From Caulobacteraceae bacterium (GTDB taxonomy: Bacteria; Pseudomonadota; Alphaproteobacteria; Caulobacterales; Caulobacteraceae), in the NCBI GenBank assembly GCA_028290905.1, contig JAQGIW010000035.1, forward strand, positions 1 through 38,775: a stretch of 38,775 nucleotides of DNA. The letters run 5' to 3'. Under the pieces are notes generated by a model. That model did not search any database and had not been told where the DNA came from. It was given only the letters and a program-made list of their open reading frames with translations. Each line of letters begins with the position of its first letter. The stretch's first letter is position 1. The translations under genes were made by a program, and so were the position numbers. Of this stretch, positions 1 to 38,775 are shown one piece after another.

Positions 1-16
1 CCACCGCCCCTCCGAT

Positions 17-46
17 CGCCCGGAACGGCGCCCCGTTCATCGGGCG
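17..46. terminator. Possible hairpin at the 3' end of the first gene
   Basis: CGCCCG-GAACGG (17-28) pairs with CCGTTC (33-38) and CGGGCG (41-46) around a CGCC loop, with a two-base bulge. It overlaps the stop codon of the minus-strand gene ending at 37. No clear T-run is visible before the window edge, so the terminator role is an inference. Confidence 0.3.
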
Positions 47-366
47 GGGCAGGCGAGGGCGAGGGCGGCCGCGAGGACCCGGGTCGCTTCGGGGATCAGC
101 GCGTCGTCGAACACGCTCTCGACCAGCAGCCGCCCCGCCCGGCGCGGCTCGAGCGGTCCCGCGGCGGCGCCCTCGAGATCGCGGACCGCGCCGCTCCAGG
201 CCATCACCTCCCGGCCGAGCCGTTCCGCCAGGATGCTGAGCCGCTGAATGTCCCGCGAGGCCAGGCTCCCGCCGCCCTCGAAGCGGGCGCCGTAGTGATG
301 GGAGAGTTCGCCGGCCAGGGCGTCGAAGGCGCGCAGGTCCGATCGGCGCGAATCGCTGGATTGCAT
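37..366 (-). CDS. Hypothetical protein, 109 aa
   Basis: I do not recognise this family. The product is a soluble-looking 109-residue protein rich in Ala, Leu and Arg, with no signal peptide or membrane segment. Predicted helices dominate (for example RDIQRLSILAERLGREVMAW). The ATG at 366 is preceded by GAAGGG at good spacing, which supports this start. The gene is divergent from the chromate transporter genes, and the 70-odd bases between them carry TTTGCAA-type boxes, so the two may be co-regulated. Function unknown. Confidence 0.55.
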   Translation of the reverse strand: MQSSDSRRSDLRAFDALAGELSHHYGARFEGGGSLASRDIQRLSILAERLGREVMAWSGAVRDLEGAAAGPLEPRRAGRLLVESVFDDALIPEATRVLAAALALACPAR

Positions 367-400
367 CGTTGGCCCTTCCCGTCACACTCCTCTTATAATC

Positions 401-440
401 GCATTTTGCAACTATAACGTCAAGCCTGAGATTTGCAAAT
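401..440. promoter_or_regulatory. TTTGCAA boxes in front of the chromate transporter genes
   Basis: TTTTGCAA lies at 404-411, and a perfect 10-bp palindrome ATTTGCAAAT lies at 431-440, running into the TTG start codon at 440. The same core recurs several times upstream of the two XRE regulators (2111-2212). Its placement over the start of the chromate gene suggests repression. Binding by those regulators is an inference. Confidence 0.5.
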
Positions 441-979
441 TGAAATCTCCGTCGCCCACCGACTTGTTTTTCGCCTTCCTGCTCGTCGGCCTGTCGGGAT
501 TCGGCGGCGTGCTCCCCTTCGCCCGCCGGTCGCTGGTCGAGCGACGCGGATGGCTCACGGAGACCGATTTCAATGAGACCCTGGCGCTCTGCCAAACCCT
601 GCCCGGACCCAACATCGTCAATATGTCGGTGGTCGTCGGGTCACGGTTCGCGGGTCCCCGGGGCGCCCTGGCCTGCCTCGCCGGCCTCGTCGTGGCGCCG
701 GTCGCCATCGTTCTGGTGCTGGCCACGCTGTGGGCCCGCTTCGGGGCCGTGGGTCATGTGCCGCATGCGATCCGCGGCCTGGCCGCGGCGGCGGCCGGAC
801 TGGCGGCGGCGACGACCCTGAAGATGGCGAGGCCGATCCTCGTCCAGACTCCCGTCTCGGCGGGCCCGATCATCGTGGCCGCCTTTGTCGCCGTGGGCCT
901 GCTGCGCCTTCCCCTGCCCTGGGTGGCCCTGACCCTGGCGCCGCTCAGCGTGTTCATCGCGTGGAGGAGGGGTCGATGA
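440..979 (+). CDS. chrA: Chromate transporter, first CHR half (short-chain ChrA type)
   Basis: This is a 179-residue inner-membrane protein of the chromate ion transporter (CHR) family. Short-chain members have a single CHR domain and act as pairs to export chromate. Visible family marks are the N-terminal GLSGFGGVLPFARR stretch and the QTLPGPNIVNMS motif, followed by several hydrophobic segments. The TTG start at 440 gives the correct N-terminus for the family, although the ribosome site in front of it is poor. Its stop overlaps the next gene by 4 bp (ATGA), so the two halves are translationally coupled. Whether the natural substrate is chromate or another oxyanion cannot be told from sequence. 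Confidence 0.85.
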   Translation: MKSPSPTDLFFAFLLVGLSGFGGVLPFARRSLVERRGWLTETDFNETLALCQTLPGPNIVNMSVVVGSRFAGPRGALACLAGLVVAPVAIVLVLATLWARFGAVGHVPHAIRGLAAAAAGLAAATTLKMARPILVQTPVSAGPIIVAAFVAVGLLRLPLPWVALTLAPLSVFIAWRRGR

Positions 980-1509
980 AGGGCGTGGGCGACACCCTGG
1001 GGGCGCTCGCCGTCCAGTTCGCCTTGCTCTCGCTGCTGGCGTTCGGCGGCGCCAACGCCGTGGTCCCGGAGATGCATCGTCAGGCCGTGGACGTCCATCA
1101 CTGGATGAGCGACGCTGATTTCACCGCCCTCTTCGCCATAGCCCAGGCGGCGCCCGGCCCGAACTTCATGGTCTCCACCCTCGTGGGCTGGAAGGCGGCC
1201 GGGCTCGCCGGCGCCCTGGTGGCGACGGCCGCGATGTGCGGGCCCTCCTGCCTTCTCACCTATTGGGTGGCCAAGGCCTGGGACCGTTTCCGCGAAGCCC
1301 CCTGGCGGCGCGCGCTCGCCCAGGGTCTCGCGCCGGTGACCGTCGGCCTCGTCGCGGCGACCTTCTGGCTCCTGGTCCGCGCCGCCGACCGCGACGTCCG
1401 CCTGGGGCTGGTCACGGCGGTCACCGTGGCGGTGGCCTACTTCAGCCGCCTAAGCCCCCTTTGGTGTCTTGCCGCCGCGGCGGCCCTTGGGTTGCTGGGC
1501 CTTCTCTGA
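976..1509 (+). CDS. chrA: Chromate transporter, second CHR half (short-chain ChrA type)
   Basis: A 177-residue partner to the preceding gene. It carries the second CHR domain, with LLSLLAFGGANAVVPEMHRQ near the N-terminus and the conserved AQAAPGPNFMV motif, then four or more hydrophobic stretches. The ATG at 976 follows a strong GGAGGAGGGG ribosome site and overlaps the previous stop by 4 bp. In the family, paired short proteins insert in opposite orientation and together equal one long-chain ChrA. Its last 60 bp overlap the convergent end of the XRE regulator gene at 1450, an unusually long tail-to-tail overlap. Confidence 0.85.
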   Translation: MKGVGDTLGALAVQFALLSLLAFGGANAVVPEMHRQAVDVHHWMSDADFTALFAIAQAAPGPNFMVSTLVGWKAAGLAGALVATAAMCGPSCLLTYWVAKAWDRFREAPWRRALAQGLAPVTVGLVAATFWLLVRAADRDVRLGLVTAVTVAVAYFSRLSPLWCLAAAAALGLLGLL

Positions 1510-1881
1510 AGGCGCCTTTTCCGGAGCGCGCCTGATCTTCGGCGGCGGGGTCGCTTCGGCTTTCGGCGCCGCGGGGAGCTCGCCGCGCAGGGCCCTCAGC
1601 ACGCTCTTCGCCTGCTCCTGCATCTCCTTGGACATGCTGTTGTAGATCTCGAAGAAGTCGTGGTCGACGTCCTCCGGGTCCATGTCGAGCAGGTGGCCGG
1701 GGGTGGTGTTCAGCACCGGCGCGAGCCGGCGCAGCCACCTGTCCGACAGGCCGCGCTCGCCCGCCTCCAACAGGCTGATCACCGCACCGGTGGTGTCCAC
1801 CGCCTCGGCCAGCTTCGCCTGGGTCATGCCGCGATATTCGCGCCACGCGCGAAGGAAATTGGGTTCGCGTGTCCTAGCCAT
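1450..1881 (-). CDS. XRE-family HTH regulator with charged C-terminal tail
   Basis: A 143-residue DNA-binding protein. Residues about 8-65 form a Cro/C1-type helix-turn-helix (RGMTQAKLAEAVDTTGAVIS, then LLEAGERGLSDRWLRRLAPVL). The middle (EIYNSMSKEMQEQAKSVLRAL) resembles the short helix found after the HTH in phage-type repressors. The C-terminal 45 residues are a Lys/Pro/Ala-rich disordered tail. It starts 6 bp after the stop of a shorter paralogue (1888-2106), so the two form an operon and probably arose by tandem duplication. It likely binds the TTTGCAA boxes nearby (inference). Confidence 0.8.
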   Translation of the reverse strand: MARTREPNFLRAWREYRGMTQAKLAEAVDTTGAVISLLEAGERGLSDRWLRRLAPVLNTTPGHLLDMDPEDVDHDFFEIYNSMSKEMQEQAKSVLRALRGELPAAPKAEATPPPKIRRAPEKAPSEKAQQPKGRRGGKTPKGA

Positions 1882-1887
1882 TTCTCG

Positions 1888-2106
1888 TCATCCTTTGTTC
1901 GGATCGGAAGTCATCAGATCGTCGGGGGCTACGTCCAGCAGAGGCGCCAGCCTGAGCCGCCACTTCTCGGGCAGGCCGCGGACGCCCTGTTCCAGCAGGG
2001 AGATGACCGCGCCCGTGGTCCCTACCGCGTCGGCGAGCTCCGCTTGCGTCAGGCCGCGGCGCTCGCGCCAAGCTTTCAGGAAATTGGGTTCGATCGGTCG
2101 GGCCAT
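1888..2106 (-). CDS. XRE-family HTH regulator, short form
   Basis: A 72-residue protein that is almost only a helix-turn-helix domain (RGLTQAELADAVGTTGAVIS, LLEQGVRGLPEKWRLRLAPLL). It shares the MARxxEPNFL-AWRExRG N-terminus and most core positions with the downstream 143-residue regulator, but lacks that protein's dimer-like helix and basic tail. As the first gene of the pair it sits next to the AT-rich operator region at 2111-2212. Small HTH-only proteins of this kind often act as repressors or antirepressors. The specific role is not known. Confidence 0.8.
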   Translation of the reverse strand: MARPIEPNFLKAWRERRGLTQAELADAVGTTGAVISLLEQGVRGLPEKWRLRLAPLLDVAPDDLMTSDPNKG

Positions 2107-2110
2107 GACG

Positions 2111-2212
2111 CATTATGCAAACATTTTGCATTCAATGCATCAGGCAAATTGCAAACTTTTGTGTTTACACGAGGATTGCAATATGCAATCATTATGCCAT
2201 GACATTTGCAAG
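2111..2212. promoter_or_regulatory. AT-rich operator cluster with repeated TGCAA boxes
   Basis: This is the only strongly AT-rich stretch in the first 5 kb. It holds TATGCAAA (2114-2121), TTTTGCAT (2124-2131), AAATTGCAAAC (2146-2156), the perfect inverted repeat GATTGCA-ATA-TGCAATC (2174-2190), and ATTTGCAAG (2204-2212). It lies between the XRE pair (minus strand) and the GcrA-like gene (plus strand) and probably contains both promoters. The boxes match those in front of the chromate genes. Confidence 0.6.
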
Positions 2213-2438
2213 CCGACGCCCCACAATCGCCAACGCCCCCAGGCCTTGGCTGACCCGGCTCAAAGGGGAATGCGCCTATCCGGTCGGGGGCGAGGGGATG
2301 GCGACGCGCAGCTGCTGCAATCCGTGCGGCGCGGGAGCCTATTGTCCGGCGCACGCGGCCGCCATGCGCGGACCTGCGATCCCGTCCGCCACCGACTACG
2401 AGCGCGAGATCATGCGCTTCCTGGAGCAGGGCCGATGA
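2199..2438 (+). CDS. GcrA-like C-terminal zinc-ribbon protein, 79 aa
   Basis: A short protein with a cysteine/histidine cluster (GECAYPVGGEG, then RSCCNPCGAGAYCPAHA). The layout resembles the C-terminal domain of GcrA, the alphaproteobacterial cell-cycle regulator (C-x-[WF]-P-x-G ... CG ... YCxxH). The N-terminal sigma-binding and DNA-binding helix of GcrA is absent. The ATG at 2199 lies inside the operator cluster and has no visible ribosome site. An internal ATG at 2298 has a better one but would cut off the first Cys motif. The stop overlaps the next gene by 4 bp (ATGA). Confidence 0.6.
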   Translation: MTFASRRPTIANAPRPWLTRLKGECAYPVGGEGMATRSCCNPCGAGAYCPAHAAAMRGPAIPSATDYEREIMRFLEQGR

Positions 2439-3034
2439 CCCGCAAGCGCCGACTCTCCCGCCCTGCCGATCCCGCCGAGATCGCTCGGCGGCGCGCCGCC
2501 GAGCGGATCCGCGAGGCGGGGGCCGCCGAATGGGGCCTGGACCGCGGCGTCCTGGCCCTGGCGGTCAACGCCGATGTCGAGACCCGGTCCGACGTCGCCG
2601 GCCGCTTGGTCAGGGCCCGGCGGCAGGATGTCTTCGACCTGCTGCGCGCCCGGGGCCGGCTCAGCCCCGCCGCGCTCGACGCCGTGCGCCGCCTGCAGGA
2701 CGACATCGCCTGCCTCCATCGCACCCAGACGGGAGGCGTGAGCTACGCGCCGCGCGTGGATCGCTCCGTCGATCCGCAGGCCTTCAGCGACGCCCGCCGC
2801 CGCGCCGGCGCCCGCATCGATGCGGCGCTCGCCCGCGCCGGCCCCGTCAGCGCCCGCCTCCTCGCCGCCCTGTGCGAACCCGATGTGGTCCTCGGCCGCG
2901 CCGCCGACTGGCGCGCGGTGGTCGAACGCGAAACCGGCGAGACCCTGGCGGACGCCCAGGGGGCGATCCTGCGCATGGCCTGCGAGAACCTCGCCGGGGC
3001 GTACGGGATGACGGACCGGGCGCGGGGACCTTGA
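2435..3034 (+). CDS. DUF6456-like protein, 199 aa
   Basis: A 199-residue, Arg- and Ala-rich cytoplasmic protein. It overlaps the GcrA-like gene by 4 bp and so is expected to be co-translated with it. The C-terminal half follows the pattern of DUF6456 of alphaproteobacteria: LSPAALDAVRRLQDDIACLHR, then VDPQAFSDARRRAGARIDAAL, then VSARLLAALCEPDVVL, ending in LRMACENLAGAYG. The N-terminal 60 residues (AEIARRRAAERIREAG) look helical and may bind DNA. The family is not functionally defined. Pairing of such genes with GcrA-like and XRE genes hints at a phage-derived or cell-cycle module (inference). Confidence 0.55.
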   Translation: MTRKRRLSRPADPAEIARRRAAERIREAGAAEWGLDRGVLALAVNADVETRSDVAGRLVRARRQDVFDLLRARGRLSPAALDAVRRLQDDIACLHRTQTGGVSYAPRVDRSVDPQAFSDARRRAGARIDAALARAGPVSARLLAALCEPDVVLGRAADWRAVVERETGETLADAQGAILRMACENLAGAYGMTDRARGP

Positions 3035-3044
3035 GCGGCCGTCT

Positions 3045-3449
3045 TCAGGCCGCGGCTTCCGCCGTGGGGTGGACAGGGTCGTCTTGCGCCTGGCTGAGCG
3101 CCTCATCGAGCCGCACCCGCAGTTCGTCCAGCAGCCGCGCCGCTGGCTCCCACAGCCTCCTCTCGCCGAGGTCGCCTGATTTCATCCCTGCTTCGACCTT
3201 CTCAAAGCAATCGAGGGCCTCTTCTTCATAGCTCCGCCGGCGCAGCAGGAGGCGCTGGCGGCGGATATCGCTCTCAATGGTGTAGACGGATAAGAGTCGA
3301 GGATGTATCTCGGTCTTATCTATTCGTTGCAATAATCGTTCCAGCGGCCAGAGCAGACGCTTACCCAGGTCGGGGTTGCTTACCGTCGCGGCGACGCCGC
3401 GTCGAGGCGCCGTTTTTGTTGGTGCGATATCTTGAACGGCCATGGTCAT
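3045..3449 (-). CDS. Hypothetical protein, 134 aa
   Basis: Not recognised. It is a helical, charged protein without a signal peptide. Residues 45-120 (IESDIRRQRLLLRRRSYEEE, then LLDELRVRLDEALSQAQ) could form a coiled coil. The ATG at 3449 is preceded by AAGGGCGG. It is convergent with the DUF6456-like gene, with 10 bp between the stops, and lies 89 bp upstream of nothing obvious on its own strand. Codon use looks like that of its neighbours. No function is proposed. Confidence 0.55.
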   Translation of the reverse strand: MTMAVQDIAPTKTAPRRGVAATVSNPDLGKRLLWPLERLLQRIDKTEIHPRLLSVYTIESDIRRQRLLLRRRSYEEEALDCFEKVEAGMKSGDLGERRLWEPAARLLDELRVRLDEALSQAQDDPVHPTAEAAA

Positions 3450-3538
3450 CCACCGCCCTTAGATGATCAGACCTAGCACATTTTCCGGGGGCTCGTTAAG
3501 CAGCGAATACCTCCCGGCCGGGCGCAACCGGTCTGAAT

Positions 3539-5903
3539 TCAGTAGTTTGCCCGGACAGTCACGCCGAATGTTCGTGGATCCCCGGGCGTGCCAATGATCA
3601 GGCCCGAGTTTCCCGACTGCACGGTGACGTTCTGAAGATAGTTTTCGTCGAACAGGTTCCTCGCCCAGACCCAGGCGTCCCAGTGCCGGGCCCGGAAGCC
3701 GACGCTGGCGTTCACCAGGGTGTAGCCGCCGATGACGGTGTATTTCGAGTCGGTCGGGTCGCCGTAGATCTTGGTCCTGACCGAGGCCTCGAGGCGGGCG
3801 AAGGCCTCGCCACCGGTCCTGCCCAGGGCCAGGGAATGTTTGTACTCGCCGCCCGCCGACATGGCCCAGCGGGGCGTGCCCGGCAGACCCCGACCGCTGA
3901 GATCGCACACTGTGGTGCTGGAGCCGGTCAGCTCGAGCGGGCAGGGCCCGTTCGCGTAGGAGACGTATTTGGCGTCGATCCACGCCGAGTGCAGATAGGC
4001 CGACAGGTTCGAGTTGATGATCACGTCACTGTCCAGCTCGGCGCCCCGCGACCGCACCTCGGCTATATTGGCGAGATAGCCGCGCAGGGCGCCGGGGCCG
4101 GTGTCGACGACGTTGGTCTGGAAGTCGTGGACCGTGGTGTCGAACCAGTCGACGTTGAGCAGCAGCCGGTTGCCGATCAGCCGCGTCTTCAAGCCGATCT
4201 CGTAGGTGGTGTTGTCCTCCGGCCGGACCACCGCCGTATTCTGGGCCGGCTGGTTGTTGGCGTCCAGCGGCAGTCCGGACATGTTGATGCCGCCCGACTT
4301 GCTGGTCCGGGCATAGCTCGCATAGGCCATGATCGTATCGGTGAAGTCGTAGGAGACGACCGCGCGGCCGGACAGGCTGCCGTTGGAATTGTGCGCGGTG
4401 TAAGCCTGTGGCCGCAGGATCGACAGCTTGCTGTTCAGCAGCTTGGCGGAGATATCCGTCAGGCCGCCCGACACCGTGGCGGCGTAACTGCCGTCCTTCT
4501 CCTCTTCGGTGTAGCGCAGGCCGCCGGTGATGCTGAGCCGCGAGGTGGCGCGCAAGGTGACCTCGCCGAACGCCGCATAGCTGGAGCTGTTGAAGCGGAT
4601 GTGGCCGTCGGTCATGTAGCCGGTCAGCAGGTCGGCCGGGAAGGCCGGAGGCGGCCCCAGCAGCCAGTAGGTGGCCACCGGCCCATATTGGGTGATCGGC
4701 TCGCCGGTGATCACCTGGTTGAAGAAGTACAACCCGGCCACGTACTCGATGGACCGTCGGCCGTTGGAGGCGATGCGCAGTTCCTGGCTGTACTGGCCCT
4801 GGCGGGAGGGGATGTGCTGCAGGGTCTGGATCGACAGGCGAGTGTAGTCGCGGTCGTTGGCCGCGTCCCAGTCCCAGAACCGCCAGGCGGTGACCGAGGT
4901 GATAGTCGCCGGGCCGAGGTTCCACTGGGCGAGGCCCGAGACCCCGCCCTCGTCGGTGTCGACCTTCAGCGCTGCGTCGATGTCCGTCAGCCGGTCATAG
5001 GGGTTGAGGCTTGGCGGCGCGTACCCGACGCCGGCGGCCAGGGCGGGATATTGCCGGGACGCCGGCTTCAGCGAGGTCCCCACCCGCACGAACACCTGGG
5101 TGCAGCAATTGCTGTCGAAGCTGTTGTAGTCGCCGGACAGGTTGAAGCTGAAGTTGGAGACGGGCCGGAACAGGATCTGGCCATGGAAGCCGAAATTGTT
5201 GACGCTGTTGTTGCGGCCGCCGGTGGTGACGTTCGTCAGAACGCCGTCGCGGGAGCTGGCCACGAACGACAGGCGGGCGGCGATCGCGTCGCCCAGCAGC
5301 GGGCCGGAAATGGACGCCTTGCCCTGCCAGTAGTTGATGCTGCCGTAGCTGATCTCGCCCTGCGCCTCGGGGGCGAAGCTGGGCGCCCGCGTGGTTATGT
5401 TGATCGCCCCGGCGGTGGTGTTCTTGCCGAACACCGTGCCCTGCGGCCCGCGCAGCACCTCCACCCGCTCCACGTCGAGGAAGTCGAAGGCCGCCGTGGC
5501 GGGCCGCGCGTGGTAGACTTGGTCGACGTAGAAACCGACGCCGGGCTCCAGGCCGTCGTTGGCCTGGGAGACCGCCAGGACGCTGCTGCCCAGGCCGCGG
5601 ATGGTGAACGCCGTGTTGCGCGGATTGGGCGAGCTGTAGTTCAGGCTTGGAACCAGCTCGGTAAGCCGATCGATATTGTAGGTCGCCGTAACGGTCAGGG
5701 TCCGCTCGCCGACCACGGAAATGGCCTCGGGGACCTTCTGAACGTCCTTCCGGCCGAAGGCGGGCGGTGACGATGATCGGCTCGATGGCGAGCGCCCCAG
5801 AGGCGCTTGCCCCAAAGGCGCTTGCGGCGTCCTCGGCGGCCGTGGCCCGCGACGCGTGCGCCGTCACGCCCAGGGACGCCGTGATCAGCAAGGCGGCCCT
5901 CAT
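3539..5903 (-). pseudogene. TonB-dependent receptor, interrupted by a single-base frameshift
   Basis: This encodes an outer-membrane TonB-dependent receptor. The signal peptide (ATG at 5903, MRAALLITASLGVTAHASRA) and the TonB-box region (EPIIVTARLRPEG) are in one frame. The plug (DVQKVPEAISVVG, then the RGPQGTVFGKNTTAGAINI core) and the 22-strand barrel, ending FGVTVRANY with a terminal aromatic, are in another. Removing one C from CC at 5746-5747 joins them as VTARLRPEDVQKVPEAIS, which is the family consensus. The rest of the barrel is intact, so the lesion is recent or a sequencing error. A TTG at 5933 is an alternative start. The substrate is unknown. An inverted repeat at 5971-5995 lies just upstream. 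Confidence 0.85.
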
Positions 5904-5970
5904 GCCGGAGCGGCGCGATATTGGCGTGGTCAAGACTGCGCCCCCAAGGATCGGGTGGCCCCGACATTGT

Positions 5971-5995
5971 CGTTATGCGGTCTGACTGCATAACG
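5971..5995. promoter_or_regulatory. Inverted repeat upstream of the TonB receptor gene
   Basis: CGTTATGC (5971-5978) and GCATAACG (5988-5995) form perfect 8-bp arms around a 9-bp spacer. The site is 68 bp upstream of the proposed ATG of the receptor gene. Its size and symmetry fit a dimeric repressor operator. No T-run follows, so a terminator for the neighbouring genes is less likely. Confidence 0.45.
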
Positions 5996-6054
5996 CTTGT
6001 TGCAGGCTTGACGCAATAGCCGGGGGTACAGGCTGGCCCGCGCGGGCAAGGCTT

Positions 6055-6846
6055 CTAGCCGGGACGCTCCGCCCGCCCCTCGCGCCACTTGGCCATGGCG
6101 ATCGCCGGCTCGTCGGTTTCGAACGAGGCGGCGAAGGCGTCGATTCCGGCGGCGATGGCGTCCTTGAGCGGCAGGTCCTCCCAACGGCGGATCAGCGCCT
6201 TCTGCAGCCGCACCGCCTGCGGGCCGTTGGCCAGGAGAGAGGCGACGCGCGTCTCCACGGCCGCGTCCAGCATGGCGGCTGGAAAGACGGCGTCGACGAG
6301 GCCCATGGCCAGGGCGGCGGCGGCGTCGAAGGTCTCGCCCAGCAACAGCATCTCCCGGGTGCGGCCCCAGCCGACCAGGCCCGGCAGCAGGGCCGCCTCG
6401 ACCACAGAGGGGATGCCCAGCTTCACTTCCGGCATGCCGAACCGGGCCGTGTCCGCCGCGACGCGCAGGTCGCAGGCGGCGGCCAGCTCCAGCCCGGCGC
6501 CCAGGGTCCAGCCGCCGATGCGGGCGATCACCGGAGCCGGGCAATCCCGCACCGCCGCGCAGCAGCCGTGCACCAAGGTGATAAAGGCGCGGGCGTCCTC
6601 CGGCGTTTCCAGCTTCGCCATCTCGTTCACGTCCGCGCCCCCGACGAACGCGCGTTCTCCCGCGCCGGTGAGGACCACGGCGCGCAGGTCCTCCCGCGCG
6701 GACAGCCGCTCCATCGCCACGGCGAAGCCTTCCATCAGGGGCGTGTTCAGCACGTTGAGCTTGCGCTCATTGTCCAGGGTGACGAAGGCGACGGCGCCGC
6801 CGGGCCTGTTTTCCTGGCGGACGTGGACGGCGGGGATCTGGGTCAT
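6055..6846 (-). CDS. Enoyl-CoA hydratase/isomerase family protein
   Basis: A 263-residue crotonase-fold enzyme, the usual length. The first oxyanion-hole stretch is ERAFVGGADVNEM, and the second is GGWTLGAGLELAAACDL. Both catalytic Glu positions of rat crotonase are kept: the Glu of GLELA and the Glu of MPEVKLG. Hydration of a 2-enoyl-CoA is therefore plausible. It starts 29 bp after the stop of the Lrp/AsnC regulator on the same strand, so the two are probably co-transcribed, and they are divergent from the lysine-degradation genes. A step in the glutaryl-CoA/crotonyl-CoA end of lysine breakdown would fit the context (inference). Confidence 0.85.
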   Translation of the reverse strand: MTQIPAVHVRQENRPGGAVAFVTLDNERKLNVLNTPLMEGFAVAMERLSAREDLRAVVLTGAGERAFVGGADVNEMAKLETPEDARAFITLVHGCCAAVRDCPAPVIARIGGWTLGAGLELAAACDLRVAADTARFGMPEVKLGIPSVVEAALLPGLVGWGRTREMLLLGETFDAAAALAMGLVDAVFPAAMLDAAVETRVASLLANGPQAVRLQKALIRRWEDLPLKDAIAAGIDAFAASFETDEPAIAMAKWREGRAERPG

Positions 6847-6875
6847 GGCGGCCTTCGAGTCGGGGGCGTGGGCGA

Positions 6876-7301
6876 TCAGCGGTCGATCTTGGTCGATAGA
6901 ACGATCGAGGAGGTGGTCCGCTCAACCCCGTCCAGGGCGCCCAGGGCGTCGATCAGGGCGTCCATGTCCGCCACCGTCGGGGTGACGGCCCCGGCGATCA
7001 GGTCGAACGGACCGCTGACCGACTGCAGGGAGCGCACGGCCGGCAGCCGGCGAATGGCCGCGGTCACGGCGGCGGCCTGTTTGTGCGACACGGTCATCAT
7101 CACATAGGCGTGGATCTGGCCCCTTTCATGGGCGTCGGAAAGCCGGACCGTGTAGCCCGCGATCACGCCTTGCCGTTCCAGCCGTTCCAGCCGGCTCTGC
7201 ACCGTGGTGCGCGACAGGCCGAGCGCACGGGCGAGGGCGGCGGTGGGGGCTCGGGCATCATCCCTCAGGGCGTCGATCAGGCGCGCATCGATGTCGTCCA
7301 T
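6876..7301 (-). CDS. Lrp/AsnC family transcriptional regulator
   Basis: A 141-residue regulator of normal family length. Residues 1-60 form the winged helix-turn-helix (DDIDARLIDALRDDARAPTA, ALARALGLSRTTVQSRLERL). Residues 65-135 form the RAM ligand-binding domain (AYVMMTVSHKQAAAVTAAIR, with the conserved SVSGPFDLIAG). Such proteins sense amino acids. It is divergent from the lysine dehydrogenase/aldehyde dehydrogenase pair across 120 bp, the classic layout for a regulator controlling an amino-acid catabolic operon. Lysine or a pathway intermediate is the likely effector (inference). No clear ribosome site precedes the ATG at 7301. Confidence 0.9.
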   Translation of the reverse strand: MDDIDARLIDALRDDARAPTAALARALGLSRTTVQSRLERLERQGVIAGYTVRLSDAHERGQIHAYVMMTVSHKQAAAVTAAIRRLPAVRSLQSVSGPFDLIAGAVTPTVADMDALIDALGALDGVERTTSSIVLSTKIDR

Positions 7302-7421
7302 CTGTACAATGATCCCGTCAATCTGCCGGAATTAGATCGGCGTTTCGTCGCTTTCGCAATGGGAATCGACGCGCGCGGGGAGCATTCTAGCGGCTCAACA
7401 CCAGACTGCAGGGGCCGTCGC
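7302..7421. promoter_or_regulatory. Divergent promoter region between lrp-like and lysine genes
   Basis: A 120-bp spacer between divergent starts. It includes an AT-richer part near 7303-7335 (TGTACAATGATC). The AGGGG ribosome site for the plus-strand gene is near 7410. No exact Lrp consensus could be assigned by eye. Confidence 0.35.
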
Positions 7422-8588
7422 ATGCAACACGTCGTCGTCATCGGAGCGGGCCACATCGGCTCGACGATCGCCAGCCTGCTCAGCGAGGCCGGCGACTACA
7501 AGATCACCGTCGCCGATCGCTCGGTGGCGCAGCTCGGCGCCGTGGCCGGCCTGCCGCGGGTGGACCAGGCGCTCGTGGACGTGACCGACGGGCCGGCGTT
7601 GCGAGCCCTGCTGGCGGGCAAGTTCGCCGTGCTCAGCGCGGCCCCCTATCACCTGACCTTCCCGGTGGCCGAGGCCGCCCGGGCCGTCGGCGCCCACTAC
7701 CTCGACCTGACCGAGGACGTCGCCACCACCCGCAAGGTCAAGGCCCTGGCCGCCGACGCGACCACCGCCTTCATCCCCCAGTGCGGCCTGGCCCCGGGCT
7801 TCATCTCCATCGTAGCGGCCGACCTGGCCAGCCACTTCGACACCCTGCACGATGTCAGGCTGCGGGTCGGCGCCCTGCCGAAATATCCCTCCAACGCCCT
7901 GAACTATAACCTCACCTGGTCCACCGACGGGGTGATCAACGAATATTGCGAGCCGTGCGAGGCGATCGTCGATGGCCAGCTGCGCCACACGCGGGCGCTC
8001 GAGGAGTGCGAGACCTTCTCCCTCGATGGCGTGGCCTACGAGGCCTTCAATACTTCCGGCGGGCTGGGAACCCTGTGCGAGACCCTGGAAGGGCGGGTGC
8101 GCAACCTCAACTACCGCACCATCCGCTACCCCGGCCATGCGGCGATCATGAAGGCCCTGCTCAACGACCTGCGCCTGCGCGACCGTCGCGAGCTTCTCAA
8201 GGACATCCTCGAGAACTCCGTTCCGGCGACCCTGCAGGACGTGGTGATCGTGTTCGTGACGGTCTCCGGCCTCAAGGACAGTCTCCTCCTCCAGGAGACC
8301 TACGCCCACAAGATCTACGCCCGACAGAGAGGCGGCCGGACGGTCAGCGCCATCCAGATCACCACCGCCTCGGGAATCTGCGCGGTGCTCGACATGCTCG
8401 CCAACGGCGCGCTGCGCTCGGTCGGCTTCGTCCGCCAGGAGGAGATCGGCCTCGCCGACTTCCTGGCCAACCGGTTCGGGGCGGCCTACGCCATGGAAGG
8501 CGCCGCCCCGGCCCGCACCGCCGACCCCGCCCTGGCCGCCAGCGCCACGGCGTCCGGCGTGGCCCCGACCCTGGCCGCCGTCGCGTGA
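7422..8588 (+). CDS. Saccharopine dehydrogenase-like / L-lysine 6-dehydrogenase
   Basis: A 388-residue NAD(P)-dependent dehydrogenase with an N-terminal Rossmann motif (VVVIGAGHIGSTIASLL) and a saccharopine dehydrogenase C-terminal domain (GLAPGFISIVAADL, YNLTWSTDGVINEYCEP, RNLNYRTIRYPGHAAIMK). No lysine-ketoglutarate reductase domain is present here. The length is close to that of bacterial lysine 6-dehydrogenases, which make piperideine-6-carboxylate directly from lysine. Saccharopine dehydrogenase is the other option. The next gene overlaps by 4 bp (GTGA) and encodes the enzyme that oxidises the product. The ATG at 7422 follows an AGGGG ribosome site. Confidence 0.85.
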   Translation: MQHVVVIGAGHIGSTIASLLSEAGDYKITVADRSVAQLGAVAGLPRVDQALVDVTDGPALRALLAGKFAVLSAAPYHLTFPVAEAARAVGAHYLDLTEDVATTRKVKALAADATTAFIPQCGLAPGFISIVAADLASHFDTLHDVRLRVGALPKYPSNALNYNLTWSTDGVINEYCEPCEAIVDGQLRHTRALEECETFSLDGVAYEAFNTSGGLGTLCETLEGRVRNLNYRTIRYPGHAAIMKALLNDLRLRDRRELLKDILENSVPATLQDVVIVFVTVSGLKDSLLLQETYAHKIYARQRGGRTVSAIQITTASGICAVLDMLANGALRSVGFVRQEEIGLADFLANRFGAAYAMEGAAPARTADPALAASATASGVAPTLAAVA

Positions 8589-10102
8589 TCCGCGTCGGAA
8601 CCCTGGAGCGCGAGGCCCGCGATCTCCTGAACCGGCTCGGCGTCGCCGACGCGGCCATGAGCGGGGGTGCGCGGCGGGTCGCCTCGCCGATCACCGGCGA
8701 GACCATCGCCCATGTCCACGAGGCCGGCCCGGACGATTGCGCCCGCGCGATCGCCGCCGCCCACGCCGCCTTCCTGGTCTGGCGCCAGGAGCCTGCGCCG
8801 AGACGGGGCGAACTCGTCCGCCTGCTGGGCGAGGAGCTTCGCGCCGCCAAGGCCGACCTCGGCCTGCTGGTCACCCTCGAGGCCGGCAAGACCCTCTCCG
8901 AGGGCCTGGGCGAAGTGCAGGAGATGATCGACATCTGCGACTACGCCGTCGGCCTGTCGCGCCAGCTGTTCGGCCTGACCATCGCCAGCGAACGGCCGGA
9001 TCACCGGATGATGGAGACCTGGCATCCGCTGGGGGTGGTTGGCGTGATCTCCGCCTTCAACTTCCCGGTCGCCGTGTGGTCATGGAACGCGGCCCTGGCG
9101 CTTGTGTGCGGCGATCCGGTGGTCTGGAAGCCGTCCGAGAAGACGCCGCTGACCGCGCTTGCCGTCCAGGCCCTGTTCGAGCGCGCCGCGACGCGGTTCG
9201 GCGATGCCCCGGCCGGGCTCTCCAGCGTCCTCGTCGGCGGCCGCGAAGTGGGCGAGGCCCTGGTGGCCCATCCCCTGGTCAGGCTGGTCTCGGCCACCGG
9301 TTCCACCGCCATGGGCCGCGCCGTGGGGCCGGCTCTGGCGGCCCGGTTCGCCCGCGCCCTGCTGGAGCTGGGCGGCAACAACGCCGCCATCGCCTGTCCG
9401 TCGGCCGATCTCGACCTGACCCTGCGCGGCGTCGCCTTCGCCGCCATGGGGACGGCCGGGCAGCGCTGCACCACGCTGCGCCGCCTCTTCCTCCACGACA
9501 GCGTCTACGAGGCGTTCCTGCCCCGTCTGAAGGCCGCCTACGCCTCGGTGCGCATCGGCGATCCCCGTGACGGCGACACCCTGGTCGGGCCGCTGATCGA
9601 TCCGGCGGCCCTCGAGGGCATGGAGCGGGCCCTCGCGGACGCCCGCGACCAGGGCGGCGTCGTCCACGGCGGCGAGCGGGCCGAAGGACCAGGGGAGGGG
9701 ATCTACGTCCGCCCAGCCCTCGTCGAGATGCCGGGGCAGACGCCGGTGGTGCTACGGGAGACCTTCGCGCCGATCCTCTATGTGATGCGCTATTCCGCGC
9801 TGGAAGAGGCGGTCGCGCTCAACAACGCGGCCCCCCAGGGCCTGTCCTCCGCCATCTTCACCAACGACGTCCGCGAGGCCGAGCGGTTCTGCTCGGCCAC
9901 CGGTTCCGACTGTGGCATCGCCAATGTGAACATCGGTCCCTCAGGGGCTGAGATCGGCGGCGCGTTCGGCGGCGAAAAGGAGACCGGCGGCGGCCGTGAA
10001 TCCGGCTCCGACTCCTGGAAGGCCTATATGCGCCGAGCGACCAACACGGTGAACTACGGGCGCACCCTGCCGCTGGCGCAAGGCGTGAAGTTCGATATCT
10101 GA
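8585..10102 (+). CDS. amaB: Piperideine-6-carboxylate / alpha-aminoadipate semialdehyde dehydrogenase (ALDH7, antiquitin type)
   Basis: A 505-residue NAD-dependent aldehyde dehydrogenase. It has the NAD-binding stretch GVVGVISAFNFPVAVWSWN, general-base Glu in LELGGNNAAI, catalytic Cys in GTAGQRCTTLRR, and the antiquitin C-terminus (FGGEKETGGGRESGSDSWKA, then ATNTVNYGRTLPLAQGVKF). ALDH7 enzymes oxidise alpha-aminoadipate semialdehyde to aminoadipate in lysine breakdown. The GTG start at 8585 overlaps the stop of the lysine/saccharopine dehydrogenase gene by 4 bp. The operon ends in a strong palindrome at 10109-10132. Identification is firm. Confidence 0.92.
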   Translation: MIRVGTLEREARDLLNRLGVADAAMSGGARRVASPITGETIAHVHEAGPDDCARAIAAAHAAFLVWRQEPAPRRGELVRLLGEELRAAKADLGLLVTLEAGKTLSEGLGEVQEMIDICDYAVGLSRQLFGLTIASERPDHRMMETWHPLGVVGVISAFNFPVAVWSWNAALALVCGDPVVWKPSEKTPLTALAVQALFERAATRFGDAPAGLSSVLVGGREVGEALVAHPLVRLVSATGSTAMGRAVGPALAARFARALLELGGNNAAIACPSADLDLTLRGVAFAAMGTAGQRCTTLRRLFLHDSVYEAFLPRLKAAYASVRIGDPRDGDTLVGPLIDPAALEGMERALADARDQGGVVHGGERAEGPGEGIYVRPALVEMPGQTPVVLRETFAPILYVMRYSALEEAVALNNAAPQGLSSAIFTNDVREAERFCSATGSDCGIANVNIGPSGAEIGGAFGGEKETGGGRESGSDSWKAYMRRATNTVNYGRTLPLAQGVKFDI

Positions 10103-10132
10103 AAAAATGGGGCCCTCGAATTCGAGGGCCCC
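10102..10132. terminator. Bidirectional terminator between convergent genes
   Basis: A perfect 24-bp palindrome at 10109-10132 centred on AATT (arms GGGGCCCTCG and CGAGGGCCCC). A run of six A residues precedes it on the plus strand. On the minus strand that run becomes a T-tract, so termination is strongest for the minus-strand secreted-protein gene. For the ALDH7 gene the downstream T-run is weak. Confidence 0.85.
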
Positions 10133-10159
10133 TGCATCTTGTTGGATCGCGATTGCCGG

Positions 10160-11929
10160 CTATTCCGTCGGGGTAATGAACGTTCCCCAGTTGGCGAGCG
10201 CGCTGCGGGGATAGGCCGGGGTCACCGGCGGGATGTATTCGTTTGCGAACCAGAAGTCGCCGTACTCGTCCACGGCCGCGGCGCCGTAGTCGCCCCAGCG
10301 GCCGACACCGCTGCCGCCATACTCCGGATAGGCCGTGAAGCCGTCATCCGGCAGGGCGCCGGGGCCTACCACACGGACGGTGGGCTTCACGAACTCCGGC
10401 ATCGAGATGAGGCCGGTGCTCGGGTACATCGACGGGCTCACGACCGAGACCCCGATCCCGCCCTGTCCAGCCGTATTCATGGCTATGGCCGGATAGAGCA
10501 GGTATCGCCCGCCGGGCGAGATGATTCCCTGGCTCGTGATGCTGGAGGTCAGGGCGGGGGCGCCGCCCGACGCCGCGAACTGGAACCACGCCACGCCGTC
10601 GCCCGTCGTGCCATTACTGCCCGTGACGGCTGTGCCGGCCACGGCCCAGATCTTGCCGTTGAGGTATACCGGGGTCGAGCCGACGCGTCCGTCACCGGCG
10701 TCCAGCTTGGGCTTGGGTTCGCCTAGGCCGTTGCCAAGGGGACGGGGGCCGTCCTTCTGGATTGCGGGAACAAGGTTCGCGCTCACGGTCTGGGTCCTGA
10801 CCGGCCTGACGGCCAGGCTGAGCGATGGTGTCGAAGTCTTGAGCGTGTTGGTGCCGCTCACCGCCCAGATATTGACGATGTTGCTTAGGCCATTGGACGT
10901 CAGGTCGTCCGTGGTCTCGACGAAGTATTCAGTTCCATTGGCTTCGCTGGCAAACCGGCCGCCGGGCGGAACAACCGTGGGATGGATCGTGAAATCGTTG
11001 GTCTGGACCGGGAACTCGACATAGTAGCCCGAGCCGTTCTCCAGCGCCAGCTTGGGAAGGGCATATATACTGGCGCCGATGTAGGCGCCGGTGGCCATGC
11101 TGAACAGGTTATGTGTGATGAACATGCCGTTGGCGTCGAGCCCCAGCTGCTGGAAGTCCGGGATGCAAGGACATCCCGCGAGGCCCTGGTGGGTGGTCTC
11201 GAAGTTGTAGATGAACCATGACCCCGTCGGGTCGGAGGTCTGGCTGACGGCGAAGAACTGGACCGAGATGTTCAGCGGATTGCCCTGGGTGTCGTTCAGT
11301 GTCGCCCATTCGACTACGAAGAAACGCCCGGTCGAGGCGTCGTAGTAGGCCCGGGGATCCGACAGGAAAGGTCCCCGTTCCCCTGTCGTTCGATTGATCG
11401 CCGAGAATTGCAGGAAGAACTTGTTGGTCGAGACTGGCGCCGGCAGCAACGGATTTCCCGAGGGATCGTAGACCATCAGGACGTCATTGACGACCTCGAG
11501 CACCTTGCCGGCGCCGACGGCGAGCGCCTGGTCCGGCGGCTCCAGGGAAAACTGGTTACCGTTGTCGGCGCGAATGCGCTGGTCGTAGTGATCTAGAGCC
11601 CGGAAACCGATGGGCGCGTCGGAGAATCCCACAGGGCCTTCGTGAGGCGCCGCGAGCGCCTCCGCCGCCGTCAGCGGACGAAAGGCGCCGACGGGCTTGA
11701 GCCGGTGGTTCGGCATGAACCGGTACTCGTTTGGTCCGTTCTGGCTTGCCGGCGCCGTGGCGGAGGCGGCGCTGGACGCCTTGGCGGCCGCTGCGAGTGC
11801 GCCGAGATTCACCGCCCCGATCGGTTTGATCGGATGGGCGGCGCCGTTTTTCTGCGCCGCCGCGGCATTCGCCCCGCCCGCAGCAAACAGAGCCGTGGCC
11901 ATGCTTATGCTAAGTAAAGTGTTTTTCAC
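10160..11929 (-). CDS. Secreted propeller-like protein without PEP-CTERM tail
   Basis: A 589-residue exported protein of unknown function. The GTG at 11929 gives a clean signal peptide (KNTLLSISMATALFAAGGANA). An ATG at 11902 is an alternative, and the reading frame also runs open further upstream. The mature part has repeated Trp/Phe-rich sheet-like segments: PPDQALAVGAGKVLEVVN, SDPRAYYDASTGRFFVVEWA, DPTGSWFIYNF, and near the end GRWGDYGAAAVDEYGDFWF. The same landmarks in the same order occur in the PEP-CTERM protein at 20598-22328, so the two are distant paralogues. A beta-propeller fold is an inference. The Cys pair in GLAGCPCIPD may form a disulfide. Confidence 0.7.
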   Translation of the reverse strand: MKNTLLSISMATALFAAGGANAAAAQKNGAAHPIKPIGAVNLGALAAAAKASSAASATAPASQNGPNEYRFMPNHRLKPVGAFRPLTAAEALAAPHEGPVGFSDAPIGFRALDHYDQRIRADNGNQFSLEPPDQALAVGAGKVLEVVNDVLMVYDPSGNPLLPAPVSTNKFFLQFSAINRTTGERGPFLSDPRAYYDASTGRFFVVEWATLNDTQGNPLNISVQFFAVSQTSDPTGSWFIYNFETTHQGLAGCPCIPDFQQLGLDANGMFITHNLFSMATGAYIGASIYALPKLALENGSGYYVEFPVQTNDFTIHPTVVPPGGRFASEANGTEYFVETTDDLTSNGLSNIVNIWAVSGTNTLKTSTPSLSLAVRPVRTQTVSANLVPAIQKDGPRPLGNGLGEPKPKLDAGDGRVGSTPVYLNGKIWAVAGTAVTGSNGTTGDGVAWFQFAASGGAPALTSSITSQGIISPGGRYLLYPAIAMNTAGQGGIGVSVVSPSMYPSTGLISMPEFVKPTVRVVGPGALPDDGFTAYPEYGGSGVGRWGDYGAAAVDEYGDFWFANEYIPPVTPAYPRSALANWGTFITPTE

Positions 11930-12163
11930 TGCCTTAAGCCTTGCCGTAATGGGGCGAAAACAATTCCCGCCCTCAGATATCGGAGGGTAGTCACGCCCCA
12001 GGAATTCTGTAAAGAAGCGGCATTTTTGGCGTGGACGGCGCCGAAATCGCGGCGCAAGCCTCGCTGGGGCGTCCGCCAAAATGTCCTCTTGGCGTAAGCC
12101 GCGTCGCGGTGGAGGTTGTCCCGGTTCCGCGTCCGGGATCTCGTCTCAAAGGAAGTCTAGGCC
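11930..12163. other. Divergent intergenic region
   Basis: This separates the secreted-protein gene (minus) from the TPR-sulfotransferase gene (plus). It contains an imperfect inverted repeat (CATTTTTGGCG near 12021 against CGCCAAAATG at 12074-12083). The ribosome site AAAGGAAG lies before 12164. No gene is supported. Confidence 0.4.
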
Positions 12164-13804
12164 ATGACTGTTGTCGATCCCGATTATGCCGCCGTGGCGG
12201 ACGCCGTGCGGCGACAGGACCGACCGCTGGCCATCAACCTGGCCGCCCGCGCGCTCAAGCGCGGCCACAACCACCCCTTGATCCTGGTCCTGGCCGCGGA
12301 GGGTCTGGAGGAGCGCGGGAAGGCTGCGCAGGCGCTCGATCTGCTCAGGGCGGCCACCCGCGCGGCTCCGAAGAACCGGGTCGCGTGGATGCGCCTGGCG
12401 CCGCTCCTGGCGAGGCAGAGAAAGTTCGAGGAAGCGGCCGCCGCGTTCGACGCCGTCCTGGCCATCGATCCCGATTCCTTCGGAGCCTTGATGGGCGCGG
12501 GTGAGATGAGGCTGCAGCTTCGCGACCCGACTGCCGCGGAGCACCACTATCGGCGCGCCGCGGAGGTCGCGCCGGGGTCGGCGGCGCCCCTGGCCGTCCT
12601 GGCCGTGATGGCCGCGCAGAAGCGGAACGTCGAGGAGGCGCGGGAGCTGGCGGCGCGGGCGGCGGCGATCACGCCCGGCATCCTGGGCGCGGAGATGGCG
12701 GTCGCGCGAGCGGAGCTTCTGGAGGGGAGGCCTGCTCTCGCCGAAGCGCGCCTGACCCCGCTCCTGGGGCGTACGGAGCTCGACGACGAGAACCGGGCTG
12801 GCGTGCTCGACGTGCGCGCCGAGGCGTTCGACGCCCAGGGCCGCACCGACGAGGCGTTCGGCGACTATGAAGCCAGGAACGCGATACTGCTCCGCCTGAA
12901 TACGACCCAATTCGGCGGTGAGTCCGCCCAGCGCCTGCCGCAGATCACGCGTCGCCTGACGACCTTTGTGGCGATGGAGGCGGAAGATGCATGGCGCGCT
13001 TCGCCCGGCGAGGACTCACGTGGGCTCCGGTCCGTCCGCCGGCACGTCTTTCTGCTCGGCTTCCCCCGATCGGGAACCACCCTCCTGGAAAAGGTGCTGG
13101 GCGGCCACCCGCAGGCCGTGACGCTGGAGGAGGTCAACCACCTGACCGCCGCGACCCTCGACCTGCGTGGTGAGGCGGGGTGGCGCCGGCTGGCGCGCCT
13201 GACTCAGGCCGAGGCTGACGTTTGCCGCGAGACCTACTGGCGCCTGGTGCGCGGGAGCCTCGGCGATGACCTTTCGGACAAGATCCTCGTCGACAAGCTG
13301 CCCTTGCACACCCTCGACCTTCCGATGATCGCCAGGCTCTTCCCGGACGCCAGGATCCTGTTGGCCCTGCGCGATCCGCGCGATGTCGTGCTGAGCTGCT
13401 ATCGCCGCCGGTTCCAGGTCAACCTGGCGATGTTCGAGTTTCTCACGCTGCGCGGCGCCGCCGACTTCTATGACGCGGCCATGGGGCTGGCCAACATCGC
13501 GCGCTCGCGTCTGCCCCTCATCCTCCGCGAGGTCCGGCACGAGACGGTCATCGCCGACTTCGACCGGGAAGTGGGGGAGATCCTCGACTTCATCGGCGCC
13601 GAGTGGGATCCGGCTGTGCGGGATTTCGCGGATCGTGTGGGCGGCCACATGAGGACGCCGAGCTATGCGCAGCTGGCCCGGGGCCTCAACGCCGACGGCG
13701 TGGGGCAGTGGCGGCGATATGAACGCCAGATGGCGCCGATCCTTGATGTGCTCGACCCCTGGGTGGCCCAGTTCGGCTATCCGCCGACCCCACCCGACGC
13801 GTAG
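12164..13804 (+). CDS. TPR-repeat sulfotransferase family protein
   Basis: A 546-residue two-part protein. Residues about 10-250 are tetratricopeptide repeats (for example KFEEAAAAFDAVLAIDPDSF). Residues about 290-540 form a sulfotransferase domain (Sulfotransfer_3 type) with the 5'-phosphosulfate loop GFPRSGTTLLEKVLG, the VDKLPLHT strand, and the 3'-phosphate motif LALRDPRDVVLSCYRRRF. Enzymes of this build use PAPS to sulfate proteins, lipids or glycans, with the TPR part likely holding the acceptor. No signal peptide is seen, so it is cytoplasmic. The ATG at 12164 follows AAAGGAAG. Its neighbours encode secreted proteins, possibly the acceptors or products of one surface pathway (inference). 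Confidence 0.85.
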   Translation: MTVVDPDYAAVADAVRRQDRPLAINLAARALKRGHNHPLILVLAAEGLEERGKAAQALDLLRAATRAAPKNRVAWMRLAPLLARQRKFEEAAAAFDAVLAIDPDSFGALMGAGEMRLQLRDPTAAEHHYRRAAEVAPGSAAPLAVLAVMAAQKRNVEEARELAARAAAITPGILGAEMAVARAELLEGRPALAEARLTPLLGRTELDDENRAGVLDVRAEAFDAQGRTDEAFGDYEARNAILLRLNTTQFGGESAQRLPQITRRLTTFVAMEAEDAWRASPGEDSRGLRSVRRHVFLLGFPRSGTTLLEKVLGGHPQAVTLEEVNHLTAATLDLRGEAGWRRLARLTQAEADVCRETYWRLVRGSLGDDLSDKILVDKLPLHTLDLPMIARLFPDARILLALRDPRDVVLSCYRRRFQVNLAMFEFLTLRGAADFYDAAMGLANIARSRLPLILREVRHETVIADFDREVGEILDFIGAEWDPAVRDFADRVGGHMRTPSYAQLARGLNADGVGQWRRYERQMAPILDVLDPWVAQFGYPPTPPDA

Positions 13805-13951
13805 GCGCCCGCGGCGCCCCTGGGACACACCGCCTCAACTCTGTCGCCCCAGCGCCAAATATGTCGACAGTCCGCCATAATTAGGCCGTAATATCGGGTA
13901 ATTCTTTGCTCTATGACGTTAGTGTGACTTCACCAAAGGGGGGTATCAAAC

Positions 13952-15286
13952 GTGGATTTTCACGCCACTGACGGGTCGCGGACCTCGACGCATCGCGCCT
14001 CGCTTCTCCAAAGCTGTTCGACCGCGGCGCTCGGACTGGCCGCCGCCGCCATGATCAGCGCCGCGTCTCCGCCGCCGGCGATGTCCGAGGCGGCCAAGGC
14101 GCAATTCCTCAATAACCACATCGTCAACACGGCGCGCTGGACGCCGATGGTTTTGTCGAGGCCGCCGGTCACCACCCGGCTCAAGGCCGCCGCGGCCAGA
14201 CCGGGGGGCGCCGCCCTCAGCACGAACGCCCTGCTCGTCGGAACGACCGTGCCCTACTGGACCACGACGATCAAATCGCCGCTGGACAACAATACCTACA
14301 CCGTCTCGATGGTGGGAAGCAGCCCTTACGCCGCCAACCCCTCGAACACCAACGTAACCTATGTGCCGGTTGCGGTCCGCATCCATCTGGGCGGCTTCGT
14401 TCTCGACCCCAGCGCGCCGTCGCACTGCGACGCGCAGTCGCCGGCCCGACGCTTCTTCAACTCGCCGCTCTTCCGGCCGGGTCAATTCACCTCAAATGGC
14501 GCCAATGTCAGCGCCGTCCCGGGGGGCACACAGCTGATCTCGGCCTTTCAGCGGGCGAACTTCTGGAACAAGGTGCAGGGCACGAGCTACGGCGTGACCC
14601 TCGTGCCGTCACGCCTGGATACGATCGTCGTCGACTGGTATCCGACGGACCCCTTGGACTTCGTGGGCGGCGTCCATGATGATTGCGGCGGCGTCACGCC
14701 CGTCGCCTTCGTCAACATCAACGAGTTCAACAGCGAACTCCTGGCCATCGCCGCCACCTACGCCAAGCCCAACCAGGTTCCGATCAGCCTGGCCGACGAC
14801 GTCGCCATCTATGTCGGCGCCAATACCAATAACTGCTGCGTGCTGGGCTATCACAACGCGGTGCCCGTGCCCGGCGGAACGCAGCTCTATGCCGTCGGCG
14901 CCTATTTCGACACCCACCATGTGTTTGGCGGTCGCTTCCCCGACATCACCGTGTGGACGCACGAACTGGGCGAACTGATCGACGACCCGTTCGTGCAGTC
15001 GATTCCCGGCGTGCCGGGCGGCACCTCTAACGATCTGACGCCGGCATGGGGTCATACCGGCCAGGTCGGTGGCTGCCAGAACAACCTGGAGACCGGCGAC
15101 CCGCTGACGCCCGCGCAACTCGGCAACTTCGGGGTCTTCCCCGTGACCGGCGTGGGCGGCTTCACCTACCACTACCAGGATCTGGCCTTCCACGACTGGT
15201 TCTATCGCACGGCGTCGACCAGCACCGGCGGGGCGGGCTCGTTCAAGGATGGGTTGGCCGGCGGCGGCCAGGGACCCTGCTCCTGA
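13952..15286 (+). CDS. Secreted protein with HELGE (HExxE) metal-site-like motif
   Basis: A 444-residue exported protein. The GTG at 13952 is preceded by GGGGGG, and a hydrophobic signal (STAALGLAAAAMISAASPPP) lies about 20 residues in. The notable motif is WTHELGELIDDPFV at residues about 335-348. The HExxE pattern followed by a DP is seen in some secreted peptidase-like families and could bind zinc, but an HExxH is not present and no clear third ligand was assigned. Several Cys (DDCGG, NNCC, GGCQN, PCS) suggest disulfides. It is followed by a hairpin and then a PEP-CTERM gene. Peptidase activity is unproven. Confidence 0.65.
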   Translation: MDFHATDGSRTSTHRASLLQSCSTAALGLAAAAMISAASPPPAMSEAAKAQFLNNHIVNTARWTPMVLSRPPVTTRLKAAAARPGGAALSTNALLVGTTVPYWTTTIKSPLDNNTYTVSMVGSSPYAANPSNTNVTYVPVAVRIHLGGFVLDPSAPSHCDAQSPARRFFNSPLFRPGQFTSNGANVSAVPGGTQLISAFQRANFWNKVQGTSYGVTLVPSRLDTIVVDWYPTDPLDFVGGVHDDCGGVTPVAFVNINEFNSELLAIAATYAKPNQVPISLADDVAIYVGANTNNCCVLGYHNAVPVPGGTQLYAVGAYFDTHHVFGGRFPDITVWTHELGELIDDPFVQSIPGVPGGTSNDLTPAWGHTGQVGGCQNNLETGDPLTPAQLGNFGVFPVTGVGGFTYHYQDLAFHDWFYRTASTSTGGAGSFKDGLAGGGQGPCS

Positions 15287-15295
15287 CGACGCGGC

Positions 15296-15326
15296 GCCGG
15301 GCATCGGTCGGTGACCGAAGCCCGGC
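15296..15326 (+). terminator. Hairpin after the HELGE-protein gene
   Basis: GCCGGGC (15296-15302) pairs with GCCCGGC (15320-15326), and CGGTC (15305-15309) pairs with GACCG (15313-15317), leaving a GGT loop and a 2-by-2 internal mismatch. It starts 10 bp after the stop. There is no strong T-run, so it could be a weak terminator or an mRNA 3'-end structure. Confidence 0.5.
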
Positions 15327-15397
15327 GGCGTGAACAGTAATCATTTCAGCACCTGTCAGAACCGGCGCCGCCGGAGACGACAAATGGGGGTTTAGAC

Positions 15398-16078
15398 ATG
15401 AAACACGCACACACATTCATCGGCGTCGCCATCGCTACGCTGAGCCTGGCCGGCGCGGCGAGCGCCAATACGATCTATGACAATCCTTACGTACTCGGAA
15501 ATGGCGGGGACTGCAGCTTCAGCACCACCTGCGCGGCCCAGGCAGGCCGCGGCGACGATTTCGCCGCCCAGTCCTTCACCCTGACCAGCGCCGCCGTAGT
15601 GACCGGCGCCAGCTTCACCGAGCTGGATTTCGGCACGATCCCCACCGATGTGAATTGGGGATTCGCCCTCGCGAACGGGCCTGGCGGCCTGCCCGGCACG
15701 TTCCTGTCCTCCGGGACGGACGCGGTTTCCTCTTCGACCGTTCTCGGCTCGGACTTTGGCGCCAACGTAACCAAGGTGTTCTTTGACGTCGGCCCGCAGG
15801 CGCTCGGCCCCGGAACCTACTATTTCGCGATCCAGGCCGTTTCGCCGGTGTTCGATACCTATCTCGGTTTTGGCGCCGCCAACAGCGGCGCGGCGGAGAC
15901 CATGGATGGCGGCGTCACCTGGTCGCCGGGGTACGAGGGTGGGTCAAGCATCGCGGTCGCCCTGTACGGGACGGGTGGAGGCGTACCCGAACCGGCCACC
16001 TGGGCGCTGATGCTCTTGGGTTTCGGAGGGATCGGCGCCGCCGTTCGCCGTCGCGAGCGCGTCGCCTCGGCGGCGTGA
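15398..16078 (+). CDS. PEP-CTERM sorting domain protein, 226 aa
   Basis: A secreted protein with an N-terminal signal (TFIGVAIATLSLAGAASA) and a C-terminal sorting signal: PEPATWALMLLGFGGIGAAV, then RRRE. In PEP-CTERM systems an exosortase cleaves at the PEP motif after export, and the protein is handed to the envelope or extracellular matrix. The mature part is sheet-like with one Cys pair (DCSFSTTC) and no recognised catalytic site. The ATG at 15398 follows GGGGG. No exosortase gene is in this window. A strong hairpin terminator follows at 16103. Confidence 0.85.
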   Translation: MKHAHTFIGVAIATLSLAGAASANTIYDNPYVLGNGGDCSFSTTCAAQAGRGDDFAAQSFTLTSAAVVTGASFTELDFGTIPTDVNWGFALANGPGGLPGTFLSSGTDAVSSSTVLGSDFGANVTKVFFDVGPQALGPGTYYFAIQAVSPVFDTYLGFGAANSGAAETMDGGVTWSPGYEGGSSIAVALYGTGGGVPEPATWALMLLGFGGIGAAVRRRERVASAA

Positions 16079-16102
16079 GCTTAACTACGACGTAGACGCG
16101 TG

Positions 16103-16133
16103 ACCGGCCGCCCGCGAGGGCGGCCGGTTTCGT
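16103..16133. terminator. Intrinsic terminator after the PEP-CTERM gene
   Basis: ACCGGCCGCCC (16103-16113) and GGGCGGCCGGT (16118-16128) form a perfect 11-bp stem with a GCGA loop, followed by TTCGTT. It lies between the convergent PEP-CTERM and copB genes. Confidence 0.8.
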
Positions 16134-16167
16134 TCTGGCGCTGTGCCGACTCGGCCCCGGTCGGTCT

Positions 16168-16243
16168 CTAGTGTGGCGATTCAGAAATTCGCCGCTGTTT
16201 GTGGCAGCTCCGGAGCGAATTTCTGAATCTCCAGCCACACTAG
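16168..16243. repeat. 76-bp palindromic repeat element overlapping the copB stop
   Basis: Left arm CTAGTGTGGC-GATTCAGAAATTCGC (16168-16192) is matched by the right arm at 16215-16243, with one four-base insertion in the right arm. The central 22 bases are unpaired. Long near-perfect arms ending in CTAG look like a mobile palindromic (REP/MITE-like) unit. Its right end supplies the TAG stop codon of copB. Confidence 0.7.
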
Positions 16244-17277
16244 AACCAGGCGCGGATCCCGACGACCAGGCTGGCGGCGGCGGGATCCTCGCCCCGCGCA
16301 CGCGCGAAGTCGGCCGTTCTGCCGACCTTCTGGTCGTAGGATATCCCGATATAGGGGGCGAACTCGCGCCTGACCTCATAGCGGAGGCGCAGACCGAGCT
16401 CGGCGGTGGATAGGCCGGAACCGGTTTGCGTCTGCGGCGTGTCCTGAGCCGCCAGGTTCAATTCCGCCCGCGGCTGCAGGATCAGCCTTTGAGTGAGCCG
16501 CAGGTCGTATGTGCCCTCGAGTCTCCCCAGCAGCTCTCCTCGGGTGGAGAGAAACAACGCCCCCTGGATGTCCAACCAATAGGGGGCGAGCCCCTGGAAG
16601 CCCACGGTCGCATAGGTGCGGCCGAGCGGCGCGAAGTCCTGGCGCACCCCGGCGTGCAGGTCGAAGTACGGGGTGACGGCGCGCGCGTAGAGGGCCTGCA
16701 ACTCGGCGCTGTTCAAGCCCTGTCGTACACTTCCTTCCCCCTCGCTCGTGAGGACGAACTTATTGATGTCGCCGCCGAACCAGGCTTCACCATCCCAGCG
16801 ATAGCCCCCGCCGCCGGGCCGCGCCTGGTACTCCGCAAGGTTCGCCATGACCTGGGATAGGGCGGCGCCGCCGTGCTCCTGGCGCAGGGTGGCGCGCGCG
16901 GCCGCCATCGCCGCCGGGGCATAGTAGCGGTCCGCCGCGTGGTCCTTGGGGGCGGGCGGGGGCGGGCCGGCGGGAATCTCGGGCTCGCTCGCGCCTGCGG
17001 CCGAGGCCATGTCGCCGCCGGTCGGGGCCTGCCCCTGGCCGGCGCCGGACATGTCCATGCCCTTCATCCCGGGCATGTCGGCCATGCTGTTCCCACCGGC
17101 CGGCGCCGGGGTGGGCTCCTTCGCCGGCGTCGTCTCCGGGGCCGGCGTGGCGGGCGCCTTCGCCACCGGCATGGGCATCGACATGCCGGGCATCGACGTC
17201 TGGTCCGTGGACTGGGCCGCGGCGCGCGCGGCGATCGCCAGGCAGATCAAGCCGCCTGCGACGGCGATGCGGTTCAC
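16240..17277 (-). CDS. copB: Copper resistance protein B (outer membrane)
   Basis: A 345-residue CopB/PcoB family outer-membrane protein. It has a signal peptide (AGGLICLAIAARAAAQS), a Met/Pro-rich periplasmic part (SMPGMSMPMP, DMPGMKGMDMSG) likely to hold copper, and a C-terminal barrel starting near YRWDGEAWFGGDINKF and ending GIRAWF, with the terminal Phe usual for outer-membrane proteins. The GTG at 17277 overlaps the copA stop by 4 bp, and this start gives the proper signal. The stop codon lies within the palindromic element at 16168-16243. The family acts with CopA in periplasmic copper handling. Confidence 0.92.
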   Translation of the reverse strand: MNRIAVAGGLICLAIAARAAAQSTDQTSMPGMSMPMPVAKAPATPAPETTPAKEPTPAPAGGNSMADMPGMKGMDMSGAGQGQAPTGGDMASAAGASEPEIPAGPPPPAPKDHAADRYYAPAAMAAARATLRQEHGGAALSQVMANLAEYQARPGGGGYRWDGEAWFGGDINKFVLTSEGEGSVRQGLNSAELQALYARAVTPYFDLHAGVRQDFAPLGRTYATVGFQGLAPYWLDIQGALFLSTRGELLGRLEGTYDLRLTQRLILQPRAELNLAAQDTPQTQTGSGLSTAELGLRLRYEVRREFAPYIGISYDQKVGRTADFARARGEDPAAASLVVGIRAWF

Positions 17278-19082
17278 GCGGCTCCTCTTCCTTCGAGGAG
17301 CCGCACGCTGAACACCTGAAACATGCCGGCATGCATGTGGTAGAGCATGTGGCAGTGGAACGCCCAGTCGCCGGGCACGGCGGTGAAGTCCCAGGCGACC
17401 GTTCCCCCCGGCAAGACGATCACCGTGTGCTTCCTCGGACGGAAGCCCGCCGGCCCATGCACGAGGTCGAAGAAGTGGCCGTGCAGGTGGATGGGGTGGG
17501 CCATCATCGTGTCGTTGATCAGCGTCACGCGCACCCGCTCGCCGTTGCGGAACGCGTAGGGCTTGGTCGTCTCGCTGAACTTCTCCCCGTCGAAGCCCCA
17601 CATGAAACGCTCCATGTTGCCGGTCAGGCGGATGTCCAGGGAACGGGACGGCGTCCGCGTATCCGGATTGGGCGCCAGTGCGATCAGGTCCCGGTAGACG
17701 AGCACCCGATGGCCGACGCTTTGGAGGCCCTGACCCGGCTCTGCCGTCCGGTTGATCGGCATGGGCGCGATCGTCTGGACCCCCGGTCCCATCTTCACCC
17801 CGGGGGCGTTCCGGGGATCGCGCATCGACATCTTCATCCCACCCATGGCGTCGAAGCCCCGCGGCTTCGGCGGCGCCGTCCCGGGGACCGCCCCGGGCAT
17901 GCCGGCCATTCCGGCCGTACCCGCCATCCCGCCGGATGAGGGCGAGCCGCCGCCCATGGTCATGGCGCCCATGTCCATGCCCATGTCCTTCATGGTGGCG
18001 AGCGGGCGTTCCCTGAGCGGCGGCACGGGCGCGGTCATGCCCGCGCGAGGGGCGAGCGTCCCGCGCGCCATGCCGGACCGGTCGACGGCCTCGGCGACCA
18101 AGGTGAAGGCCCGATCCTCGGTGGGCTGAACGATGACGTCGTAGGTCTCGGCGTTGCCGATCTGGAACTCGTCGACCTCCACCGGGCGGACGTTCTGGCC
18201 GTCGGCGGCCACGATCAGCAGCTTCAGCCCCGGGATGCGCACGTCGAACACCATCTGGGCCGCGCTGTTGATGAACCGCAGCCGCACCCGCTCGCCGGGC
18301 TTGAAGAGGCCCGTCCAGTTGTCGCGTGGGCCGTGGCCGTTGATCAGGAACTTCAGCACGGCCCCGGTGACATCGGAGATGTCGGTCGGATCCATGCGCA
18401 TCCCGGCCCATTCGACGCGCTCCTTCAGCGTCTGGTCCTTGCCGGCCAGCAGCCCGGGCAACGTCTCCTTCTGGTAGTTGAACAGGCCGGGCTGCTGCTT
18501 CAGGCGCTTGAAGACCATGTGCGGGTGCATGAAGCTGAAATCCGAGAGCACCACGACATGCTCGCGGTCGTGGGCGACTGGGTCGGCGTCCTTGGGATCG
18601 ATCACGATCGGCCCGAAATGACCCTCCGCCTCCTGCAACCCCGAATGGCTATGATACCAATAGGTCCCTGACTGAATGACCGGAAACTCGTAGACGAAGG
18701 TTTCCCCCGGCTTGATGCCCGGAAAGGTCACGCCGGGGACGCCGTCCATCTGGAAGGGCACGAGAACGCCGTGCCAGTGGATCGAGGTCTCCTCGCTGAG
18801 GTCGTTCTTCACCGACAGGCGGACGCTTTGACCCTCCTTGAGCCGCAGGAGCGGACCCGGCGATGTCCCATTGATCGTGAGGGTGTGGCTGGCGCGCCCG
18901 TCGACCGCGACGCGGGCGTGCGAGATGGTAAGGTCGATGTTGGTCCCGGTGAGGGTCGGCATGGCCGGCGCCAGCCCAGCGGTCGCGCTCTGCGCCCATC
19001 CGGGCAGCATCGAACTCAGAGCCAGACCTCCGCCGAGCAGCGAGGCGCCTTGCAGGAGCTGGCGGCGGTCGAAGTCCTTCAT
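17274..19082 (-). CDS. copA: Copper resistance multicopper oxidase CopA
   Basis: A 602-residue periplasmic multicopper oxidase exported by the Tat system (DRRQLLQGASLLGGGLALS after the ATG at 19082). Copper ligands are visible in order: SIHWHGVL and YWYHSHSG near the N-terminus, HPIHLHGHFFDL near residue 530, and HCHMLYHMHAGMFQV near 580. A Met-rich insert around residues 360-400 (MKDMGMDMGAMTMGGG) is typical of CopA/PcoA and binds extra copper. The protein oxidises Cu(I) and sequesters copper in the periplasm. It forms an operon with copB. No CopRS two-component system is in the window. Confidence 0.94.
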   Translation of the reverse strand: MKDFDRRQLLQGASLLGGGLALSSMLPGWAQSATAGLAPAMPTLTGTNIDLTISHARVAVDGRASHTLTINGTSPGPLLRLKEGQSVRLSVKNDLSEETSIHWHGVLVPFQMDGVPGVTFPGIKPGETFVYEFPVIQSGTYWYHSHSGLQEAEGHFGPIVIDPKDADPVAHDREHVVVLSDFSFMHPHMVFKRLKQQPGLFNYQKETLPGLLAGKDQTLKERVEWAGMRMDPTDISDVTGAVLKFLINGHGPRDNWTGLFKPGERVRLRFINSAAQMVFDVRIPGLKLLIVAADGQNVRPVEVDEFQIGNAETYDVIVQPTEDRAFTLVAEAVDRSGMARGTLAPRAGMTAPVPPLRERPLATMKDMGMDMGAMTMGGGSPSSGGMAGTAGMAGMPGAVPGTAPPKPRGFDAMGGMKMSMRDPRNAPGVKMGPGVQTIAPMPINRTAEPGQGLQSVGHRVLVYRDLIALAPNPDTRTPSRSLDIRLTGNMERFMWGFDGEKFSETTKPYAFRNGERVRVTLINDTMMAHPIHLHGHFFDLVHGPAGFRPRKHTVIVLPGGTVAWDFTAVPGDWAFHCHMLYHMHAGMFQVFSVRLLEGRGAA

Positions 19083-19257
19083 GCGATCTGAGGCCCCAAT
19101 CGATGAACGATGCGCACGACCAAGCCTGCACGCTCCCTGTGGATACGCCCAGGCGGCCCGGCGGGCCTCAATAGGCTTTCTGAGATCGTCTGGACGGCGC
19201 CAGGTCAAGGGGCTCGCGGCCGTCGATGTCCATCGGCCGGTACACGCTGACCTGACT

Positions 19258-20091
19258 TCAGGTCGAGGCGGGCGTTCCAGTGCGGTAGTCGCCGAACGCC
19301 GAGTCCCGGGCGTCCAGCGCCGTCTTCACCCCCTCGCGCATCTTGACCATGTACTCGCGCGACGCGCCGGTGTGCCAGCCGAGGGCGTGCAGGTCGGTTC
19401 CGGCGCGCAGGCCCGCGCGGATCCCCATGGCCTCCATCTGGCGGTGCACGAGGCGCTTGTTGAGCTGCGCCAGCTCGGGATCGACCTTGGCGATGCGGCT
19501 GGCCATGGCCAGGGTCTCGGCCTCGAGCTCGTCGGCCGGGAAGGCGCGGTTGGCGTAGCCCAGGCGCACGGCCTCCACGCCGCTGATCGAATCACCGGTC
19601 AGCATCAGCTCCATGGCGGCGCGCATGCCCATGATCCAGGCGTGGTACTGGTTGTCGGGCGGCGACATGGTGCGCACGGGCGGATAGCCGATCTGGGCGT
19701 CCTCGGCCACGTAGACGAGGTCACAGGCGAAAGCGAGTTCCGAGCCGCCCGCCAGACACCAGCCGTGGACCTGGGCGATGATCGGCTTGGCCATGTCCCA
19801 CATGCGGAAGCAGCCCTCCACCACGTGGCGCGCCCACTGGCCTTGATGTCCGGCGGTATGGAAGGGCAGGGGACCCAGCCCCGCGAGGTCGTAACCCGAG
19901 GAGAAGCAGGTTCCCGCCCCGCGAATAACGATCACCCGCACCTCGGAATCCCGGTCGGCCGCCTCCAGCGCCGCGAACAACTCGCCGCGCAGGGCGTTGG
20001 AGAGCGCATTGCGTTTGGCGGGCCGGTTGAGGGTCAGCCGGCGCACGTGGGGCGCGGGATCGTCGGCCAGAATCAGGGTTTCGTCGGACAT
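19258..20091 (-). CDS. Crotonase-fold enzyme (enoyl-CoA hydratase/isomerase family) lacking one catalytic Glu
   Basis: A 277-residue member of the enoyl-CoA hydratase superfamily. The oxyanion-hole stretches TCFSSGYDLAGL and HGWCLAGGSELAFACDL are present. The Glu of SELA is kept, but the second Glu of true hydratases (PExxLG) is replaced in IGYPPVRTM. The PPDNQYHAW stretch and long C-terminus (EYMVKMREGVKTALDARDS) suggest a different reaction. The ATG at 20091 follows a strong GGAAGGAG site and is preferred over an upstream in-frame ATG at 20130. No pathway partner is adjacent. Confidence 0.85.
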   Translation of the reverse strand: MSDETLILADDPAPHVRRLTLNRPAKRNALSNALRGELFAALEAADRDSEVRVIVIRGAGTCFSSGYDLAGLGPLPFHTAGHQGQWARHVVEGCFRMWDMAKPIIAQVHGWCLAGGSELAFACDLVYVAEDAQIGYPPVRTMSPPDNQYHAWIMGMRAAMELMLTGDSISGVEAVRLGYANRAFPADELEAETLAMASRIAKVDPELAQLNKRLVHRQMEAMGIRAGLRAGTDLHALGWHTGASREYMVKMREGVKTALDARDSAFGDYRTGTPAST

Positions 20092-20243
20092 GAACGTCTC
20101 CTTCCGGGTTGGGCGACGGCGTCGTTGCAATCACCCCTCGCTGGGCTGGCATCATACAGGCTGAAAATCGACAAGGTCCAATCCGGCGCCCCGTGCTAGG
20201 TTTTGGCTCCCATGGCGGCTGGTCCGTGAACGGAGGTCCGTCG

Positions 20244-20501
20244 ATGTGGATCCAACCCGCCGTCCTCCTGGCCCTTGGACTTTCTGCGAGTGCTGGCGCC
20301 GTCTTCGGCGCCCCGTGCCTGCTCGATGCCCATGACCGGCCGGTCCACTGTCCGGCGGCCTCGCAACCGGGGCCCCGCCAGGCTCCCCCGAAGCTGTCGC
20401 GACCGCTCCCTCGCGGCTATTGCGCCAACCCCGTCACACACCGCGCCATGAAATGCCTGCCGGCCATGTTTGCGCCACGCAGCCCCAAAAATGTCCAGTG
20501 A
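20244..20501 (+). CDS. Small secreted Cys-containing protein, 85 aa
   Basis: Not recognised. The ATG at 20244 is preceded by GGAGG, and the first 22 residues form a signal peptide (MWIQPAVLLALGLSASAGAV). The mature part is Pro-rich with four Cys (APCLL, VHCPA, GYCAN, MKCLP), possibly two disulfides. Similar small Pro/Cys-rich exported proteins are common in this group but undefined. Confidence 0.6.
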   Translation: MWIQPAVLLALGLSASAGAVFGAPCLLDAHDRPVHCPAASQPGPRQAPPKLSRPLPRGYCANPVTHRAMKCLPAMFAPRSPKNVQ

Positions 20502-20564
20502 CGGTCTATTTCACAGTGGACACGAGCGCCGAAACATTCGATCAGTTTCATAGCTAAATTGTAA

Positions 20565-20583
20565 CAGCGCCATCGTGGCGCTG
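20565..20583 (+). promoter_or_regulatory. Hairpin in the leader of the PEP-CTERM propeller gene
   Basis: CAGCGCCA (20565-20572) and TGGCGCTG (20576-20583) form a perfect 8-bp stem with a TCG loop, 14 bp before the ATG at 20598. It could act as an operator or an RNA hairpin near the ribosome site (CGGGGA). Confidence 0.4.
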
Positions 20584-20597
20584 CGACGGGGATCCCC

Positions 20598-22328
20598 ATG
20601 CAGCAAAGAATGAACGCCCGTGGCGGCGCCACGAAGATGTCGTTGTTGGCCGCCGCCGCCCTGGCGCTCCTGGCCTCGTCCGCCACGGCTCGGACAAACG
20701 TTCCGGGCTATCTCGACTACGACGGCGGCGCTCAGTTGCTCGGGCCGAACGATCAGCCGGTCACGGGGAGCCCCGCGTCCTACCTCGGTAGCGGCTTCGG
20801 CGCGCCCACCAGCGGAGGCGGCAAGTTCGTTGCAGGTAACCCCGCGGCGGCGTCGATCGGCCTCAGCTTCGAAGGCGTCTCGCAATATGACACGCGCACC
20901 CTGAACGGTGGCTTCAGCTTCATTCCGCCGGACACCATGGGCGCCGTCGGCGCCAGCCAGTTCATGGAGACCACCAACGGCGGCTACGCCGTGTACGACA
21001 AGGCGACGGGCGTCCGGACGCAGTTGATCTCCGACGGAGTCTTCTGGACCGCCGCCGGCCAGCCCCAGGGGACCTATCCGAACGGATTGCCGCTGGCCAA
21101 CGGCGACTCGCGCGTCCTTTTCGATTCGCGGTCCCAGAAGTGGATTGTCGAGTCCTTCGCCGCCAACCTCGACAGCATCCAGATCGCTGTCTCGACGACC
21201 TCGAACGCCCTGGGCCCCTGGAAGTCGACGTCCTTCACCGGATTCTCGGGCGGCATCGCCGACTACCCGACCCTGGCGATCGACAGCAAGGCCGTCTACA
21301 TCGGCACCAACAACTTCGACTCGTCTTCCAATTACGCCGGCGAGACGCTTAACGTGATCAGCCGGGCCGATCTGTTCGGCGCCGCCCCGACCACCACCAG
21401 CCTGAAGCAGTTCTTCACCCCGCTCAGCTCCATCCTGTCGGGCGCCGACCCCGGCTACGCAATCCAGGGCGTGAACCAGCTCGGCAACGATTACGGAAAG
21501 ATCCTCTCGGTCAGCATCCAGGGCCCCGACCTGATCCGCTACAACGTCAACAACCCGGGCACGGCGGCCGCAACCCTGAGCAACGTCACCTATCTCGGCA
21601 CCACGCCCTACGACACCAACGGTCCGGGCCGCCAGCCCAGCGCCTTGAACCCGCGGGTCATCGACACCCTCGACGACCGCGTCTCCAGCGCGGTCTGGGA
21701 GCGCAACGGCCTGATCTACGCGGTCCACACCGTCACCCCGACCGGCACCGACCACACCGCCATCGTCTGGACGGTTTCGAACGCCGCCACCAACGTCCTG
21801 ATCCAGGAAGGGACCGTCGGCGGCAACGGCGACGGCTTCGACTACTATCAGGGGTCGATCGCCGTGAATGCGTCGGGCCAGGTGGTGATCGGCTACGACC
21901 GGTCCGGTTCGGATCCACTGGACGGCACGATCACCTTCTTCGCCCAGACCTTCAATCCGCAGAAGAGCGGATCTCTGGTCAACACGGGCACTTTCCTGCT
22001 GCACATCAGCAACACGAACGACTACCACAACGGCTCGGTCGACGGTCAGCCCGCCACGGGCCGCCAGCGTTGGGGTGACTACTCCCAGGTGACCGTCGAT
22101 CCCAACAATATAGAAAGCTTCTGGATGATCGGCGAGTTCGCCCGCGAACCCAACGACGCGGCGAACGGCCACCCGGGCGGCACCGGCGGGACCCGCTGGG
22201 GCACCTGGATCGCCGACCTCAATCTCGCGGCGGTCCCCGAGCCGGGGACCTGGGCGATGATGCTGCTGGGCTTCGGCCTCGCCGGCGCCGCCGCTCGCCG
22301 GGCGCGCAGGACGGTCGTGGAAGCCTGA
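20598..22328 (+). CDS. PEP-CTERM propeller-like secreted protein, 576 aa
   Basis: A signal peptide (KMSLLAAAALALLASSATA) is followed by a sheet-rich body and a C-terminal sorting signal (VPEPGTWAMMLLGFGLAGAA, then ARRARR). The body shares landmarks with the secreted protein at 10160-11929: PPDTMGAVGASQFMETTN, VLFDSRSQKWIV, a DYPTLAID strand, RQRWGDYSQVTVDP, and TRWGTWIADL near the end. The function is unknown; a beta-propeller fold is likely but inferred. PEP-CTERM sorting implies cleavage by an exosortase encoded elsewhere. A classic intrinsic terminator follows at 22383. Confidence 0.8.
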   Translation: MQQRMNARGGATKMSLLAAAALALLASSATARTNVPGYLDYDGGAQLLGPNDQPVTGSPASYLGSGFGAPTSGGGKFVAGNPAAASIGLSFEGVSQYDTRTLNGGFSFIPPDTMGAVGASQFMETTNGGYAVYDKATGVRTQLISDGVFWTAAGQPQGTYPNGLPLANGDSRVLFDSRSQKWIVESFAANLDSIQIAVSTTSNALGPWKSTSFTGFSGGIADYPTLAIDSKAVYIGTNNFDSSSNYAGETLNVISRADLFGAAPTTTSLKQFFTPLSSILSGADPGYAIQGVNQLGNDYGKILSVSIQGPDLIRYNVNNPGTAAATLSNVTYLGTTPYDTNGPGRQPSALNPRVIDTLDDRVSSAVWERNGLIYAVHTVTPTGTDHTAIVWTVSNAATNVLIQEGTVGGNGDGFDYYQGSIAVNASGQVVIGYDRSGSDPLDGTITFFAQTFNPQKSGSLVNTGTFLLHISNTNDYHNGSVDGQPATGRQRWGDYSQVTVDPNNIESFWMIGEFAREPNDAANGHPGGTGGTRWGTWIADLNLAAVPEPGTWAMMLLGFGLAGAAARRARRTVVEA

Positions 22329-22382
22329 CGAGGGTTCACCGAGACCCGGAGCGAGCCCTGAGTTGAAGGGCGACGAGATAGG

Positions 22383-22410
22383 AAGGGCTGCCCCAAGGGC
22401 AGCCCTTTTT
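22383..22410 (+). terminator. Intrinsic terminator
   Basis: AAGGGCTGCCC (22383-22393) and GGGCAGCCCTT (22397-22407) form a perfect 11-bp stem with a CAA loop, running into a TTTTT tract. It separates the PEP-CTERM gene from the multihaem operon. Confidence 0.92.
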
Positions 22411-22556
22411 CGCACCGTCGCGCCTCGGCGCGGGTTTCCGGGATTCGTAAACCAGTGCACACAAGGGGCTAGACAGCGGCTTTCGAAAGCTGAGGATTGC
22501 TGTTAGTTGGGTTGAACGTCCGGCTGAAAACGGCCGGGCCTGTCGGGGGCGTTCGG

Positions 22557-23948
22557 GTGGGGACCTTCGTCGCATTTCGGGATTCCGGAGCCAGGCTCGC
22601 GGCTGCGAGCGTGCGGCTGTGGGCAAGCCTCGTCCTCCTGGCGGCCACCCCGGCCATGGCCCAGAACATCTCCGCGAGCATTTCGGCGCACGCCCACGAG
22701 GGTGTCGCCTCCTGCGCCGGGTCGGCCTGCCACGGCCGCGCGGTCGCCAGCGCGCCAGACATTCGCCACGACGAGATCAGGATCTGGCAGGACTCCACCG
22801 GCCCTGCCGGCGCCCATAGCCGCGCCTGGCGGGTCCTGGCCGAGCCGCGGGCGCAGGCGATCGCCACCCGCCTCGGGCTCGGCAGGGCGCAGGACGCGCC
22901 CGCCTGCCTGGGCTGCCACGCGGACCACCCCGCGGCCCGCGGCGCCCTGTTCCATGTGTCGGACGGGGTCGGTTGCGAGGCCTGCCACGGCGGCTCCTCC
23001 GACTGGCTCGCCAGCCACTACGCCCTGGGCGTGAAACACCGCGACAACGTCGCCAAGGGGATGATCCCACTGGAGGACGCCAAGGTCCGCGCCGCGGTCT
23101 GCCTGGATTGCCACTTCGGCGCCGCCGGGACCGGGCAGTTCGTCACCCACCAGATCATGTCGGCGGGACACCCGCGGATCGCCTTCGAACTTGATTTGTT
23201 CAGCACACTGCAGAAGCACTACGACCTTGGCGCCAACTACGCCGCCCGCAAGCCGATCCCCAGTGGCGTCAAGCTGTGGGCGGTGGGTCAGGCGATCGCG
23301 CTCGATCGCTCCCTGACCCTGTTCAGCGACCCGCGCCGGGGCCAGGAGGGCGCCTTCCCGGAATTCTACTTCTTCGACTGCCACAGCTGCCACCGGACGA
23401 TCTCCGACGACCCGCGGGCGCGGCCGACGGCGGTGATGAACCCCGGCCGGCCCATCCCCAGCGGCACGGTCCCCTACAACGACGAGAACATGATCATGCT
23501 CTCCGCCGCCGCCGCGGTGGCCGCCCCCAAGCTGGCCGCCCAGTTCGACGCCGATTGCCAGGCCTTCCACATCGCCCTGGCCACCGACCGGACGAGCGCC
23601 ATTCGCGCCGCCGGCCAGCTGGCCAGGTCCGCGCGGGCGCTGTCCAACACCTTCGCGGCCCGGGAGTTCGGCCGCGCGGAAATCCTCGGCATCCTGGGTC
23701 GTGTCATCAGCGACGCCCAGGGCGCGCGGTACACGGACTACGCCGGCAGCGCCCAGGCCGTTATGGCCATCGACACCCTTCTCAACGCCCTGGTGACCTC
23801 GGGTGAGGTCGACGCGGCCCGGGCGCGGGCGCTGCGGCCCGAGATCGACCGCGCCTATCGGGCCGTGAACGACCCCAACGGCTACCGCCCCGCGGAATTC
23901 CGCGCGGCGATCGCCAGGATCGCCCTGGCCGCCAGGACTCTCGGCTGA
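22557..23948 (+). CDS. Pentahaem cytochrome c (cytochrome c554-like)
   Basis: A periplasmic multihaem cytochrome with a signal peptide (LWASLVLLAATPAMAQ). Five haem-attachment sites are visible: CAGSACH (22713), CLGCH (22914), CEACH (22974), CLDCH (23100) and CHSCH (23379). The first has four residues between the cysteines, an unusual CX4CH. Spacing and the GVGCEACHGG stretch resemble cytochrome c554-type proteins. The C-terminal 150 residues lack haem sites and are helical. The GTG at 22557 has a GGGGG ribosome site; a TTG at 22497 would add 20 residues. It is the first gene of a four-gene operon and overlaps the next by 1 bp. Confidence 0.8.
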   Translation: MGTFVAFRDSGARLAAASVRLWASLVLLAATPAMAQNISASISAHAHEGVASCAGSACHGRAVASAPDIRHDEIRIWQDSTGPAGAHSRAWRVLAEPRAQAIATRLGLGRAQDAPACLGCHADHPAARGALFHVSDGVGCEACHGGSSDWLASHYALGVKHRDNVAKGMIPLEDAKVRAAVCLDCHFGAAGTGQFVTHQIMSAGHPRIAFELDLFSTLQKHYDLGANYAARKPIPSGVKLWAVGQAIALDRSLTLFSDPRRGQEGAFPEFYFFDCHSCHRTISDDPRARPTAVMNPGRPIPSGTVPYNDENMIMLSAAAAVAAPKLAAQFDADCQAFHIALATDRTSAIRAAGQLARSARALSNTFAAREFGRAEILGILGRVISDAQGARYTDYAGSAQAVMAIDTLLNALVTSGEVDAARARALRPEIDRAYRAVNDPNGYRPAEFRAAIARIALAARTLG

Positions 23949-25915
23949 TGGCGCGCGTCAATCCGGTCGTGGCGGTCCTCGCCGGCGCGGCGCTGGCGCT
24001 TGCCGGGTGCGGCGGCGGCGGAGGGGGCGGCGGGACACCCGCGCCCGTGACCACCCCGCCGCCCGCCGGCGTCTTCACCGCCCCGGCGGCTCTCGCCCTG
24101 TCCGCCAGCGATGTCCAGCAGGTGATTGCCCAGGCCGTCGCCGAGGCCCAGGCGCGCGGCACGCCGGCGGTGATCTCGGTGACCGACCGGGTCGGCAATG
24201 TGCTGGCGGTGTACCAGATGGCGGGCGCCCCGCAGACGGTGACCATCCGCCCGGGGGCAGGCCCGCAGCAGCTCGACCTTCAGTCCGTGCAGGCGCCGGC
24301 CAGCCTGGCGGCGATCGCCAAGGCCATCACCGGCGCCTATCTCTCGTCGGGCGGCAACGCCTTCTCCACCCGCACCGCCAGCGAGATTGTCCAAGAGACC
24401 TTCCCGCCCCAGCCGGCCACCGTGGGCCTGGGCAGCGGACCGCTGTTCGGGGTGCAGTTCAGCCAGTTGCCGTGCTCCGACCTGGAATTCCCGACCCTCG
24501 GCAAGACGATCGGGCCCCATCCGTCGCCACTGGGCCTCGCCGCCGACCCGGGGGGCTTCCCGCTCTACAAGAACGGCGTGCTGGTGGGCGGGGTCGGGGT
24601 AAAGGCCAACACCGACTACGGCTTCGACCCCGACGTCACCGTCAACAACCCCGCCCAGGTGAGCGAGGAAGCCATCGCCCTGGCAGGAACCGTAGGCTTC
24701 GATCCGCCCGCCGGCATCACCGCCGACATGATCACCGTGGGCGGCAACTCGCTCATCTACACCCAGGCCACCACCGCGACCCTGAAGAGCACGCCGGCGG
24801 CGGCCCCGGCCTTCTCCTCCCTCGGCGCGAACGTCGGCGCCCTGCTGCCGGTCAAGGGCTTCTTCGGCGGGGCCATCCTCGCCGGCCAGGCCTACGGGAC
24901 CGAGGCGTCCGGCATCCGCAAGTCATCGACCGGCGAGTTCAACAATCCCGACACCTTCATCCTCACCGACGGCTCGGGGAACGATCGCTTCGCGCCACGC
25001 GGCGGCTCCGATTCGCCATCGGGCGCCGCGCCGCTCTCCGCCGCCGAAGTGACCTCCCTGCTGCAGAACGCCTTCCAGACGATGGCCAATGCGCGGGCCC
25101 AGATCCGCAATCCGCTCAACAGCCGCGCCCAGGTCACCATCTCCGTGGTCGACACCAACGGCGTGCCTCTGGGGATCGTGCGCGCGCCGGACGCGCCGAT
25201 CTTCGGCATCGACGTCTCCCTGCAGAAGGCGCGCACGGCCAATTTCTTCTCCAACGCCAACGCCGCCTCCGACCTCACCAACAACACGGATCCGGGGCCG
25301 GGCCGGCAGGCGGACATCGCCAGCTTCGTGCCGGCGGTCCGGAACTTCCTCGGCGTGCCGACCGCGCTCACGGGACAGACGGCCTTTTCGACCCGGGCGG
25401 TCGCCGGCCTCGCCCGACCTCTCTTCCCGGACGGCCAGGTGAACGGTCCGCCGGGACCATTGTCCCGCCCCACGGCCGAGTGGAGCATCTTCGCCAGTGG
25501 CCTGCAGACGGCCCTGGTCGACACCAACCTGGCCATGGCCGTCTCGTTCGTGGGGGGGGCCAACGTCACCCTCCCGTCGCGCTGCACCTACCTGCCGGAC
25601 GTCTTCGCCGGCCAGAACCGCCTTCAGAACGGCCTGCAGATCTTCGCCGGCGGCGAGCCGATCTACCGCAACGGCGTGCTGGTGGGGGCGATCGGGGTCT
25701 CCGGCGACGGCACCAGCCAGGACGACATGATCGGCTTCCTGGGCATAGACAGCGCCGCGGCGGCGGTGGGCGGCTTCGGGAACGCGCCGGTCGCCATCCG
25801 GGCCGACCAGCTGGTGATCAACCAGGGCGGCGGGACCAACCGGGTGCTCTATATCAATTGCCCGGTCTCGCCGTTCCTGAACTCGTCCGTCCAAAACGCC
25901 TGCCAGGGCAAGTAG
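23948..25915 (+). CDS. Lipoprotein with two HbpS/GlcG haem-binding domains
   Basis: A 655-residue lipoprotein with lipobox LALAGC, so Cys 21 is lipid-anchored, followed by a Gly/Pro linker. Two copies of the HbpS/GlcG (Haem_degrading, PF03928) fold are seen. Copy one is around residues 50-250 (VQQVIAQAVAEAQARGTPAV, SVTDRVGNVLAVYQM, PLYKNGVLVGGVGV). Copy two is around 360-620 (VTISVVDTNGVPLGIVRAPD, PIYRNGVLVGAIGVSGDG). HbpS proteins bind haem. Lying between a pentahaem cytochrome and an outer-membrane barrel, it may sit on the outer membrane as a haem-binding or electron-relay part (inference). It starts on the previous stop (TGATG) and ends 3 bp before the next ATG. Confidence 0.82.
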   Translation: MARVNPVVAVLAGAALALAGCGGGGGGGGTPAPVTTPPPAGVFTAPAALALSASDVQQVIAQAVAEAQARGTPAVISVTDRVGNVLAVYQMAGAPQTVTIRPGAGPQQLDLQSVQAPASLAAIAKAITGAYLSSGGNAFSTRTASEIVQETFPPQPATVGLGSGPLFGVQFSQLPCSDLEFPTLGKTIGPHPSPLGLAADPGGFPLYKNGVLVGGVGVKANTDYGFDPDVTVNNPAQVSEEAIALAGTVGFDPPAGITADMITVGGNSLIYTQATTATLKSTPAAAPAFSSLGANVGALLPVKGFFGGAILAGQAYGTEASGIRKSSTGEFNNPDTFILTDGSGNDRFAPRGGSDSPSGAAPLSAAEVTSLLQNAFQTMANARAQIRNPLNSRAQVTISVVDTNGVPLGIVRAPDAPIFGIDVSLQKARTANFFSNANAASDLTNNTDPGPGRQADIASFVPAVRNFLGVPTALTGQTAFSTRAVAGLARPLFPDGQVNGPPGPLSRPTAEWSIFASGLQTALVDTNLAMAVSFVGGANVTLPSRCTYLPDVFAGQNRLQNGLQIFAGGEPIYRNGVLVGAIGVSGDGTSQDDMIGFLGIDSAAAAVGGFGNAPVAIRADQLVINQGGGTNRVLYINCPVSPFLNSSVQNACQGK

Positions 25916-25918
25916 GCG

Positions 25919-27766
25919 ATGAGACTGGCCGCCCTTCTGCTCGCCTCGACGGCGGTTCTGGGGCCCGCGGCCGCCTTCGCCGCCGACCCGCAGGCGGCGG
26001 CTTCCCCAGCCTCGCCTTCGATCGCCCCTTCCGTCACGCCGGTGATCGAACAGGCGCCGCCGGCGCAGGATCCGGAGGTGATCGAGGGCCGCACGCGGCC
26101 GGGCCGGCAGCCGACCTATCCGAACGAGATCATCCAGACCAATCCGGGCGCGGTCTACGCGCCGCCCCCGGACGCCTTTCCCATCGACCACATTCCGGTG
26201 CCCGACCGCTGGCGCCTCGCCGCCGACCTCGCCCTGGTCAAGCCGCACCGCTTCGATCCCTACAACCAGAACACCCTCAAGGGCGACCGGCCGCTGAAGG
26301 GGACTACCGACTGGTTCCTGGAGCTGAACGGCATCTCCGACACGGTGATCGCCCCGACGTCGATTCCATCGCCGATCAGCTCGCAATCGACGGACAGGCC
26401 CGGGGCCAACGACGCCTTCGGCCGGACCGAGAGCATCGCCATCCACCAGACCTTCATCGCCGGCCTGGCGCTGATCAAGGGGGGCTCGACCGCGTTCAAG
26501 CCGCCCGACTTCGAGTTCGTCCTGTCGGTGGCGTTCAACTTCAACTACACCACCGCGCCCGAGCGGCGGATCCTCAACGTCAATCCGACCTACGGCCTGT
26601 CGCGCAGCGACGGCTTCATCGGGCTGCAGGAGGCGTTCGTCGAGAAGCACCTGCGCAACGTCTCGGACCGCTATGACTTCGACTCGGTCCGGGTCGGCAT
26701 CCAGCCGTTCAACGCGGACTTCCGCGGCTTCCTGTTCCAGGACGACAACCTGGGCGTGCGCTTCTTCGGCGACCGCGACGGCAACCGCTGGCAATACAAC
26801 CTGGCCTTCTTCGCGCGGCTGGACAAGGAAGCCAACTCCGGCCTGAACGACCTCACCGTGCCGCTGCGCAAGGATTACATCCTCATCGGCAACCTTTACC
26901 GGCAGGACTTTCCGATCCCCGGTTTCACCTCCCAGGTCACGGTCGCCTACAACTTCAACCGCGAGGGAAGCGACGTCGTCTTCAACAGCAACGGCTTCCC
27001 GGTCATTCCGGCGATAATCGGCAATGACCGGGCCCGCGACTACGACGTGGTCTACCTGGGCTACAACGCCGACGGCCACATCGGCCGCTTCAACCTGACC
27101 GCCTCGAGCTACCTCGCCCTCGGCCAGGACCGGAACAACATCTTCACGAACAAGCCGGCCGACATCCGCGCCTGGTTCGTCGCCGCCGAGCCCAGCTACG
27201 ACATCGACTGGCTGCGGATCCGCCTCTCGGGCCTCTATGCGTCGGGCAACCACAATCCGCGCGGCCACACCGAGACCGGTTTCGACGCCATCCTGGAGAA
27301 CCCGCAGTTCGCGGGCGCCGACACCAGCTACTTCATCAGCCAGTCGCTGCCCTTCGTCGGCGGCGGCGCGGTGGGGCTCAACGGCCCCAACGGCCTCCTC
27401 CTCGACCTGCGTTCGTCGAAGGACGAGGGGCAGTCCAACTTCAACAATCCGGGCACCGCACTCGTGGGCATCGGCGCCGACGCCGACGTCCTGCCGCAGC
27501 TGCGGATCAGCGCCGACGTCAACCACATCTGGTTTGCCGACACTGCCGTCATCGAGGCCCTTCGCCAGCAGGGCTCGATCTCCAATGATCTCGGCTGGGA
27601 CTATTCGATCTCGACCATCTGGCGCCCGCGGATGACCCAGAACGTTGTCTTCCGCCTGTCTGGCGCCATCTTCCAGCCGGACAGCGGATTCAACAACCTG
27701 TTGACCTCGGTCGGCCGCGACCAGGCCTACTACTCTGTTCTCTTCAACACCGTCTTGACCTTCTAG
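25919..27766 (+). CDS. Outer-membrane beta-barrel (porin-like), 615 aa
   Basis: It has a signal peptide (MRLAALLLASTAVLGPAAAF), a Pro-rich stretch, then a barrel of alternating strands (for example FEFVLSVAFNFNYTT, RWQYNLAFFARL, SQVTVAYNFNREG). The end is YYSVLFNTVLTF, with the C-terminal Phe typical of BAM substrates. No plug domain or TonB box is seen, so this is not a TonB receptor. It does not show the CXXC start of MtrB/PioB. Its place in an operon with three haem-binding proteins makes it a candidate pore for a porin-cytochrome complex (inference). The gene lies 3 bp after the lipoprotein gene and 22 bp before the ten-haem gene. Confidence 0.8.
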   Translation: MRLAALLLASTAVLGPAAAFAADPQAAASPASPSIAPSVTPVIEQAPPAQDPEVIEGRTRPGRQPTYPNEIIQTNPGAVYAPPPDAFPIDHIPVPDRWRLAADLALVKPHRFDPYNQNTLKGDRPLKGTTDWFLELNGISDTVIAPTSIPSPISSQSTDRPGANDAFGRTESIAIHQTFIAGLALIKGGSTAFKPPDFEFVLSVAFNFNYTTAPERRILNVNPTYGLSRSDGFIGLQEAFVEKHLRNVSDRYDFDSVRVGIQPFNADFRGFLFQDDNLGVRFFGDRDGNRWQYNLAFFARLDKEANSGLNDLTVPLRKDYILIGNLYRQDFPIPGFTSQVTVAYNFNREGSDVVFNSNGFPVIPAIIGNDRARDYDVVYLGYNADGHIGRFNLTASSYLALGQDRNNIFTNKPADIRAWFVAAEPSYDIDWLRIRLSGLYASGNHNPRGHTETGFDAILENPQFAGADTSYFISQSLPFVGGGAVGLNGPNGLLLDLRSSKDEGQSNFNNPGTALVGIGADADVLPQLRISADVNHIWFADTAVIEALRQQGSISNDLGWDYSISTIWRPRMTQNVVFRLSGAIFQPDSGFNNLLTSVGRDQAYYSVLFNTVLTF

Positions 27767-27788
27767 GGGAGCGGGGGCCACGGAACGC

Positions 27789-30700
27789 GTGACGAAATCT
27801 CGGGTAGCCAAAACCTGGAGCGCCAATATCTGGGCCGTATGGGTTCTGGCGCTTATCGCCCTGGCCATCGTCACCCCGTGGGCGGTTTCCGCCAGCGACG
27901 CCGAGAAGCCGGTGGAGCGCCACTACGCTGCCGCCCCGCCCGCTCCCATGGGCGAGACCGAGGCCCAAGCGGAGACCCGGAGCGCCGGCTGCAAGAGCTG
28001 CCACACCTCTTCCGACACCTGGACCATGCACAGGTCCAAGGCTGTCGTCCTTGGCTGCACCGACTGCCACGGCGGCGACGCCTCGGTGACGGCGCCCGAA
28101 GGTCTCGCCCGGGCCGACGCCCGCTACGCCCAGCTGCGCGACCGCGCCCATGTCCTGCCACGCTATCCCCACGCCTGGGGCTATCCCCACTCGGCCAAGC
28201 CGAAGGAAAGCTACACCCTGCTCAACCGCGAAGCGCCGGAGTTCGTCCGCTTCGTGAACCCGTCAGACTATCGCGTCGCCCGGCAGTCCTGCGGCGCCTG
28301 CCACATGGCCCAGATCCAGGCCAGCGAGCGCTCGATCATGTCGAGCGGCGCCATGCTGTTCGGCGGCGCGTCCTACAATAACGGCATCCTGCCTTATAAG
28401 CACTACGTGCTCGGCGAGGCCTATACGAGCAAGGGCGAACCGGCTCGGATCCTGTCGCCGGCGACGACGCCCGGCGGCAAGCCCGGAACGGTCACGCCCG
28501 AGCAAGCCAAGCGCGGCGCGCTCCCCAGCCTCTACCCGTTGCCGACCTGGCAGGTGATCCCGCCGGCCGACGTCTTCCGGGTGTTCGAGCGCGGCGGGCG
28601 GACCATCGGCACCCAGTTCCCCGATATCGGCAATCCCAATTCCAGCGGCGAGATCCAGAAGCTGGAGGAGCCGGGCCGGCCGGACATCAAGCAGTCCAAC
28701 CGTGGCCCCGCCACCGGTATCCGGGTGGCGATCCCGGTGCTCAACATTCACAAGACCCGCCTGAACGATCCGTTCCTGTGGTTCTTCGGCACCAACGACC
28801 AGCCGGGCGACTATCGTTCCTCGGGTTGCGCCGCCTGCCACGTGGTCTATGCCAACGACCGCCAGCCACAGCACAGCCTGACCTACGCCCAGTACGGCCG
28901 CGACGGCCAGAGCGTCAGCCTCGACCCGACCATCGACAAGACCGAGACGGGCCATCCGCTGCGCCACGAGTTCACCCGCTCGATCCCGAGCTCGCAGTGC
29001 ATGAACTGCCACATGCACCAGCCGAACGTGTTCGTGAACAGCTACTACGGCTACACGATGTGGGACTATGAGTCCGACGCCCCGTTCATGTGGCCGGAAA
29101 AGCAGAAGTATCCGACTTCGGCCGAGATCCGGAAGGTGCTCGACCGCAATCCGGAAGGCGCCGCGCCGCGCGGCAAGTGGGCCGACCTCGACTTCCTGCG
29201 CAACGTCTTCGACCTGAACAGCAAGTTCAAGGACACCCAGATGGCCGACTATCACGGCCACGGCTGGAACTTCCGCGCCGCCTTCAAGCGCGACCGCGAC
29301 GGCAATCTGCTGGACGCCCAGGGTAATATCGTCGCCAACGACGATCCCGAGAAATGGCGCCGGACGGGGCAGGGCGAATTCACCCAGCCTGGGGTCAATC
29401 CGGGCAAGGCCGTCCACCTGATGGACATCCACGCCGAGAAAGGCCTGCAGTGCGCCGACTGCCACTACGCCCAGGACAGTCATGGCAGCGGGCTCATTTT
29501 CGGCGAGGTGGCCAACGCCGTGGAGATCGGGTGCCGCGACTGCCACGGCACGGTGAACGCCTATCCGACCCTCAAGACCTCGGGGCCCGCCGCCGGGCCG
29601 CACGGGACCGACCTCTCCCTGCTGCGCAACCCGGACGGCCAGCGCCGCTTCGAGTGGGTCGAGCGCGACGGGCGGCAGGTCCTCATCCAGCGCTCCATCG
29701 TCGACCCGAAGCTCGAGTGGAAGGTGTCGCTGGTCAAGGACAGCGTCGATCCGACCAGCCCCGACTTCAATCCCAAGGCGGCCCGCGCCAAGACCATGGC
29801 GCGACTGGACGCTGGCGGAAAGCCGTTCGCGTGGGGGCCGGGGGTCGATCAGAAGAACTACGCCCACAAGGACAGCGAAATGGAGTGTTTCGCCTGTCAT
29901 ACCTCGTGGATGACATCCTGCGGCGGCTGCCACCTCCCGATCGAGGCCAACTGGAAGACCGCCGGCCACAAGTACGAGGGGGAAACCACCCGCAACTACG
30001 CCACCTACAATCCGCAGGTGGCGCGCGACGACGTCTTCCAGCTCGGCCGCCACATGACCACCAAGGGCAACATGATCGCCCCCGTGCGCTCGTCCTCGGC
30101 CCTGATATTGTCGTCGACCAACATCAACCGCGACCGCATCTACATCCAGCAGCCGCCGATCTCGGCCGTCGGCTACTCCAGCCAGGCCTTCGCGCCTCAC
30201 TTCGCCCACACGGTGCGCACCACCGAGACCAAGGCCTGCGGCGACTGCCACGTGTCGGCGGCGAACGACAACAACGCCGTCATGGCTCAGCTGATGCTGC
30301 TCGGCACCAACTTCATGAACTTCGTCGGCATGCATGCCTGGGTCGGCCTCGACCACGGCATCGAGGCGGTGCGGGTGACCGAATGGAACGAACCGCAGGC
30401 GGTGTTCGGCTCGTACCTGCAGAAGTACGCCTACCCCGACTATTACAAGCTGCACGTCGAGCGGAACCACCGCGAGCTGATCGACTGGGTGCGCGGCGCG
30501 CCGTTCGACCGCAAGCTGAACGGCGAAGTCGCCGGCGCCGAGCAGATCGTCAATCCGACCCACGGCACGGCCGGTCCCGCCCGCTGCCTGCAGCTGCGCG
30601 GCGAATACATGTTCGTCGCCGAAGGGAAGGGCGGCTTCCAGGTCTATGACGTGGCCAGCGTCGCCAACAAGGACATCTCGCAGAAGATCATCTCGGCGCC

Positions 30701-31739
30701 GTTCTCCAGGTTCGGCCAGAACATGCACGTCGCCTCGCGCAACGCCACCTGCATGGCGCTCCCCACCGACCAGCCGATCGCGCCGCTGCGCAACACGCCC
30801 AAGATGCAGGCCGAGAACGAGGAACAGCCGTTCCACCCGATCTACAGCTACGCCTTCATCACCGACGCCGAGGAGGGCCTGATCCTGGTCGACGTCAACA
30901 CCCTGGCCGACCGCGATGCGCGCAACAACAACCTTCGCCGGGCCCTGACCTGGAACCCTGGCGGCGTCCTCGACGGCGCCCGCCACATCACCCTGGGCGG
31001 CCACTTCGCCTACATCGCCGCCAAGGCCGGCCTGGTGGTGGTGGACCTCGACGACCCCATGAAGCCCCGCGTAACCGCCGTCGTGCCGCTCCCCGACGCC
31101 CGCGCCTCGGCCCTGCAGTTCCGCTATTTGTGGGTCACCGACGCGCGGGGGCTCGAGGTGCTCGACGTCACCCGGCTGGGCGCGCCCCGTCTGGTGGAGG
31201 GCGCCACAGTGCCCCTCGCCGACGCCCGGCGGGTCTATGTGGCGCGCACCTACGCCTATGTCGCGGCCAAGGCCGAGGGCCTGGTGATCGTCAACGTCAA
31301 GCGGCCGGAACACCCGGAGGTCTACCAGCGCGTCACCTTCGAGGGGAAGCTCAACGACGCCGAGGACGTCGTCGTCGCCTCCACCAACGCCTCCCTGTTC
31401 GCCTATGTGGCCGACGGCAGGAACGGCATGAAGGTGCTGCAGCTGACCAGCCCCGCCAGCCAGCCGAACTTCTACGGCTTCTCGCCGCCCCCCAAGCCCG
31501 AGCTGATCGCCTGGGCCCGCACGCCCTCGCCGGCGCTCGCCATGTCCAAGGGCCTCGACCGCGACCGCGCCGTCGACGAGACCGGCCACCAGATCGCCGT
31601 CTTCGGCCGCCTCGGCTCCCGCCCCTTCACCCGCGCCGAAATGGAACGCTTCTTCCTCGACAGCAACGGCCAAGTCTACGGCGTGACGGACACCGCCCCG
31701 AAGGACAGCTGGACGCCGCTGAGGACCGCGGCAAGATAA
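27789..31739 (+). CDS. Decahaem cytochrome c fused to LVIVD repeats, 1316 aa
   Basis: The N-terminus has an uncleaved-looking membrane segment or signal (IWAVWVLALIALAIVTPWAV). Ten CXXCH sites follow, at residues about 68, 90, 168, 347, 404, 555, 582, 700, 711 and 817 (CKSCH, CTDCH, CGACH, CAACH, CMNCH, CADCH, CRDCH, CFACH, CGGCH, CGDCH). Residues about 940-1230 hold LVIVD-type propeller repeats (YMFVAEGKGGFQVYDV, AYIAAKAGLVVVDLDDP, AYVAAKAEGLVIVNVKRP, AYVADGRNGMKVLQL). The haem part should carry electrons, and the propeller likely docks a partner or the cell surface. Translation starts at GTG 27789. It is the last gene of the operon. Confidence 0.85.
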   Translation: MTKSRVAKTWSANIWAVWVLALIALAIVTPWAVSASDAEKPVERHYAAAPPAPMGETEAQAETRSAGCKSCHTSSDTWTMHRSKAVVLGCTDCHGGDASVTAPEGLARADARYAQLRDRAHVLPRYPHAWGYPHSAKPKESYTLLNREAPEFVRFVNPSDYRVARQSCGACHMAQIQASERSIMSSGAMLFGGASYNNGILPYKHYVLGEAYTSKGEPARILSPATTPGGKPGTVTPEQAKRGALPSLYPLPTWQVIPPADVFRVFERGGRTIGTQFPDIGNPNSSGEIQKLEEPGRPDIKQSNRGPATGIRVAIPVLNIHKTRLNDPFLWFFGTNDQPGDYRSSGCAACHVVYANDRQPQHSLTYAQYGRDGQSVSLDPTIDKTETGHPLRHEFTRSIPSSQCMNCHMHQPNVFVNSYYGYTMWDYESDAPFMWPEKQKYPTSAEIRKVLDRNPEGAAPRGKWADLDFLRNVFDLNSKFKDTQMADYHGHGWNFRAAFKRDRDGNLLDAQGNIVANDDPEKWRRTGQGEFTQPGVNPGKAVHLMDIHAEKGLQCADCHYAQDSHGSGLIFGEVANAVEIGCRDCHGTVNAYPTLKTSGPAAGPHGTDLSLLRNPDGQRRFEWVERDGRQVLIQRSIVDPKLEWKVSLVKDSVDPTSPDFNPKAARAKTMARLDAGGKPFAWGPGVDQKNYAHKDSEMECFACHTSWMTSCGGCHLPIEANWKTAGHKYEGETTRNYATYNPQVARDDVFQLGRHMTTKGNMIAPVRSSSALILSSTNINRDRIYIQQPPISAVGYSSQAFAPHFAHTVRTTETKACGDCHVSAANDNNAVMAQLMLLGTNFMNFVGMHAWVGLDHGIEAVRVTEWNEPQAVFGSYLQKYAYPDYYKLHVERNHRELIDWVRGAPFDRKLNGEVAGAEQIVNPTHGTAGPARCLQLRGEYMFVAEGKGGFQVYDVASVANKDISQKIISAPFSRFGQNMHVASRNATCMALPTDQPIAPLRNTPKMQAENEEQPFHPIYSYAFITDAEEGLILVDVNTLADRDARNNNLRRALTWNPGGVLDGARHITLGGHFAYIAAKAGLVVVDLDDPMKPRVTAVVPLPDARASALQFRYLWVTDARGLEVLDVTRLGAPRLVEGATVPLADARRVYVARTYAYVAAKAEGLVIVNVKRPEHPEVYQRVTFEGKLNDAEDVVVASTNASLFAYVADGRNGMKVLQLTSPASQPNFYGFSPPPKPELIAWARTPSPALAMSKGLDRDRAVDETGHQIAVFGRLGSRPFTRAEMERFFLDSNGQVYGVTDTAPKDSWTPLRTAAR

Positions 31740-31769
31740 AGCGGACAGTGGCCAGATAAAATCCGCTCA

Positions 31770-31788
31770 TCCCCGCGAAAGCGGGGGA
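31770..31788. repeat. CCCCGC-GAAA-GCGGGG palindromic repeat
   Basis: TCCCCGC (31770-31776), GAAA loop, GCGGGGGA (31781-31788). This unit and the following GACCCAGCG match a short palindromic repeat widespread between genes in alphaproteobacteria. It sits 30 bp after the decahaem gene and could also act as its transcription end. A first stem GCGGA (31741)-TCCGC (31762) lies just before it. Confidence 0.6.
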
Positions 31789-31837
31789 CCCAGCGGTTTC
31801 CAGTGCGGCGACTCTGATGGCGCCGCAACCGCATTGA

Positions 31838-31942
31838 GTCACGACATGGACGGCCGTCTGCGTTCGCAGGGGCGATGTGGTGCGGATCATTTCCGTGCGA
31901 CGGGCCCGAAAGCGGGAGATAGAGCACTATGAAGGCGAGTGA
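31838..31942 (+). pseudogene. brnT: Remnant of brnT toxin gene (C-terminal end only)
   Basis: A frame opening after a TGA at 31835 encodes WTAVCVRRGDVVRIISV followed by RRARKREIEHYEGE and a stop at 31940-31942. This matches the last 35 or so residues of BrnT toxins (RIISxRxAxxxExxxY). The N-terminal two thirds of the gene are missing; palindromic repeat DNA and unrelated sequence lie there. The end overlaps the start of the brnA-like gene, as in intact brnTA operons. This is far too short to be an active toxin. Confidence 0.65.
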
Positions 31943-32143
31943 GTTCGACGAAGCTTTCGACAACGGCGACGACGTCGCCGACCTGGTCGACTGGTCCAAG
32001 GCGCGGCGGCCCAACATTCAGGCTAGGCGGGTCAATATGGATTTTCCCGCCTGGGTCGTGGAGGGCCTCGATCGGCACGCGCAAGTCTGGGCGTCACCCG
32101 TCAGGCCCTGATCAAGCTGTGGATCGCCGAGCGACTGGGCTAG
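31929..32143 (+). pseudogene. brnA: brnA-like/CopG-family antitoxin, frameshifted
   Basis: The ATG at 31929 encodes MKASEFDEAFDNGDDVADLV, DWSKARRPNIQARRVNMDFP and AWVVEGLDRHAQ, a BrnA/CopG-type antitoxin. At 32083-32085 the frame is lost by what looks like one missing base (A) and ends early at 32111. In the next frame the expected ribbon-helix-helix end SLGVTRQALIKLWIAERLG is intact up to TAG at 32141-32143. The DNA-binding half is therefore not made from the current sequence unless the base is a sequencing error. It sits with a truncated brnT, so the locus is a decayed toxin-antitoxin pair. Confidence 0.75.
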
Positions 32144-32225
32144 TCATTGGGTCGACGGCGCGTGTGGCGCACGGGTGGAGGACGCGCATGCTCATTGCCT
32201 TAGACGAAAGCAACAGCAGCCCCCT

Positions 32226-33920
32226 TCACCCCGCCCTCCGATAAGGCCGATACCGCGGCTCCCACACGTGGGCCGCAATGTGGTCCGACAGGGTGAGGTC
32301 GTCGGCGAGGTCGGCGACGCCGTCCGCCTGGGCCTGGCGCGCCACCGCCTCGGCGACCGTCAGCGAGACGGCGCGCAGCTGGTCCACCGGCGGCAGCAGG
32401 CGCCCGTCCTTGTCGCCCACCGTCGGCGAGAGGTGGGCCACGGCCTTGGCGGCGGCCATGAACATGGCGTCCGTCACGCGGCTCGCCCCGGCGGCCAGGA
32501 TCCCCAGGCCCATTCCGGGGAAGATGTAGGAATTGTTGGTCTGGTCGATCGGAATGGTCCGCCCCTTCCACTGCACGGGCGGGAAGGGGCTCCCGGTGCC
32601 GATCAGGGCGCGGCCGTCGGTCCAGGCGACGAGCTGCTCGGCGGTCGCCTCGCTGCGCGAGGTGGGGTTGGAGAGCGGGAAGATCACTGGCCGCTCGACC
32701 TGCGCGGCCATGGTCCGCACCACCTCCTCGGTGAAGGCGCCGGCCTGGCCTGAAACGCCGATCAGCACCGTCGGCTTGGCGTTCACCACCACGTCGAGGA
32801 GGTCGATCCGTCCCGGCCGCCGCAGGGTCCATCCCGCTACCGCCTGGCGGCTCTGCACGAAGGGCGCCTGGGCCGGGGTGATGTCGTTCATGCCCTCGAC
32901 GAGCAGGCCCGGCCGGTCGATGGCGTAGAACCGCCGCCGCGCCTCCGCCTCGTCCGCCCCCGCCTCGACCATGGTCCGCAACAGCAGGGCGGCGATGCCG
33001 CTGCCGGCCGAGCCGGCCCCCACCAGCGCGATCCGCTGCTGCGTGAGCGGCGTCTCCGTGACGTTGATCGCGGCCATCAGGGCGGCGGCGGCGACGGCGG
33101 CGGTGCTCTGGATATCGTCGTTGAAGGTGCACAGCCGGTCGCGATAGCGCTCCAGCAGCCGCCCGGCGTTGGCCCCGGCGAAATCCTCCCATTGCAGCAG
33201 CACGTTGGGCCACCGCTCGCACACCGCCGTTACGAACGCCTCGACGAAATCGTCGTAGTCTGGCCCGGTCACCCGCGCGTGGCGCCAGCCGACATAGATC
33301 GGATCGTCGAGCCGCTCCTGGTTGCTGGTGCCGACATCCAGCAGCACCGGCAGGGTCAGGTCGGGGTGGATGCCCGCGCAGCCGGTATAGAGCGACAGCT
33401 TGCCGATCGAAATCCCCATGCCGCCGGCCCCCTGGTCGCCCAGGCCGAGGATGCGCTCCCCGTCGCTGACCACGATCACCCGCACCTTGTCGAACCGCGG
33501 GTCGGCCAGGATGTCGGGGATGCGCGCCTTGTTGGGGTAGCTCAGGAAGACGCCGCGCGGCTTGCGCCAGATCTCGCTGAATCTCTGGCAGCCCTCGCCG
33601 ACCGTCGGCGTATAGACCAGCGGCAGGGTCTCCTCGAGGTTGCGCACCATCAGGGCGTAGAACAGGGTCTCGTTGCTATCCTGCAACTCGCGCAGGAAGG
33701 CGTAGCGCTCGAAGTCGGTGGCGAACCGGCGCATGAACCTCAGGCGCCGCGACACCTGCTCGTCCAGGGTGCCCACGTGCGGCGGCAGCAGGCCGTGCAG
33801 GCGGAAGACCGTGCGCTCGTCCTCGGTGAACGCCGTCCCCTTGTTGAGCATGGGCTCATTGATCAGGTCGTACCCGTAGCGGTCGGTCTCGATCGGGCCG
33901 ACGAGGTCGGGTGCGTCCAT
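32226..33920 (-). CDS. maeA: NAD-type malic enzyme (malate dehydrogenase, decarboxylating)
   Basis: A 564-residue malic enzyme of the SfcA/MaeA large type. It converts malate to pyruvate and CO2 with NAD(P). Visible marks are the catalytic Tyr region LVYTPTVGEGCQRFS, the Lys region GDQGAGGMGISIGKLSLYTG, metal ligands in QWEDFAGANA and FNDDIQSTAAV, and the dinucleotide site ALVGAGSAGSGIAALL. The length and the NAD fold position fit the family. The ATG at 33920 follows GGAGA. It is monocistronic between the Hsp20 gene and the decayed brnTA locus. Cofactor preference cannot be read with certainty. Confidence 0.93.
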   Translation of the reverse strand: MDAPDLVGPIETDRYGYDLINEPMLNKGTAFTEDERTVFRLHGLLPPHVGTLDEQVSRRLRFMRRFATDFERYAFLRELQDSNETLFYALMVRNLEETLPLVYTPTVGEGCQRFSEIWRKPRGVFLSYPNKARIPDILADPRFDKVRVIVVSDGERILGLGDQGAGGMGISIGKLSLYTGCAGIHPDLTLPVLLDVGTSNQERLDDPIYVGWRHARVTGPDYDDFVEAFVTAVCERWPNVLLQWEDFAGANAGRLLERYRDRLCTFNDDIQSTAAVAAAALMAAINVTETPLTQQRIALVGAGSAGSGIAALLLRTMVEAGADEAEARRRFYAIDRPGLLVEGMNDITPAQAPFVQSRQAVAGWTLRRPGRIDLLDVVVNAKPTVLIGVSGQAGAFTEEVVRTMAAQVERPVIFPLSNPTSRSEATAEQLVAWTDGRALIGTGSPFPPVQWKGRTIPIDQTNNSYIFPGMGLGILAAGASRVTDAMFMAAAKAVAHLSPTVGDKDGRLLPPVDQLRAVSLTVAEAVARQAQADGVADLADDLTLSDHIAAHVWEPRYRPYRRAG

Positions 33921-34024
33921 GTTGGGTCTCCGCCGAGCCGCTCCGGCTTCGGCGAACTATATAGACGGGCGAGGGCCGCGGCGCTTGTATGGAAGGCGTA
34001 CGCTGCGGCCCCCGACACCCAAGC

Positions 34025-34696
34025 TTAGTGGGCCAACTGGCTGGGCTGCTCGGACTGCCCGGGCTGATTCGCCTGATTGGCTTGGCTGGCTTGCGCGGCC
34101 TGACTGGCCTCGCCCGACTGACGGGTGTCGCTGGCTTGGCCGCCCTGGTCCGACTGACCGACCTGGGCCTGTTGGCCGGCCTGGCGGGGCTGGCCGAAGA
34201 TGCGCCTCACTCGCTCCCGGCCCTGCGCCGACTTGGGCGCCGTGATGGTGAGGACGCCGTTCTCGAACTTGGCCTGGATGTGGTCGACATCCACGCCGTC
34301 CAGGGCAATCCGGCGCTCGAAACGTCCGTAGAACCGTTCGCTGACGGCGCGGCTGCGGTCTTCGATCTTCTGCTGCTTCTCACCGCGCAGCACCAGCACC
34401 CCGTCCTCCAGGAGGACCTCGACGTCCTTCTCGTCCATCCCGGGCAGTTCGGCATGGATGCGATACTCGTTCTCCGTCTCTTCGACCTCCAGCCTCGGCC
34501 AATTGGTGACGGCCGCCATGCCGCCATTGCCACCGCCCATCAACGCGGGCGTGTCGAAGCCGCGGAAGAAGTCGTCGAACAGACGGTTCATCTGGCGGTG
34601 AAGGGTAAAAAACGTCGCCTCTGGGTCCAGTTCGGCCGGCAGGTTGCGGTTCCGGCCGCCGTTGCGGCCCCAGGGAACGAGATGTTGCGTAGCCAT
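34025..34696 (-). CDS. Hsp20 small heat-shock protein with long Gln-rich tail
   Basis: A 223-residue alpha-crystallin-type chaperone. The N-terminal region (PEATFFTLHRQMNRLFDDFF, RGFD) and the crystallin domain (residues about 67-165; RLEVEETENEYRIHAELPGM, GVLVLRGEKQQ, ENGVLTITAPKS) are normal for this family. Typical members end shortly after the IxI motif. Here about 55 extra residues form a disordered Gln/Ser/Ala/Gly tail (QAGQQAQVGQSDQGGQAS, QAAQASQANQANQPGQ). The DNA of the tail is made of repeated CAGGCC/AGCCAG-like units. The ATG at 34696 follows GAGGAG. The protein should hold unfolded proteins; the tail's role is unknown. Confidence 0.92.
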   Translation of the reverse strand: MATQHLVPWGRNGGRNRNLPAELDPEATFFTLHRQMNRLFDDFFRGFDTPALMGGGNGGMAAVTNWPRLEVEETENEYRIHAELPGMDEKDVEVLLEDGVLVLRGEKQQKIEDRSRAVSERFYGRFERRIALDGVDVDHIQAKFENGVLTITAPKSAQGRERVRRIFGQPRQAGQQAQVGQSDQGGQASDTRQSGEASQAAQASQANQANQPGQSEQPSQLAH

Positions 34697-34990
34697 GACA
34701 GGTCTCCTCTTGCTAAGTCTGCATCGAGGGCAAGTCTGCTGTTGTTGATCGAGCCCGTGCGATGCTCGACCCGCCGCAGATCGTTGGGCCCCCGGTTTGA
34801 TTCAAGCCTAGTCCCGGAGTTGTGATCCGCCCTGACGCCTGTCAGTTATCGGGACGAACCGGCGAGCGCTTCCCGAACACCAACCGCTGGGTCGCCGCCA
34901 TAGGCCAGCGCCCGGCCGTCGTTCGCGGTCGCTCGGCCGAGAAGGCGGTCCCCTCCAAGTACATGCAGAAGCGCGCCGCGCCGTCGACCT
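34697..34990. other. Intergenic stretch with possible gene remnant
   Basis: 294 bases between the Hsp20 start and the end of the membrane-protein gene. The Hsp20 promoter should lie near 34700-34760. A minus-strand frame from about 35030 to 34842 reads ARFCMYLEGTAFSAERPRTT and on to VFGKRSPVRPDN; it may be the tail of a lost gene, but I do not recognise it. Nothing else is supported. Confidence 0.3.
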
Positions 34991-35836
34991 CTAGGGCGCG
35001 TACGGCGATCGTTGTGGATCCCGACCAATTCTGCGCAGCAGGATCAGACCAAAAGTGCAGGGGATGAGCCACGGCGCCGCCGGGATTCCGGCGATCCACC
35101 CCGGAATCCCATAGCCCTGTGCGAAGACCACACTCGGGTCGGGAAAGTCGACGCCTCTGAAGATCAGGCATAGCGCCAAGACCAGGCTGACGCTAAGGAA
35201 GGCCACGCAGGCCCCGGTTCCCAGCAACTGGGCGCGTCTGAGGGATAAGGCGAACAGGGCCGTCGCCAGGTAGGTGAGCAGGCCGCCGAAGAACAACAGG
35301 ATGTCGGAGAACGACATCAACCAGTTGTTCCACGGCCCCGACGCCCAGGTGTTTCCTGCCAGGGCGGCGCGATGGAATTCGAGCAACAGCGCTGCCCAAA
35401 CGAGGTAGAGCGGTGTCGCGGCCGCGATGAGAGAGAACCCCAGCCGCCCATAGAGAGTGTCGCCCGAGGCTTGCAGAACATCCTGGAGGATCATCGTCCC
35501 GCTGAAGATGGCCACCGCGTCGACGAACAGGATAACATAGCGAAAAGCGTTGTGGTCATGATCGGCGAACTCAGGCGGCCCGAAGCCCGGCATCAGCGAG
35601 AAGAGGGCGACCGGAGAGATCAGCGAGGCGGCGGCGGCCAGCGCCTTGCCGTCGGCGCCGGCCCTCGTGCGGATCAGGTGCAAACCGGCTTTCCACGCTG
35701 CGACCAGGATCACGCCCATCAGAACGGTGGCGAACGCCCAACGCACCGGGAGTGAAAATCCCAGGGGCGCCCCGAAGAGGCCCGTCGCCACCACCAGACC
35801 CACACAGAGGACGAAAAAGGACACCCGACGTCCCAT
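34991..35836 (-). CDS. Hypothetical multi-pass membrane protein, 281 aa
   Basis: An integral membrane protein with about eight hydrophobic segments (VSFFVLCVGLVVATGLFGA, WAFATVLMGVILVAAW, ASLISPVALFSLMPGF, FRYVILFVDAVAIFSG, RLGFSLIAAATPLYLVWAAL, DILLFFGGLLTYLATALFAL, CVAFLSVSLVLALCLIF, APWLIPCTFGLILL). No family was recognised. The ATG at 35836 is preferred because AGGGG lies 7 bp before it; upstream ATG (35842) and TTG (35860) are possible. A 33-bp piece similar to the metallophosphoesterase gene end lies just upstream. Confidence 0.65.
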   Translation of the reverse strand: MGRRVSFFVLCVGLVVATGLFGAPLGFSLPVRWAFATVLMGVILVAAWKAGLHLIRTRAGADGKALAAAASLISPVALFSLMPGFGPPEFADHDHNAFRYVILFVDAVAIFSGTMILQDVLQASGDTLYGRLGFSLIAAATPLYLVWAALLLEFHRAALAGNTWASGPWNNWLMSFSDILLFFGGLLTYLATALFALSLRRAQLLGTGACVAFLSVSLVLALCLIFRGVDFPDPSVVFAQGYGIPGWIAGIPAAPWLIPCTFGLILLRRIGRDPQRSPYAP

Positions 35837-35849
35837 GGACATGCCCCTA

Positions 35850-35882
35850 ACCGCGCTCAAACGGCGTGTGGTAAGTCACCGG
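35850..35882 (-). repeat. Duplicated fragment of the metallophosphoesterase gene 3' end
   Basis: About 30 of 33 positions match 36378-36409, the end of the metallophosphoesterase gene, with one indel. On the minus strand the fragment reads PVTYHTPFERG then TAG, against PVTYDTPFEAVRRT in the intact gene. It looks like a leftover from a partial duplication or recombination. Confidence 0.6.
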
Positions 35883-35910
35883 CCGCGGATCCGCATTCTG
35901 GGCTCTGCGA

Positions 35911-36039
35911 TCACCGCGATGTCGAGTGAACGTAGGGGGAGCTGTTTCCGGCGCCGATGTCCCCCGCCACATAGGCCCCGGCGCAGCCACACAGACCTGC
36001 GACCGCGAGCGCGGATAGAACGACCGCGAGTGTTCTCAT
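35911..36039 (-). CDS. Tiny lipoprotein, 42 aa
   Basis: The ATG at 36039 is preceded by GGAG at good spacing. It encodes MRTLAVVLSALAVAGLCGC, a lipoprotein signal with lipobox AGLCGC (LCGC), followed by only about 24 mature residues (AGAYVAGDIGAGNSSPYVHS). The size resembles entericidin-like small lipoproteins, but the sequence is not a clear match. A longer in-frame start at 36120 would run into repeat DNA and is not preferred. Confidence 0.5.
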   Translation of the reverse strand: MRTLAVVLSALAVAGLCGCAGAYVAGDIGAGNSSPYVHSTSR

Positions 36040-36077
36040 CGACCATCTCCGGCGGGATCGCGATTGATGCGTCCAGA

Positions 36078-36175
36078 GTGCGTTCCGAAAAGTGGGAACC
36101 GGTTTTCGAGTGAAACGCACGTCAAAACAAAAGCCTAGAGCACCGATCTGATTCCATCAGATCGGTGCTCTAGGC
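36078..36175. repeat. RIME-like mosaic palindromic element
   Basis: The first half has outer arms GTGCGTT (36078-36084) and AACGCAC (36114-36120) and inner arms CGAAAA (36086-36091) and TTTTCG (36103-36108) around GTGGGAACCGG. The second half is a perfect 20-bp stem (36133-36152 with 36156-36175, loop TCC) starting GCCTAGAGCACCGATCTG. The TTCCGAAAAGTGGGAACCGG core resembles intergenic mosaic elements (RIME) known from rhizobia and relatives. It lies upstream of the tiny lipoprotein gene. Confidence 0.7.
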
Positions 36176-36364
36176 GTCGGCGACGAAGCCGGCAAGCGGA
36201 GAAGGCCCAACGTCCGGTTCCTGGCGGCACGGGAACCGGTGGAATCGACCCCAAAGGAGACACGGGCAGGCAGCGGAGCACTAACCACCCCTCCTGAGCC
36301 GCTGGAAACGTCTGCTCTCTGGCACTGAGGTTCAGGAAGCCGCGAGACCCATTGGCGTAGAAGC
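36176..36364. other. Intergenic, no gene seen
   Basis: 189 bases between the palindromic element and the metallophosphoesterase stop. A minus-strand frame crosses it (36157-36387), but it runs through the repeat and has no ribosome site. No feature is supported. Confidence 0.4.
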
Positions 36365-37198
36365 TCAGGTCCTGCGCACCGCCTCAAACGGCGTGTCGTA
36401 GGTCACCGGGTTCGGGAAAGTCCCCGCCACGCAGTGATGGGTCGTTAGCCGCCCCCCATCCCACGCCAGCAGCGCGAACCCCGGCGGTTCGCCGCGCAGG
36501 ATCTCGCGGCCGTCGGGGACGCGGCGATCGATGGGGGTGAGGTCGAGGGTCAGCTGCAGGGCGCTGGCGGCCGAGACGGTGACGGTATGGCCGGCGAATG
36601 GGCCGTGGAAGGCGCGATGGACGTGGCCGCTGAGGACGCCGACAACGTGGGTCCTGCCGCGGAGCGCCACGGCGAGCCGGCCCGCGCCCGCCGCCTCGAA
36701 GGTGGGGTCCATCCACTGGATCCCGCAGGGGATTGGCGGGTGGTGCACGATGACCACGGTGGGCCGCCTCGGCGCCGCGTCCAGGGTCCGCGCCAGCCAT
36801 TCAGCCCGGGCTTCGCAGAAGGCGCCTTCGGCCCGGCCCTCCTCGACCGTGTCGCACATCACAACGCGCAAGTCGCCGACATCGACGGCATACTGCACGA
36901 AGCCGTGGTCATCGACACCGGTGAGAGGGGCGGGGAAGGCGGCCAGCAGCGGCGCTCGCAGATCGTGATTGCCCATGCCGACGTAGACCGGGGAGGGCGC
37001 TCCCTTCAGGATATCGCGGAGCGCGGCGTATTCTTCCGGCGTCCCGGTCTCCGTGAGGTCGCCCGAGGCGAAGATCGCCGCCGGCCGCGGCCGCAGGGCG
37101 GCTATGGCGGCGAGCACCGTGCGCAGCCGCTCGGCGTTGCCCAGCCGCGGCGCGGCCGTGGCGATATGAAGATCGGTGATCTGTGCGATCGTCAGCAT
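36365..37198 (-). CDS. Metallophosphoesterase (CpdA-type phosphodiesterase)
   Basis: A 277-residue calcineurin-like enzyme. All metal motifs are visible: QITDLHI near the N-terminus, ASGDLTETG, MGNHDLR, IVHHPPI and LSGHVHR. The order and length match class III cyclic nucleotide phosphodiesterases (CpdA/3',5'-cAMP or glycerophosphodiester type); the substrate cannot be decided. The gene starts 34 bp after the stop of the decahaem cytochrome gene on the same strand, with AAGGGG before the ATG at 37198, so the two are probably one operon. Its last 32 bp have a near-copy at 35850-35882. Confidence 0.88.
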   Translation of the reverse strand: MLTIAQITDLHIATAAPRLGNAERLRTVLAAIAALRPRPAAIFASGDLTETGTPEEYAALRDILKGAPSPVYVGMGNHDLRAPLLAAFPAPLTGVDDHGFVQYAVDVGDLRVVMCDTVEEGRAEGAFCEARAEWLARTLDAAPRRPTVVIVHHPPIPCGIQWMDPTFEAAGAGRLAVALRGRTHVVGVLSGHVHRAFHGPFAGHTVTVSAASALQLTLDLTPIDRRVPDGREILRGEPPGFALLAWDGGRLTTHHCVAGTFPNPVTYDTPFEAVRRT

Positions 37199-37232
37199 CT
37201 CGCCCCTTCGGGACCTCCGCGCCCCGTCTGGA

Positions 37233-38775
37233 CTAATACGCGCGCCTCTCGCTGCCGGATGACGCCAGCGTATGATCGCCCTTCGGGGTGGCCATCCCCG
37301 GCGCGTGATAGCTGTGGCACTCGGCGCAGTCGCCGGACGCGGCCTGCGTGGTCTGGGCTTTTGTCTTGCCGTGGCAGGCCGCGCACTGCTCGATGCGCGG
37401 GAGCATCACCTGGCTGGACCCGGTCGAATCGACCACCCGGTGGCAGGTGTCGCAGGTCGGCCGGCCGGCCGCATCCTCCTTGTGGGCCGGCAGGCTGTGG
37501 TCGAAGTCGCCCCACGGCAGATAGCGCTCGGTCAGGTGGATCGGCCTGATCCGATACTCCAGGGAGGCCGGATCGGCCGGCGCGATGGCCACATGGCATT
37601 CGGAGCACAGGCCGCGGGGCGCGAACAGGGCGCGGATCTTGGCCGCCGCCGCCGGCGCCGGGCGCTGGCCGCCGCCGGAAAACAGCTTGCCGACGCTGTC
37701 GAAGAAGCCCATCGACGCCTCGGTCGCCACCGGCCTGCCGCCCCCGCCGCCGTAGTACTGCTCCAGGGTGGCGACCACCCGGTCGGGGTGGCCGTGCGGC
37801 AGCAGGCGCGGTGCGCCGCCGGGCCCCGGCGCAAAGGCCAGCGAATGGCAGGAGGCGCAGTCGCGGGTCATCTCGACCGGCAGGAATCCCTTCCCCCCCG
37901 GTCCCGGCCGGTGACAGTCGGCGCAGCCGAGGCCTCCGCCGGCGAAATGCAGCCCGGCCGCCATGCGGGCGACCCCGCCGGTGGGCGACAGGTGTGTCTG
38001 GTGCGAGAAGATCAGCCCGGTGTAGTCGCTCGGCTTCTCCACCAGGGAGATCCGGTCCAGCACGGGCGTCATTCCACCGATCGGCGAGCGCGCGATCAGC
38101 GGCCTGAACTCCGGATGGTGGGTCCAGTCCGGCGTGTCGCGCAGCGTCGTCGTCCCCAGCCGCTCGCGCAGCTTATCGTGGCAGTCGGCGCAGCCGTTGA
38201 CCATCCTCAGGACCGGCGTCGGGCGGGGGTGGGAGGGAGGCCCCACCCCGCTTTGCATGACGGGCGCCCCAGGTGTCCCAAGGGCTGAAATCGGCTTCAG
38301 CGGCGCGTCGGCCAGGTGTTCCAGGTGGCAGCTGGCGCAGCGGTCGTTGGGGTGGTTGAAGCCCATGCGGAAGGCCGCCTGAACCTTGCCGTTCAGATCG
38401 CGTGGCGGCGGGGCGGCGTCGCGCAGCAGGTCGTGCGCGGCGTGGTCGTGAACCAGGGTGACCCTGGTGGGACCGCCCCACGCCAGCGCGTTGGCCGCCA
38501 CCCGGCGCGCCGTCTCCGGGTTCCGCGAGGCCTGGTGGCAGGCCAGGCAGGCGTCGTCGCGCACCGAGACGAACGCCTTCACGTGGCAGGCCTGGCAGTT
38601 CCTGCCGAGGAAGGCGTGCGCCTTCGATAGCGGTCCGGTCGACCACGGCTGGTCGGCGTGGATGTGCCGGTTGGCCTTGGCGAGATAGGTCGCGATCGGC
38701 CAGGCCAGAAATGCGACCAGCGCCAGGGCGGCCAGGGCCCAAGCGGCCGGCCGCTTGCCGAACCGCGAGGCGCCG
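37233..38775 (-). CDS. Membrane-anchored decahaem cytochrome c, 5' end outside the window
   Basis: The frame is open to the right edge, so the start lies beyond 38775. The visible protein begins with a membrane anchor (WALAALALVAFLAWPIATYL) followed by HADQPWSTGPLSKAHAFLGR. Ten CXXCH sites follow: CQACH, CLACH, CASCH, CADCH, CADCH, CASCH, CSECH, CDTCH, CAACH and CAECH. The NCQACHVKAFVSVRDDACLACH start resembles cytochrome c3/c7-like membrane-bound multihaem proteins of proteobacteria. A Gly-rich hinge lies in the middle (YYGGGGGRP). It likely moves electrons between the inner membrane and periplasm and could feed the conduit encoded at 22557-31739 (inference). Confidence 0.85.
   Translation of the reverse strand, partial: GASRFGKRPAAWALAALALVAFLAWPIATYLAKANRHIHADQPWSTGPLSKAHAFLGRNCQACHVKAFVSVRDDACLACHQASRNPETARRVAANALAWGGPTRVTLVHDHAAHDLLRDAAPPPRDLNGKVQAAFRMGFNHPNDRCASCHLEHLADAPLKPISALGTPGAPVMQSGVGPPSHPRPTPVLRMVNGCADCHDKLRERLGTTTLRDTPDWTHHPEFRPLIARSPIGGMTPVLDRISLVEKPSDYTGLIFSHQTHLSPTGGVARMAAGLHFAGGGLGCADCHRPGPGGKGFLPVEMTRDCASCHSLAFAPGPGGAPRLLPHGHPDRVVATLEQYYGGGGGRPVATEASMGFFDSVGKLFSGGGQRPAPAAAAKIRALFAPRGLCSECHVAIAPADPASLEYRIRPIHLTERYLPWGDFDHSLPAHKEDAAGRPTCDTCHRVVDSTGSSQVMLPRIEQCAACHGKTKAQTTQAASGDCAECHSYHAPGMATPKGDHTLASSGSERRAY

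Follow-up and report, generated by a model that had tools for sequence, protein, structure and literature searches.

Four adjacent haem genes and a convergent flavin/Fe-S module as a candidate trans-envelope electron chain in Caulobacteraceae and Sphingomonadales

Four adjacent genes on the + strand of the window, the whole 38,775-nucleotide stretch of Caulobacteraceae DNA analysed here, encode, by open reading frame calling, a c554-type cytochrome, a lipoprotein with a double HbpS fold, an outer-membrane barrel and a decahaem–LVIVD protein. They raise the question of whether such proteins form a porin-cytochrome conduit, as a sequence-only reading had proposed, and, if so, with which partners and in which direction electrons would flow. 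The relevant features of the window are:

22557..23948, + strand: five-haem c-type cytochrome of the c554 family with a signal peptide (haem motifs, Pfam, alignment); open reading frame 22497/22557-23948, GTG start at 22557
23948..25915, + strand: lipoprotein with two HbpS-like halves and the lipobox Cys at residue 21 (PF03928, alignment); 1-bp overlap with the pentahaem gene
25919..27766, + strand: outer-membrane beta-barrel, 18 strands, AlgE-like fold (AlphaFold model, Foldseek); 3-bp gap after the lipoprotein gene
27789..31739, + strand: decahaem cytochrome, 1316 residues, with a C-terminal LVIVD beta-propeller and a conserved C-terminal tail (motifs, Pfam, alignment); 22-bp gap after the barrel gene
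36365..37198, - strand: SpdA/CpdA-like metallophosphoesterase (PF00149, 9e-15), last gene by transcription of a convergent inner module
37233..38775, - strand: FHA–TM–decahaem cytochrome with 10 CxxCH, its N-terminal part missing; the contig ends at 38775

The composition and tight packing of the four-gene set, as read from the sequence, agree with the open reading frames, and so does the figure of at least 15 covalent haems, with four CxxCH and one CX4CH in the first gene and ten CxxCH in the last. Chance motifs were rejected, as 2000 shuffles of each protein gave mean CxxCH counts of 0.0035 (pentahaem) and 0.0125 (decahaem). Lack of co-conservation in relatives had been set beforehand as the finding that would tell against the proposal; the genes are instead kept together, all four being present in 62 of the 63 related loci with at least 6.5 kb of upstream flank, with the same order and strand in 60 of the 63. 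Twenty of the 289 class genomes, the window's own among them, carry the barrel, with the decahaem gene beside it in 20/20, so that an assembly artefact was rejected; the lipoprotein gene is found in 19 of these 20, the remaining one being cut by a contig end.

The start at 22557 gives a pentahaem protein of 463 residues with a signal-peptide-like N-terminus (462 in the homologue at locus L049). Its five haem motifs are invariant in 72/72 aligned sequences, window included, it matches the Pfam family Cytochrome_C554 (9e-9), and a PDB sequence search returned c554 at E 0.0096; a role as periplasmic shuttle is suggested. The lipoprotein shows the HbpS fold by Pfam (PF03928, 2e-24, 3 stretches), and its lipobox Cys 21 is kept in 72 of 74 aligned sequences. 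The haem binding ascribed to it finds no support: the window protein has one His in 655 residues, this His is not conserved, no other is conserved at the 80% level in the 74 sequences, and HbpS-fold proteins have other functions too.

At E <= 0.1, the barrel has a match neither in Pfam nor in NCBIfam. Its AlphaFold (AF2) model, from 73 sequences, has a mean pLDDT of 82 and 18 long strands, as counted from the strand list of the model, and the top Foldseek match is AlgE (E 6.6e-17; TM-score 0.68 by target, 0.49 by query), a polysaccharide exporter of 18 strands and a smaller barrel than the MtrB type, which has 26. There is no MtrB in the best 50 of 834 Foldseek matches, and homology to MtrAB was rejected on the missing Pfam match and the AlgE-like best fold match. 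MtrCAB, MtoAB and PioAB resemble the present system in general plan only. Of the possibility that the barrel is a substrate-specific porin unlinked to cytochromes, the part on fold agrees with the AlgE-like model; that on gene context does not.

The decahaem protein carries its ten CxxCH at residues 68-821 and its propeller at about residues 930-1220 (Pfam LVIVD, 7e-18), and is about four times longer than MtrA. All ten motifs are found in 115/115 full-length homologues, a set of 99 distinct sequences to which the window copy belongs, and the ten haem motifs plus 14 further His are invariant in 62/62 aligned sequences. There is no lipobox, and the protein may therefore be periplasmic only. A model of 1200 residues has a mean pLDDT of 54.8, with a well predicted propeller and most of the haem part below 50; its Foldseek matches were set aside as generic propellers. 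A PDB sequence search gave one weak chain, rubredoxin:oxygen oxidoreductase (E 0.041), and the NCBIfam models ExtM and ExtN scored 66.2 bits (cut-off 800) and 28 bits (cut-off 200), respectively. The open-licence literature yielded no work joining LVIVD with a multiheme cytochrome; a query for the LVIVD repeat with cytochrome led to work on Methanosarcina.

The four genes had been read as a four-gene operon; the gene set stands but is incomplete, as three or four further genes make up a second module of the system. This half, overlooked at first, encodes an FAD/2×cNMP/4Fe-4S protein, a five-helix putative di-haem-b protein and the FHA–TM–decahaem cytochrome, and is often accompanied by a cNMP-phosphodiesterase homologue, which in L049 scores below the NCBIfam cut-offs (SpdA 133 bits against 400, CpdA 87 against 225). 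The module is convergent to the outer set and, cut in the window by the contig end at 38775, continues on contig C184 of the same genome; thus, the N-terminal part of the FHA cytochrome is missing in the window, and C184 (L167) begins with its FHA part. The ten haem motifs of this cytochrome are kept in 39/39 homologues; the FHA match is barely at the Pfam cut-off. The membrane protein, whose copy in the window genome is on C184, shows five hydrophobic segments in L049 and relatives; in L049 and nine relatives, 10 sequences in all, two copies of WX3HX13H and one SGXXG are invariant; weak matches to it were also seen in G020, G517 and G650. The FAD/FeS protein combines, in L049, Pyr_redox, two cNMP_binding stretches and Fer4_11, and its 16 Cys in four groups are kept in 31/31 sequences; the L049 protein also matches PF13247 (1.1e-10), and its gene lies upstream of that for the membrane protein. 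CcmF adjoins the FAD/FeS gene in L049 and, by eye, in L167 too.

Within about 10 kb downstream of the outer genes, the full inner module is found at 37 of 60 loci, a partial one at 11, some of which may extend beyond the sequence covered, and none at 12. Among 17 regions from genomes found by the class-level barrel search, 16 contain the FHA cytochrome and the membrane protein, and 15 the FAD/FeS gene too; region L173 (G841) has no inner module in its stretch. At family level, decahaem is present in 23 of 199 genomes and the FAD/cNMP/FeS gene (E <= 1e-150) in 20, all within the 23; the three others are G034, G040, which is a fragment only, and G046, which has the FHA cytochrome and the membrane protein at a contig end. 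In a phylum sample of 398 genomes, the membrane protein (E <= 1e-109) occurs in 11/11 decahaem-positive genomes, the two halves being far apart in three (G676, G798, G841), and FAD/FeS–membrane protein–FHA modules occur with no recognisable outer half in G510 and G618. In the order of G815, both genes are found in 1 of 148 genomes, G815 itself, which therefore gives no independent co-occurrence test.

Record titles, of strains or MAGs, name as hosts Sphingobium, Novosphingobium, Sphingomonas, Erythrobacter, Brevundimonas and Phenylobacterium, i.e. mostly Sphingomonadales and Caulobacteraceae, and several are cultured; in the laboratory strain Sphingobium herbicidovorans MH the two halves are direct neighbours. 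Searches of the open-licence literature found nothing on extracellular electron transfer (EET) in sphingomonads, no title on these genes among the matches listed for decaheme, Caulobacter and Sphingomonadales, and no work combining FHA, multiheme, cNMP and thioredoxin reductase; a query for host genera and EET returned a review.

The claim that no described system has this set of parts proved too strong. PCC4, a putative system proposed from metal-oxidising bacteria, is described in He et al. 2017 (PMC5566968) as a porin with several multihaem cytochromes, the periplasmic ones of 4, 5 and 10 haem sites; its inner-membrane protein, like that of PCC3, has five helices, with WX3HX13H on helices 3 and 5 and SGXXG on helix 4, and in subgroup II a Fe-S (pfam13247) gene lies upstream of the gene for this protein. 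The present loci likewise have a porin gene in the cluster (here an 18-strand barrel model), a five-helix protein with WX3HX13H twice and SGXXG, and a PF13247 Fe-S gene upstream; they differ in haem numbers (5, as four CxxCH plus one, 10 and 10) and in the flavin domain, which is fused and pyridine-nucleotide-disulfide-reductase-like instead of a separate FNR/2Fe-2S protein. In profile comparisons with the PCC4-like loci L221-L223, chosen by features and not by the authors' accessions, the c554-type cytochrome matched their tetrahaem protein with a probability of 99.3%, the membrane protein reached 99.4%, the cNMP/FeS protein 100%, and the FHA cytochrome matched their decahaem with 99.8%. Barrel, decahaem–LVIVD protein and lipoprotein had no profile match above 50% in these loci, including the presumed porins (profile from 2 sequences) and the 5-haem protein (profile from 1). 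By sequence profile, then, the inner half and the c554 cytochrome are homologous to loci fitting the putative PCC4; barrel, decahaem protein and lipoprotein are not.

A 2026 survey of karst MAGs (PMC13264449) describes a 'first group' of PCCs with a 4-5 kb decahaem gene adjoining a porin of about 20 strands and a ferredoxin-NADP reductase gene nearby in 7/11. At the level of features, the counterparts here are a 3.95 kb gene, 18 strands and a pyridine-nucleotide reductase, and the section on the group mentions neither a lipoprotein nor a five-helix protein, and neither an FHA cytochrome nor an LVIVD domain; the present system probably belongs to this group. The Geobacter cluster extHIJKLMNOPQS (PMC5877670, PMC6148476) also joins a non-cytochrome lipoprotein, a barrel, periplasmic cytochromes and an inner-membrane b cytochrome, and there is the weak ExtM match; the lipoprotein there is a rhodanese, here of HbpS fold, family scores are far below cut-offs, and the passages on the cluster name no FHA or cNMP parts.

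The conduit proposal holds up. Computation establishes the components, how far they are conserved, linked and found in the same genomes, and that the inner half and the shuttle are homologous to PCC4-like loci; it is reasonably probable that the genes form one trans-envelope chain of the porin-cytochrome kind, leading outward from NAD(P)H to the outer membrane; the best reading is a PCC4-like inner engine with a different outer end. Cytoplasmic NAD(P)H, as donor suggested by a domain match, would reduce the FAD domain of the FAD/2×cNMP/ferredoxin protein, from which electrons would pass through its four predicted [4Fe-4S] clusters to the two putative b haems of the five-helix inner-membrane protein, then to the ten presumably periplasmic c haems of the FHA-anchored cytochrome, to the five-haem c554-type shuttle and to the decahaem–LVIVD protein, which the 18-strand barrel and the HbpS-fold lipoprotein would keep at the outer membrane. 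The acceptor would be extracellular or in the outer membrane; Fe(III), Mn(IV), humics and other oxidants are examples. A switch on electron entry, operated by a cyclic nucleotide and perhaps also by phosphorylation, is suggested by the cNMP domains, the FHA domain and the phosphodiesterase homologue close by.

The same chain could also run inward, from extracellular Fe(II), Mn(II) or reduced humics to the quinone pool or NAD(P)+ via the inner-membrane protein, which is the direction proposed for PCC4, with its homologous inner half, and the membrane protein is by motif like quinone-active b cytochromes, as argued in He et al. 2017 (PMC5566968). However, the fusion of a reductase domain with a ferredoxin accords no less well with NAD(P)H oxidation. 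Moreover, the Sphingomonadales and Caulobacteraceae hosts are not, to our knowledge, known as lithotrophs, and inward flow is considered unlikely.

Somewhat less likely still is a surface or periplasmic reductase, in which the decahaem–LVIVD protein would reduce a soluble oxyanion, peroxide or metal chelate entering by the barrel; metalloid detoxification or ferric-iron acquisition would be possible roles. An AlgE-like barrel suits a solute pore, loss of the ext porin ExtI impairs selenite and tellurite reduction (PMC6148476, PMC5877670), and the decahaem protein is distantly similar to ExtM and ExtN of that selenite/tellurite operon, but far under both cut-offs; with 14 extra invariant His available for ten haems, there is no obvious catalytic haem left open. 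That the outer proteins are instead a haem- or iron-handling system, merely served by the cytochromes, is very improbable: the name of the Pfam domain, haem-degrading HbpS-like, and a TonB-dependent receptor in the window (3539-5815), though about 17 kb from the outer gene set, would speak for it, but the lipoprotein lacks a conserved His, the genome-level companion is a redox chain, and no haem or iron uptake genes are among the identified neighbour clusters, a minority of 45.

Within the preferred outward reading, a more far-reaching proposal is tentative, namely that aerobic alphaproteobacteria possess a standard inner engine of flavin/ferredoxin protein, b cytochrome and anchored decahaem, gated on the cytoplasmic side by cyclic nucleotides and the FHA domain, which exports NAD(P)H electrons via exchangeable outer ends, either a PCC4 porin with a five-haem protein or an AlgE-like barrel with a decahaem-propeller and an HbpS-fold lipoprotein; for the latter conduit we know of no precedent in structure or function. 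Most known trans-envelope electron chains come from bacteria specialised in respiring or oxidising metals. The candidate chain described here, complete from NAD(P)H chemistry to a barrel in the outer membrane, is conserved in bacteria common in soil and water. The modular reading, with one inner engine and interchangeable outer ends, would provide a testable rule for conduit evolution, and cyclic-nucleotide control of electron entry, if true, would be an unusual, direct form of regulation.

ORF calling bears out the four genes that the sequence-only reading had placed at 22557-31739, and their spacing (a 1-bp overlap and gaps of 3 and 22 bp), in a window that is the entire contig C291 (38775 bases), one of the 317 contigs of a 5.23-Mb genome. 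The first ORF has four CxxCH motifs and one CX4CH, and the last, the decahaem, ten CxxCH; shuffled controls (2000 per protein) gave 0.0035 and 0.0125 CxxCH, respectively. Pfam searches identify the first protein as Cytochrome_C554 (9e-9) and the second, a lipoprotein, as HbpS-like (2e-24), find no family for the third, the barrel, and match the fourth to LVIVD (7e-18) and to cytochrome c7 and MtrC/F domains.

A contig scan of genomes for decahaem relatives gave 442 stretches, and the best 80 of the 442 were used; the nearest named loci among them are from Caulobacteraceae MAGs. Co-occurrence of the four genes in relatives, which the earlier reading had proposed as a check, was counted in the 63 of the 80 loci with at least 6.5 kb of upstream flank: all four are present in 62 and stand on one strand in identical order in 60. 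Outside the in-order count are L084 (lipoprotein and barrel share one open frame), L125 (lipoprotein gene inverted and upstream of the cytochrome, with the rest of the operon kept) and L095 (only the barrel visible upstream of the decahaem). Every one of the 115 full-length decahaem sequences, 99 of them distinct, has ten CxxCH, and all ten motifs plus 14 additional His are invariant in an alignment of 62 of the 115; the c554-type proteins have four CxxCH and the CX4CH in 71/71 (70 distinct). Of 199 family genomes, 23 have the decahaem, one of them (G040) only as a fragment containing a stop; it also occurs in 11 of 398 genomes of a phylum sample and in 1 of 148 from the order to which genome G815 belongs, and the barrel in 20 of 289 genomes of the class. 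The decahaem is also carried by 13 large plasmids (Sphingobium 12, Sphingopyxis 1; three viewed). In 14 of 56 clustered loci a gene for a large protein precedes the c554 gene, immediately in 12 of the 14; the copy at L045:10-4671 has no Pfam match.

Clustering of neighbour genes, together with protein-family searches, revealed a second module, or inner half, consisting of a metallophosphoesterase, which resembles SpdA/CpdA while scoring under the family cut-offs, an FHA-TM-decahaem cytochrome, a membrane protein of 291 aa that family searches assign to no family, and a protein of 816 aa in which ferredoxin domains accompany a pyridine-nucleotide reductase domain and two cNMP-binding stretches. 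Part of this module lies at the end of the window.

Features of the window flanking the four genes
15398-16078, plus: PEP-CTERM protein
16240-19208, minus: CopB-family and multicopper-oxidase pair, probably copper resistance
20598-22328, plus: PEP-CTERM protein, immediately upstream of the c554 gene, both on one strand
33989-34825, plus: ORF without Pfam match, between the two halves, beside a malic enzyme gene
34991-35860, minus: ORF without Pfam match, between the two halves, beside a malic enzyme gene
36365-37198, minus: metallophosphoesterase (SpdA/CpdA-like), from family searches
37233-38775, minus: most of the FHA-TM-decahaem cytochrome gene, truncated by the contig end

In the same genome, contig C184 opens with the FHA part; next come the membrane protein, the FAD/cNMP/FeS gene and a ccmF-looking ORF. 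CcmF adjoins the 816-aa gene in locus L049. Of the FHA-cytochrome, 513 aa are visible in one piece and about 137 aa in the other, against 650 aa for the intact homologue in L049. The halves are adjacent in L049, whereas ORFs separate them in the window.

The membrane protein has five hydrophobic segments and, in 10 sequences, the invariants W93-x3-H97-x13-H111, S134-G-x-x-G138 and W265-x3-H269-x13-H283. The FeS part has 16 Cys in four groups, conserved in 31/31, and so resembles four-cluster subunits of the kind that bind to b cytochromes in the membrane. The FHA-cytochrome carries ten CxxCH in 39/39 and a single hydrophobic segment (144-169), its FHA match falling just at the Pfam cut-off (20.7 of 20.7 bits).

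Larger regions were taken from 17 of the 20 class genomes of the barrel search (L172, L174-L189; left out were the window's own genome, G375 and G441). FHA-cytochrome and membrane protein lie within the stretch in 16 of the 17, the remaining one, with neither, being a 6.8-kb contig, and the FAD/FeS gene as well in 15. The order FAD/FeS, membrane protein, FHA-cytochrome, lipoprotein, barrel, decahaem is kept on one strand in 14; in L186 the FAD/FeS gene comes after the decahaem, and L172 has its inner module in convergent orientation. The c554 gene could be made out clearly in nine regions and in part in two others. G815 and G619, both outside the class, show the same arrangement, the G619 contig stopping after the barrel. 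Among the 60 of the best 80 loci with at least 9.5 kb downstream, the whole module including the phosphoesterase is found within about 10 kb in 37, part in 11 and none in 12.

The decahaem and membrane-protein searches of the phylum sample were taken to cover identical 398 genomes. With a profile built on ten sequences, one of them G815's own, the membrane protein is found at E <= 1e-109 in 11/11 decahaem-positive genomes, and at E <= 1e-6 in ten of the 387 negative ones (G619 at 1e-103, three between 1e-74 and 1e-69, six weaker). In the family, the FAD/FeS gene (E <= 1e-150) occurs in 20 genomes, all within the 23 with the decahaem; the others are G034, G040 (fragment) and G046 (contig end inside the module). 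Since the halves lie far apart in G676, G798 and G841 (the G841 stretch, L173, holds the outer half only), their co-occurrence is not just linkage. In L218-L219 (G510) and L220 (G618), a single open frame of about 1120 aa encodes both FAD/FeS and membrane protein, and after it comes a 9-haem FHA cytochrome. Neither barrel nor decahaem was recognised nearby; other partners may exist for the inner module.

The text of He et al. (2017; PMC5566968) proposes a putative porin-cytochrome complex, PCC4, of a porin and cytochromes with 4, 5 and 10 haems, whose five-helix protein has WX3HX13H twice and SGXXG, motifs that, as described there, are exactly those of our membrane protein; subgroup II has a pfam13247 Fe-S gene upstream of the one for that protein. 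Three loci reached through the membrane-protein search (L221-L223) are called PCC4-like by their features, sharing the order c554-type protein (3 or 4 CxxCH), cNMP/FeS, membrane protein, decahaem. In L222 (2353-13214) a 5-haem protein, a 459-aa protein taken for the porin (no family in a Pfam search) and an FNR/2Fe-2S protein precede, in this order, the 4-haem c554 protein, cNMP/FeS, membrane protein and decahaem, a set that fits subgroup II, judged by the paper's text. L221 is a 9.1-kb contig with an FNR-like ORF and another of 481 aa, presumably the porin, and no 5-haem gene; in L223 an FNR-like ORF was recognised, and neither porin nor 5-haem gene. These clusters are useful material for testing PCC4. 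Profile-profile comparison with the three loci gave probabilities of 99.3% for c554, 99.4% for the membrane protein, 99.8% for FHA-cytochrome against decahaem and 100% for cNMP/FeS, the sole further pair above 50% being FHA-cytochrome and c554 protein (52%); barrel, decahaem-LVIVD and lipoprotein had no match above 50%. By sequence profile, therefore, homology to the PCC4-like loci covers the inner half and the c554 shuttle and stops short of the outer half. Judged by its described features, the first group of PCCs in a 2026 study of karst (PMC13264449) is probably the same system, undissected there: in its 11 members a decahaem gene of 4-5 kb adjoins a porin of about 20 strands, and 7 of the 11 have a ferredoxin-NADP reductase gene.

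Modelled with a mean pLDDT of 82, the barrel shows 18 long strands; its best Foldseek match is AlgE (E 6.6e-17, TM-score 0.68 by target and 0.49 by query, rmsd 6.9), and MtrB is absent among the best 50 of 834 matches. So small a barrel is compatible with a conduit, because Geobacter ExtB is given as having 18 transmembrane domains in the account of PMC6148476.

We consider a trans-envelope electron chain running outward somewhat better than an even bet. NAD(P)H would give electrons to FAD and then FeS, from which they would pass by b haems to the FHA-decahaem, and by the c554 shuttle to a decahaem-propeller sited at the barrel and so outside; direction, donor, acceptor, decahaem location and cNMP/FHA control are what we infer. 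The same chain running inward appears unlikely, at about one chance in five, and a reductase of a soluble substrate slightly less likely still. Handling of haem or iron is very improbable: the lipoprotein, labelled haem-binding in the sequence-only reading, keeps Cys 21 in 72/74 sequences and has no conserved His among the 74 aligned and one His in total in the window copy, so that the label was dropped. The four-gene system described earlier proves to extend to seven or eight genes, and it has more precedent than was claimed, because its inner half matches a published proposal.
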